In this document: piece after piece, positions 1-64,000 of the stretch
Layout of the letters: every line of letters starts with the position of its first letter
How positions within the stretch are numbered: the first letter of the stretch is position 1
Source of the DNA: Liolophura sinensis
Taxonomy: Eukaryota; Mollusca; Polyplacophora; Chitonida; Chitonidae
NCBI RefSeq assembly: GCF_032854445.1
Contig: NC_088300.1
Coordinates: forward strand, 36,127,608-36,191,607
DNA: 64,000 bases
Direction: 5' to 3'
The notes under the pieces: generated by a model
What the model saw: the letters and a program-made list of their open reading frames with translations, nothing else
Databases searched by the model: none
Told to the model about the DNA's origin: nothing
Made by a program: the position numbers and the translations under genes

Positions 1-87
1 ACTTTTATTTATTGAGTGAGCGACATTTTTAACTAATACCGTTATCAAGCACAATGATGCTTAAACGTTCCTCACTGACTAAATAGA

Positions 88-335
88 GGGGCCTTCGTGG
101 CTCAGTTGGTTAGCGCGCTAGCACCAATGCGGTCGCTGTGAGTTCAAGTCCAGCTCATGCTGGCTTCCTCTCCGGCCGTGGGAAGGTCTGCCAGCAACCT
201 GCGGATGGTCGTGGGTTTCCCCTGGGCTCTGCCCGGTTTCCACCCACCATAAAGCTGGCCGCTGTCGTATAAGTGAAATATTCTTGAGTACGGCGTAAAA
301 TACCAATTGAGAAAAAAAAAAAAAAAAAAAAAAAA
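88..335 (+). mobile_element. tRNA-derived SINE, full length, with target-site duplication
   Basis: The head is tRNA-like: 'gtggctcagttggttagcg' matches the pol III A box and 'gagttcaagtcc' the B box. A conserved middle part ('ggatggtcgtgggtttcccc') and the tail 'ttcttgagtacggcgtaaaa' follow, then a run of A. It is bounded by an identical 15-bp duplication, cactgactaaataga, at 73-87 and 336-350, so the insertion ends are exact and the copy is fairly young. The middle part resembles the Meta domain of mollusc SINEs; that family name is from memory and is not tested here. Confidence 0.93.
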
Positions 336-350
336 CACTGACTAAATAGA

Positions 351-2334
351 AGTTGGGTTCCATATATTTGTTATACTTCACTTTATAAAATTTATAAAGT
401 TATAAAATGTGTTAACTTTTTGTCATGATCACCAGAGTAGAAGCCTATAATAAATGAGTCGCATAACATTACAATTTAAAAGTTAAGTGAAAAAATTAAA
501 AGTAACGACCGTTTTTGTGACACATTCATTTTTCTTGTCAACACTAGATCTGAAGAACTGTTTGTACAAAAGTACAAGGTTGAAATAGGATGATTTTGTG
601 TATTTCGATCATCAACATAGTTGTCAAGTTATTGTCTGGTGCTTTTTTTTTTTCTCTTTTTACTCCTCTTTTATCGCTCTGAGGCATGACAGTTGAAATC
701 AATTCATCACACTCTTCATGATACATGCATCTGTTGGCCTCATAGATTTCCAGTTTCAACTGGTAATTGGTCCAGTCACAAACTGTTTAATTAGTGATTA
801 ATACCTGTCTGCCCTAAGGCAGGTTCCATTTCTGTAATTGTCAGGTGTACTTCAGAAATCTGTCGCCAGTTTGATTATCTCATTCTTTCAATAATGAACA
901 CCCGAATGGTGACTCATAATGTTTGCCACCGTCACAACTTTTGTCTGGTATTGAATATTACCACATGATTTATTGAGCCATATCGTCTGGTGTGCACATG
1001 ATCTCTTCATAAATATTATGTTACATCCCTTACCTGCCCCTGAATTAGTTTCTGCCACAGCTGTAGTTTTGAATGCCAGGTATGAATGTTTTACACCTGT
1101 AGCATTGAGATTATTGGTGCAGTCAGTCAGCGTATAGTGCAACAGTCTCATCTAGTAATCATGTCCAGACATTATTCGGTTTAGTATGCAAGGTAGAAAG
1201 TATATTTAAAAACAATCTGTCCTGCATGGGGATCGCACAGTTGATCGATGTTCATGTCAGTTGGTTGAAACACGGAAAAACTAATTTTTGTGTGAGGACA
1301 TGCTGTACATTACATTGACTGAAGTTTTTACGTGGTGTAAGCTGTTTAAATGAACATTTAATATGAGTGGGTTTGTAAATGTTAAGATGAAATATTCCAG
1401 ATTTTATGAAAATAAAGGAAGTAATAAAGGAATAAAAGGAAGACGTGAAAAGTAGCAAAACTTGAGGCTTTATGAAAGACTACAGCATAAAGAGTAAAAC
1501 CCAATCAGTGATGACAAGTGGGACAGTTTGCAGATGGTTGCACATATTACCGTTCTCCTGTCAGCTTGCGTTAGTTAGGGTTTTATTTCAACTACAGTTT
1601 ACGCTGTTGTCATGAACATGCTCAGAATGTGCCCCTAGAGCTGTGGCTTAAGCTGAATTGGGCACAAAATGCAGTGATGATAGTTGCAAAGTATTGTTTA
1701 TTATTATTAATTTATTAATACTGGTGTAGAATTACTCAAAATACTCTGATGTCGTCACATTTATTCTACTCTCCACATACTCTTTTGACAGTGTACTTTG
1801 TGCTAATTGATCCACTTTATAGCCAACTGCTGTGATCCTTGACCAGTGGTATCATAGGTTCAAATCCAGCTATTGCAAGTATGTCTGAGGCTTTCATAAA
1901 TAGTTTCTTTGTGAAACACATGCACATTGACTAGGCTTAATATGTTTGTGCTGACATGTCTGAGATTTGTTTGGTAAGCTGAGTGTCAAATCATTTGGTA
2001 AAGTGGACTGGGTGTCTGCCTTTTAAGTGGTAGATTTGGAGTTTAGCCACAAGAGTCATAACTAAGACTTTTAACATTGGTAATCTCGGCACCATCTTCC
2101 TTGGAACTTAGCATAAGACCTAGGAATAATCCAAGTCCTGGTTGGTCTGAATGGCTTGGTGTCCGTATAATGTAAGTGTGTGAAGCCTTGTGTCTAGTGC
2201 CTGGTGTTTTGTGTCTTGTGCCTGGTTCCATGTGCCTGGTGTCTGGTGCTTTGTGCCTTGCATCTGGTGTCTTGTGCCTGGTGTCTTGTGTATGGTGTCA
2301 TTTCTCATTAATTTTTGGCTTATGATCTTTACAG
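351..2334 (+). other. Presumed intron upstream of the 2335 exon
   Basis: AT-rich sequence with no coding exon I can support on either strand. It ends in a splice acceptor, 'cttatgatctttacag', just before 2335. A degenerate minisatellite built on 'gtgcctggtgtcttgt' fills about 2185-2300, close to the acceptor. A weak tRNA-like stretch near 1850-1875 ('ggttcaaatccagct') may be an old SINE head. Confidence 0.5.
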
Positions 2335-2658
2335 GTTAATATAGGAGCAAAGGAAATAGAACTGTGCTGTTGTTCAAAGAACAAATGCTATGTGCCTGAC
2401 TGGTTGAACGATGAGAAAGCTTCAGTAAACACTGAGAGTCCTCCGGTGACAAGGACAAGTCCAGGTTTGAGCTGGATGTTTATCGGAGGGATGATTCTCA
2501 CCGCTCTCATCAGTGCTGCCATCATCAGCATTATATGGATGGGAATTCGTCACTGTCGCCGCGGAGCCCGTGACAACATTATGACCCTGACTTACACAAG
2601 ACTGACAGTGAGTGTGCCCGAGCCAGGGAAAGAAGATGTGCAGATGCTGCTGGAGTAG
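2335..2658 (+). CDS. Last exon of a type I membrane protein with a type II TGF-beta-receptor-like cysteine end, no kinase
   Basis: The exon follows an acceptor at 2333-2334 and is open for 107 codons to TAG at 2656-2658. Exon residues 11-18 read CCCSKNKC, the CCC-x4-C pattern that ends the three-finger ectodomain of activin and BMP type II receptors. A Ser/Thr/Pro-rich stalk (about 21-45), one membrane span (about 46-71) and a basic stop-transfer patch (RHCRRGARD) follow. Only about 36 cytoplasmic residues remain, so there is no kinase domain. It could be a decoy or co-receptor, or another Ly6/three-finger membrane protein. The ectodomain exons lie left of the window or in sequence I could not recognise. 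The exon is convincing; the family is inferred from one short motif. Confidence 0.55.
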   Translation, partial: VNIGAKEIELCCCSKNKCYVPDWLNDEKASVNTESPPVTRTSPGLSWMFIGGMILTALISAAIISIIWMGIRHCRRGARDNIMTLTYTRLTVSVPEPGKEDVQMLLE

Positions 2659-2698
2659 TGAGTCAGGGAATGAGTGTGCTGGGCAACAGTGTGGATGT

Positions 2699-3100
2699 CA
2701 CTCAGTATAGTGTGAGTGTGCAGGATTGGGGAACTGTGCAAAACTTCATGAGTGGGCAGGATTTAGCAAGTGTGCATAAGGTTTGATATTCAGTGGGCTG
2801 TATTGGGCAAGCATGCAAAACTTCATTCAGTGGGCAGGTTTGAGTAAGTGCAGAATTTTGAAAAGAGTTCATGGTTGAGGAAATGTGCAAAGCTTTATTT
2901 AGTGCAGGATTGAGGAAGTGTGCAAAGCATTCTTTGTGCAAGGTTCAGGAAGTGTGCAAAACTATTGATATTCAGTTTGCAGGACTGCGCAAATATTCAA
3001 AGCTGTGTTCAGTGTGCAGGATTGAGTAGGTGCAGAACTTGAGTGAGTGTGCAAGGTTGAAGAATTGTGCAAAATTTTGTGAAAGATTTAGCAGGTGTTA
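2699..3100 (+). repeat. Degenerate tandem repeat just after the stop codon
   Basis: About eight diverged copies of a unit of roughly 45-55 bp built around 'gtgtgcaggattgagg' and 'aagtgtgcaaaac'. Copies differ by many substitutions and indels, so the array is old. It starts about 40 bp after the stop of the membrane-protein exon and therefore probably lies in the 3' UTR. Confidence 0.7.
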
Positions 3101-5265
3101 GTTTTAGTGAGGCAGGTACCTGTATGTTGCGTTGATGTGGATTGAACTTATTTTGCATCCTTGTGTGTTGACTCCTCTGAGTTTATACTGGATTGAGTCT
3201 GCCGGGATGTGTGATTGGTGGATCACGATCTGGACGAGATTAGTGCGTTTTGTTGAGTTGGTGGATCGAGGTTCACTTTGATCAGGGTTGAGGTTACTCA
3301 GATGAGTGTTTGTCTAGCTAACACAGTGACCTGGACTGAGTTGTCTGTTGAATGTGCTGGGCAGATTAAGCTACATTGCACTGAAATAAATGAGCTGCTG
3401 TGAGTCGTATAGCCTATAAAAATATATGTAACAAATTGAGCTGTAGTTGTGTAACATGCCTTTATAGGGTCTTTGATAGACTTTTATGTGAACATTGATG
3501 ACTTATCTGCGGGAAACGTGATAACTCACACTGCGGCTGTAGAGAACTCCAGTGCTGATGAACTTTTATTTGACGTGTAAGAGATGGATTGAGATAAATG
3601 ATTGACGGGTTGAGATGATGGATTGTGTGGATTTTGCACGTCCGGTATATCTGGAGCAGAATGGGGTACATATGTATGTGTGAGTTTGACAGCACTATTA
3701 TAGGTCGCATGCACTAAGCTTTTGCATTCAGTATCCAGGAAGCACAGAACTTCCCTGGAGCTATCACCTGTCACAGACTAAAGGTAATCCTAAAACACAT
3801 GTCAGCTGTATTTGACATAAACATTACCTAACATGTATGTGTAGTCAGTATTTGCTGATCTGTTTGGGGTACTTTACACATGGATTGCATGCTCCACTGT
3901 TCATGCCTGTGGGGGGGATTCTGCACCTTGGGGCTAGTTAGGATTGGTGCAATATCACTTTTTCTACATGTATACCTTCCTAGGTATACTAGGTATACTT
4001 TCTTTGTACTCTTCACTATCAGTACATGTTATTGTGTATATACATGTAGGTAAATATATACATATATACATATAGCAACTGCATTTGCTGTGTTGCCCTG
4101 AACTATGTATCACCATATTGCCTGAGTGTACATGCAGCGTCAACTCAATCCACTATGTCAAGTAAGATGCCAAATGTCTTTAAATGTAACTATTACGCAC
4201 TGGTGATGAAATGTATGGGTCTTGATAATTATGACCAGAAAGTAACAAAGCATTTCTCTTCTCTTGTCTTATTGAATCATAGAAATTAGAATTTGGCAGT
4301 GCACACATATTTAAACATAACTAGTCTCTTTTTGAAAAGAATTTCCAAGTTTTTTTATTAGCCTACGTCTACATTTATGGTCACAGTATTCTGGTCAGAA
4401 ATTGCTTTTTTCTTTGTTTGTTTTTTAATGATTGCTTCTAACTGTATCCATTATGTTCTATATACTTGCATACATGATGAAAAGGTTTTTTTTTTTTTTT
4501 TTTGAGACTCAAGATTTAAAATAATGATAAACCAATAGGGGACATGTATGTGTGCATCTTAATATTGTCATATGTACTGGAATACCACTTTATTTTCTGT
4601 CCCTTGTATGTACATATCATGACCACATAATTATGCCATTTAACACTTTTGTAGTTTTGTCAGTTAAATAACACCCTGTGTTGTCTCCCCTGCCTTGAGC
4701 AGCCTATATCATTTTCATTTTAATGAAAATAAGACCGTCTCAGTTTATTTAAGAACCCAACACTTGCACACCTGTCTCTAAATTATGTTATACTCAAGTT
4801 CACAATGTCTTTCTGATGTGCAATAGTAAATTCCTCTGTATTTGAATTTTTCGATTCTCAATTCCTGTTATATAGATACCGGTATAAAGCCTAGTGTGGT
4901 TTGCATGTATAACAGTTCCATAAAATTGTGTTATGTTAACACTGAAGATACCTGGAAATATCCCCTGAGTACATAATGGGAGACACAAGGATGAGGTACA
5001 CAAAAGGTCCTTATCACTGTAGAATGCATTGTTTTCTTCTGTGACGCTGCACTGTGCGTACTTCAAATGTACCTCATGGGCACACACACCGATAACTGTG
5101 ACCTAATAAAGGAAACAACAAGAGTTCATAGCTTTTGACCGTCCTGTAGCAAGCTGGAAGGAGTTTTATGAGTTCCCCATTGTTACAGTGTGCTGATATT
5201 CATGGTGTCATATATATTGTTTTTTTTTTTTTTCTTTTTTAACGTATACAGCCAGGCCCAGTTTA

Positions 5266-5317
5266 ACAAAGCGTTGTACGACATTTTTTTTCATAAATTT
5301 GTCGTACGATGTTTTGT
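5266..5317. repeat. Short foldback (MITE-like) hairpin
   Basis: Two 18-bp arms face each other, acaaagcgttgtacgaca at 5266-5283 and tgtcgtacgatgttttgt at 5300-5317. The second is the reverse complement of the first with three mismatches, and the spacer is 16 bp. The size and layout fit a remnant of a tiny foldback or MITE element. No flanking duplication is evident. Confidence 0.55.
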
Positions 5318-8278
5318 AAGTCACTGTCACCATACCATTGTCCCCTGTGTATGATTATCATACATTTATGGCATTTTTGCGAAGCTGAACCCAGCTCTCT
5401 TCAATACTTCAAAATTTGTTTTGAACTTCTTATAAAGGGAGTGAATATACTAGTGTTGAAGACTGAACGTGTTCTTGGAAAAGTTCATGTCTTAGGATGA
5501 ATATATTTACCCAAAAGCTTGGAGGTGTGTTTCTGAGATAGATTAGCAAACTAGTGCACTGGCGTAGACAAGAAAAAGTATGATCCCTTGCTGTAATGGA
5601 GCTGTTTGAATCAGAGGGGACACTATTCACAGAAAAATTGTTTTTCCTTAAGATTTGAAAATGTTTTATTTTATTCCATCCAGTTCACTTGTTAGATGTG
5701 GCATGTAGTATTTTTTGTACATATATACCTATACATATATATATATTATTTTACTTGCAGCCTGGACCATATGTATTAGTATTTTTTTCTATATGACAAT
5801 ACACAAAATGTTTGTTGCTTTTTTTTGTGGGGGGGAGGGATGTACATTAACAATGGTATTATGTATTCAGGTACCTTTGCCTCCTTTTTGTTATTTAGTA
5901 TCTTGTTAATTTTCCAGTTAAACTCCTCATGTTATGTAAATATTGAATGGATTCAGCATTTAGGTTTTCAGTTTCCTTTTTATACCCGTATATACCTCTC
6001 CTATACACACATGAAATCAAATTTATTTGCCACTTAAATCTCTTTCAAGATAAAGTATTATAGTTTTAGTATTTTCATCCTCCTTTTTTATTGTGCGTAT
6101 TTAAAATGCAGTTTGGCGCTAGTTTTATTGTCATGACTATTTATGTTTTATCAGTGAATAGTGCCAGTCCATTAGCAAGACATACGCCGACATCTTGGGA
6201 AGGGAGAGAAACAAAGCCAGTCTTGTTTCAATAACTTGGCAGTTATATTTGCTTACATTTGCAAAGTATATGTTGTTTAAATGTGCGTACAGACCTTTTA
6301 GTTTATATATTAGCCCCAGTAACTACATCTACTAATCTACTTCTGGATTTTTTTTCTAGTTTCAAGACATACAAGTTCAGAGTTATTGTACCTTTTCTTG
6401 TCTCATTAGCAAATTTTATTGCTAGGTTCATGACTTTTGTCTGTTGGCAAAAAAGTTCTTCATGGTTCTGTCTTAAATTTAAAGAAGCTTATGTTGCCTG
6501 TAAAAACTGTCCAAACTGTGAAAGTGTCAACGAGTGAGATATTGTGCTATTTGTTTTCCTTTTTTCAACTTTCTTAGAAAATGTTAATTCTTATTATTTT
6601 CTTCAATTTATGATTGTATTAAATATGTACAGTGTATTTAAATGTAATCCTTTGATATGACCTTCTTATGTTTCTTTTAAACATCATATGCTAGAAATTT
6701 CACCCATTTGTTGTAATTCATGTTGCTTTTACATAGTATGTGGTGAATCTATTTATTTGAATGCATTTGTCCATCTTTTTACCTTTGTTTGGTCTGGAGT
6801 ATTTCAGTTGTCTCTGTAGAAATTTGCATATGCTCAAAATACACTAGTTGTAACCTCGTCAGATTTTTGGAAACATTGAAATATGACCTGATGAATGACT
6901 TACAATGTATTGCCAAATGTGGTATTTGATTTACTCAGTTGGTACAGTCTCCGTATCACAAATTTTTGCTCACATTGAAAGAAGCATAATATTACATATA
7001 CTTTAATCATTATTATGTTTCAGGGCTAATATGCTTGTCTACCCACATGAAGCATTTTTGTCATTTTTACCCTCTTTCTCATAATTATTAGGTTCAGTCT
7101 TCTGGCTCTAAATTAAGGGTCATAATTTGTTTTTATTTTTTTTTATTGCTGACTTCAGACTAGTGCGACGGAAGTTATTGAGGAAGTTATTATAAATCGT
7201 AATGATGTACATCATGAGTGATTCCTTGAGTGATTCCTTGTGACAACTAAGTGACTCTGATTGAAGGTTCGGGGGTGGGTGGGGGGCTGTGAAGCTAAGG
7301 AATGTCAACAATGGTTTTAGTCTGTGAAGATGTATACAGGGCAAAAGTCTCTTGACAGGAAAATTCGTCATCTAACACGTCATCTGAGACAATCACAGAT
7401 GTTCAATATTTGTCATTCTTTGACTATGATTGGTTGCCATTTTGGGCCAATACCAAGATCCAATGCCTTCATTAATATTCATTGTGTTGACGTGCTCATT
7501 CATCATGTGTTTTAGTCTTGCATATCCGTGTTAATAAGTCCAAGTTTTTACCTTGTTAGACGTCGTTACCATTATCATGCTGGTACATGTACATTAGATA
7601 TTGGAGATTTTGTCTGCTTTAACATGATAGAAGTTTTATTCACCTCATTATTGAGTAATGTTTATTTGAATTCTGTGTAACTCTTGTGTTTCTGTATGAT
7701 TGGGTTTGATAGAGTTATGTTTGGCATCTGCAAAATAATCTGTTTAAGTTAACATTCTACGCATTTGAATGTTTCATAAATGTTGACTTAATAATTTGAA
7801 GGAAATAGGATAGGTAAAGGCATGCTTAAAGAAAATGAGTCAAAGTTTGCAAACTGCTTTTGTAGGAAACACTGCATACTCTTTTACATTGTGTAATGCT
7901 TTACATGTAAGTTTTTCATCTGTGTCAATTGAAAGTTGCTTTTCAAATTAGAAATCATTTTGATAGTAAAACATTTAAACTTACTGGTTAAACATGCTTT
8001 TGAAATTCATAAAATATATTTTGTTTTCTATTAACAAGCTGTTATTGTTGTGCAGTGTTATTTGTTATGTTGCATGAATACAAGAAAAGGAATTTTGGAG
8101 GTTAAAACCAGCATGTTTTATGAAAATATCAAGGAATTGCAATTTTCTTTATAACCTGGTAATGTCTTTGGTCTAAATAAATATGGGAGGAGAAGAAGAC
8201 ATATTTTGTGTACTGTTAAGTATCCTTGTGGCTAAAGATATTATCATTTGCATTTAGCCATGTGAATTGTTATGTAGC

Positions 8279-8337
8279 CACTGTGTTCATGATAATTGTG
8301 TTCATGATAATTGTGTTCATGATAATTGTGTTCATTA
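8279..8337 (+). repeat. 15-bp tandem repeat
   Basis: Four near-identical copies of a 15-bp unit (tgtgttcatgataat); the last ends in a diverged 'ttcattatgg'. It lies in otherwise unremarkable AT-rich sequence. Confidence 0.85.
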
Positions 8338-10544
8338 TGGTATTTTCTGAATGTTCAGTACCGTTGCCCCATAAATGCACGGGTCTGTATGCGATTCTAC
8401 TTTTGTGCTTTTATTGAATGATATTCCCACAATATAATACACATACATATTGTTTACATGTGATATAATTTGTTAATTAAGTATTGTGATTTTAAAGTAC
8501 ATGTGTCATCTCATTAATAATATAATTAATCATTGTATAATAATATAATTATTGTACTTGGAAAGATCTGCTTGGTTCATGTCGTTTGAAGTGCATTAAG
8601 GCCCTCAGTTTACATCATACTTTATGTACATATGTGAATATTTTTGGAAGTTCGTTTGTTGTCTAGATGGCACATATTTTTGTGACCTTCAGGTATGTAC
8701 TGTCCATTTTGTTCTGTAGTACTACAAGCAGCTATTGGGTGATTGCGCGTTATCACTTTTTGATGTATTTTAGAATGTATAAGTTCATCATACTTAGTTT
8801 ATTAAAAAATTCTAGATATTCACTCTAAGATCATATTATTACACTACAAAGTCAGACTTTTAGCTTCTAGAATTCATTAAAAAAGTTTTGCACCAAGTTT
8901 TAAATTTGACCTTTTATAAAAAAGCTTTATGGAATTACCAATATTGTATTGCAGATAAGAAAAAAAATTATGAAAGTTGTTTCTTGAATTAAAATGACTT
9001 CAATAAAACAAAACAGTCTGTTTTTATTGGTTCAGTCTGATTATTGTTAAGGACATATTTGTAATGATTTTATAATGTTACTTTGCTACAGCTAAGTCTT
9101 TGTGTCTGATGCCACATTTGTGTTACCATACTTGTGTTGCACATGTTAGGTTGTGCAGATAGAGAGTGCAGATGATGAAAAGTAGGCCTCTGTGCCTCTT
9201 CAAAGTACTAACGATGATCAGTGAACCTTGATCTGGAAAATCATATGTTGTGATACCCTTGTTATGGACTAATTTCACAAATTCATATATAACTGTATTA
9301 AAATTTAAAATGCTGAATCAGGTCAAAATTTGTTTGGAATTGTAACTACAATGGTTCAGTAGTTGATCTTGTTTATGTACGTGAGTAAATATGTAAAAGA
9401 TCACGTGTTAAATTTGGACAAATTTGTGGAATATACTCTTGTGCACTGTATTTTGAGTCATGCTGTGTTTTTCACCGGCTGTGCTTTGACCCATACTTAT
9501 GTATAAGTAATTAATTTCTCCACAGGAATCATGCAGTGGTTGTCCACAGTTACTGGTTATGACATTGACATACTTCTGTTGTTTGAATGTTAGTGTATTT
9601 GTGTATGCTGGCTTCTTCATTAATGGGAGTTGCTATAGGGATGTCTGTTTTGCTTGATTGATGATGGGTATATATCACACCACTCTTATCTGTTAATAGC
9701 ACTGATAGTACACACGTACTTATGTGTGATCAAGGTTCACTGATAACCCAGTAGCAATGAGTTAATAGCTTCACATCACAAAAAGCTGTTCAGAAACAAA
9801 ATTAATCGCTATAGTTGTGCTATCACTCCATTGGCAAGACATAAATTTTCTATATCAGCACATTTTGTTCAAACCATTGAAAATTATAGTTGTGCATTGC
9901 TTAATCATTGATTTTTACATAACGGCTTTGATAAGTGTGTGTTTATAATAGTCTTGAATGGAAGTTTTTGGCAGTATAGTGATATTTGTATTATGTAGAT
10001 ATTGTACCAGTGATACGCTAACATTGTCATAGGTTACTTATTACATATCTCACTGTTAGCTTTAACATTTACGTCCATTACTGATTGTTGCCATCTTTTT
10101 TTGTATAAACTGCGGTTTAAATATACATGCATTCATTGGAAGACTCAACTTTGTTCATGCATGCTTTTTCTTTGTGTTTTATTACAACATTTATGGATAT
10201 CAGTGACTTCTTTGTTTGGACTGGCGTGTTACAGAAATCTCTCATTTGTGAAGGCGTTTTTTAATGATGTTTACTACTTTCAAACTCAAGAAATTTTCAC
10301 TTTTACTATGGTGATCAGTTTAAAGTGTGGAGGGAGCTGACCTGTGGCAAGTTACTGACAAACTTTGTTCCCATAAGCACCCAGTGTCCTGAATGTTAGT
10401 GGAACAAACAACAAGAGGGGGAAATGCCCAGTTAGGCTTTTAGTTCTGCTTTCAGTTTCAGTTCCAGTTTTTCCCCTATAATCCTGACAGTTGCTAAGTG
10501 ATGTATTCATTTTTTTTATTTATGAATTTATTTTGTCCTTTTTT

Positions 10545-10797
10545 TTTCATTATTTGATTGGTGTTGTACACTGTACTCAAGAATGTTTAACTTATATGAT
10601 GATGATCAGCATTAGGGAGGAAGCTGGGCAGATTCCAGGGTAAACCCATGACCATCCGCAAGTTGCTAACAGACCTTCCGATGTATGAGCGCATAGGAAG
10701 CCAGCTTGACCTGGAACTGAACTCGTAGCGACAGCATTGATGAGAGGCTGCGGAGTCATCATGCAGCGCTAGCATGTGAACCACTCAGCTGCCGAGA
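10545..10797 (-). mobile_element. Diverged SINE, near full length
   Basis: Read on the minus strand it has the tRNA-like head (near 10797), the middle part 'ggatggtcatgggttt', and the tail 'ttcttgagtacagtgtac'. Many substitutions and the lack of a clear target-site duplication mark it as older than the copies at 88, 26469 and 55797. Confidence 0.82.
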
Positions 10798-11428
10798 GAG
10801 TAACATTGTGGAACAATCGGAGTTTTAACTGCAGCTTGAGACAAGAACAGTTATCTGATGAAAGCCTGTGCTTTTCTCCATCCTCAGCATGCAAGTTTCT
10901 TCCATCATTAACCCTTCCTCATGTGAGCTGAATATTCTTGAGTACGGCATTTAACACGTTATGAGTATAGGGTTAGGTAAGCGGTCTCCTACCTGACGCT
11001 TTACACAAGACTTAGCATCATCATTTCAACAAGATAACACCTGAGTCATACACCTATGTTACTCAATCGGCGTGTACATCACAGCTACCTCCTCCAGCAC
11101 TGAATAACAAAATGTAACTGAAATTAATGTGTACAAGGCGTCACAACAGGCATTCGTTTACCCATTGTCAACAGTTTTAAATGATGTCAGCAGGACGCAA
11201 GAGTGTACCAATTAAGTGTACCCTGTCCGTTTATGACTTGCCGATAATCAAACAATAGCGCTAGATGGGGAAACACCTGAAAGGGTAATTAGTTGCACAT
11301 TATTAGCCTCTAAAACATATATATTTATGACTATGGTTATCTCAGTAGCGCACGTTGATTGCAACTGTTCATAAAAGCATCATACTGGTGCATAAATGCA
11401 TAAAAACATAATGCTTAAATATGGCCCA
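10798..11428. other. Gene-free spacer with a SINE tail scrap
   Basis: No coding potential. A 35-bp SINE 3'-end scrap on the plus strand ('atattcttgagtacggcatt') lies near 10930-10958. Nothing else is recognisable. Confidence 0.5.
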
Positions 11429-11592
11429 ATCTCCGGCCGTACCCGGGAAGATCTGCCAGCAACCTCAGGATGGTTGTGGGTTTCCGCTGGGCTGTGCCTG
11501 GTTTCCTCCCACCACAACGCTAGCGCTGTTGGATAAGTGAAATATTCTTGTGTACGGCGTAAAACACCAATCAAATAAGTAAATAAATTAAA
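11429..11592 (+). mobile_element. 5'-truncated SINE
   Basis: The copy starts inside the SINE body at 'ctccggccgtacccggga' and runs through the middle part and the 'ttcttgtgtacggcgtaaaa' tail to an AAAT-rich end. The tRNA head is absent, as expected for incomplete target-primed reverse transcription. It lies 56 bp before the 1.3-kb array. Confidence 0.88.
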
Positions 11593-11648
11593 TATGGCCC
11601 CTAGCCCTGGGCTGAGTGGAATGATAGAGCCATGGTGGAATTAAATAC

Positions 11649-12967
11649 AACTAGAATGGATCTGCGAATAGCAGATCCTAGGCCGGGATCCCGGATCTGA
11701 TCGATGACGTTTTCCCCTTCATGTTCTGTGATCGAAGGACACATGTTCCATATACACGGCTTTCAAAGTTTCCATGCGACTTAACACCGTTTGTCACTGA
11801 GGCAGTCGGCCGGTCATATGCATTCCCTCGAATAGATCAGCGACCTTGATGATTCTACGCTATGCCCAGTGAAAAACGGTCGTCCCTTGGCAGACTTAGC
11901 CCACTATTTGTAAGAAATTAGGCAAAAACACGACCAGTGTAACAGCAAGTTTGTACATTCACATCTCAATCCACGACCTGCCATGCACAGACTCACAGCT
12001 CCACTCATAGCTCGGCCACCGTTAGAAAGTCAGCAGTTATACCAGGGCACATGTCCATGTCTGTCAATCACCCTGGTCTGTTTAACGTATAGTAAAGAGG
12101 ACGAGGTCTGCGCAAAACAAAGCTAACTTTTACAGGTCCACGTCGTTTGCTGTTGAAGTTAGATCTCTACGCCATCTAATAGAGTACTGGAGATAGATGG
12201 GAACTGGAATCAGTCATCCCACAACCGTTTCGGGAGATCACGGACAGTGTGGCCGAAACATCAGGTCAAATACTACAAACCCAGTCCAGTCCCCATCTAA
12301 CTCCATGTTAAAGCAATAGGATTCCCGTCTTTTTCTAAACAAAAAACCGTGTTGTCATATAAACGCTTCTAGCGAAAAAACTATTGATCGGAGCTCAAAT
12401 CTGTTGACGAATGCTCGAAAGAGCATGTCTTGGGCTACAATTTGGTGCAGGTTGCACATTTCTAGCTGTCATAGTTCTCGAGTTACAGGTCATTGAATTT
12501 ACGTCACTTTTTTAAGTTTTTTGCTCATATCTCAAAAAGTTACACAGATATGCCAAAAACTCAAGCAGATTCACAATCAGCAGCTCAAGATACATCAGAA
12601 TACGTTTAGAACAATTGAACTTTGAGAACTTTTTGTGACGTCACAAATTCGACCAATGGCGAGCTTCCAGAATTTTGACCGGAAGTGAACCATTTTCGCA
12701 AACTTTAAAGAACTCGTGACTTACTAGCTGCATGTCAAGTTTGAAACCGATCAGTTCATTGGTTCTGGAGAAGAAGATTTTTAAAGATTTTACACAAAAT
12801 CCAATATGGCGGCCGAACCACGTGACATAGCAAAAAAGTGGAGAATTTGTCCCGAGATATTCACCGCCACATTATGTGTGCAAAATTTCAGACCTGTATG
12901 TTGAACGGTAAAAAAGTTTCCATGCGAACAAAGTCGGTGAAAAAAAAAAAATAATAATAATAATAAT
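11649..12967. repeat. 1.3-kb array unit 1
   Basis: This is the most divergent unit. Its 5' edge follows 'ggaattaaatac' with no (AAT)n, so this is the true left end of the array. Near its 3' end it reads 'agtggagaatttgtcccg' where units 2-4 have an A-rich stretch followed by 'atataccccta' or 'atatacccctgg'. It shares 'tgtcaatcaccctgg' with unit 3. Confidence 0.93.
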
Positions 12968-14076
12968 AACTAGAATGGATCTGCGAATAGCAGATCCTAG
13001 GCCGGGATCCCGGATCGGATCGATGACATTTCCCTCTTCATGTTCTGTGTTCGAAGGACACATGTTCCACATACACGGCTTTCAAAGTTTCCATGCGACC
13101 TTACACCGTTTGTCACTGAGGCAGTCGGCCGGTCATTTGTATTCCCTCGAATAGATCGGCGACCCTAATGATGCTACGCTATGCCCAGTGAAAAACGGTC
13201 GTTTCTTGGCAGACTTAGCCCGCTATTTGTAAGAAATAAGGCAAAAACACGACCAGTGTAACAGCAAGTTTGTACATTCACATCTCAATCCACGACCTGC
13301 CATGCACGGACTCACTGCTCCACTGATAGCTCGGCCATCGTTAGAAAGTCAGCACTTGGACCAGGGCACATATCCATATCTGTCAATCTCCCTGGCCTGT
13401 TTAACGTATAGTAAAGAGTGCAAGGTCTGCGCAAAACAAAGCTAACTTTTACAGGTCCATGTCGTTTGCTGTTGTAGTTAGATCTCTACGCCATCTAATA
13501 GAATACTGGAGTTAGATGGGAACTGGAATCAATGTCATCCTACAACCGTTTCGGGAAATCACGGACAGTGTAGGCGAAAGCATCAGGTCAAATACTACAA
13601 ACCCAGTCCAGTCCCCATCTAACTCCATGTTAAATCAATAGGATTCCAATCTTTTCTAAACAAAAAACGGTGTTGTCATTTAAACGCTTCTAGCGAAAAA
13701 ACTATTGATCGGAGCTGAAATCTGTTGACGAATGCTCGAAAGAGCATGCCTTGGGCTACAATTTCGTGCAGGTTGCACATTTCTAGCTGCCATAGTTCTC
13801 GAGTTACAGGTGATTGAACTTACGTCACTTTTTTGAGTTTTTTGCTTATATCTCAAAAAGTTTTGAAGATACCAAAAAAATACAAGCAGATTCAGAATGA
13901 GCAGCTAAAGATACATCAGAATACGTTCGGAACATTTGAACTTTGAGAACTTTTTGTGACGTCACAAATTCGACCAATAGCGAGCTTCCAGAGTTTTGAC
14001 CGGAAGTGAACCATTTTCGCAAACTTTAAAGAACTCGTAACCTACTAGCTGCATGTTAAGTTTGAAAACGATCGGT

Positions 14077-14107
<31 letters not shown>

Positions 14108-14282
14108 GTTTTACACAAAATCCAATATGGCGGCCGAACCACGTGACTTAAGAAAAAAACAAAAAATATACCCCTGGAAAATCACCGCCAGATTATGTGT
14201 ACAAAATTTGAGACCTCTATATTGAACGGTGTTAAAGTTCTGCTGCTAACAAAGTCGGTGAAAAAAAAATAATAATAATAAT
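12968..14282. repeat. 1.3-kb array unit 2
   Basis: It shares private variants with unit 4, such as 'tttgtattccctcgaat', 'tgtcaatctccctggcc' and 'acttaagaaaaaaacaaa'. A strong internal inverted repeat is visible: ggagttagatgggaactgg at 13508-13526 and ccagtccccatctaactcc at 13608-13626, 19 bp with one mismatch. Confidence 0.95.
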
Positions 14283-15599
14283 AACTAGAATGGATCTGCG
14301 AATAGCAGATCCTAGGCCGGGATCCCGGATCGGATCGATGACGTTTTCCCCTTTATGATCTTTGTTCGAAGGATACATGTTCCACAAACACGGCTTTCAA
14401 AGTTTCTTTGCGACCTTACACCGTTTGTCACTGATGCAGTCGGCCGGTCATTTGCATTCCCTGATATAGATCGGCGACCTTAATGATGCTACGCTATGCC
14501 CAGTGAAAAACGGTCGTTCCTTGGCAGATTTAGCACGCTAATTGTAAGAAATCAGGCAAAAACACGACCAGTGTAGTAGCCTGTTTGTACATTCACATCT
14601 CAGTCCACGACATGCCATGCACAGACTCACTGCTCCACTGATAGCTCGGCCATCGTTGGAAAGTCAGCTCTTGGACCAGTTCACATGTCCATATCTGTCA
14701 ATCACCCTGGCCTGTTTAACGTATAGTAAAGAGGGCGAGGTCTGCGCAAAACAAAGCTAACTTTTACAGGTCCATGTCATTTGCTGTTGTAGTTAGATCT
14801 CTACGCCTTCTAATAGAGTACTGGAGATAGATGGGATCTGGAATCAATGTCATCCTACAACTGTTTCGGGAGATCACGGACAGTGTGGCCGAAAGCATCA
14901 GGTCAAATACTATAAACCCAGTCCAGTCCCCATCTAACTCCATGTTAAAGCAATAGGATTCCCACCTTTTTCTAAACAAAAAACGGTGTTGTCATTTAAA
15001 CGCTTGTAGCGAAAAAACTTTTGATCGGAGCTCAAATCCGTTGACGGATGCTCGAAAGAGCATGTCTTGGGCTATAATTTCGTGCAGGTTGCACGTTTTT
15101 AGCTGTCCTAGTTCTCGAGTTACAGGTCATTGAAGTTACGTAACTTTATTGATTTTTTGGCTGATATCTCAAAAAGTTACACAGATATGCAAAAAATACA
15201 ACCAGATTCGGAATCAGCAGGTCAAGATACATCAGAATACGTTGAGAACATTTGAACTTTGAGAACTTTTTGTGACGTCACAAATTCGACCAATGGCGAG
15301 CTTCCAGAGTTTTGACCGGAAGTGAACCATTTTCACAAACTTTGAAGAACTCCTGACCTACTAGTTGCATGTCAAATTTGAGAACGATCGGTTCAGTGGT
15401 TCTGGAGAAGAAGATTTTTAAAGATTTTACTCAAAATCCAATATGGCGGCCGAACCACGTGACATAGCAAAAAAAAAAAAATATACCCCTAGAAAATTTC
15501 CTCTAGATTGTGTGTGCAAAATTTTAAACTTCTATGTTGAACGGTGTTGGAGTTCTGCTGCTAACAAAATCGAAAAAAAAAAATAATAATAATAATAAT
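14283..15599. repeat. 1.3-kb array unit 3
   Basis: It groups with unit 1 at several positions ('tgtcaatcaccctgg', 'gacatagcaaaaaa') and has private changes such as 'ccctgatatagatcgg' and 'aaaatttcctctagattg' near its 3' end. Confidence 0.95.
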
Positions 15600-16709
15600 A
15601 ACTAGAATGGATCTGCGAATAGCAGATCCTAGGCCGGGATCCCGGATCGGATCGATGACGTTTTCCTCTTCATGTTCTGTGTTCGAAGGGACACATGTTC
15701 CACATACACGGCTTTCAAAGTTTCCATGCGACCTTACACCGTTTGTCACTGAGGCAGTCGGCCGGTCATTTGTATTCCCTCGAATAGATCGGCGACCCTA
15801 ACGATGCCACGCTATGCCCGGTGAAAAACGGCCGTTTCTTGGTAGATTTAGCCCGCTATTTGTAAGAAATAACGCAAAAACACGACCAGTGTAACAGCAA
15901 GTTTGTACATTGACATCTCAATCCACGACCTGCCATGCACGGACTCACTGCTCCACTGATAGCTCGGCCATCGTTAGAATGTCAGCACTTGGACCAGGGC
16001 ACATATCCATATCTGTCAATCTCCCTGGCCTGTTTAACGTATAGTCAAGAGGACGAGGTCTACGCAAAACAAAGCTAACTTTTACAGGTCCACGTCGTTT
16101 GCTGTTGTAGTTAGATCTCTACGCCATCTAATAGAATACTGGAGTTAGATGGGAACTGGAATCAATGTCATCGTACAACCGTTTCGGGAGATCACGGACA
16201 GTGTAGCCGAAAGCATCAGGTCAAATACTATAAACCCAGTCCAGTCCCCATCTAACTCCATGTTAAATCAATAGGATTCCAATCTTTTCTAATCAAAAAA
16301 CGGAGTTGTGATTTAAACGCTTGTAGCGAAAAAACTATTGATCGGAGCTCAAATCCATTGACGATTGCTCGAAAGAGCATGTCTTGGGCTACAATTTCGT
16401 GCAGGTTGCATATTTCTAGCTGCCATAGTTCTCGAGTTACAGGTCATTGAAGTTACGTCACTTTTTTGAGTTTTTTGCTTATATCTCAAAAACATTTGCA
16501 GATACAAAAAAAATACAAGCAGATTCAGAATCAGCAGCTCAAGATACATCAGAATACGTTCAGAACATTTGAACTTTGAGAAATTTTTGTGACGTCACAA
16601 ATTCGACCAATAGCGAGCTTCCAGAATTTTGACCGGAAGGGAACCATTTTCGCAAACTTTAAAGAACTCGTGACCTACTAGCTGCATGTCAAATTTGAAA
16701 CCGATCGGT

Positions 16710-16741
<32 letters not shown>

Positions 16742-16914
16742 TTTTACACAAAATCCAATATGGCGGCCGAACCACGTGACTTAAGAAAAAAACAAAAAAT
16801 ATACCCCTGGAAAATCACCGCCAGATTGTGTGTACAAAATTTGAGACCTCTATGTTGAACGGTGTTTGAGTTCTGCTGCTCACAAAGTCGGTGAAAAAAA
16901 AATAATAATAATAA
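15600..16914. repeat. 1.3-kb array unit 4, reaching the gap
   Basis: Very close to unit 2, including the 3' stretch 'tggaaaatcaccgccaga'. It ends in 'aaaataataataataa' directly at the N run, so it is essentially complete and the assembler stopped at the unit boundary. Confidence 0.95.
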
Positions 16915-17114
16915 NNNNNNNNNNNNNNNNNNNNNNNNNNNNNNNNNNNNNNNNNNNNNNNNNNNNNNNNNNNNNNNNNNNNNNNNNNNNNNNNNNNNNN
17001 NNNNNNNNNNNNNNNNNNNNNNNNNNNNNNNNNNNNNNNNNNNNNNNNNNNNNNNNNNNNNNNNNNNNNNNNNNNNNNNNNNNNNNNNNNNNNNNNNNNN
17101 NNNNNNNNNNNNNN
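16915..17114. other. Assembly gap (200 N)
   Basis: Exactly 200 undetermined bases, most likely a fixed-size placeholder and not a measured length. It separates the 1.3-kb array from the guanylate cyclase gene and may hide further array units and the 3' end of that gene. Confidence 0.99.
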
Positions 17115-19199
<2,085 letters not shown>

Positions 19200-19414
19200 C
19201 TGAGTGTAAACCGATGCGGACTTGGATTTTCACCTCCGGTAAATGAGGTACGGACATACCTTCGGTAGCCAATAGTATGTCCAAAGAGAGATCGGCGATC
19301 TCCGAGCAGTGGAGAACGCCGTTCCGCTTGGGTAAACCACTCACCACCATGTACGCGTCCCCTATCGTCTCCACCTTGTATACGTCATAACGTTCTATAC
19401 AATCGTCGCATATC
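19200..19414 (-). CDS. NIT-domain guanylate cyclase, exon 2 (catalytic core)
   Basis: This 215-bp exon encodes residues 468-538 and the end of R467. It holds [20 protein letters not shown], the class III cyclase core. E482 (KVET) is the guanine-selecting glutamate and D486 (IGDA) the second metal-binding aspartate. The acceptor is 'ttcgacag' and the donor 'cag/gttagt'. The splice joins LLNTLY of exon 1 to [17 protein letters not shown] with the spacing usual for the family, which supports both boundaries. Confidence 0.96.
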
Positions 19415-19724
19415 CTGTCGAAACATTAGAAAGACAGTACGGTTAACACCGAGGTTGTTTTGGGGAAAATTCCATCTAGGAAAATACGGGAGGATGACAT
19501 CTTACATTGAAAAGGAGTGGTATGTTTTTTTAAAATCGATTCAGTACTAAGGTGAAATCCTTTATTGCTTTTACCGGAAATAAGTACCGCATAGTTCATA
19601 AATTACTTCAAAGTATGTAGGCTACTGCATCATTTACCTGAAAATTTAACTTTGTAACTCGGTTGTTTTCTATTTACTCCATACAAATACCCGGATATAT
19701 GATGATGTATGCATGTCCATGGTT

Positions 19725-20407
19725 CTTTCACTACTCATGTTGATATGGCCAATGGGCAAATACGGACAACGTTATCCGCTACTCATGTTGATAAGGCCAA
19801 TGGTGAAATACCGACAACGATACCCGCTTCTCATGTTGATAAGGCCAATGGTGAAATACCGACAACGTTACCCGCTACCCATGCTGATAGGGCCAATGGG
19901 CAAATACAGACAACGTTATCCGCTACTCATGTTGATAAGGCCAATGGTGAAATACCGACAACGATACCCGCTACTCATGCTGATAGGGCCAAGGGGCAAG
20001 TACAGACAACGTTATCCGCTACTCATGCTGATAGGGCCAATGGGCAAATGCAGACAACGTTATTCGCTACTCATGCTGATAGGACCAATGGATAAATACA
20101 GACAACGTTATCCGCTACTCATGTTGATAGGGCCAATGGGCAAATACAGACAACGTTATTCGCTACTCATGCTGATAGGGCCAATGGACAAATACAGACA
20201 ACGTTATCCGCTACTCTTGCTGATAGGGCCAATGGACAAATACAGACAACGTTATCCGCTACTCATGCTGATAGAGCCAATGGACAAATACAGACAACGT
20301 TATCCGCTACTCATGCTGATAGGGCCAATGGATAAATACAGACAACGTTATCCGCTACTCATGCTGATAGGGCCAATGGACAAATACAGGCAACGTTATC
20401 CGCGTGA
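19725..20407 (+). repeat. 48-bp minisatellite, about 14 copies
   Basis: The unit contains 'ctactcatgctgataggg' and 'acagacaacgttatcc'. It repeats every 48 bp with few substitutions and no frame-changing indels. Because 48 is a multiple of three, two plus-strand frames stay open (about 128 and 234 codons) with 16-residue repeats. It lies antisense within a cyclase intron, so I do not call a gene. Confidence 0.96.
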
Positions 20408-20537
20408 ACCGTGTTGACCCACCAAAACAGCGTTATGTAAAATCATATATACTCTGAAATAACTGAGAGGTTCTCAGTGTTTTCGCAATACATATGTTTG
20501 TGAATAATGTTACTTGCTTTGTTCTGCTTATACCCAG

Positions 20538-20817
20538 GCACCACCTGCTAACGAACACCTGCTCAACACCACCTCAGGACGACCGTGTGCTCACCATCAC
20601 CTGCTCACCATCGCCAACATCTGCTCACCACCACCTGCTCATCACCAGTAGTTCTCTGCCAGCTGCTCATCAACAACTCACAACCACCTGCTCATCACCA
20701 CCTGCTCACCACTAACAGCTCCTCATTACCTGCTCACCACCAACAACTCACCGCCACCTGCTCACACCAACAGCTCACCACAACCCACTCACCACTACCC
20801 GTTCACCACCAACACCG
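20538..20817 (+). repeat. CACCTGCTCA-type minisatellite
   Basis: Imperfect repeats of 'caccacctgctcaccac' and 'caacaactcaccacc' in steps of about 12 bp and multiples. It is strongly strand-biased (C/A-rich top strand) and starts about 130 bp after the 48-bp array. Confidence 0.9.
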
Positions 20818-21164
20818 TCATCCTGATTGTATGAATTATTGACTAAGAGGACACAGGTACGAGTTATAACGCACATCGGAAGTCATTCTGTGACCTCGCC
20901 GCATTAGCGATATCATTTAACTAACCTGAAGTGTAAATAACCACAAGAGCTGAGGGCATGCATAATCAAGACACACATCCTGCCAAGCGACAAATCCAGT
21001 CACAAAGGTGGCAGTCAGATAAAACAATGATTGATTGTGATTGTAATTACTTGCAGTGGTTCGTTCAATAATGTTTTTTTTTATTATTGGACTAAAGTTA
21101 TAGTCCATTTCCTTTAGAGATTCGCCAGCTGTCAATAAAATCAGTCAAGTACTTAATTTTCGTG

Positions 21165-21235
21165 TGGAACAAATTTTCGCGGTCAATAATTTACCGCGAA
21201 AAATAATTCCAGCGGAAAAAATATCCAATATTAAA
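21165..21235. repeat. AT-rich 'cgcggaa/ttccgcg' dispersed repeat patch
   Basis: Contains 'attttcgcggtcaataat' and 'taccgcgaaaaataattcc', repeated CGCGAA-type blocks separated by AT-rich spacers. A related patch lies at 22031-22106 ('attaattcccgcgaacg'). I recall such blocks as a common dispersed repeat of molluscs; that identity is not tested. Confidence 0.5.
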
Positions 21236-22030
21236 TCATTTACTACAAGTAGTAGTAATAATGAAGTGAAATCATTGCCAGGATGCCGGGAGTTGCGCTA
21301 AGAAATCCCGACGGGTCAGCTAAATTTTTTTAACAGCAGAAAAGGGAAATTATGTTTTAAATATACACAAACTCTGGTACTAAGGCTTGGTGGGTATAAA
21401 ACAAAGTGGGAATTTTTTCGTCTTTAGTTTGATCAATCTTTGCTATGCCCGTAAAGTGAAAGAAAAGAAGATACCAGCACGTGATGGCTTCTGATAAATA
21501 TCGCTTTTATACACGCTATCCCATTGGCTATGTCTCTCCTGTGGTCCAATGAGTGAGCTTCTAACTGTGAAGTGTGTACAACAACACAATGGCCGTTTGA
21601 CAGCTACGACAATGTTTGCGGTTTCCGACCTGCTACAGAGGACGATGAAAACTGAAAACAATGCAAAACTTACCCTGTTGCTTGATAAAGAATGAATGAC
21701 TGGCACCGATAACGGTGAATTCATATGTTTTGCGTTGAACTGCTCAAAAGATGACAGGTCACTTTGCCAGCTGTTTAAAAGTACTCATCAATGATTCGAA
21801 AAGAAGCGACACCTGTTTCAGTACTGCTCACAGTAGATGCGAAAGTAATCTTCTTACGTTGTGATAATCCATCCCCCATTGTTTTCATATCTGATCCAGG
21901 TCACGAGGATTAGCGACACCGCAGGAAACAAAAGAGGATTACAGCCACCCATCGTGATACCTGTTTGATGCCCTTGAACAATTTCGGCCATGTTATATCT
22001 TGGAAAATTTTGGGATTTGTCTATCAGTAT

Positions 22031-22106
22031 TCTCTTAAATGCGCAAAAATTAATTCCCGCGAACGTATTTTTGGAAAAAATCCACGAAAACAAATTCCAG
22101 CGAATA
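22031..22106. repeat. Second AT-rich 'cgcgaa' repeat patch
   Basis: Reads 'caaaaattaattcccgcg' followed by 'caaattccagcgaat', the same block style as the patch near 21200 and at a similar local AT content. No terminal repeats or duplications were found. Confidence 0.5.
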
Positions 22107-22442
22107 ATAAGTACTTTACAGTACTTCTTACCAAAATTGTGTCATGTTACAACCTTAACTCATTGTTACGTTGGACGTAACAATGGTTCTTGGCTTGTCC
22201 GGTTTGTTTCACACATAAACCTGACAAATTAAAATTAAACTATATTAAAGCTATATTTAAAAAAAATATTCCTGGCGTGTGATTTATCCCCTCTGCCTAT
22301 CTCCCCTTTATCGTTCTCATCCTCCGTCTAATGCTTTTAGCAGTTGTAACAGTTTTGACAGGGGTCACATTGTGGCGACCTGAATGCCGTATTAGCGATG
22401 AGCTTATGAGGACTCATTTATATAGTGTGGAGATCTGGCCTT

Positions 22443-22680
22443 GACAGTGACTCACCTGTACAGTGTACACTTCTGGTCATGACAGCGATTCACCTGTACA
22501 GTGAGGATATCTTACCTTAGCAGCGATTCACCTGTGTAGTGAGAAGGTCTGTTCGTGACAGCGGCTAACTTTTCTAATGAGAAGGCCGGGTCGTCACAGA
22601 CTCACCTGTCTTCACCTGGGTTTGCAGTGACTCACCAATACGGTGAGAAGAGTTGACCGTGACATCGACTCACCTATATA
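22443..22680 (-). repeat. Degenerate 38-bp tandem repeat carrying splice-donor-like sites
   Basis: Seven diverged copies start at about 22443, 22481, 22520, 22557, 22594, 22624 and 22661 (steps mostly 37-39 bp). The plus-strand core is 'gacagcgactcacctgta'. On the minus strand most copies read 'tacaggtgagtc' or a near form, which matches a 5' splice site. The copy at 22661 contains the actual exon 1 donor (GTGAGT, 22673-22668). The other copies lie downstream, inside intron 1. Confidence 0.85.
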
Positions 22681-24073
22681 AAGTATTTAGAAGATCAACC
22701 ACTTGTAAAGGCGTACTTTTCCCTGCTATTTCCGTAAAACCGACGATGTCACTGAAGTAAATGGTCACGGATTCAAACACTTCAGCCTCCACTTGCTGCC
22801 TTAGTTTCAGCTGCTCAGCCACTTGCTGAGGAAGCATTTGATACAACAACGCCTCCGATCGCTTCTTCTCCAGAGCCAGTTCTCTCTTCTTCATTTCTAC
22901 TTTCTGGGTATAGGACTGCACGCGTTTCGTCATGGCGTATATCCTAGAGGCGTACCATATACTGAGAGCTATACAGGCTATTATGACGATGACAGCCACG
23001 AAACTATACACGACCATATCTCGTCGGGAGGAGGAAATGATTTCAGAGAGCATGTTATTGGTTCTCAAGGCAACGTCTGTCCGTAGGTCTAAGAGAATGT
23101 CGATGTAATGTGTAATAGTGGAGAACCAGAATAAACCTCGGGCAACTTTTTCCGTCACTGATAGCTGTTCACAAATGTCGGTGAAATTTGGGTTGCCGAT
23201 CAAGGCTTTCATTGAACTCAAGTTCCTCATTGCCTCTGCGTTTTCAGCCAGTTTTGCGTTCAGTTTATGCTGTAATTGCCTGTCGTACGTGAGTGCTGTG
23301 TCTACCATAACATCCCGCTCACCTTCAAGATTATAAAACCATTGAAGAGTTTTGCTGGAGAATCCACAGGCTGAAAACATGCTGGAGCCCAAGGCTCTTT
23401 GTATGCCCACGCTGTCTGATGCTTGAAGTAGTGCATTGTTTGCCACCTGTAACTTTTGCAGATTGCCAAACCCTTCCACCTTGAAAGACCTCATCATCCA
23501 TTGAATAAGAACCATGTTGTTGTCTGTGTAAAACATGATGTTTTCTTCAGTGGTCACAGAACGGTTGTTTACCCGTATGCGATGGACCCTCAGGTGAGAC
23601 AAGAAAGCCAAGACGGTGGGAATGGTTTTGTTCTCGTTCACCTCTATCGACGGCCAAAGAGTAACTTGACTTAGGAAACGATCTGTATCCGCCCGAGTTT
23701 TCTCCAGGGCCGTCTTCAGCTCTGACGTTGAGGCGTTTGCGCTAAGGAACATGGCAGACAGGCCTCTTTCCTTTTGCATGTTTCCAACAAGTGTAGCTAA
23801 ATGCAAGTTGTTTTCGATCATAGCCACCGAGGAGAAGGCCACACTAAACGTCCCTGTGACTTGTATGAGAGTACTGGTTGTAAAGCCTAAGAGTGCGAGA
23901 ACCGGCACGGCCATCACCATTAGCAATTTGCTCATTTGTTTACGCCTGTTTGCTTGCTGAGATATGACTTCCACAAACTCAGCCCGTTCCCCGCTCAATG
24001 TCGACGCAAAGGAGTGTATCCTGTTTGAACGAAACAAATGACTTCCGTTACTTTTTACATCAATCGTAGACAT
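22674..24073 (-). CDS. NIT-domain receptor guanylate cyclase, exon 1
   Basis: One 1400-bp exon encodes residues 1-466 and part of R467. After about 48 cytoplasmic residues comes a first span (about 50-72), then a NIT (nitrate/nitrite-sensing) domain (about 85-335) with its two ERG/RALG-type helix motifs, [10 protein letters not shown] (100-109) and [10 protein letters not shown] (225-234), then a second span (about 353-374). A coiled-coil signalling helix with [14 protein letters not shown] (409-422) leads into the class III catalytic domain, where FSDIVGFT carries the first metal aspartate (D442). There is no kinase-homology domain. The enzyme makes cGMP from GTP at a membrane, and NIT-cyclases of annelids have been linked to nitric oxide signalling. 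The start is the first ATG of the long frame. Confidence 0.95.
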
Positions 24074-26453
24074 GCTTCCCGCCTTCTTGTTTTTCTTATA
24101 GTCCAGTTTGATCTTCTTTAACGAACAAGATATCCAACAAAGAAAAACTCCGCAAGCACAGTGTCTATAGTCGTGATGTCGACCACGAAACGCCCTAATG
24201 CTTACTTACATTATTCCAAATGATGACACTCGGTGCAAAAATGAAAGGTTTATAAAAGGTTTGCCGTTCAGTGGTTTGACAAGAAACAATTATTATGGTG
24301 CAGACATCTTTCCATATCCGCCTCCACTGTGTAGCGGAACCTTGTCAATTTCCAGAAAAAAAATTTCATCACCTATTCCGAGTGTCCTCAAAAAATCAGT
24401 AGAGATAAACTGTTCGCTAGGAACTGAGGAACCGCCGTAGAGAATAGCTATGACAGGTATCTGACTCCAATATCTATGAGCAGTCTATGATTTACAGATC
24501 AAGGAATGACGTCTGCCCGACTAAGGTCTCCGCTTCACAATGACAACACAGTGCAAGACGCGACTGACGTCCTGCAGGGCTAGACCGCCGATGATCGATG
24601 AAAAAGGGACCGTAATGGGGAAGATGGAGAGAACCTGCTGTTCACACTCGTGTCTACGCGGTTCCAGAGAATTGATCTGTTTCCAGTGCACGTATTTTGT
24701 ACATGTATATCCCAGCGTGATCATGTAGTCAGCTCCGGTCATCAGCTGTTCGTGTTAATTATATTTCCACGTGTTAATTATATTTCCACCTAAGACAGAA
24801 GTGGGAGCCAACATGATCCTGACTTGAACTCACATCGATCACATTGGCGGGAGGCTCCGGAATCAATGTTCCGTCAGCACTCTAAACACTCGGTAAAAAC
24901 AAAAGAGGAAAAGCACAACTGTGGTGTTATACCAGAAAGGAGTGTCTACATGCAGAAGTTTGAGAATAAATGTTGTCAATCATACAGGTGATCGACGAAG
25001 CAGAGCAACTGTAAATCCGGTCCTCTAGAGAGCAGTACTTGCTGAACGGATCTTGCGAGTTTTGCCCAAAGAGTTAAATAATGATCGAGTTGTATACATA
25101 ACACTGTTCATCACTGGTAAAAGTCGCAGCTTCGGTTCGACAAATGTAACTTTCCAGAAGTACGGTGGCCCGTTAGTGGCATTCGAAGTTTTAAAATTTT
25201 TTTTACTGATTTACATTTATTCAGATTAGATTATTTCTAATGAAACTTATCATTATGAACAAAGTATTTGAAAATTTGCAATCTATCGAAACGAGGTAGA
25301 GCCTGCACTACACGTGCCTTGATACCACAATATGGCAGCACCGATGAGGCCACATACGGCTGCTGAGGTCATTTGTTTCACGTGTCCTCCCCACACCCCC
25401 GCCCTTGACTGATGCCTGGTACTCTTTCTTGTGTCTTTGATAAGAGGTATAGCTTCTGGAAATTTATCTGATATGCTATTGCGATAAGGTAAGGAATCCA
25501 GTCTATGGATGACCACAAAAAATATATTCCAAAAAAACAGTAGATTTCTCATTTACAAAACAGTATGTGGTAACTAAATGTAGAATAAAGTATATGATGA
25601 AATTTGTTTTTAGAAAATATTTTTAGGCTTGTCACTGACTGGTTTCAGCAGAAGAAGGGTGGTAACAGATCTAAGCGGTCATAGTCATTTAGTTCTGATA
25701 TTCTTAGTAATCTGCAATTCTTCCGATGCCTTGGGATACGCAATGTTTGAACAACCGGAAACTCGTACCCACCGAAACTCGTACCCTACTTTCATATGAC
25801 TATTAAAGCCAAATCAATGTCAGGGTGAGGTCAGCGGAAACAGTTGCCTTCTCGGGTTATAGAAATAAAATGGCGCCGCTTTCAAGTTTCTCAATATACG
25901 TGACCTTACTTACTGCGATATCACACAAAAATAAAAAATATGATTTATTGACTATGTAGGATACTTCATCTAAGCATACATACAATTGCCCTTCTGTTGT
26001 CTTTTAGTTTGAACTAAGTAGTCATCGAACGTCCCAGTATACATGTATACGGCCAGGCAGCCTTATGAACATAACACGAAAAGCCATGAACTGTAATCTG
26101 TAAACTTTGGTCAAAGAACTTCACTGGCCACTGAGTTTGGCTAACATTTTAAATATAAAATATGACTTAATGCCCGTATTAGCTGATACACTTTCGAACA
26201 ACTGGGCCCTGTATTATGGGTTACTGGTATTGATCGAGTGCTTCCGTATTGCCTGTGGGTATTGCCTTGAAGGTCGCAGAGAAAATGCTTGAATTATATG
26301 ATCCGAGTATTTTCTTAAAATAGTTCTGCTAGTTTCCTCATCTGCAACCGGCTTAAAGTGTCACTGGTCAGTTTTCTTTAGAGCCGCGTTTGTCTCCTGT
26401 TGTTTTTATTTGTGACATTATGACTCACACGATGCGTCCCCGGTGCCGGTCGG
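24074..26453. other. Gene-free region 5' of the cyclase
   Basis: It should contain the cyclase promoter and 5' UTR, but no TATA box or CpG-dense block stands out. A 19-bp direct duplication ('gtgttaattatatttccac') lies at about 24752-24789, and a SINE head at 24800-24884. No ORF here is convincing. Confidence 0.5.
24800..24884 (-). mobile_element. Diverged SINE head (tRNA part)
   Basis: On the minus strand it reads 'cggagcctcccgccaatg' and then 'gatgtgagttcaagtca', matching the anticodon-arm and B-box part of the SINE at 88. The 3' body is missing. Confidence 0.6.
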
Positions 26454-26468
26454 CCAATACGACTTTCA

Positions 26469-26732
26469 TTTATTATTTATTTGATTGGTGCTTTACGCCG
26501 TACTCAAGAATATTTCACTTATACGACGGGGGCCAGCATTATGGTGGGAGGAAACCGGACAGAGCCCGGGGGAAACCCACGACCATCCGCAAGTTGCTGC
26601 GAGATCTTCCCTCGTACGGCCGGAGAGGAAGCCAGCATGAGCTGGACTTGAACTCACAGCGACCGCATTGGTGAGAGGCTCCTGGGTGATTACGCTGCGA
26701 TAGCGCCCTAACCGACTGAGCCAGGGGGGCCC
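26469..26732 (-). mobile_element. Full-length SINE inserted into a 21-bp array
   Basis: The minus-strand copy has an intact A-box head ('ctggctcagtcggttaggg'), B box, middle part and (TTTA)n-type tail at its left end. The flanks carry an identical 15-bp sequence, ccaatacgactttca, at 26454-26468 and 26733-26747. The duplicated sequence is part of the 21-bp array unit, so the SINE landed inside the array and left one unit on its left. Confidence 0.95.
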
Positions 26733-26995
26733 CCAATACGACTTTCAGCTCGGCCAATACGACTCTCAGTTCGGCCAGTACGATTTTCAACTCGGCTAGT
26801 TCGACATTTAACTCGGCCATTATGACTTTCAGTTCAGGAAATACGACATTCAACTCGGCCATTGCGACTTTCAACTTAGCTAATTCGACATTCATCTCAT
26901 CCAGTACGACTTTTAACTCAGCTAATTCGACTTTCAACTCAGCCAGTACGTCTTTTAACTCCCCCAATACAACTTTCAACTCGACTAATACAATT
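26733..26995. repeat. 21-bp tandem array (7 codons per unit)
   Basis: About twelve copies of a 21-bp unit of the form 'tacgactttcaactcggcc'. With no frame-shifting indels, the minus strand reads as a seven-residue repeat (AELKVVL) and the plus strand as a different one (NSTFNSA). The minus frame runs on into the SINE, so it is not a plausible gene; the heptad is a by-product of unit length. Confidence 0.93.
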
Positions 26996-29330
26996 CGGTC
27001 ATCTCAGCCTCCCTGTGGAGGACTGTATATTGCCAGGTCGCTTTGACTCTCTTGGGGGAATAACACACACGGTTAAGTAATATACATGCATTTGAACTCC
27101 ATGGTACCACTGCTCTCCTCTTAACAGTTCGTTAAAGGCCAATAACTCCCTATCCCTTGTTCCATCTCGATCCGCTTTGATGTGCAGGATGAGTCACCTA
27201 ATGAGGATAAAACACGCTATGTGAGAGCAGCGGATAAGCCAATTTCAAACGCCTGATGCCTAGTCTGGGAGTGACTCTCTGATAGGTTCTCAGACTCCGT
27301 GGTAAACACCATCATTTCTTTGATCTAGTCATGCCATCAGCCAAGGCTTCATGAACCGTGTAGACACCTCATTAAAACCCCCCACCACCAAATCCTTCCT
27401 GATAGTTAGCTTATCAGTCGGGATCGAGAGACAAGGGAGACTAATCATCCATCTCTCAGCGGTGAGTGCTCGACGACAATGTTCAACTAACTACTAGTGG
27501 CAGTTGTTTTTGCAAGCGTTGCTTCTATGCATTTGAAGAAATCGCGTGAAAAACTCATTTCTTCGATGGCTACGACACACTAGAAAGTGTTTCGCATTGT
27601 AATTCTCGTGGCTAAGCAACTCGAATCAAATTTACGGTTTATATTTATAACTAGTCTCACTGTTTTTCTGTTGAGATCAAGGCTGTGAATACAGAGAGCC
27701 AAATTTTGCACACAAGCATGATGCCTCGTCGTGATTATTTACTTAATCAAATAGGCCTACCTTGATGTTTTATAACTCTGTAGGCCTACTGAAGAACAGT
27801 TTACATTTACAGGGGAGGAAACTGAGTCCGACTGAAACCACCACACATCAGCACCGTCGATTACCCGGGCGAATCTCCTGATGTAAAGCTGCGACTCAAA
27901 CCTCAAAACATTATATTTATTTAATTATTTATTTATTTACTTATTTATTTTTTTGTTTATTTGTGCCATACTCAAGAATATTTCACTTCGGTTAAAGGAA
28001 ACCGGGTAGAGCACATGATGAAAATAAAAGTTGGAAAATTCTGGGCGAGAGGTGGTGATGAGGCTGGGAGTGACGCCACCTTGGCGTTGCTAGTCACCCC
28101 TCCCAGCTGCCGACATAGAAAAGTCTTTTGATGGTCAGCCTATGCCAAGATATTTTTGACTTCTCACAGGCTGGGCCAGGTATGCACCAAAGCTTATTGG
28201 CCACGGAATGTTTGGAACTGAGCTACAGCACTAAACGTTAACATTGTCGCTTATGGAAAATTATTGGGGGGTCTGAGGCAAAATTCTGAAAACATGAATC
28301 TCGAACAATAGTCTCGAAATATTCATTACTTAGCCAATATGATATGATCTAAAATATATTAGATGTAAAATGAGGCTCGGCCGTCTGCTTACGACTGTCT
28401 TGTAAACATAGGTGATTTATTCTTAATTTTATTGTGGCTTTATTACTGGTCAATTTCAACCGAGAGCAAACAATGTATTTGTGATAAACAATTTGTATCT
28501 GATACAATGATTCTAGCCTAGAGTTGTCTTTTCCTTATATCAGGCTTTGACTCATTTAGCAATGAGAGTGATCTCCCTTGGTCTGGTGTTTCAGTGTAAC
28601 TACCTTTAGCACGCTACCTTCTGAAGCGCCCGCCAGCTTTGCTGACATTTCCGCACATCTCGACATAATTAAATGTTTGATTTCCATTTTCATTTGAGGT
28701 CTTGTGGTTGGCGAAATGATAACCGCACAAATCTTAATATTTGGCCGTGTAGTGTTGCACACAGGGAGCAATGCAATGATGGCAATGATGGTACATGTAT
28801 TTCAGCTATAGGCCTACATCGATATATTCTGTAAACGTTTGCGAGATACCGTTCCTTACAGGCCTTCCCTTGACTAATTTAAGACGAATACTATGACACC
28901 GTGTTTTCTATGGTTAAGGTTTCTATTCCATTTTTGTAAATGATTATTTTCGCGATTTTTTGACCACGCTCAGATCAACTTGTATACCGGTACGATGACG
29001 GTGATATCCCGTTCGATTCCCTTGAGACTGTGATGTGAAAACAGAGCGGGTGAGGAAATATGTCGAAACCATTAAAATATAGAAACGTCTGTCAAGCTGG
29101 AGCTGGATTCGAACGTGCGACCTCATCCCCCAAGGGCTCTAAATAGATTCTTTCTTCCTTATCTGAGGAAGGAGTGCAGAAACTAATGTCATGTTCGCAC
29201 ATTCTCATTTAGCTACTGGAAGCACACATTTCCCAAGCATGTTAACTGTCAGTAAACACACATTAAATACCTTTCTGTGCAGAGCTGTTTGTACTAATCG
29301 GCACAATCAGTGATCATATATCTCAGTTAT
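26996..29330. other. Gene-free region
   Basis: No supported exon. It contains a SINE fragment at 27907-28015 and three copies of TAGGCCTA (27752, 27781, 28809). Confidence 0.5.
27907..28015 (-). mobile_element. Diverged SINE 3' part with (TTTA)n tail
   Basis: A (TTTA)n-like run is followed by 'gtgccatactcaagaatat', 'ttcactt' and 'ggaaaccgggtagagc', the reverse complement of the SINE 3' half. The scalloped internal losses mark an old copy. Confidence 0.8.
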
Positions 29331-29402
29331 CACGAATGAATGAATGAATAATTATGGCTTAACGCCACATCGGCAATATTTCAGTCATATCGTGGCGATT
29401 CA
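29331..29402. mobile_element. Fragment of a second SINE/LINE 3'-end family
   Basis: Reads 'gaatgaatgaataattatgg', 'cttaacgccacatcggcaat' and 'tttcagtcatatcgtggcga'. I recall this 'acgccac..gcaatattccagctatat' type as a common 3' end of mollusc dispersed repeats. It is different from the SINE at 88. Confidence 0.55.
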
Positions 29403-29468
29403 ATTATCATGCATAAGCATATAGATTCCCTCTAAAATTATATATATCTGAAAATCAACTGTACACAT

Positions 29469-29668
29469 GTTTATTTACTTATTTATTTATTTATTTACTT
29501 ATTTATTTGCTCTTTTAGGCCGTACTCAACAATATTTTACTTACACGACGGCGGCCAGCATTATGGGGAGAGGAAACAGGGCAAAACCCGGGTAAAACTC
29601 AGGACCACCAGCCGCATTGGTGGGAGGCTCTTGGGTCATTGCTCCGCGCTGGTGTTAACCCCTTTGAG
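29469..29668 (-). mobile_element. SINE with internal deletion
   Basis: A (TTTA)n tail at the left is followed by 'ggccgtactcaacaatattt' and 'acgacggcggccagcattat', then a jump from the middle part directly to the head ('gccgcattggtgggaggctc'). About 60 bp between the middle part and the B-box region are missing. Confidence 0.85.
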
Positions 29669-31007
29669 CATGGGAAAAAAAAGATCTCAAAGTTCAAAAG
29701 AAATGTACATGTTTACAAATGTATAAAAGAATTTTACATATGTACAATTAACAATTTTTTTCATATGTACAATTGTTTAGCACACACCGTATGTATAATA
29801 TGAAAATAAATATCAAAAAATTATCTCATAGATATCCCTTGCCGAGCTTTTGAGATTGCATTAATGTAAGAATCAGCCAGGTCGTGTATACCCATTGTCA
29901 AAATACTGACGTCATCAACTGTGGAAATATTAGAGGGAGATTTCAATGTGGAATTAAATCAAGCATCAAAACCTCTGAAAGGCATATCTCAACAGAGTAT
30001 GTTTTGTAAAGAGAAAATCTGTTATCGGCTGGTTTTCGAAATTTTCTCGCTATTCTGGCTTATGCATTTTGAATAAAAATGCAAAATATAGGCCTAACTG
30101 AGGAACGTTTCATACCGCATTTAGTTCCAATGAAAGCCCTACACCCTATATAATCGCAAGATGCATTTGTTCTATTATTGACGTGTACAAGTTGACAGTC
30201 AGTCCAGATTACCTGCTCATATTTAGTGTGTTTTGATAATGTCATGCCGCTGGACGGACGTTTTTAAACAACGCTACATACAGCAAATGCCATGAATAAG
30301 CATTTTTTTTCTGATTGCACCAGTTATCATTTTTTGGAGCGGTAACTTTTGTTCATCCGGGCACTGTTTGAGGTTCTCGGTTATTATGTAGCATGCACAT
30401 CTAAGGTGAGGGTTGGAAGGGTTAGTGAACAAATTAGATTCGTTAATTCCGTTTAACTTTGGAATTTCTTTCCAAAAAACACTTTCTGACATGAACTAAA
30501 AAGAATTCTATAGATTATTCATGAATGAGAATTTAAATGCTCACTTCTAAAGAAAAGATACGTTTAAAGATAACCTGATTTTCTTCAAGCCTAAAGTGTT
30601 TACATAAACAACCGGATCTCTGGTCCTTTTACGGCAATGCGGATATCCGTCCGAAACCAGGCTTTTCTTGACAGCAAGTTAGAGTTGTCTGCATACAGTT
30701 GCAGCTAGGTGGACAATTCCGGGAAGAGAGTGCTGCTTACGGATGTTAATCTGTAAGGATCTAAAAGGGGTTAAATGCAAATATTTAACTGCTACTTAAT
30801 GCTACAAATTTAGCGATTAAAGAACGTAATGCATGTGCAGGTATGTAGCATGCATGTTTAATGCCTTGACCGTTTTATGATATTTAGTTTAAGTTACAAA
30901 GAATAAAGTGCAAATGCTCATCACTTTACTTACACGTATAGCTTTAATGTCACTGATAGCGATACCTTATATGCATTTGACCTCTGATTCCGCAAAGTTG
31001 CTCACAC
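29669..31007. other. Gene-free region
   Basis: AT-rich sequence without supported exons. It contains one TAGGCCTA (30089). Short ORFs at 30060-30492 on the minus strand show no family motif. Confidence 0.5.
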
Positions 31008-31470
31008 TCGCAATGTGGTAAAAGGCACAGGTAGGTGCACATGTGGTAAAAGGCACATGTAGGTGCACATGTGGTAAAAGTCACATGTACATGTAGGTGC
31101 ACATGCGATGAAAGTCACATGTAGGTGCACATGGGTAAAAGTCACATGTAGATGCATATGCGGTGAAAGTCACAGGTATATGCACATGCACTAAAAGTCA
31201 CATGTAGGTGCACATGCGCTAAATTCACATGTACGTGCACATGTGGTAACAGTCACATATAGGTGCACATGGGGTGAAAGTCACATGTACATGTAGGTAT
31301 ACAGGCAGTAAAAGTCACATGTAGGTACACATGCGGTGAAAGTGACATGTACATGTACAGGTAAACAGGTGTTAAAAGTCACATGCGGGTGCTTATGCGG
31401 TGAAAGACATGTAGACGCACATGTGGTACAAGACACATGTAGGTGCACATGCGGTAAAAGTCTCATTATA
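31008..31470. repeat. 28-bp minisatellite, about 16 copies
   Basis: The unit is close to 'gtcacatgtaggtgcacatg' plus 'cggtgaaa', with substitutions and occasional insertion of an extra 'acatgt'. The core is rich in CACATG/CATGTG palindromic pieces. Confidence 0.94.
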
Positions 31471-33028
31471 CAAGTAATATATACATGTAGATAAGTGTGG
31501 TAAACTTAGCGTTCAAAATTTCGTTGTTTTGTTAACAGTATAAGGAAAATCGATTCGCTGGACTGATTTTTGGACGAGGGATAAAATTGCACATTTCAAA
31601 CAGGTTACGTACTTATAATTATATTTAGGCAGAACAACCACGTTACAGCCTTGAATTACAGCTATTTCCTGTCTATTACGGCGTGATGTTGTATTACATC
31701 AAATTGTCGACATTAAAGCCCAAAGTCCTGTTGTGGTACTGACACCGCATCGGTATTAAATATTTCTGTGGTAAAAATACCATGCTCCAACTGTCTGATG
31801 TATAAAACATCAACCGCCTGCCTTAAGCAACGTTACACTAGACAGCATTATATAAAAAAGAACCCATGAACCGTTAAGATCAAATTCCCAGACATCACCT
31901 GTAGAATCTAATCTAGACTGCGGATTGAACTGAGGATAATCATTGCAGTGAAACGGAACAGGGCGTTTTGTGTTTGCAGCCCATTCGAGTTAAATTAATG
32001 AAGACGAAAACTAAGCTGTTATTTACTTATTTTTTGCCCAAAGAAAGGAGAAATACGCAATGGCATTTTGGTGTGGCTAATTTTCTGTCTGAGTTGAATG
32101 AATTGAAGGTCAATTAGAAAATTATGATGTGGCCATAGATACCTGATTTAACTTCTTGCGATTCCAACTGGATGACGTATCTCATTATTGGTTTGAACAA
32201 TAAACTGCTAAACTGTTTCATAAATCTATTCAGAAAACATTTAAACGTAAAAGCATTGAAAACTTGCATGATTTCAGAAGTTCAGTAGCGCGATACAATA
32301 CTTCTTTTGAAGTTTCTAATTTATATGGAATGTGTTCGCAGAAGAAAATGCATCACATATATACACCTGTGAATCGGTGAATGGCGGGATACAACTGATA
32401 AAAATTTTTGCTTGAAATAATTAGTTTCGGCGAATGCATTCTGAATGCAGGAGTCTAAATGTCCCTGCATATGAAGTGGCAATTGTGATGTGATGTCACT
32501 GCTCACAGTATGATCGATGTGACTTCACTGCATACTCACAGTATGATCCAAACAGTTTATTCGGTTAAAAAATTCTACAAAAGTAAATAGAACTAATGAT
32601 TTTCCTTGGACATAGTTTAATTGTCTTTCATAAGACGTGCACCCAATGAGAGTGTTTTCTTTACCCTAATTTACTAATAAGCTGATTTTCATTTCAAAAG
32701 AGGTTAATGGTCCCAGTTAATCAGGTCGGGAAGTGGCAAGCATGTTTGGGCATTGTATTTATGTCGTGTCCTATTTTAAGGACATCTTATAGGTAATAGG
32801 CCTACATATATTAGATATTGCACCTCACATGACACCTCAAGCGAAGTACAGAAAAGACAATAATTTCAACTGAATTTTCAGTTTCAAATTACGAGGAAGT
32901 CACGAGTTCCACATTTCTCATTGTATGACACAATTCCAAGTAATAAGCCAACGATAAAACTGACTGCCCATTGTGTATTTCCTTAAAACCTTCAAATACA
33001 TTGGTGGCTGAAGGGTAAGTTGGGGGGT
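31471..33028. other. Gene-free region
   Basis: No supported exon on either strand. It includes one TAGGCCTA (32797). Nothing else is recognised. Confidence 0.5.
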
Positions 33029-33303
33029 GCTAGCACGGCACAATGACTCAGGAGCCTCTCATCAGTGCGCTGATGAATTCAAGTCAACTAGTGCTGACTC
33101 TCTCCGGTCGTACATGTTATACGCTCGTTTAACCAGCGAAAACGCCTCGCTCATACGCTCATACTGCGAGAGAAGTATGAGCAAAGCGTTTTCGCTGGTT
33201 AAACGAGCGTATACGTGTGAGGGTCCGTCTGCAATTTCCGGATGGTCGTGCGTTTCCCCACAGCTTTATGCGGTTTCCTACCACTTGACAGGCTTATCTG
33301 AAA
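33029..33303 (+). mobile_element. Old SINE split by a foldback insertion
   Basis: The head part ('ggagcctctcatcagtgc', 'gatgaattcaagtcaact') and body start ('gactctctccggtcgtac') are followed by about 94 bp of foreign hairpin. The body then resumes at 'gtgagggtccgtctgc' and continues to 'tttcctaccacttgacagg'. The usual 'ttcttgagtacgg' tail is lost. Confidence 0.8.
33118..33211. mobile_element. Foldback element inside the SINE
   Basis: Two perfectly complementary 28-bp arms lie at 33118-33145 and 33186-33213; the last two bases overlap the apparent target copy. Between them is a second perfect inverted pair, gctcatact at 33157-33165 and agtatgagc at 33174-33182, so the whole insert can fold into a nested hairpin. 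Flanks read tacatgt (33111-33117) and tacgtgt (33212-33218), a probable 7-bp target duplication with one change. It has no coding capacity. Confidence 0.85.
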
Positions 33304-35540
33304 AACCAAGCTTGAAGCGCCAGTCGAACCAGCAAGAGGAGGATCAGAACTTGTGACCATATACTGGTCTGAGGGAGATCACTTGCCGCGAGACCAGTGC
33401 TTTGGCAGCCAACCCAGTGCTCCCATACCTACATGACATTTCAAATCTCTCTCTTCGCAGATCTCATATTAATTAAAACAGACAAACACCGAATTTTTTT
33501 TAGAATAGGTCTATATTTTTTTATTAGACCAAATTATACATAACAAAACCATTGTCACTATTACAAATATCAGTTGAGGCAGTACGTAAACTGGTTTGAA
33601 TGCATAAGATGTTTAAGAAAATAATCGTACTTACGTAGGCTCATACAGAACAATGGCGTGCGCGCCCTTCGTAAGAATGTGTAAACGATTACACCTGGAG
33701 CGTTTTAGTAAACCCATAAATATCCTTAAATACTAATATCCTCATATACTAGACATCCATGTACAGTTTTTGTAAGTAATACTTTTGTAAGGTATAGCGC
33801 TGTTAAAAATACCCTGTTGCATACAAATCCCATGTTGATCAATGATTCTTAGCATTGCATCTTTGTAGTATCGTTGTTAAACGCTGTTTCTGCAAATTTC
33901 TAAACTTTGTAAAATTTATATTGCTTCAACACCACCGGGAATTTCTTTCAAGAAAAATTCGAATAAGCAACTGGTTTAAGACTAAAAAATTTTAAAAATT
34001 AAAACATTTTATCGTTTTATTAAACAGATTCAGATCTTAAACGGGAAGTGGCCTTGTAGAAAAGTGTTCTATCACTCGGAGATCCCCAAAACAACTAATT
34101 TTCTAACCACATGTACAGATTATAACAAATGCATTACGAGATCGACTGGTATCAGAATCACAGACATCTCATCATTAAATAAAATAATGCATATATACAC
34201 TTAAAAATACCTATACACTGAGGAATATATGCATAAGACTGATTATATCTCAATACTCCTTCAGACTGTGAGATAGATAACTATAAATTTTAAATGCACT
34301 TGGAATGTATAACCCAAAAGGCTGTACAGAAAGTTTTGTAAATGAGATTCCACCTTTTAATTTATACCCCATCTTTAAAAAAAACGTCTTGAGCGCCAGC
34401 TGTATTCAAATTTGCAGCTGCTCATTGAAAACCACATGCAACATATACAGGAAAAACCAAATTAAATATTTAACCTACAAAAAACAAGTAAGATGAACTA
34501 ACAGATGTTTCGACTTCAGATTGCAAGATACAGTTGTACAAAGTTTTTAGTCAAAAATAAGAAAGTATATTGGATACCTTACCCATATCTAGTCTAATAG
34601 ATGTAAAGCCTTGTATATAATACGGCCCGATATAAATACGCACAGATTTAAAGCCTCGCAGTACACCTTGATATTAGGTGAATGGCTCATAAATACTTCA
34701 TGCTAATGGAAATGCCGAAACAACTCCATCTGAAAGTTACACAACGGTCTTAATGTAAAATGACATGAAAGCAAAAGTTTGTTATGACCAGGGATGTGTA
34801 TATATCTAATATTTGATAATGCGTGACTGATATTTGCATTGATATAGACAAATGTTATGTATGTTACATTTCACGCACAGAATGACAACCTTTCGAACAG
34901 GGGGGATGTTGTAAGTCTTTGCTATCTGACAGTCATTAATATATACATGTATGTCTAATATGGAAGTGGTTTTATATACATAATGAAATGAGCATTTTAA
35001 TGCTTGTCAGTATCGACGGAATGAACAGTGATCATGAAGTGGCTTTATATCCCTTATGCTATCGTAATTCGGGATATTATTTCTCCATTTTTCTTCCTGA
35101 AAAGGTGCGAAAATTTTTTCGAACTTCACCCTGTATCTGTAGGCTCGGCCAGGACGACACCATCTGCATATTGCCTATGCGCTTTCTCCAGCTTGTAACA
35201 GCATCACTATTAGGCTAACATAATAATGTCTCGCATTGTTTATCAGCTATGGTCGGACCAGGATCTATCTGTAGACGGCTCCTGTGCATGAAAACATAAC
35301 AACACAGTCTCGCTCTACTGGTTGGCTCCGCTGTCTGACTCACGCATATCCTGAGGATATGTCTGCTGCCGGATTTGCGCAGCGACCGGAAATGAACTTG
35401 CGGGCGGCTTTATGTCGCTTTATGGGCATGCGTTATCTCATTTCTCCTGGATACTATGAATTGTTCCTACGGCTCTACCTGCATATCACCAGGACAGCTT
35501 TGTTAAAACAAACAAAAATGATTTCTAATTTTGTACATTC
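33304..35540. other. Gene-free region 3' of the SLC6 gene
   Basis: Contains the probable 3' UTR of the minus-strand transporter (left of 35541), then AT-rich intergenic sequence. Frames at 34988-35218 and 35284-35544 are open by chance and show no domain. Confidence 0.5.
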
Positions 35541-35798
35541 TTAAACGTTAGATTCAATACTCGGTGATATCACTATGGAGCCTTTGCTGGCGTTTATCGT
35601 GAACATGGAAGAAGCTGGCGTCGATAACGTGGCTTCACTGCCGCCATATTTCCTCCTGCCATAACCGTGATTGAGCATCCCTTGATGATTCAGATCCAGG
35701 GATTCAATGGACATTTGGACTTCATCATATTTCCCTGTGCGATTTTCTTTGGAAGACGGCCCCCAGTTGCGTGATGGTTGACCGAGATCTTTCAACAA
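35541..35798 (-). CDS. SLC6 exon 14 (C-terminal tail)
   Basis: Encodes residues 595-679 and TAA. It is the cytoplasmic tail, Ser/Gly/Tyr-rich and without membrane segments, ending ESNV (possible PDZ ligand). The acceptor is 'tattttgtag'. Confidence 0.93.
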   Translation of the reverse strand: MLKDLGQPSRNWGPSSKENRTGKYDEVQMSIESLDLNHQGMLNHGYGRRKYGGSEATLSTPASSMFTINASKGSIVISPSIESNV

Positions 35799-38700
35799 CT
35801 ACAAAATACATAAATATATAAATTAATCTTTCATCGCATCAAAGATATTCTTGAGTACGGCGTAAAACAGCAATCAAATAAATAAATAAATATCATTGCA
35901 TCAAATATAAAGATAATATACAAGTAAAATTCAGGAAATTTGGCAATGTTATTTTACAGTGAGGTACCGTTCCAGCGCAGTAGTGGATGAATTGAGCATT
36001 GTTCTCTCGCCATGAATGAGTAATACGTTACAGTTTTTCCATAAAACGTCACAGCAGAAATAAACAAAAATACATTTTAGGCGGAAACAGTTCCTCGTTA
36101 ATTTACCTTTAAATTTTAAGCAGCAAGAACACTGGTTTATTACTGGTACGTATATGTTCCCTCAGATAGCTATCTAAACCATTATCATAATTATGGGGTA
36201 ACGATCATAATGAATAAAGGAAAAAGAAAGAACGCATGCTTACCTCAAACCCTCCCTTTTTACAGTATACGAATAAGGCCCAGCATGGGATAAGCATCAG
36301 AGGCGCGATTGCCATCAACCAGCCCATGCCCTGTGCCCAGCCGGGGTAGTAATAGGAGCTCATATGAGGCTCCTTGTATTGGATAATACTGAAGATAATA
36401 ATCACCTGAAAAATCAAAAACCAATATATTAATCATATGTAGTCATCAGTCTAGTTAGCAAAAGCTTATGTTCCATGATATTTATTACATCGCCGCTTTA
36501 TAGCTGATATATTGTTATATAGATGTTTTTATTTATTTATTATTTATTTGACCTTCTTAACCATCTCAATTAGTATTGTCCTCAGATCACGTCATATACG
36601 TGGAACACTACACAATAAGTTTATGACACAGGTGATTCCGTCAACTTCATATGAGTTTCGAGTTGACTTCCATAGTTTGTCTTTGAGGTAAAAAAACATT
36701 AAATATATGTGTAAACAGGTTAAGTACACTTACAAATATACACAGAGGAGAAAGTCCCAGCCAGCAGACCTTCCAGTAAATGTTTGGTTTGTGTCCCAAC
36801 ATGAGCTGAATATCGTAAGCAAAATTTTTGTAACCTGAAAAGGAAGAACAGAAACTTTATAAATGTGTTCTTGATTTGATTATGAGCTAAGAGATTATGT
36901 TCCAATCAATGAATTCGGCGATCATTTTTATTTGTTTTCAGTATCATTTCATCCGTGACCGTTCCATTGCCATATCATCATTTTAGAAGTAATATTATTT
37001 TATATCTCTACAAAATGCTTCACTGGATCAACTTCCTTCCAAGCAAAAATGCACAAATAAAACATTGAATCATTTTTCATTAATCAAATTATGTTTCTGA
37101 GAAATTCCTAGCAGTGTATAGTTCGACCCACCGTGTGGTGAATTAATGGAATACTTGAACAGTTCGGGATGTTCTGTACTTCGAAAAACGCCTTCATAAA
37201 AACGAAAGTTTACACGAGAAAGGTGCAGTGTAGAGTAAACAAACACTATGGTAATATACGGTAGTTATATAGTATGAAGGGTACATACCATAAAACCAAT
37301 TGATGGTGATGACTTCCAAAAAACCAATGAAAAGGAGAGGAAATCCGCTTAAGCTGTAGTCAACCAAGTTCAGTAGATAAATACCACCCTGGAAGGAGAA
37401 CAAGGAAAACTTTGATACATCGATCCTCCGTAAAAAAGCAAAGAGGAAGCTGAATGACGGCATAGTATGCAGAATCAGCACAGAAAAACTGTTGCACCGA
37501 CATAAGTAACAGTAAGTGGTTTTCCACTGAACTGATTTAGATTTTAAATAACACTAGAATAAATTTTTATTATTTTTTTTCAACGAAAAAAAGAAGAAGA
37601 GCATGTAAGTTTGAAAATAAATGTTTCATCCAGAAAAAAGAGCCGTGTTTAAACACGTAGACATACATATACGGCAGTGAACCGAACAGGAACATTCATT
37701 TTATCAGTCTATCCATAATATTGTGAGTTTGTATTTGGCTTATGGCAGGAAAAACATCTGACATACCTTGCAAACCATGGGAAGCCCGAGAAGAAAGGAC
37801 AAAAAGATGACAACTGTTCGGAAGATCAAAGACTCTCTCTGACCACTCAGGTATGTTTTGAATTCGTCAATAAAGGCGGTAAGGACACTCTCGACCATGG
37901 AAAACTGATTAAATAAAATCATAAAGAAGCAGTATTAAATGTAATGTATTATATAAAGCTCCATTTGAAATCGACAATACCAGAAATTTCAATCAATGTT
38001 TTGTAGCAGGGAAAGCCTTATAGTATCAAAATAAAAATGTGTAAGTAATCGATATAAATAACACACGCAGATACATTGATTCGTTCACTAACAACTCCGT
38101 GGTCGACGTCGTCTTTATTATCAACTAATTGTTGCAATAGTTCACGTCTTGTGACTCTTGAAAGCATCACAACTCAAAGAAAATGTCTTACCTGAGATCC
38201 AAAACCCAAGGTTGCCATCATGATGAAGAAGAAAATAGCCCACATAGGTGACACGGGCATTCTCGCAAGAGCCTCTGGGTAGACGATAAAGGCCAAACCA
38301 GGTCCTGTCAAGAACAAACGCTTACGGTGTGAAGGAAATGCCTAAATCTTAATAACAATATGGATGAAACTCCTTCGGTTACTCTCAGTGTGCCGTGCAT
38401 CCAATTTCATAGGGCATGTGGAAACGATTTTTTTTCTCCAGGGCGAATGCCTTTAACATAGACTTGAAATGTCATCCAATAAATATGAATGAATGTACAT
38501 TTTATACAGTTTTTTTTCAATCATCAGTTATCTGTATACAACTGAAACAGCATTATATTTATAGATAATGTATCAACAAATGTCAAAATAAACTCTTCTC
38601 TAAGTGAAAAATGATCGACCATATCGTCGAACAACAACCAAAGTAATAAATCAAAAGGCTTTTCTTACCTTCATCAACTACGTCCTTGACGTCTAACCCT

Positions 38701-41700
38701 TTCTCATGAGCCATGAACCCTAGGACGGAAAAGATGACAAAGCCGGCAAAGATACTTGTACCACAGTTGATAAGAGAGACGATCAGTGAATCTCTGTAAC
38801 AGTTGTTATTGAACTTGTTAAAACTGGACATGGCGATCAAACCACCGGAGCAGGTACTCAAAGAATAAAAGATCTGGGTAGCAGCATCACTCCATACCTG
38901 TAAAACAATGAAAAACAAATGATTATTACACGACATTAAAACTGGAGAGACGGTGGGGGCGCGGTCAAGTGCAATCTTTAAAGAAAGGAAACTTTTTTTT
39001 CTTTTGCCTGATGAAATGCATTGTGCGTCCAACGATGCTTTGGAAACAATCTGGCTATGGAATAGACCAGATGCATAGCATATATAGACGCTACTCTAAT
39101 ATTTAATTCCATTTTACTCTAATGTATTCTAAGGATGACTTGATTAGGCTTTAGCTCATTTAATAGAGACTGTAAATAATATCTCACCCTTGAATCTGCC
39201 AGTCTGGAGAAATCTGGTTTCAGATAAAACTCTATTCCCTTGCCAGCGCCTTCTAGTGTTACTCCACGGACGAGAAGAATGGTCAGCATGACGTAAGGGA
39301 AAATAGCGGTAAAATAGACCACCTGAAAGTAAGAGAATTCGTCAGACTCAGAACAAAATTTGAAGAATGCATAAACCTTCTCTGCTTAAGTGAAGAGATA
39401 TGACTTATTTGCAACACCAATACCTGTGCTTAGCAAACACCAACCTGTTTCTTTAAATTGAAGACCACTATCTCAAGGGGTAAAACCACTCTCATATCAC
39501 AGTTGGGAAAAAAAACCCATCCATGTATCTTAATTTTTTCTGCATATAACCAGTAGGCAAAGGTGTTTTTGCTTACCTTTCCTAGGGATTGAATTCCTCT
39601 GATAAGGCACACGTAGACAACAATCCATGCCAACAACAGGCACAGCGCAAGCTTCCAGCTGGGCAGGCCGAAGTCTTCCATGCCTGAACTCTGTTCCAGC
39701 ACGTATCGCCTGGAAAGTGCAATATGTTTATAATATATTCTGGGTTTAAATGTTAATGACTCCGTTGTTATTCATTTAACTTATGTTTAATGTTGTTTTC
39801 CGAATAATTTTTTTTTTAAAATTTGTGTGATGAATGCCAAGATTAGATGATGACAAAGGTTTGACCTTTTCAAATCAAGATGATAGTTTCAAAGAATTAA
39901 TATACCAGTCAAGTTTCTCAGGTGTAATAGGAAAATAATTTAGCCTTTGGTTACATCTATCCTCTGCAAGAGAATAACAATCAGCTGATCATTTCACATA
40001 ACTTGTTAACTATTGTGTTAACCAAGCACTCTGTCAGGCTAAACATTCCTAAATCGCCAGTGCATGGCACGAAATATCCAGATATTGTCTTGGATATTTA
40101 AACTAAAACCCGCCTGCAGGGGACATGCAAAGAACTTACTGGTAATACTCTTCAGCTGGGGTTTTCGCCTTCTCTACCGCAGTTTTGGCTGTGGAACTGA
40201 TGGCTTCGAGCACAGTGGTCGCCACTGAAACAGAAGATTATCATTTCATTGGATTACCCATGGCCAACGTGATCATGTAGCATCTCTTATACGTCACTGG
40301 CGCTCAAGTTTCCTCCACCAATAAAATCGATTGCCATTGTGTCAGGGAATACCCCTGGAGTATGGCGGTAGGTAAATAAATAAATCGATTTTTTAAAACT
40401 TTATACAACCCAAAACTTTGCAAGACGAGAAGTAAAAAAAACCCTACACCAAACACGAATTTCAGTGAGGTGTTGCTGGATTAATAACTAGGCACTGTAG
40501 CTAACAAAAAATAGCTTTAACAGAAGGCCATGTGGACAGAAACATTAATTGTCAGTACATGTACAATCATATCCAAACTCTTAAATCATGTCACTTGACT
40601 GACTTGACTTGACTCACCAGTGGTAGTTGTGGTTGTTATGGTAGTAGATGTGGTGTTATCGACGAGGTTGTAAGGCTTACAGGCCTTGGTATTCCACCAG
40701 TTGCCACATGTTGTCCACGGGAGTTCTCGGGTCATCGAGGCAAACAAGTAGAACAACGTGTGAGAGATGATTACGTTATAGTACAGCGTGACGATCCAAG
40801 AGACGATCACCATCGCGTATCCAAGACCTGTGACAAGAGACATATGTGACATACCGTGAACATTAATCTAGTCTCTTATATCAAAGAAATAACACTTGTG
40901 TTACTGTTATAAAGGATATTCAGCAGCCGTAAAATGGTGATAATATATATTCGCCAAGAATCGGTCCACGTGAAACTGTATAAAGGAGAACAACGTGTTT
41001 ATTTAGAGACACTGGAGATATCAAGCGCTTAATGACGACGACTGGCAAATAATTAAGTATATCTGTAAATGCTATGTTTTTGAGACAATAGAGGGGTTGC
41101 GCGTGACATCATCACCCTCATAGAACAATAGCCAGTCAGCCATCTAACATGTGCTGATGAAGCCGCAGCAATCCGATGTGGCTGCCCAAAAGTAGGTCAT
41201 GCAAGCATTCTACGTGGTCACGAGGAATAAATTTGTTCCAAAATAGCATTTCAGTTACATGTTAATTTGAAAAAACTTAGCAATTACAGAATTTGGTTTG
41301 AACCATACCTTTCATAAGAGGGCTAATACGCCAGATAGTGATAGGTCCGAGACTGGCAAACTGACCAAAGCCAAGCTCCATGAAGAACAAGGGAAGACCC
41401 ACACAGGCCAACATAATGATGTAAGGAATCAGGAAAGCGCCTGGAATTATCAAAAGATTTCATTTACTTATTTCGTACTTAATGCAGGAGGGCATGTACA
41501 GAATAGCTTCAGAATGGGCCACTAGATGTCTCCACTAGTATGACTGGGTCAGGTGACGATGATGTTCAATTGGTGCGTTTTTTAGCATTTAACCTACTGA
41601 CGATTGGATGACGTTTGTCTGAATAATATATGACGTCATCCCTACCTCCTACCCCGAAAGAATCATGCGCCGGTAGTGCTAATCTATCGAGAAACCATTT

Positions 41701-44700
41701 GGTAACTTCTCCAGAATTATGTATTGTTTTCAAACGTGATGTCATCGACCCATTTTTTGGCATCATTACCAGTGGTGGCTACAAATTTGCCCTAAAGACA
41801 AGAATTAAACTGCAGTAAAAGATGAAATATTTTCTCACCTCCGCCATTTCTGTAACAAAGATAAGGGAACCTCCAGACGTTACCAAGCCCAACGGCGTAA
41901 CCAATACACGTGAGAAGAAATTCCATTTTCCCTCCCCATGTGGCACGGTTACTGTCGGTGCTAAGAATTGTGTCATTGCTAGCACCAGCCGCTTCGGCGT
42001 CCTTAGCGTCATTGCTCGCGATGTCGCCCTGGAATATATCAAAATTGTCAAGAAATTACATCAAGATTTAGATATCTCCCATACAGGTAGTGCAAATGTG
42101 ACAAAGCAGTATCTATTGCAGAATGCAAGCAACAACATCAGTAGCAAAAATTCGCGTGAACTGGATTCGAATTACACACGAAAGATGTTGGCATCAGCGT
42201 GCAGACACGTTGACAACAGATCTGCTTACAGTCATGGTAAAAGACTTCTAGTTTGCAGAGTCTTTTCATGGAAGCCGCGGTGAAATATAACAGTCAAACT
42301 CTACTCTTAATCAGCGTCCTAATCAGGTTTTATTGCATGGATTCGTCACAATCTGCCAACTTTGTCAGCTTCAGTTTCTTTGACAGTTTATATAACTTAA
42401 TCCATTTATTAGCGGGGTATCTACTTCCTGAGGGCGGGGCATCTGTTGCAAATCCTCCGGAGGGGGGTGGCGGGTGGAGACAGCCAATTTTCCTTTGCAC
42501 AGAACTGGGAAAAGGAGACGGGGGTTCATGGGGGCATTTGAGTAGGATTCAAGTTAAAGTGGCGGTGAAGTTAGGTGAAATTAAGTGATATCCCGTTTAG
42601 GTTCTGCAATGCCATTTGCTGTAAACCTCAAATCTAGACATGCGTCAGGCATATACGCTCTATTAATGTTAAATTGCTAAGTTTAATACATACGTGTTGT
42701 GACATTTAACGTTTATAGACGTCCAAGCCGTTTCTCGTATTACGGAAGTTTTGTTAAGTTTGCTATACAAACGTTATTAAACGTTTTCTTGCATGGATGG
42801 AGGCGATCAAATGTGATAATAACGTCCTTTACATTAACCACGAATTGTTCATGGCAGAGTAAACAAGTATGCAAACATGTTTTTGTTCTAACATTTCTGA
42901 AGGTTAATATACTATTTCTCATAATGTGACTACGTCAACTATGCCTAAATGGAGCCTGTGTATGTATCTGTGGTCAGTAAATAGTAACCTTAGTCCATGC
43001 TGATGAGCGAGTTCAGTACGTTACTTAGTAACATGTACGCTGAAGCTATTTGGGATAATATAATATGTGTTACACGCTGTGGGCCTAATCTATTATACAC
43101 TTCACTTTCACTTAAAAATTGTCAATCGGCTTACTTTAAATTTGGTAGGTACGTTTCATTCTCCACGTAAAGGTAACAATCATTTTGACTTCCGTGGAAA
43201 TTCCAGGGATGTTTGCTCACTCCCACACAAGACACGATATCAAAGCCAAACTTGCCTGAGTTATTTTCTGCATGGAACGATACTTGCAAAAATATCCGAT
43301 TTACATTCTGGCTATCTCATTCAACACTTCCGGAGAACTGTTATCAGGATGTATGTGTGGATGAATGAACATATTTGGCATGCTTTATTTCTTCGCACGC
43401 AAACATTTCATTTTGTATCGTACCGAACATAAACTTATATAAAAACGGAAAAACTGCATTATATACAGTGACATTCGTGGATATATAGAATGTACGCTGC
43501 TGTTTTACTTCATGCCATGACTTCAACTGTTTAATTTACAGCCTCGAATCATATATGGGCTTGATATCAGCATGACCGAGCGGACATCAGACTTGTCACT
43601 GATCATGAACACTGCCATAGGACGGAATTAGTTCATTTTCCTCAAGCAGGGCATACGTTTCAAGACGACATAACCTTAGGTGTTTAAATAAGCTTTAGAG
43701 GTTATTCGCTAATGCGCTCATTTTAGGGCGTTGATCCACACGAAAATAAAAGTAGTCACGATTACGACACTACGTTCTATTTAAACCCCTCTTACTCACT
43801 CAATACATGTGCACTAGACTTTGTTCAGACTAACCAAACCCTCTGTATGGCTACAACACAGTACTGGTTTTACCACCATGGATATACAAACGGAGAGAAC
43901 GAAGTTAATTACACGTGTGGGTTCCTTATTCAGCTGGTCGTGTAAATTGCCGAGGGGAGGGAACACATGCATGCTGTTTAAGGTACATTCAGTGAAGTTG
44001 AAGCGACAACCTGAATAAATACTCCTGTTTTATTGTCACGTTTTTAAATAAACCAGGTGGGGACACTTTGATAAGCTACATGTCAATAGCAAGGAAGCTT
44101 ACTTAAGGTCGGCATCAGGGCCATATTAAAGCAAATGTAGCATGATGAGCAAATTTGAAATGTTTATTTGGTTTGAGGTAAACCAGCAGACATCTGAGCG
44201 GTTATGAACTTAGTATGCGAGAGAATATGCGAGTCTTAATTCGACTCAGTGGGTCACCATACATTCTCTTCCGGGTTCTGGTCGTGCAGTATATTTTAAA
44301 TAATGAAGGTCATTTCTTCAATCATTTTTTCATGAACCTGCCATCTTAAACAAAGATCTAAACGTGACATGCATATTATGTAACAGTTAACAAAAGAGAA
44401 AAGTGTTAAGCAAAACGAAAAATGGGTATGTGGATTTCAACAGAAATTCCCTGAAAACTGGGCTTACGTATAGGCTTACAGACACTGTTCCATAATGTTA
44501 GTTGTCCAAAAGCTAACCGATGAAACTCTGACTATTGATAGGTATTTTGACAGATGTTTTCAATGTGACAAAGGCACTATGTATCGCCAGTAATATTCAC
44601 GAGATTTGAAAACGTATAGGCTTAGAGGTATTTTTTGAATTATGCAGGCCTGTAAGGTTTGACCCTAGCCAAGCTGCGTGGCTATCTGCGTTGTTGTTAT

Positions 44701-44827
44701 GTGTTGAGAACGCGATCTTGACAGAAAGACTGAAGAGAGTAGCTTGCCCTTTGTTTTATCGATATTAACTTACGTTAAGCGTCTTGGGGCTAAAGACGGT
44801 GAAAATCCTCTCCTGAAAACGAGGCAT
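35541..44827 (-). CDS. SLC6-family Na+/Cl--dependent transporter, complete gene of 14 exons
   Basis: Joining the 14 exons gives 2040 coding bases, 679 residues and a stop, with every junction in phase. The protein shows the SLC6 core: TM1 [14 protein letters not shown] (61-74), EL2 disulfide pair C166/C175, a glycosylation site N183-T-T and a Thr-rich stretch in EL2, TM6 with [11 protein letters not shown] (317-327) and [13 protein letters not shown], then [12 protein letters not shown] before TM8. Position 65 is Gly where monoamine transporters have Asp, so an amino-acid or similar carboxylate substrate is likely; many phrases are closest to glycine transporters. At the TM8 sodium-2 site the usual Asp is Gly (LGFGSQ, G425). 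The C-terminus ESNV fits a class I PDZ ligand. It should act at the plasma membrane. Exact substrate is not determinable. Confidence 0.95.
35845..35892 (+). mobile_element. SINE 3'-end scrap in SLC6 intron 13
   Basis: 'agatattcttgagtacggcg' then 'taaaacagcaatcaaataaa' and (AAAT)n: the last ~48 bp of the SINE only, antisense to the transporter. Confidence 0.85.
36244..36405 (-). CDS. SLC6 exon 13 (TM12)
   Basis: Residues 541-594. Contains [20 protein letters not shown], the loop and start of TM12 (SLC6 proteins often read YPxWAxxxGW here), ending in a short basic segment CKKGGFE. Donor GTAAGC. Confidence 0.93.
36734..36834 (-). CDS. SLC6 exon 12 (TM11)
   Basis: Residues 507-540. Contains [18 protein letters not shown] and then the conserved YWKVCW at the start of TM11. 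Acceptor 'ccttttcag', donor GTAAGT. Confidence 0.92.
37289..37388 (-). CDS. SLC6 exon 11 (TM10)
   Basis: Residues 474-506. [20 protein letters not shown] corresponds to the QGGIYxFxLxDxY segment of TM10 in the family. The last codon is split after its first base. Confidence 0.93.
37767..37904 (-). CDS. SLC6 exon 10 (TM8 end, TM9)
   Basis: Residues 428-473. [15 protein letters not shown] completes TM8 after the sodium-2 motif, and the part ending LGLPMVCK is TM9. Donor GTATGT. Confidence 0.94.
38192..38304 (-). CDS. SLC6 exon 9 (EL4 end, TM8 sodium site)
   Basis: Residues 390-427. [20 protein letters not shown] is typical of EL4b and the start of TM8. MATLGFGSQ holds the sodium-2 site with Gly at 425 instead of the common Asp; S426 is kept. 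Confidence 0.95.
38669..38897 (-). CDS. SLC6 exon 8 (TM6-TM7)
   Basis: Residues 314-389. TM6 reads [18 protein letters not shown], with Q321 at a chloride-site position, followed by [13 protein letters not shown] and TM7 with [17 protein letters not shown]330 lies where glycine transporters have a bulky Trp, so the pocket may be larger. Confidence 0.96.
39188..39322 (-). CDS. SLC6 exon 7 (TM5, EL3)
   Basis: Residues 269-313. [20 protein letters not shown] is TM5; [19 protein letters not shown] is the conserved EL3 start (family pattern GVTLxGAxxGIxFYLxPDF). Confidence 0.96.
39577..39709 (-). CDS. SLC6 exon 6 (EL2 end, TM4)
   Basis: Residues 224-268, with the first codon split. [20 protein letters not shown] leads into TM4, and IRGIQSLGK is the conserved TM4-TM5 loop with the KGVKSSGK-like pattern. 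Donor GTAAGC. Confidence 0.95.
40140..40224 (-). CDS. SLC6 exon 5 (EL2)
   Basis: Residues 196-223 of the long extracellular loop 2; the sequence is Ala/Lys/Thr-rich and not conserved. It is accepted because splice sites ('tgtttcag' and GTAAGT) and both phases fit; loop length is variable in the family. Confidence 0.85.
40618..40827 (-). CDS. SLC6 exon 4 (TM3, EL2 with disulfide and Thr run)
   Basis: Residues 126-195. TM3 with [14 protein letters not shown], then C166-GNWWNTKA-C175, the family's EL2 disulfide, a sequon N183-T-T, and [11 protein letters not shown], which comes from an ACA/ACT-rich stretch. Donor GTGAGT. Confidence 0.95.
41309..41440 (-). CDS. SLC6 exon 3 (TM2)
   Basis: Residues 82-125. 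[20 protein letters not shown] and [18 protein letters not shown] form TM2 and the following loop, as in glycine and related SLC6 transporters. Confidence 0.96.
41839..42028 (-). CDS. SLC6 exon 2 (N-terminus, TM1)
   Basis: Residues 19-81. About 30 non-conserved acidic/Ala-rich residues, then [20 protein letters not shown] of TM1 with G65 at the substrate-carboxylate position. Phase 0 at its acceptor allows joining to either of two first exons. Confidence 0.96.
42029..44773 (-). other. SLC6 intron 1
   Basis: A 2.7-kb intron. Open frames on either strand at 42253-42588 and 43067-43432 show no domain. I see no SINE or clear tandem repeat in it. Confidence 0.8.
44774..44827 (-). CDS. SLC6 exon 1 (18 codons)
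   Basis: Reads [18 protein letters not shown] then donor GTAAGT, phase 0. An in-frame TAG lies 51 bases upstream and no ATG comes between, so this ATG is the likely start. A weak acceptor-like 'cggcag' sits 12 bases upstream, so this could instead be an internal exon in transcripts that begin at 47392. Confidence 0.8.
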
Positions 44828-47251
44828 GATGTTGAATGTCTGCCGTTTTCCGTTAGATAAACTAGACGCGCACTAACACAAACGCCATTTTAGGCCAGCA
44901 AGCCAGATTATCACGTGATCTCACTAAATGCCCAGGTGAGACTGGAAAGGTAAATCATCGAACCGCATCGAAGAGGCTATTGCTTTTCAGTAGTTTGTCC
45001 GTAAGGGCACAAAGACTGAAGTTATCTCCACGGGAGTTCGTGCTTCATGCACGATGTAGGTCTACTACAGAACGACGAAGTCTGTATTTATAACATTACT
45101 GTAGACGTTATTTAGCCACATGTTATAGACTTTTCCTTATCTTACCTGGTATAGTTGTGACAGCAATAAACTTTACCATGGTAAATGGTCTTCTTTTTGG
45201 CATAGGTAACATGTAATGATCAGCACACTCTCATTTTATGACTTTTCCCTAGAACGCTAAGGAGAGGAATGGGTTAAAGTTCCTGCAACTCACTGTAACT
45301 TTTCTTTTCATTTTTTTTTGTAACACTACATATAGATTTGTGATGTTATTTAATGTTTAATATAAAATTGAGATCCCTTGTTTTCAGTATTTGTTGTCTT
45401 TGTTTTCGCTCCACCGTACAACAATTATGTTAATATTTTGATTCTGTTGTCCTGTAGACCCGCATATCCTGCTTGTTGTTACCTGCAGGTTTGTATTAAC
45501 ACAACACGATCGTTACCCCGCGGATACGCTGCCCAAAAGTGCCAGTCACCTCGCAGTTTGCCAGAAGTGAGGCTCTCTAGGAGGGGATCCGCATGGGGTG
45601 GGGGTGGGGAGGGGGGGTTTAACCGAGTTATTTGACACGGATTCCATGCATGCAAAGTAATCTCAGCAGGATATACGAAAGCGTACCAATCCTCCTTTGA
45701 AAACACAAACGGCTGTCTCTCCACAAGGGAGCAATGAATAACATTTTGGCAGATCCTGTAAAAGTAGGCGTGGCAGACAAAAGTTACTTCTGTGATGACA
45801 AGCCGGATGTGTTGTTCGTTTTCGCTTTACTTGTCAACGGAATGTATAATTTGTTTGGATAATAACCTGACACAGTGTGGCGTCACAGCTTGCATAGAGG
45901 TACACAGATATCACCAGCTTTTAGCGTATTTGCCATGGGCAATATTATATTAGATTCTATGATAGTTTCTAATTACACATAAAAAAATTTAAAAAAAGCC
46001 AAAGGCTATAATGAACCAGAGCACAATCGCTACCCTTATGCGCGATGTCGACGCAAGTAAGAGATGTGCGTTCCGCGATGCTAATATGTATTTTTATTCT
46101 TTGATCCTTCCATCAGGGAATAACCAATAACAATACAGCATGTCACACCAGATGTACTAATTATAATTAACAGTCGTTTTAAGCTTCAACTACACCTCGA
46201 CGCGGTTAACCTTTATCTTGAAGACAGAGCGCCATTTAAGGTCAGTGCCAAAGGTTAAACAGCAGGTTTATCTCTGTCTAAGAATAGACGGATTCTGCAA
46301 AGGTCTTCGAACTCTTCAGCCCAACACCAATCTCCATGGCAACGTGCCAAGGTTTTATGAGAACGTAGTCGACCCGAGGTAGTTTTCCGTCATGACGTGG
46401 GCATCTGGTCGGAGTATCACGGCATCAGTTCCATTGTCACGAGTTCTCTCTCGCGTCATCACTAGAAGAGATCGATATTTGGATACCACCGCAGTGGAAA
46501 TTAACAGGCAAGTGTATTTTTAGCCCTAAATTGGCCAAGGTAAACTCTTTCCAGCAGACAGACGATTTCATCATGCAGCGAGACCACAATCGATCAATAT
46601 TCGGAGGGTCAGACTCGAACAAACCAGTTATTAAACAGCCAATCCCATGAATTGAACACTGGGAACCGGTTTGGTTTGGTTTTTATTTACAAACAAGACT
46701 AGATTCTTGAGCCTAGCACCACAGAAAATCCACCCTAGCTTCGATTGTAATTGAACCATATGGAATGAAACTACATTTACATGAAAATATGGTTTTCCTA
46801 TATTCTCTAAAATCCGTGATGTCTACGCAGAAGACGATATGATGCCAATACTTGTGACGCCATTCTACCAAGACACTGCATTGTAGTCTATTATCATCAT
46901 CATATCTTAATCGCGAGAAAGCCGATTTGTACGGGGTGTTTTTTTGTGAGAAAATATTTAATGGTACAGGCTGTACATATTAGAAGAGAGATAATCGGAA
47001 ATAATGCCAAAACGAAGAACCGATCGACTTTGGGTATTAAGCTATACGTTCAGTAAAACCGTTAGCCACGTGGGATTAATGAACTACAATGTATTGTTTG
47101 TAACACAATTTCACTCAATAAATTCTAACATCTACAATATGTTTATCAATACACCCATTTATAAATCGGGTTAAATTTCAAATTCTTTATAAATAACTTG
47201 GTCGTTGTATAGTGTACAAACATATGTGAATTTGGGAATCCACCCACATAC
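44828..47251 (-). other. Region upstream of SLC6 exon 1
   Basis: Either the promoter region of the short-exon transcript or the intron of a longer one starting at 47392. A G-rich run (about 45584-45618) and an A-rich patch (45980-46000) are the only striking features. No exon is recognised. Confidence 0.5.
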
Positions 47252-47392
47252 CTTCAGAGGCTCAACCTCGTGGAAAGTGTAATGGAGTTCTGTACCGTCA
47301 TTCAGGGGCACTTTGACTTCTCCAGGCTCGACCGGCGGCTCGTGGGGTAGACTAGGTGGCAGCGCAGCAGCGTGTTTATAACCCAAAACCAT
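47252..47392 (-). CDS. Candidate alternative first exon of the SLC6 gene
   Basis: Forty-seven codons from ATG at 47392 to a good donor (gaag/gtatgt), phase 0. A TGA lies in frame two codons upstream, which fixes the start. The peptide is Pro/Glu-rich (LPPSLPHEPPVEPGEVKVPL) and has no membrane segment. Its phase fits SLC6 exon 2 (or the 44.8-kb exon), and no other minus-strand gene lies between, so an alternative N-terminus is the simplest reading. It could also be the first exon of a different gene whose remaining exons I failed to see. Confidence 0.5.
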
Positions 47393-49469
47393 TCTTCAGA
47401 GTACAAATCTTGCGAAAAGAGACTAGAATAAGGTTTTGGAGATCAATGTTCCTCAAAGACGGTCTGCAATGTTTCTGTCGAGTACAATCAATGTGCCGGT
47501 ATAAATACTACCGCGGGAGTGACTCACGTAAATATTGTCGTCACGTGGTTTCTTTGTATTCAGGAACCATTCATAAACAGCACATTGACATGAATATGCA
47601 GGTCGCGTCACAAATAAGGATATCGATAAACATTTTGGTTCCCGGGCACCCGCCATTCAAATTGTTATACATCATTGGCCCGGAACGAGAATGATCAATG
47701 TTCAGGACAGAGTGACGCTACAATGACGTAGACATATTGGCACCGACCCAACGAGGCTCACTCGTGTGCCTTCTTCCGTGTTTACCGCTTGTACACTTTC
47801 TGGAAGTTTGTTCATTTTGTCTTCTTTTTTCTTTCTATTTATACAAACCCATTTTTTACTGTCGCTCAACACACACCTTGGTGGAAAACATTCATCTATA
47901 CTAAACTGAATCAGCTTTCTGAGTCCATTGATTGACATATTTCTATTTATCGGGAAATGCTCTATCTGTAGCATACACTCTACATGTAGGCCTATACGGT
48001 CTCTTCTACATACACACATATAAGATAACATCCGCCTGTGCATGATGTTTGTTTATCCAGATCATGTAAACAAAACCGTATAGATACTGTTGTGCGGGTG
48101 GAGATTGTTTCGGAGACCAGGTGTAGGTTAGCTTTATCTAACAAACTTAACGCCCGCCAGTTTGTGCGCCAGTTATTTTAAGGCCTTCTTCCAACAGGCT
48201 TACATGATTAAGGCTTTATGGATGGACAGTCTCTGTCTCTTCTATCTGTTGGATTGGAAATGTATATGTATGTATGTCTGAATATTATTTTCATCTTGGT
48301 CCAATTATTTTTTACTCTCCACTCTCCTTCCAAGCCCCCCACCTCCCCCAAAGAAAAACAAACAAACGAAAAAAAAACAACAAAATAACATAAAACAAAA
48401 ACATGGTTTTAGACAATATAGAAGCACGAGATTTTGTTTAACGTCACTTTCGAAATTATTTTGACCAGTTCATATATACATTTATATTTTTCCCTCCTGA
48501 CAATTACTAGGTTATCTTATTTACAGCGGTGCCTCACCGGTAGAATTAGCACCACACTCTTCGAACAGATACACACTATAGCAAGAATGCGCTGCCACAC
48601 AGCAGACCTTTTACAATAGCGATGTTCCCCTCTCCCAGGACCTATTTATGTTTTTAGGTTGGGGGAGGAGTGGGGGGGGGGGCTTGGATGGAGAATAGGG
48701 AGTAAAAAATAAATGGAAATATTGATCACGGCCTGTAATGCATATGTAAATGTGCTCATTGATCGGTCCTGGTAGCTTGACGTATACAAACCCATTTAGT
48801 TCTTAAGTAACAGCTTGAACCCCCATTGTATGCATATCCATAAAGGTGCGGACTGTTTACGGTCAGGACATATACGTTAATACACATTATATCATGTAGC
48901 GTAAGCTCAGCGTGGGTGGCAGTGGATCACAAAAGTATGTACGCGGAACAAAAATTTGCAAGACTGATGTTTGCATTATACGTAAATTGAACTCGAATGA
49001 ACTGGCTTTTATGTTTCACCAGAGGCAGATTATTACAGTTGGGCTGCTGTATATAGGCACAACTTAAAGGCAAAGAAAACACTGATATAAAGTTATACGT
49101 CATCAGAAGGGCAATAAACATTGTCTTGGAAAATAATTTGATTTAAAGTTTTCCTCAACCGAGCAAATTGCATTCAAAACACTGGCAGCTATATCGTGAC
49201 ACTTTCTGACCTCAGGTTTTCGCAACTTAATACACGCAAACAGCCTGACTTCTGCATTCGAAATACATACACATACAATTATTAATTCTGACATTTTAGC
49301 TTGTCATTGTAGCCAATTATCTCTCACATGCTATCTTAAATATTGTACAGCCTATTATATCTCACATTTTAGCCCTGTCATTGTATCCTATTATATCTCA
49401 CATTTATGTCCTTCGCTGAATATGTCATCTCTATCGGTCTCGCTACAGAAGATAGAGGCCCTTTATTGA
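47393..49469. other. Gene-free region
   Basis: Probable 5' flank of the SLC6 gene and intergenic sequence. It contains a 113-codon minus-strand frame at 47702-48043 without any family motif, one TAGGCCTA (47987), an A-rich patch near 48350-48400 and a G-rich run at 48660-48684. Confidence 0.5.
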
Positions 49470-49680
49470 CCTGCATATCGGTCGCGTGTTCGAATCCAGT
49501 TCTGGATGCATGGGTGGGTTAGCAGCGGTTTAACATCAGCATTTATGTATACATACACATGTATATATTCTTTCCCGAGCTTTTTTCTGGCATCCTCCCA
49601 CATAAACATGACCAACTTCTTATAAAAGAAATATTCTTGAAAATAGCACATGTACCAATCAAATACATAAATACACACTT
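49470..49680 (+). mobile_element. Strongly diverged SINE
   Basis: A B-box-like 'gtgttcgaatccagttctgg', then 'ggcatcctcccacataaac', 'ataaaagaaatattcttga' and 'accaatcaaatacataaat' occur in the order of the SINE at 88, with much divergence. Confidence 0.6.
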
Positions 49681-50029
49681 GTATTCCCGTTTTCATTCTC
49701 ATCCTACATATTTGCCAACGAGTTTCCATTGATGGATTCTTTGTACTCTCCAAAGGCAACAGTGTAAAAAAAAGTACCGGAACACAAGATGTGTACCACA
49801 GGTACTTAAAAACTGTAACAAATTTGTACAGGAACATTAATGTGCCCGTTGCATTTATCACCTTATGTACATACACTTTGTGTTAACGTGTAACAAACAG
49901 AAACAAGTGCATCATTGTATCCTTATGGGTTCTCTAAGTTCTATCTATATGTCTGGCTACCTCAAGCCCCGTTAAGTAGTTAAAATAGTTTTCTCGCCAG
50001 GCATGCGGTTTGGTTCATCTTTAGCCTGG

Positions 50030-50232
50030 TGTTTGCTTTCGATTGCGAGATTTCCCGTTGACGGTTAGCACGTTTCACACCACATTCATATCATACATTT
50101 GTACAAGCCTGTCGGGGATGTACAAGCATTGCTCACTGAGATTTTGGTTAGTCATATCTGCACCCTGGATCGTCGTCATATGACTGAAAAGTCGTTCAGT
50201 ACGACGTTAAAACCCCAAGCACTCACTGCGTG
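50030..50232 (+). mobile_element. Second SINE type with 'ttaaaaccccaagcactcac' tail
   Basis: The end reads 'cgtcgtcatatgactgaaaa' and 'acgacgttaaaaccccaagc', a 3' end I recall as frequent in molluscs and related phyla. The 5' boundary is unclear, with a diverged body from about 50030. It differs from the main SINE, though both end in a 'gagtacggcgtaaa / cagtacgacgttaaa'-like motif, which suggests tails recognised by related LINEs. Confidence 0.6.
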
Positions 50233-50355
50233 CTGGATATGCATCAGCAATGAATGGTACATGGTATTACCACAAACATTACAACTCCCATTAGCACTAC
50301 AAGATGACTAAGATTTTGTACGTAATATATGTGTACAGACAATATTATCACTCTA

Positions 50356-50466
50356 AGCTGTGTTCCACACGGTGCAGTGTCGACACGTCGAATTCAATTA
50401 GTAATAGGAATGCACTAATTAATGCGTTTGTAAGTGTTTGACAAATCGCATCGTCTGAACACAGCT
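50356..50466. mobile_element. MITE-like element with TA target duplication
   Basis: Perfect terminal inverted repeats agctgtgttc (50356-50365) and gaacacagct (50457-50466) are bounded by TA on both sides (50354-50355, 50467-50468). Weaker inverted similarity extends about 15 bp further in. The 111-bp element is non-coding. TA duplication and size fit a Tc1/mariner-type MITE. Confidence 0.7.
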
Positions 50467-53400
50467 TATGAAAACAGATCTGTACTATTTTCGATACGAC
50501 AAATCACATCCCGTGAATGCGATATAACTGTTATAAATGCATCATTCGATACGAAAACATAATACTTCCAGCAAATACGAGCAAATACATCCCTGTACTC
50601 TTTATATCGCCTATCTATAACTGTAATATATATGGCTGGGATAATGCCGAATCATTCTGTGGTTCTCTCAGATCCTTCACATCACAGTAAATATGCAAAG
50701 CATGTTGGTCCATTCATAAAATTTACTCAAATGACCTGCCCTTATATGGAGTTACTCTGTGCTATCAATGGAATAGCCCTCGGGCTCCTTCGACTGTGCA
50801 CTAGAATAGACTATGACCTACGGGCCACATACGTATCAGCTTCTGAATATATGTGAGCACATGTACGTGTACATATATATGTATTTTTTGAGGTGTATTA
50901 AAAACTGCCAAAATTTTATATTTTTGGATCAATAAGTCAGAAATGTGAAAACAGTGTGGATTAAGTTAGACGTTTATCTGATAAGTAGTTTGTTTATGTG
51001 ATTTTTGGGTATAACTTCATAGACCTATAAATCCGTTTTTGGTTACACGTTGACATATGTAATAACCATACTGTTAAACTTAAGCAATAGACTATTCAAA
51101 CTTGAGAGCACTTTTGATTTTTGTCATGATATCGTGCTGTATTATATATCCTTTATGCTGATGTATATATGCTCCTTATATAGTACGGAATAATTTACTA
51201 TTCACTGACTCATCAATGAATCAACCATTTGCTAGAACATAAAAATCATTTCACCATTATTCTTTTATAAGCATATAAATATGTTGAAAAAAGGCTCATA
51301 ACTCAGCTATTGATGCAGTTCGGTTGTGGCTTTCAGTCAGGAGGTTTATGAGAGAAGTGCATAGTGAAGGACGGTGGTGTACTCCTGGTGCTTTGGTGTC
51401 TCTACTCATTAAGTTTCTTTTGCGTCGTATAGCCTATACCTAAGTGTAAAATTCTTGAGCCCGGCGTACAACAACAAGTTCATAGATTTATTTTAAAACT
51501 GATGTTTAACATATCTACACTTGTCATAAATAATGCAAAAGTTGCTTTTCGCCGCTTTCCTTCGAGGCTCTTCAACGCACATTAATTACATCAACTGTTT
51601 TACCTAATTAAAAATAATCAAATTGAAAGTATGGATGCACTTAAGAAAAAGCGCTGAAACCGTTTCCGGTCAAACTTTATACTTTTTTCTGTTTGACGTA
51701 GTGTAGATAATTTTGTGTAGTGTAGAGTCTGAGCTGGTACATGGGTGGGTGGATGGGTGAGGAGAGTGTACTTAAACCCCTGACACTCCCTCATCCGTGC
51801 ACTCCACTGTGATTTATCAAAGACATACGGCGCTCGTATTGCCTACAGCAATAAAGATGTACATATAGTACAACACCGTGAAATAGTTTATCACGAGTAT
51901 TGAACTTTAAGTAGGTCACTAAGTTTAAGTAAATCTATGTTTTTTTTTTTGATAACAACGTGATAAGTACATAGATTGATCTTAACACACATTTTATGTT
52001 CACACAGCACTACTTTCATTCATCAGTTGTTATAGACCTCTGAACTTTGACCCGTGCCTTATGGGTACCTATCCCTTGCGAAATACTGCGTAGTTTTCCA
52101 TTGAGGTTAAACCACAGCGGCGCGTCATGTGTATTGGCCTACCGCTGTGGCAAGAAGCCTTCCTGTGTGTTACCGGCTGCATGAGAGCAGCAGGAGAAGG
52201 AAACTTTCTGCCTGGCACTATACCAAGTTAGTATAGGCAGCTTTGGAGCAGATGTAGAAGTTAGAACCGAAAGAGTTGTATAGGCTTGCAATAAACGTGT
52301 GACAATAAAAAAATGTGTGCATTTTGGGGGGTTCGAATGGAATCTGAGTGAAAGAAACTCCCGACGCCTTAGTGGAGACCATATGGGTCTGTTAACGTCA
52401 CTGGAATCGAAATGTTTTATTCTTCACATTTTGAAAAAAATATGAACGTGTTTATGATGTCACGGTCTACCGATGTGCATAATGAATGCGAGTAGCTTAT
52501 GGTATAGATAAAGGACTATAACACACTTCAAATAAAAGCAGACCTCGTAAGAGTTGTGAGATTTTTGGTTAGAAATCACAGTCTTAGATCATGTAACAAT
52601 TAGGGATGCATTTGGATGTAAATATACACCCATCCTCTTGAGCCTCCTCTTAAAAGTAGGTCAAACCTACGCTCATGCGAAAAATATATCTCAACCAATG
52701 GGGATCCTTTATCAACAACAGGACATTGCATTGAGGAGAAACACAAGTTTACTTCTAGCAGAGCGCAGTGTGTAAACATTAACAGGAAGCAAAGGTGCTG
52801 GTTCTGGAAATCGCAATTCTAAGAAATGACGAACAGAACAGTGCTAAGAACTTGAAAGAGTGGACCCTCATCAATCTCTCCGCAAGATGCAGTTAATTTT
52901 TTTTTATAATGAGCTTTGTTCTGTAATATTTGCCTTCTGCTAGATCTGTATAAAATGAGACGTATATTGAGCTTTTCAAATCCATAGCAGGACATTAGAC
53001 TGATTATTTCTACAGGATTTTCAAAGGAAAATATTGCACTTCTAAGAATGAATTAAGAAAACTTGTAACTTAGACTACAAATATCATTTATGCATATAAT
53101 GAAAAGGAAGTGTGCAAGAATAGGTACTCGTTGTTGTTCTAAACCAATCTTATTGGATAGATGGCCTTTTTAACCATTAGTTTAAAATGTCATGAAACCC
53201 GCATTGTTCTTGACCTTTCTGTAGATGATGTGTTGTTCTTCAATTAATTTTTTGTATTCATAATGCAGACTGTGCAATTAGTACCCCTTTACATGTATAA
53301 GATCTTTTATTCACTGCCAGTCTGTACTCTAGGCCGTTACATAGGCAGTCATGTATACAGAAGTACTCTTGTATACCTTCTGCACGTTTATCTGTTCAAA

Positions 53401-53956
53401 TGTTTCAACCAAATGTATCTTTCTGTTTTGTACTCTATATATACGGTAAATAAATGAAGCACATTGGTCAGTGATTTAACACAAAGATTTTTGACAAATA
53501 TTCTCTGGGCTTTGTATATGAACGTGTATTGTTGCATGTAGGACAAGTTTAAATGATGCAAGGTCTTATTGGTTTGAAAAGACCGCATTGGAAAGTCTCG
53601 CATCGGAATAATACATTACATCATTGTGTCCTAGAAATGTCATTGGTTGATTTCTGCATCCCTTAACAATCTTAGCTGTCCAACAGTTATTGATGATCCC
53701 AATGTTATTGCTTTCTTTAGGAATTATCCAAGACGTCATAGCTGGTGCACGCATGCATAGGGGCGAACTAAGGCGTGTATTAGAAACGATATGGCGATTC
53801 CCCTGAAAGCGATAGAGCGGTTTATTTTTATCCTGTGGCCTTTCTTCCTGGACATGGAAACGCTGTCCTGTTTTTGCTCATCGGCGATCTTATCGACTGT
53901 TCTTCCGCTTAGCAGTAAACAAGCACTACTTACATCCTATATGTAGATCTAAACAT
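50467..53956. other. Gene-free region
   Basis: AT-rich intergenic sequence. A SINE tail scrap ('taaaattcttgagcccggcg') lies at about 51440-51478. No supported exon. Confidence 0.5.
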
Positions 53957-54105
53957 ATACATAACACGTGAACATATTTCATTACTCATAGCCTGCCTTT
54001 AAAATATATGTATTTCCTTTCAGGAGACAAATAAAAAATATGGTGGAAATACATCCTTGTATCAAAACTTGCGTTGTTCACGGAACAGTATGGAAGCCCA
54101 ATATG
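53957..54105. repeat. Left copy of a direct repeat flanking the satellite block
   Basis: Contains 'aacacgtgaacatatttcat', 'cataacacg', 'ggaaatacatcc' and 'cagtatggaagcc' in the same order as 55503-55638, with several indels. The pair brackets the main part of the satellite. Confidence 0.8.
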
Positions 54106-55502
54106 GCTATAATTATAATAACACCCGTTGCACAGGCAGCAATGTTCATATGTATAAGGTGTATAAGATTCGTATAAGATGTGAATGATTCTTATGCGAT
54201 GTACATATATCTGGAAACATTAAACTAACATTAAAAAGTAAATGCAACCTTAAATATAATATTTATTATTCCAAAGGGAGGTGGAAACAGATCTATAGGA
54301 CCACAGCAGTTATATTCTGACGAGACTGATAACTCTATATATATAAACTTAAATTTCTCACGCGGCCATGGGATGCGCCATGTTAGATCTAGGGAAAAGG
54401 GAAAGACGGTTGTCACGCCACTCGTACCCAAGTCACATATGGCTAAAATCAAAACATGATTGGCGTAAAGTCAGTGGATACAACTGTGGGTCATTGAAAT
54501 AACGTGCGCCTGTTCAAATTGATATACATTTTGGTCCAGTATTGTGTTTTGTTTTAAGTGATGAACTAATGCACCGCATACACTCAATAGCCATCCAGCC
54601 ATCCAGTAACTAAGCAACCACATAATCACCCATACATTCAACCATCCAGTGGCTAAGCAGCCACCCATTCACCCATGCATCCAGCGATCCAGTAGCTAAG
54701 CAGCCACCCAATCTCCAACACATCCAGCTATCCAGTAGCTAGGCACCACCCAATCACCAATACACTCAGCGATCCAGTAGCTAGCAACCACTCAATCTTC
54801 AGCACATCTGGCATCCAGTATCTAAACAACCACCAATCACTCATACATCCAGCCATCATGTAGCTAAGTAACCACCCAGTCTCCAACTTCAAATTGATAT
54901 ACATTTGGTCCAGTGTTTTGTTTGTGTTTTGTTTTAAGTGATGAACTAATGCACGCATACACTCAATAGCCATCCAGCCATCCAGCCACTAAGCAACCAC
55001 ATAATCACCCATACATTCAACCATCCAGTGCTAAGCAGCACCCATTCACCCATGCATCCAGCCATCCAGTAGCTAAGCAGCCACCCAATCTCCAACACAT
55101 CCAGCTATCCAGTAGCTAGGCAACCACCCAATCACCAATACACTCAGCGATCCAGTAGCATCACATCATGTAGCTAAGTAACCACCCAATCTCCAACTCA
55201 TCCAGCTATCCAGTAGCTAAGCAACCACCCAGTCTCCATCACATCTGGCCATCCAGTAGCTAAACAATCACCTAATCACCCATACATCCAACCATCCAGT
55301 ACCTAAGCAACCACTCAGTCACCCATTCATCCATTCATCCAGTATAGCTAAGCAGCCACTCAGTTACCAATACATTAAGCCATCCAGTTGCTAAGCAACC
55401 ATCCACCCAATAACCAATGCATCCAGCCATCCAGTACCTGAACAACCTCCCAATCACTCATACATCCAACCATTCAGTAGCTAAACAACCACCCAGTCTG
55501 GA

Positions 55503-55638
55503 ACACGTAAACATATTCAATTACTCACAGCCTGCATGTATTTCCTTGGGGAGATAAATAAAAGATATGGAGGAAATACATCATGTTACATTAGTATCAA
55601 AACTGGTGTTCCTTACGTAACAATATGGAAGCACCGTG
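55503..55638. repeat. Right copy of the flanking direct repeat
   Basis: 'aacacgtaaacatattcaat', 'actcacagcctgcatgtatt' and 'caatatggaagcacc' align with 53957-54105. It shows that the satellite and its flank were duplicated together or that satellite expanded between two copies. Confidence 0.8.
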
Positions 55639-55796
55639 CAGTCATATTCATAAAGGATACATTGATGTTGTGGTGGCCCTTTCTATTTTCTGCGATGTCT
55701 CGGATATGCAAGGTCTAAAAAATGCATTCGAAGCTTTATTAGGAAAACTTATTTTATGCATATATATACATTTGATCAATGTTATCTTTTCTTTTA

Positions 55797-56026
55797 TTTG
55801 TTTATTTATTTCATTGGTGTTTTACGCCGTACTCAAGAATATTTCACTTATACGACGGCGGCCACCATTATGGTGGATGGAAACCGGGCAGAGCCCGGGG
55901 GAAACCGACGACCATCCGCAAGTTGCTGGCAGACCTTCCCACGTACGGCCGGAGAGGAAGCCAGCATATGCTGGACTTGAACTCACAGCGGCCGCTAGCT
56001 GCCTACCAACTGAGCCACGGAGGCCC
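55797..56026 (-). mobile_element. Full-length young SINE in the satellite
   Basis: Complete minus-strand copy with head ending 'gagccacggaggccc', body and TTTATTT tail. A 12-bp duplication, tcttttctttta, lies at 55785-55796 and 56027-56038. The right copy matches the satellite phrase 'ttttgttttaagtgatgaa', so the target was satellite DNA. Confidence 0.95.
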
Positions 56027-56280
56027 TCTTTTCTTTTAAGTGATGAATGAATTCACTCTTATACTCAATAGCTAAACAACGATCTAATCACCAATACATC
56101 CAGCCATAGAGTAGCTATGCAACCGCCCATTTTCCAATACATCCAGCCACCCAGTAGCTAAGAAACCACCCAATCTCCAATACATCCAGCCATCCAATAG
56201 CTAAGCAACCACCCAATCCGCAATACATCCAGCCATCCAGTAGCTATGCAACCACCCAATCGCTTATATATCCGGCAGAT

Positions 56281-57469
56281 ACATCACAAAATTAACCAAT
56301 CCTCCATCGATAAATGAACCCAGTGGCCATTTGAATTGAATTCTAACATGTAATCTCATTGGTCAAGGGCTTGTGCTTGTAAACTCATTTCGTTCTAACA
56401 GGTACTCTCACTGGTCAACGCCTTGTGGGCTGGGGCCAATTCCATAAAGCGTGAGTAATTTAGGTTGTGTAGATATATGTTTGATTCCTAATAACTTTTA
56501 ACAGTGTATATCAATTAATAGCCTTTAACTTTCAGACTAAGAAGCATGCAAGCCTTATGTACTTGTATTGAGAGTTAAAAATATATATGAGTACCTGATC
56601 CGGATGTACTTAGTATTATAAACAGCTCTGGTGAATGACGGAAAAGGTTAGAATGATAAAATGGTAAACAATACAAGACCAAGCAGTCAAAGTAGGTCGG
56701 TGGAGAGAGTGAATGGAGATAGAAGGAGTGGCAGGTTATTACCGGTAACTATACATCTTTCGAGGATAAATTGTCATTATCATTATCGACCTCATTACAT
56801 TGTTTATAAGTATAGGTTCAGAACAAAAGCACTTCTCATCAGCTAGGAACATGATCCGCACAGGTATGATACCTAGACCACCAAGGGCAATCAAGGACGA
56901 CCATCTAGATAACAGAAAATATCATTTATTAAAAACATGTTTTATTTACAAGCGAAACCGTGACATTTCTACGGAATGTTTGGAACCATGCAGGTTAAAA
57001 CGTGAGCTATACTATGTGGCGTATACGGCGTTTGTGCAGTAAGACGAATTTGTCACGTTCTGTCTGCCACAACATTCAGTGACTTCCTGCACTGAGTGCA
57101 ACTTGTCTTTGTTTATCCCGACCTTGATGTCAAGTCCAACAACAACATGTTTTCTTCCCAAAGGTAGCCGCACCGAAATGACCGCTTACAGGCGACTAGA
57201 AATTTGCACAAAACATGGCGTAACAAAACTTACCGGTATGTAATCTGATACAGATATTCGTCACTAGTATAGATATGTAATACGAATTGGACAATTACCC
57301 CAGTTCTCGGTGATTATGGGTCGTTGGTGACAAGAAACGGTTGCGACAAGACGCTCGTGTAGACATCCACGGTTGCGTAGTGTGAAGTTCGTTGTAAGAC
57401 ACTGGTCTACCACCAGTATATGGTTTGCACATCTGTCTGTCTCGGGCACTCTATTTTATACCCATAAAA
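56281..57469. other. Gene-free region
   Basis: Intergenic; nothing recognised apart from short chance frames. Confidence 0.5.
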
Positions 57470-57535
57470 CTAGAACTGCCATGGCGTAAGTGAAAAGTTC
57501 TTGAGTATGGCGTTTAACGATGATCAAATAAACAT
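57470..57535 (+). mobile_element. SINE 3' scrap
   Basis: 'cgtaagtgaaaagttcttga' and 'gtatggcgtttaacgatgat' match the SINE tail with several changes, followed by 'caaataaaca'. Confidence 0.7.
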
Positions 57536-57902
57536 ATGTAATACAAGGAGAAACAGTCTAATCCGTTTGTGTCCTATACACTCAAAAACTTAATCTGTTC
57601 ATTTTAACAGAAAGTCTGCTGACTGAGTGATGCTAGAATGTATTCTGATATTGCAACAGATTATTCTGTTAAATATCACACACACATTCTATTAATTCAA
57701 TTTCGGGAAGCTTTCATTTCCCAGATATCATTTTCAGTATTGTAATGCTGTGACATTCCACAAGTTAATTTTATCTTATATGTAATACTCAGTGCACAGA
57801 AATCTAAAAAGGCCAACCTGACCTAGCATGGTCCTTCCCGCATTCGTTCGAAAGGAAAGGTTTCATCATACAAGTATAACTTCCTTCTAATTGTAGTGTA
57901 AA

Positions 57903-57995
57903 GTTTACTCCCACCGTAATGCTGGCCGCAGTCGTATAAGTGAAATATTCTTGAGTAGGGCGTAAAACACCAGTCAAGAATATAAATGAATATAT
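57903..57995 (+). mobile_element. SINE 3' fragment
   Basis: 'ctcccaccgtaatgctggcc', then 'ataagtgaaatattcttgag' and 'gcgtaaaacaccagtcaaga': the last third of the SINE, well conserved and 5'-truncated. Confidence 0.88.
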
Positions 57996-58950
57996 ATAAT
58001 ATAGTGTATAGTGTATTTATAGTTAAGATCATGAACAAGAAATGCCATGACCATGCACTAAATGGTCGGGTCATTAGGTCTGCTGACCCTCCTCTACCTA
58101 CTCTATATAGGGTGTGACAGTTTGCAAGTGTGACCCACTTCAAACCCCTTTCCTGAGGACCTCTGAGATTTCTCAATAACTGGGATTTCTCAATAACTAG
58201 GTCACGTGTAGATACATAGGTGTCGCGAGTGAGGTTAAAAGGAATTTCAATACATCCCACTGACATCAGGGATCAGGGGTCGCTTATATCACATGATATT
58301 CTCGTGTCTTATATAGACAGGTTTAGACACACCGCTTGACCATTCCATCACAATAAACAATAAAATACACCTCCTATGTAACCTTTATTAAACTTTCATG
58401 TTTACTTTGCTTGCATTGTGAGCAATGATCGCAGTAAAATTACCGAAGTTGGTATATATAGAAAATTGTGCCAGCTTGTAGTTACATTCATGATTTATAC
58501 ATTAAGTTTACTTTATTAAAGATGTCTATAACGATCAACCACTTTTGCCAGAAAATTTTTCATGGATATTTCCTTCGCCTGAGTGTTCTCGCCACAATAT
58601 ACTGACATACAGCCAACGTGGCATTAAAGCCAAATCATTCAAGTATTCATGAATTCAACACGTAAGCCCATGTGCATGCATTTCTTACACTTTTCATTTT
58701 CACGCCCTCTTCCCCTTTCTCTCTGTGGCTCATTGATAAAGTAGTTTTTTCTTCATTTCTTCACATTAGGGTGTCGTCTGCAAACAACCCACCCTTAGCG
58801 ACGCCCCTGGGATGAATTCTTCAGGCAAGATGTGAACTAACCATGAAAGTACGTAATAAAACTTGATGCAATCTCCATTTAAAACAGTCAATAATTACCA
58901 AAGAATGCACATAGTAAGTTATGATCGTGTCATCGCTTAATCGATCCATA
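57996..58950. other. Gene-free region
   Basis: No supported exon. The minus-strand frame 57823-58266 reads through the SINE fragment and has no domain. Confidence 0.5.
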
Positions 58951-59040
58951 TCGCTCCATTTGCTTCGCGCTGTTGTACCATTGCTTCGCGCTATCGCTTC
59001 ATTGCTTCGCGCTATCGTTCCATTGCTTCGCGCAATCGTT
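58951..59040. repeat. 21-bp array fused to a SINE head
   Basis: Four copies of a 21-bp unit like 'ccattgcttcgcgctatcgt'. GC content is higher than the neighbourhood. It abuts the SINE head at 59041 without a gap. Confidence 0.9.
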
Positions 59041-59137
59041 GGGGTGGGCTTGAACTCGCAGCGACCGCATTGGTGAAAGACTCTTGGGCCATTATGCTGC
59101 GCTAGCGCGATAAGCAACTGAGCCACGGAGGCCCCAC
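59041..59137 (-). mobile_element. SINE head only (tRNA-related part)
   Basis: On the minus strand: 'gcctccgtggctcagttgct' (A box) to 'tgcgagttcaagcccacc' (B box), then an abrupt end. The body and tail are absent and the 21-bp array takes their place. Loss of the 3' side is unlike normal 5' truncation. Confidence 0.88.
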
Positions 59138-62100
59138 TTTCCACTGTAGGCCTTACTTTGACATGCATATAGTCCATGTATCGAGGCCCCAAAGTGTGCG
59201 CTGGTGGCGCGTACCTCATAATATCAGTGGAAGCCCTTTGCAAATAATTTTTTTTTCGGGCTGTCAACCAGAATCAAGGGATTATATTATAATATTACAT
59301 ACTCCCAAGTAATAAAGCCGGAAGGAAACAGGTAGGCCCAAACACACATGGGTGAATAATTAAGCAGTCCAGAGGGTCCGAGGATGTCGGAAGACATAAA
59401 GCACGTTTATGTCTACAAATACATGGTGTCAAATCCTATATGTTCATTAATTGTTTATGTTAATATTCCAAGATTAATTCCATTGTCGGTTCGGTCACGG
59501 TTAAGTCAAGGTACCATGACTGCAAAAATATTAATCCAAGCCAGCTGAAAAACTGCTAGCGTATACATGTATATCAGGAACTGCCAACGTGTATACATGT
59601 ATGAAGCTACGTTAGCCTCGCCATTAGCAATAGGAATGCACATGTATATAGGCTAATATTTGGAGTGTTCCTCAATCACGCTTTTATGTTTATTAACACT
59701 GTAGCCTATACACAAAACAGGACTCTGCAATCTATATGCACAACTTCTAATGTACTCTTAGCATTAATTATAGCTAAATAAGCAAAAGGCCTTCGATTGC
59801 CAGACTAAAAGAGCTCACAGGCCAACATGCCAGTCTACATTGATCGGACAACATCGCCCTTTTCCGTTTCACGCCGGCAGATTTTTGTAAGGAGAATGAC
59901 CTTCGTAACCACATCGTGGAGAGTGACAACCACTGACAGGATCAACGTGTATGATATCACTTGTCACTTGTTGTAAGTTATGCTATCTGATGGATTAGCC
60001 ATCTACTTTTATTTCTGTCACTCGAAAGGAATAAGAATCCATCGGTTAGCGAAATCACCGACCACTTTGAAGGAGTTTAATGCAGCTCATGTAGTTGTTT
60101 GTTGGAAATCATCAGAGCGAAATCTGGGCTTCGCGCAATATCAAATATACATATACACGTACTAGCTACAAGAACATCTCTGCCAGTTCGAATTTATAAC
60201 TAATTCTATGGGGCATGTGTCGTTTTTATAAGGTCAGATACCAGAAGCCCTTAACGTGAAATTGGACAAACAGGACAAACCACCTCTCTCTATCTTTATC
60301 AGTCTCTGCATTAGACTCCAACTGAACTCCTTTTCTTATACAGGCCTAGCGTCATTGAAGTCTCGACCCTAACAGTGTTTAATTGGTACTCAACAAAAGT
60401 TCAGGTCGATTGTCTTTGTTATCAAACAAGTCTCGTGCAAATAAAAGACACCAACCGAAACATCTGCTTTCCGCACCCACCACACTGCCACCATATGTCC
60501 CTGTTCGCTTTAGAAAAGATTTATCATAGCCATGAAGGCTTCCACAGCAGACACTTCTCGGCCACTACCACCGTCTTTAGCAGCTATGCGCATGTCATAG
60601 TCCTGCTTCATTGTTGGAGCAGTGGAAAGATGGCTATCAAACACAATCGACTTGGATCTTTGATGAGTACGATTTTTGTTAGTGTCAAAACTCTAAAGAC
60701 GCTAGACGCTGTATGGGACTATGTTGTTTACAAACAGCCTAGTAGAGCTGTCCGCTGTGTGTACAGGCGCATCGAGAGCAAATTAAAAGTGATCCGGCAA
60801 TTTGTTGATTATCCCAGCATGAACGGCGAGGGTGCAGGGGCCGCATATGCTCTGTAAGCTTTGTGATGCTAGACAGCTGGAGATGTCCGGAAATCATTTT
60901 ATGGGGTTTTTAGTCTTCACGTAGATCCATTATCGTTTGATGTGCTTAACATCATGTACAGTGCATGCTTGTATGCATGAGCCTTCATTTTGTTGGCCGC
61001 CATTAAATTGGTTCGACTTTACTTTTGATTTACTTTATTTTATCCTTTATTTTATTCATGAAAAGTGGTACTGCCATGGCCGTGCCGTCTGTACTGCTTC
61101 CGATGCCACTGGTATATATATGTATGTAGGATTTTATATGTGTAAATAAGTCGACACCAGCCAGCAAAAAAGGGGACACCATCATGATGTGGCTAAAAAT
61201 GTTATAGGTGATGCTCGAACCCAAGCGAAAAGTGTTGTTGTCAATTAAAATAACCCCTTTGCTTTGTATAGGCCTATATGTATAGGCCTATATATATAGG
61301 CCTATATGTGTGACTCTTTAGGGCTGCATATACCATCATCTTTTTCCATATGCTTGTTTTGAATACATCATTACTTCGCATGGTGTTCCCAATCTGTTAA
61401 TCTGTTAATACCAGGTACATGTTAGTGTCCCCCATGTGACATCACTGGTAAATACACATGGGCCTAGCTAAAACTGGTCAAAATTTGACAAATTCCAACT
61501 CCGACAAATATTGGAATGCAAATCCATGTTAAGTTCGACTTGCAAAACCATGTGACACACATTAGCTTTTCCTTTATAATCAGTATCATCACTAATGACC
61601 TTGTGTAAACCTGCAATCAAGATTTATCAATGAAAAGTTTCTGGACAAAATATGCTAGTTATGTCAGTCATGTAAACACAAAAATAAAAAGCCACAATAT
61701 ATGGTACCCTACTATAATATAATAACCTACTATCCCAGGGTGTTGTATATTGTAGTATTTTATTTTACTCGGTTCCAAGTGCCTGTGCATGCAAAACTAG
61801 ACCAGAAAGTTGCCCCTTGGTTATCTCACTTCTCCGCACTGTGAGGAGTTGGCATTCCAGCATGGTAACTAGTGTCAACCAGTTTTGCCAGATGGGGTCG
61901 CCTACCTGGAATTGACAGCTTAAAGTACAGACAGATGCTTTTTAATAATGGTCCTAACAATTCGTCAATCCATTTTAGACCATACAGGAGTATAGAGGTT
62001 TTCAAGGTGATCAACATGACCAGGCTATGATGGTATACGTGATCACAGCCCTACAGAGCTAGTCTATCTGCATTTGTTACTGAGGTGAGGTTCAATACAT

Positions 62101-62182
62101 GTGGAATAAGTTGTTTTAAACCATATATAATGTAGAGATTTTTCTCACACTTTCAGTGATTGTTTGTTTCTTTGTTTTGTAG
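59138..62182. other. Gene-free region before B4GALT7
   Basis: Intergenic or first-intron sequence of B4GALT7. A 160-codon plus-strand frame at 60375-60857 is unusually long but shows no domain. Three close TAGGCCTA palindromes lie at 61269-61304. Confidence 0.5.
61261..61306. repeat. TAGGCCTA palindrome cluster
   Basis: Three TAGGCCTA octamers at 61269, 61283 and 61297, spaced exactly 14 bp in a short TA-rich repeat. Confidence 0.9.
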
Positions 62183-62408
62183 GTTACCTCTTGTCCACTG
62201 TGGTAGTGCTCAGCTTGCAGTAAGTGAAGAAACTCCAGAAAGGATGGTCTGATTTTGGTCTGGCAAACTATGGCTGCACTTATCTGTTATCTCAACAAAA
62301 CTATGGTTTCTAAACATCGAAAAATCTCCAAACACTGACCTGTAGAAGATACTTGCCCACCTGTCCAAGTCTCATACGGTTGGGGACTTGGGTACCACAG
62401 GGTAATGA
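62183..62408 (+). other. Probable 5' UTR of B4GALT7
   Basis: A strong acceptor ('tctttgttttgtag', ending 62182) suggests that the first coding exon starts at 62183 and that an upstream non-coding exon exists to the left. Several upstream ATGs occur; the one at 62405 opens a 40-codon frame that overlaps the main start. Confidence 0.6.
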
Positions 62409-62524
62409 ATGGCAAGAATATTTGGCAGATCAATGAGGAGAGTAAAATGTTTACTTCTCTGTGTTTTACTGACAATTCTTGTCTGCCTCTATTTGGCGTT
62501 TACTCCACTACAAGACACAGCTAG
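62405..62524 (+). promoter_or_regulatory. Overlapping upstream ORF
   Basis: ATG at 62405 with G at -3 opens 39 codons and stops at TAG 62522-62524, in a different frame from B4GALT7 and across its start. Its context is stronger than that of the main ATG (T at -3), so it could lower translation of the enzyme. Confidence 0.4.
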
Positions 62525-62758
62525 AGATGAAGCCAGAAATGTTCATTCCAGTGTCCATGACAAAGCTGCAACTTACGGGGAAGAGCTACCTGACAAGGGA
62601 GATAACCCTACATGGGGACGTCACAAGCTAGCGGTCATTATACCATTCAGAGATAGACTTGAGGAATTGCTTGAGTTTGCTCCTCTTCTTCATGAATTTC
62701 TTGCCAAGAAAAAAGTTCGTCATAGGATATTTGTCATCAATCAGATTGATAATTTTAG
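62409..62758 (+). CDS. B4GALT7: Beta-1,4-galactosyltransferase 7, first coding exon
   Basis: Encodes 116 codons and part of R117. A short basic cytoplasmic end (MARIFGRSMRRVK) is followed by a signal-anchor span (about 14-31) and a stem, then the catalytic start WGRHKLAVIIPFRDRLEELL (69-88) and KKKVRHRIFVINQIDNFR, which match B4GALT7 orthologues. The enzyme adds the first galactose to xylose in the glycosaminoglycan linker of proteoglycans, in the Golgi, as a type II protein. The exon ends at donor ag/gtaagt in phase 2. The DVD metal motif and the rest lie beyond the window. A second in-frame ATG (62433) could also serve as start. Confidence 0.96.
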
Positions 62759-64000
62759 GTAAGTCACACAGATATAAGGAATTGTCCATACATTGTGCGG
62801 GATTCTCATATATAAACCAATCACAGCATCCGTGCCACAGGGGCCACAATACTGTCACAGTTCAACTTCAAATTATGGCAGGTACAGGTCACAAAAGTGT
62901 GACGAGCATTGCTGTGTATCAGTTTGTATCCAAGGGTGAAAAGTTGGTAATGAGGAAAGCCATGACTGCTGGTATGTCATCAACAAAGCCTAGTGTGCCT
63001 GGAATACAACCTCCTTCAATACTTCCCGCTACTGTAACTTCCAGTTCATCATCAACAAAGCCTAGTCAAACTAGCTCTGTCTAGTCACCTCAAGTCAAAC
63101 TTCCCGCTACTGTAACTTTCAGTTCATCATGAACAAAGCCTAGTCAAACTAGCTCTGTCTAGTCACCTCAAGTCAAACTTCTTGCTACTGTAACTTCCAG
63201 TTCATCATCAACAAAGCCTAGTCAAACTAGCTGTGTCTAGTCACCTCCAGTCAAACTTCCCGCTACTGTAACTTCCAGTTCATCATCGACAAAGCCTAGT
63301 CAAACTAGGTCTGTCTAGTCACCTTCAGTCAAACTTCCCGCTACTGTAACTTCCAGTTCATCATCGACAAAGCCTAGTCAAACTAGCTCTGTCTAGTCAC
63401 CTCCAGTCAAAATTCCTGCTACTGTAACTTCCAGTTCATCATCGACAAAACCTAGTCAAACTAGATCTGTCTAGTCACCTCAAGTCAAACTTCCCGCTGC
63501 TGTAACTGCCAGTTCATCATGAACAAAGCCTAGTCAAACTAGCTCTGTCTTAGTCACCTCAAGTCAAACTTGAGGTGTAACCGCTGTAACTACCCGTTCA
63601 TCGGCATCCAGTATACATTCTGCATTAACTAGGCCAAGTGACGTCGTCTCTGGTGAGCTCTAAACTTTTCTCAGGCCAATCGCAGAGATAACGGCCCAAT
63701 TTTTTATGATTGCGTTTTTTCTGGTCCAGTTAATTTTATCATTAAGGAATGGACAATTATTAATTCAACTAGCAGTTTGTTTTCTATACGAAGGCCCAAG
63801 ATAAGGGCTACTAGTACGCCTATATAGGCCCCCTATATATATGTTCTCTGCCACGGCGAAAGTTGCTACATTCATCCTACATGAAAGGTCTACATATACC
63901 TACATGTACATTTCTGAATACCGGTATGCAAAGTGAACATAAATGTTTACAAAAGATGAATAGATCGCAGAGGTTCTTATTAAATTCAGTTACATGGTTC
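62759..64000 (+). other. B4GALT7 intron with tandem array
   Basis: Intron sequence after the first coding exon. No further B4GALT7 exon is seen before the window ends. The 78-bp array at 63017-63606 is listed separately. Confidence 0.75.
63017..63606 (+). repeat. 78-bp tandem array, about 7.5 copies
   Basis: The unit start 'tcaaacttcccgctactgta' recurs at 63095, 63173, 63251, 63329, 63407, 63485 and 63564, with steps of 78 bp except the last (79). One frame is Ser/Thr-rich (LPATVTSSSSSTKPSQTSSV) but every unit has a TAG, so it is not coding in its present form. Confidence 0.95.

Follow-up and report, generated by a model that had tools for sequence, protein, structure and literature searches.

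Copies of HeT-A that promote one another in tandem carry, at their 5' ends, a tag from the 3' end of the element upstream. For HeT-A and TAHRE of Drosophila, passages of PMC5537684 locate sense promoter sequence in both UTRs, that of the 3' UTR facing the next element. The I element ends in TAA repeats (passage in PMC3747384). Helitrons, as outlined in sections of PMC4067079 and PMC5148889, have a 3' CTRR with a hairpin nearby and insert between A and T, and sections of the latter source also record tandem Helitrons. For the Pacific oyster, part of PMC7492417 discusses how mobile elements seed tandem repeats. Here we describe a head-to-tail array of four 1.3-kb units in a stretch of 64,000 nucleotides from the chiton Liolophura sinensis (the window). 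With a probability of roughly 45%, we interpret the array as the tandem amplification of a non-autonomous, retroelement-like unit equipped with fixed ends, a promoter-like module and a TAA tail.

The array spans positions 11651-16914 of the window, and its units lie on the + strand: unit 1 at 11651-12969 (1319 bp), which forms the left edge of the array and whose 3' part is the most divergent; unit 2 at 12970-14284 (1315 bp); unit 3 at 14285-15601 (1317 bp); and unit 4 at 15602-16914 (1313 bp). The first-pass annotation had described just such a head-to-tail array of four units, with lengths of 1315-1319 bp as against the 1313-1319 bp found here. Unit 4 abuts an assembly gap of 200 N (16915-17114) that conceals the right end of the array, and the single outer 5' end in view is that of unit 1. 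No unit sequence was found to the right of the gap within the window. Protein-coding matches lie within the same 64 kb as the array. The left edge of the array coincides with a unit boundary: the sequence preceding unit 1 has no more than 'AA' in common with the internal junctions, and an edge placed at random would come within 2 bp of a unit boundary with a chance of ~0.004. An element whose ends are fixed should give such an edge. It speaks against the units being a plain long-monomer satellite, or a local tandem duplication of ordinary non-coding DNA, shaped by unequal exchange and having no mobile origin. That explanation, which we consider unlikely while still taking it seriously, gains from the finding of an array only, the remaining 58.5 kb of the window containing no single copy (one locus seen); the same finding counts against a mobile element.

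Alignment and tree confirmed the proposed pairing of units 2 and 4. These sister units show 54 differences over 1312 aligned sites, compared with 108-128 in the other five pairs, and each of the three private variants quoted for them has just two occurrences in the window, one in either unit of the pair. The split that sets units 1 and 3 apart from units 2 and 4 has 24 supporting sites, whereas the two alternative splits have 7 and 4, and was recovered in 1997 of 2000 bootstraps. The closer kinship also suggested for units 1 and 3 did not emerge, their distance being the largest of any pair (128/1314); because they are so distant, the sites common to them may all lie on the stem of units 2 and 4. 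Of the earlier claim that a dimer was duplicated, the split is therefore well supported, but the event itself is not. A single dimer duplication at equal rates predicts d(1,3) = d(2,4), whereas 128 and 54 differences were observed (0/100000 simulations), and with the fast 3' part excluded the distances are 94 and 49 (21/100000 simulations). We rejected a single duplication at equal rates; gene conversion could still rescue it. The tree is near-star, with depths of 0.056 for unit 1, 0.056 for unit 3, and 0.040 and 0.046 for units 2 and 4, which three older lineages and a single subsequent event linking units 2 and 4 would fit; this shape is also in keeping with a tandemly amplified element. A link between units two steps apart is also what out-of-register exchange in a satellite produces. 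Variation along the unit, however, is uneven (p 2e-4), which counts against a satellite; in unit 1, 21 of the 55 private changes fall in alignment columns 1181-1303 of 1323.

Every unit opens with the same 47 bp (11651-11697 in unit 1, + strand; identical in units 2-4), comprising CTAG, a hairpin and a palindrome. The hairpin, GGATCTGC-GAATA-GCAGATCC (11658-11678, + strand, in unit 1), and the 12-bp palindrome beside it, CCGGGATCCCGG (11683-11694, + strand), are both unchanged in units 2-4. This terminus is the longest invariant run across the four units, although for a run at any position its significance is borderline (p 0.05). A 16-bp palindrome around the CRE motif described below is likewise unchanged in all four. 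An internal inverted repeat with 21-nt arms and a 79-nt loop lies at 14822-14942 (+ strand) in unit 3 and at the corresponding place in the other units, with fold z-scores of -1.5 to -3.4 across the four. The description of the units as hairpin-rich holds weakly: the terminal hairpin and the 12-bp and 16-bp palindromes are real, and perfect hairpins with a stem of at least 6 number 5-6 per unit versus 3.2 ± 1.8 (95th percentile, 6) when unit 3 was simulated 300 times, but in units 2 and 3, which were scanned in 100-base segments, most such segments fold like shuffles.

On the minus strand, the unit end reads GGATCTGC-TATTC-GCAGATCC-ATT-CTAG with T as the next base both at the array edge and at all three internal junctions, thus matching the 3' CTRR and host T of Helitrons; the hairpin pattern has four matches in the window, one in every unit, and none in 100 shuffles. 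These features would suit a Helitron-like rolling-circle element that is non-autonomous and reads on the minus strand, its 3' end being the hairpin, ATT-CTAG and a host T, and its tandem copies arising through rolling-circle or circular intermediates. We regard this origin as unlikely. Where a Helitron would show 5' TC after A, each of the three internal junctions has, on the minus strand, CTAG, then TT(ATT)n, then a run of T, the outer 5' end lying in the gap. The hairpin, with its 8-bp stem, stands 7 nt from the unit end, compared with the 10-12 reported for Helitrons. The subterminal inverted repeats of HINEs (11-15 bp) were not found in an ungapped comparison of the first 80 with the last 170 bases of the unit, the best score being 6 in all four units against a shuffle mean of 6.5 (100 shuffles, unit 2 ends). 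Under a Helitron origin, the A/(TAA)n tract would also require a separate cause.

This tract closes all four units in the form A(9-12)(TAA)4-6, as the first-pass annotation had recognized in its A/(AAT)n unit end. It reads A12(TAA)6 in unit 1 (12940-12969), A9(TAA)5 in unit 2 (14261-14284), A11(TAA)6 in unit 3 (15573-15601) and A9(TAA)4 in unit 4 (16894-16914), where it is cut by the gap (all + strand). Counting against a retroelement-like unit, AATAAA is absent from the + strand of the four units; past unit position 1000, its weak variants AATATA and AAGAAA occur in units 2-4 only, with none in unit 1.

Some 110-300 bp before the tail lies a cluster of promoter-like motifs on the + strand, consisting of CRE, a CCAAT core, YY1 and USF, with ETS in units 1-3. 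In unit 1 (12636-12826), these are CRE at 12636, CCAAT at 12651, ETS at 12679, YY1 at 12803 and a USF E-box at 12819, with a second CCAAT at 12756. The cluster of unit 2 (13957-14147) has CRE at 13957, ETS at 14000, YY1 at 14124 and USF at 14140, and its CCAAT core at 13971 departs from the strict CCAAT motif. Unit 3 (15273-15463) carries CRE at 15273, CCAAT at 15288, ETS at 15316, YY1 at 15440 and USF at 15456. In unit 4 (16590-16780), CRE at 16590, YY1 at 16757 and USF at 16773 accompany a CCAAT core at 16604, and strict CCAAT and ETS motifs are absent. YY1 lies 158-167 bp from the unit end throughout. The number of motif kinds within 220 bp is 5, 4, 5 and 3 in units 1-4, respectively. In 5000 Markov simulations of unit 3, the maximum was 3, reached by 7, and none equaled units 1-3; the other 58.5 kb of the window also reaches at most 3 kinds per 220 bp, a level shared by the weaker cluster of unit 4.

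When terminus and promoter motifs are taken together, 1 of 77 alignment columns is variable versus 208 of 1246 elsewhere (Fisher 3e-5), and 4 of 20000 random block sets had variability as low; these statistics are post hoc, the motifs and conserved blocks having been picked out before testing. For the promoter motifs alone, 1 of 44 columns is variable versus 208 of 1279 (p 0.01, equally post hoc), so that their conservation is less clear than that of the terminus. Conserved blocks of this kind are expected if the units stem from copies that needed transcription and recognition, and they are not predicted by the neutral drift of a satellite. Together with the array edge on a unit boundary, they strengthen the case for a non-autonomous element amplified in tandem, which remains the best reading, as first proposed, although the single dimer duplication proposed with it does not stand.

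The absence of an ORF from the units was upheld. Stop-to-stop frames that overlap the array and are free of N reach at most 81 aa, variable sites divide 67/64/62 among the three frames with no codon periodicity, and the two array ORFs searched, out of 83 stop-to-stop ORFs, had no match in Pfam with E up to 0.1. We accordingly rejected a coding unit; the lack of a Pfam match for these two ORFs is also in keeping with a satellite. Strict pol III box B is absent from both strands of all four units and ARAGORN, run with the bacterial code, found no tRNA, which does not fit a tRNA-derived SINE with its pol III boxes A and B. A hammerhead retrozyme or Penelope-like element was likewise set aside, the strict hammerhead core CTGANGA being absent from both strands of the four units, with no ribozyme among the Rfam matches. 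The promoter-like cluster in each unit and the fold of the internal 21-nt-arm hairpin would be consistent with a tandem host non-coding RNA gene, or a duplicated host promoter region, retained for its transcript. We think this very improbable, in view of the lack of tRNA, the shuffle-like folding of most of units 2 and 3, and the Rfam search, in which no family reached the gathering score anywhere in the window and the region of the array gave, with E up to 1, a single match at chance level (CrcZ, 16.4 bits versus a cut-off of 95).

If the array is a retroelement-like unit amplified in tandem, each unit would represent a copy of a discrete non-coding element that reads on the + strand and is built from a fixed 5' end (CTAG and terminal hairpin), a ~1.3-kb body, a compact, putative RNA polymerase II promoter-like module ~135-335 bp before the unit end, and the A(9-12)(TAA)4-6 tail. 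The tail suggests mobility through reverse transcriptase supplied by a LINE with TAA repeats at the end of its RNA, for example one of the I clade. Head-to-tail copies may have formed by new insertions at the TAA tails of old copies, by local duplication, or by both, and a later exchange in a two-unit step would have joined units 2 and 4. The promoter-like module near the unit end faces the next unit, and each copy could thus be transcribed from its upstream neighbor. A transcript starting in the YY1 region would leave a new copy with ~160 nt from the unit upstream; unit 1, the only outer 5' end visible, starts cleanly at CTAG without a tag of this kind, which counts against such transcription. 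It seems improbable that this is a short retroelement without proteins that relies on being arranged in tandem, with the array rather than the single copy as the propagating form; if it were, it would be a non-telomeric, non-coding counterpart of HeT-A promoting in tandem. Should the module be active, a mobile element would have become a transcribed satellite, tandem order alone giving each copy a promoter. Should it be inactive, the locus would be a clear example of a repeat with long monomers in which the array edge preserves the trace of a mobile origin. In both cases, the idea that mobile elements seed tandem repeats can be put to the test at a single locus.

Searches for relatives in non-animal collections, which carry little weight here, gave none in viral contigs (three exact patterns; a peptide scan with 8 candidate stretches, 0 confirmed), in phages and plasmids (unit 3 as query) or in prokaryote genomes (one exact pattern). 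Among the literature matches listed, no title names the chiton unit, the comparison being one of titles. With canonical Helitrons, as portrayed in sections of PMC5148889, the chiton unit shares a minus-strand hairpin, the CTAG^T end and tandem arrays, but it differs in the missing 5' TC at three internal junctions, the hairpin 7 nt from the end and the A/(TAA)n between copies. The Helentron-associated HINEs (DINE-1, Pearl and the bivalve Cg_HINE) resemble it in their terminal palindrome, simple-sequence tract and, in oyster, link to tandem repeats (parts of PMC7492417); the chiton unit, however, has no subterminal inverted repeats, and it is repeated whole, whereas in HINEs a 140-180 bp core is repeated inside the element. 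I-clade LINEs and their non-autonomous elements have in common with all four units a TAA-repeat tail (excerpt of PMC3747384), although the unit contains no reverse transcriptase or long ORF. From HeT-A and TAHRE the chiton unit is set apart by its length of 1.3 kb without a long ORF, by a putative promoter in the form of a motif cluster, and by a unit 1 without the upstream 3' tag expected of such transcription; as to a telomeric setting, nothing points to one, as the window contains no TTAGGG run (up to 2 mismatches in 18 bases) and includes the protein-coding matches. What the chiton unit shares with HeT-A and TAHRE, as passages of PMC5537684 present them, is the head-to-tail array, the A-rich tail and a promoter or promoter-like sequence in the 3' part that faces the next copy.

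Four non-coding units lie head to tail at 11651-16914, with lengths of 1319 bp (unit 1, 11651-12969), 1315 bp (unit 2, 12970-14284), 1317 bp (unit 3, 14285-15601), and 1313 bp (unit 4, 15602-16914). The tandem arrangement reported in the first-pass annotation stands. Unit 4 stops where a gap of 200 N (16915-17114) begins; the gap hides the right end of the array, and BLAST identified no unit sequence to its right within the window. No further copy was found elsewhere in the window by BLAST at E values up to 1, the remaining matches being at most 31 bp. Searches of virus, phage, plasmid, and prokaryote collections yielded no relative; the element may well be described already in Dfam or Repbase.

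Ten ORFs of the window were matched against Pfam. Three gave matches. One, a 511-aa open frame on the minus strand (22673-24205), contains a nitrate/nitrite-sensing NIT domain, the end of an HNOBA linker, and the first part of a guanylate cyclase domain. The second, also on the minus strand (38586-39095), is a fragment of a neurotransmitter:sodium symporter, and the third, on the plus strand (62409-62759), is an N-terminal region of glycosyltransferase family 7. The other seven had no match above the curated cut-off. A 78-bp tandem repeat (63016-63571; 7 copies, 93% matches) follows the glycosyltransferase ORF at a distance of ~260 bp on its right. Copies of another repeat are scattered over the window in either orientation; read by eye, they carry tRNA-like promoter boxes at one end and finish in an A-rich tail resembling (AAAT)n. 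They look like a tRNA-derived SINE family of a type known from molluscs, which points to a mollusc or another lophotrochozoan (68-333, 10541-10773, 11430-11592, 18742-18838, 26464-26704, 29467-29612, 35845-35898, 55774-56047, and 57903-57999); one copy stops ~60 bp left of the array. Another copy sits between two blocks of a 43-bp repeat (54592-56261), the first of ~21 copies and the second, ~570 bp on, of 4.5. A minisatellite at 19731-20403 (48-bp unit, 14 copies, 90% matches) is open in frame, at 16 codons per unit, inside a 255-aa stop-to-stop frame.

The anatomy of the unit is firm. The flank left of unit 1 reads ...GGAATTAAATACAA immediately before CTAG; at the internal junctions, CTAG is preceded by (TAA)n. 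Because the two agree only in AA, homology ends at the unit boundary to within that shared AA, a coincidence that a left edge in random phase would produce with a chance of ~0.004. All four units share an identical first 47 bp, which include CTAG, a hairpin with an 8-bp stem, and the palindrome CCGGGATCCCGG. This longest invariant run is borderline by itself because 5% of column permutations give one of that length somewhere; its position at the terminus carries the weight. At the other end are tails of A12(TAA)6, A9(TAA)5, A11(TAA)6, and A9(TAA)4 in units 1-4, that of unit 4 being truncated by the gap. Taken by itself, the array would suit a satellite with long monomers and no mobile origin, but the phase of the left edge and the uneven variation along the unit (p = 2e-4) do not fit this less probable reading. 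About as probable is a Helitron read on the minus strand. Its definitions (PMC4067079 and PMC5148889) agree with the hairpin, the CTAG, and the T that follows; the three internal junctions, however, lack the 5' TC, the hairpin lies 7 nt from the end rather than 10-12 nt, and a search of the units for HINE subterminal repeats was negative.

The 3' part of each unit, ~110-300 bp upstream of the tail, contains a module that is promoter-like by motif content, a candidate promoter. CRE (TGACGTCA), YY1 (ATGGCGGC), and USF (CACGTGAC) motifs are present in all four modules, ETS (CCGGAAGT) in units 1-3, and strict CCAAT in units 1 and 3, with its core CGACCAAT in all four. Of nine motif kinds of core promoters, five, four, five, and three kinds fall within 220 bp in units 1-4; up to three do so in the remaining 58.5 kb of the window, and among 5000 sequences simulated from unit 3 with a first-order Markov model, preserving dinucleotide content alone, seven had three kinds and none had four, figures that are generous because the motifs were noticed before being tested. 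The same generosity applies to their conservation, with columns positioned on unit 3: terminus and motifs together are variable at 1/77 columns versus 208/1246 elsewhere (p = 3e-5), promoter columns alone at 1/44 versus 208/1279 (p = 0.01), and the low variability of terminus plus motifs was matched by 4 of 20000 random block sets. It seems improbable that the units are copies of a non-coding RNA gene or of a promoter.

Inside each unit lies an inverted repeat whose arms are 21 nt long and whose loop is ~79 nt (fold z of -2.1, -2.9, -1.5, and -3.4 in units 1-4). Perfect hairpins with stems of at least 6 number 5-6 per unit versus 3.2 ± 1.8 expected, but sliding windows of units 2 and 3 fold mostly at the shuffled level; 'hairpin-rich', as the unit had been called, is therefore a weak general description.

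Units differ at 108/1312 aligned sites (1-2), 128/1314 (1-3), 117/1309 (1-4), 112/1313 (2-3), 54/1312 (2-4), and 113/1310 (3-4). The split 1,3|2,4 has 24 supporting sites versus 7 and 4 for the other splits and recurs in 1997/2000 bootstraps, with the tree (u1:0.056,(u2:0.019,u4:0.025):0.021,u3:0.056). Units 2 and 4 are therefore sisters, as first proposed, and unit 1, unit 3, and the 2/4 stem are nearly star-shaped; the proposed 1-3 pairing survives as a side of the split, but that pair has the most differences. The single dimer duplication suggested in the first-pass annotation predicts equal 1-3 and 2-4 distances and is contradicted by the observed 128 versus 54 (binomial p = 4e-8; 0/100000 simulations as unequal), or 94 versus 49 with columns >1180 removed (21/100000 simulations). 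The simpler account is three older lineages and a later two-step event that joined units 2 and 4, whose likeness could also stem from gene conversion. Columns 1181-1303 of 1323 hold 21/55 private changes of unit 1 (p = 3e-8), and because unit 3 has 9/56 there and units 2 and 4 one each, this region may evolve faster in general, unit 1 may have had a partner with a different origin, or the two may combine. Within unit 1, 12840-12955 is strongly unlike the other units, a possible chimera or conversion; the 12-mer GTTTCCATGCGA occurs there at 12916, its other occurrences being around unit position 118 of units 1, 2, and 4.

A non-autonomous retroelement read on the plus strand would account for the A/(TAA)n tail, the fixed 5' end, and the conserved blocks; we assign this tentative reading a probability of about 0.45, and mobility and transcription are inferred. 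In its favour, TAA repeats form the 3' end of the I element (PMC3747384), and in HeT-A and TAHRE a 3' promoter drives the next copy within a head-to-tail array (PMC5537684). Against it, no dispersed copy was seen within the window, AATAAA was not found on the plus strand of the units, and unit 1 starts without the upstream tag that transcription from a 3' promoter would leave.
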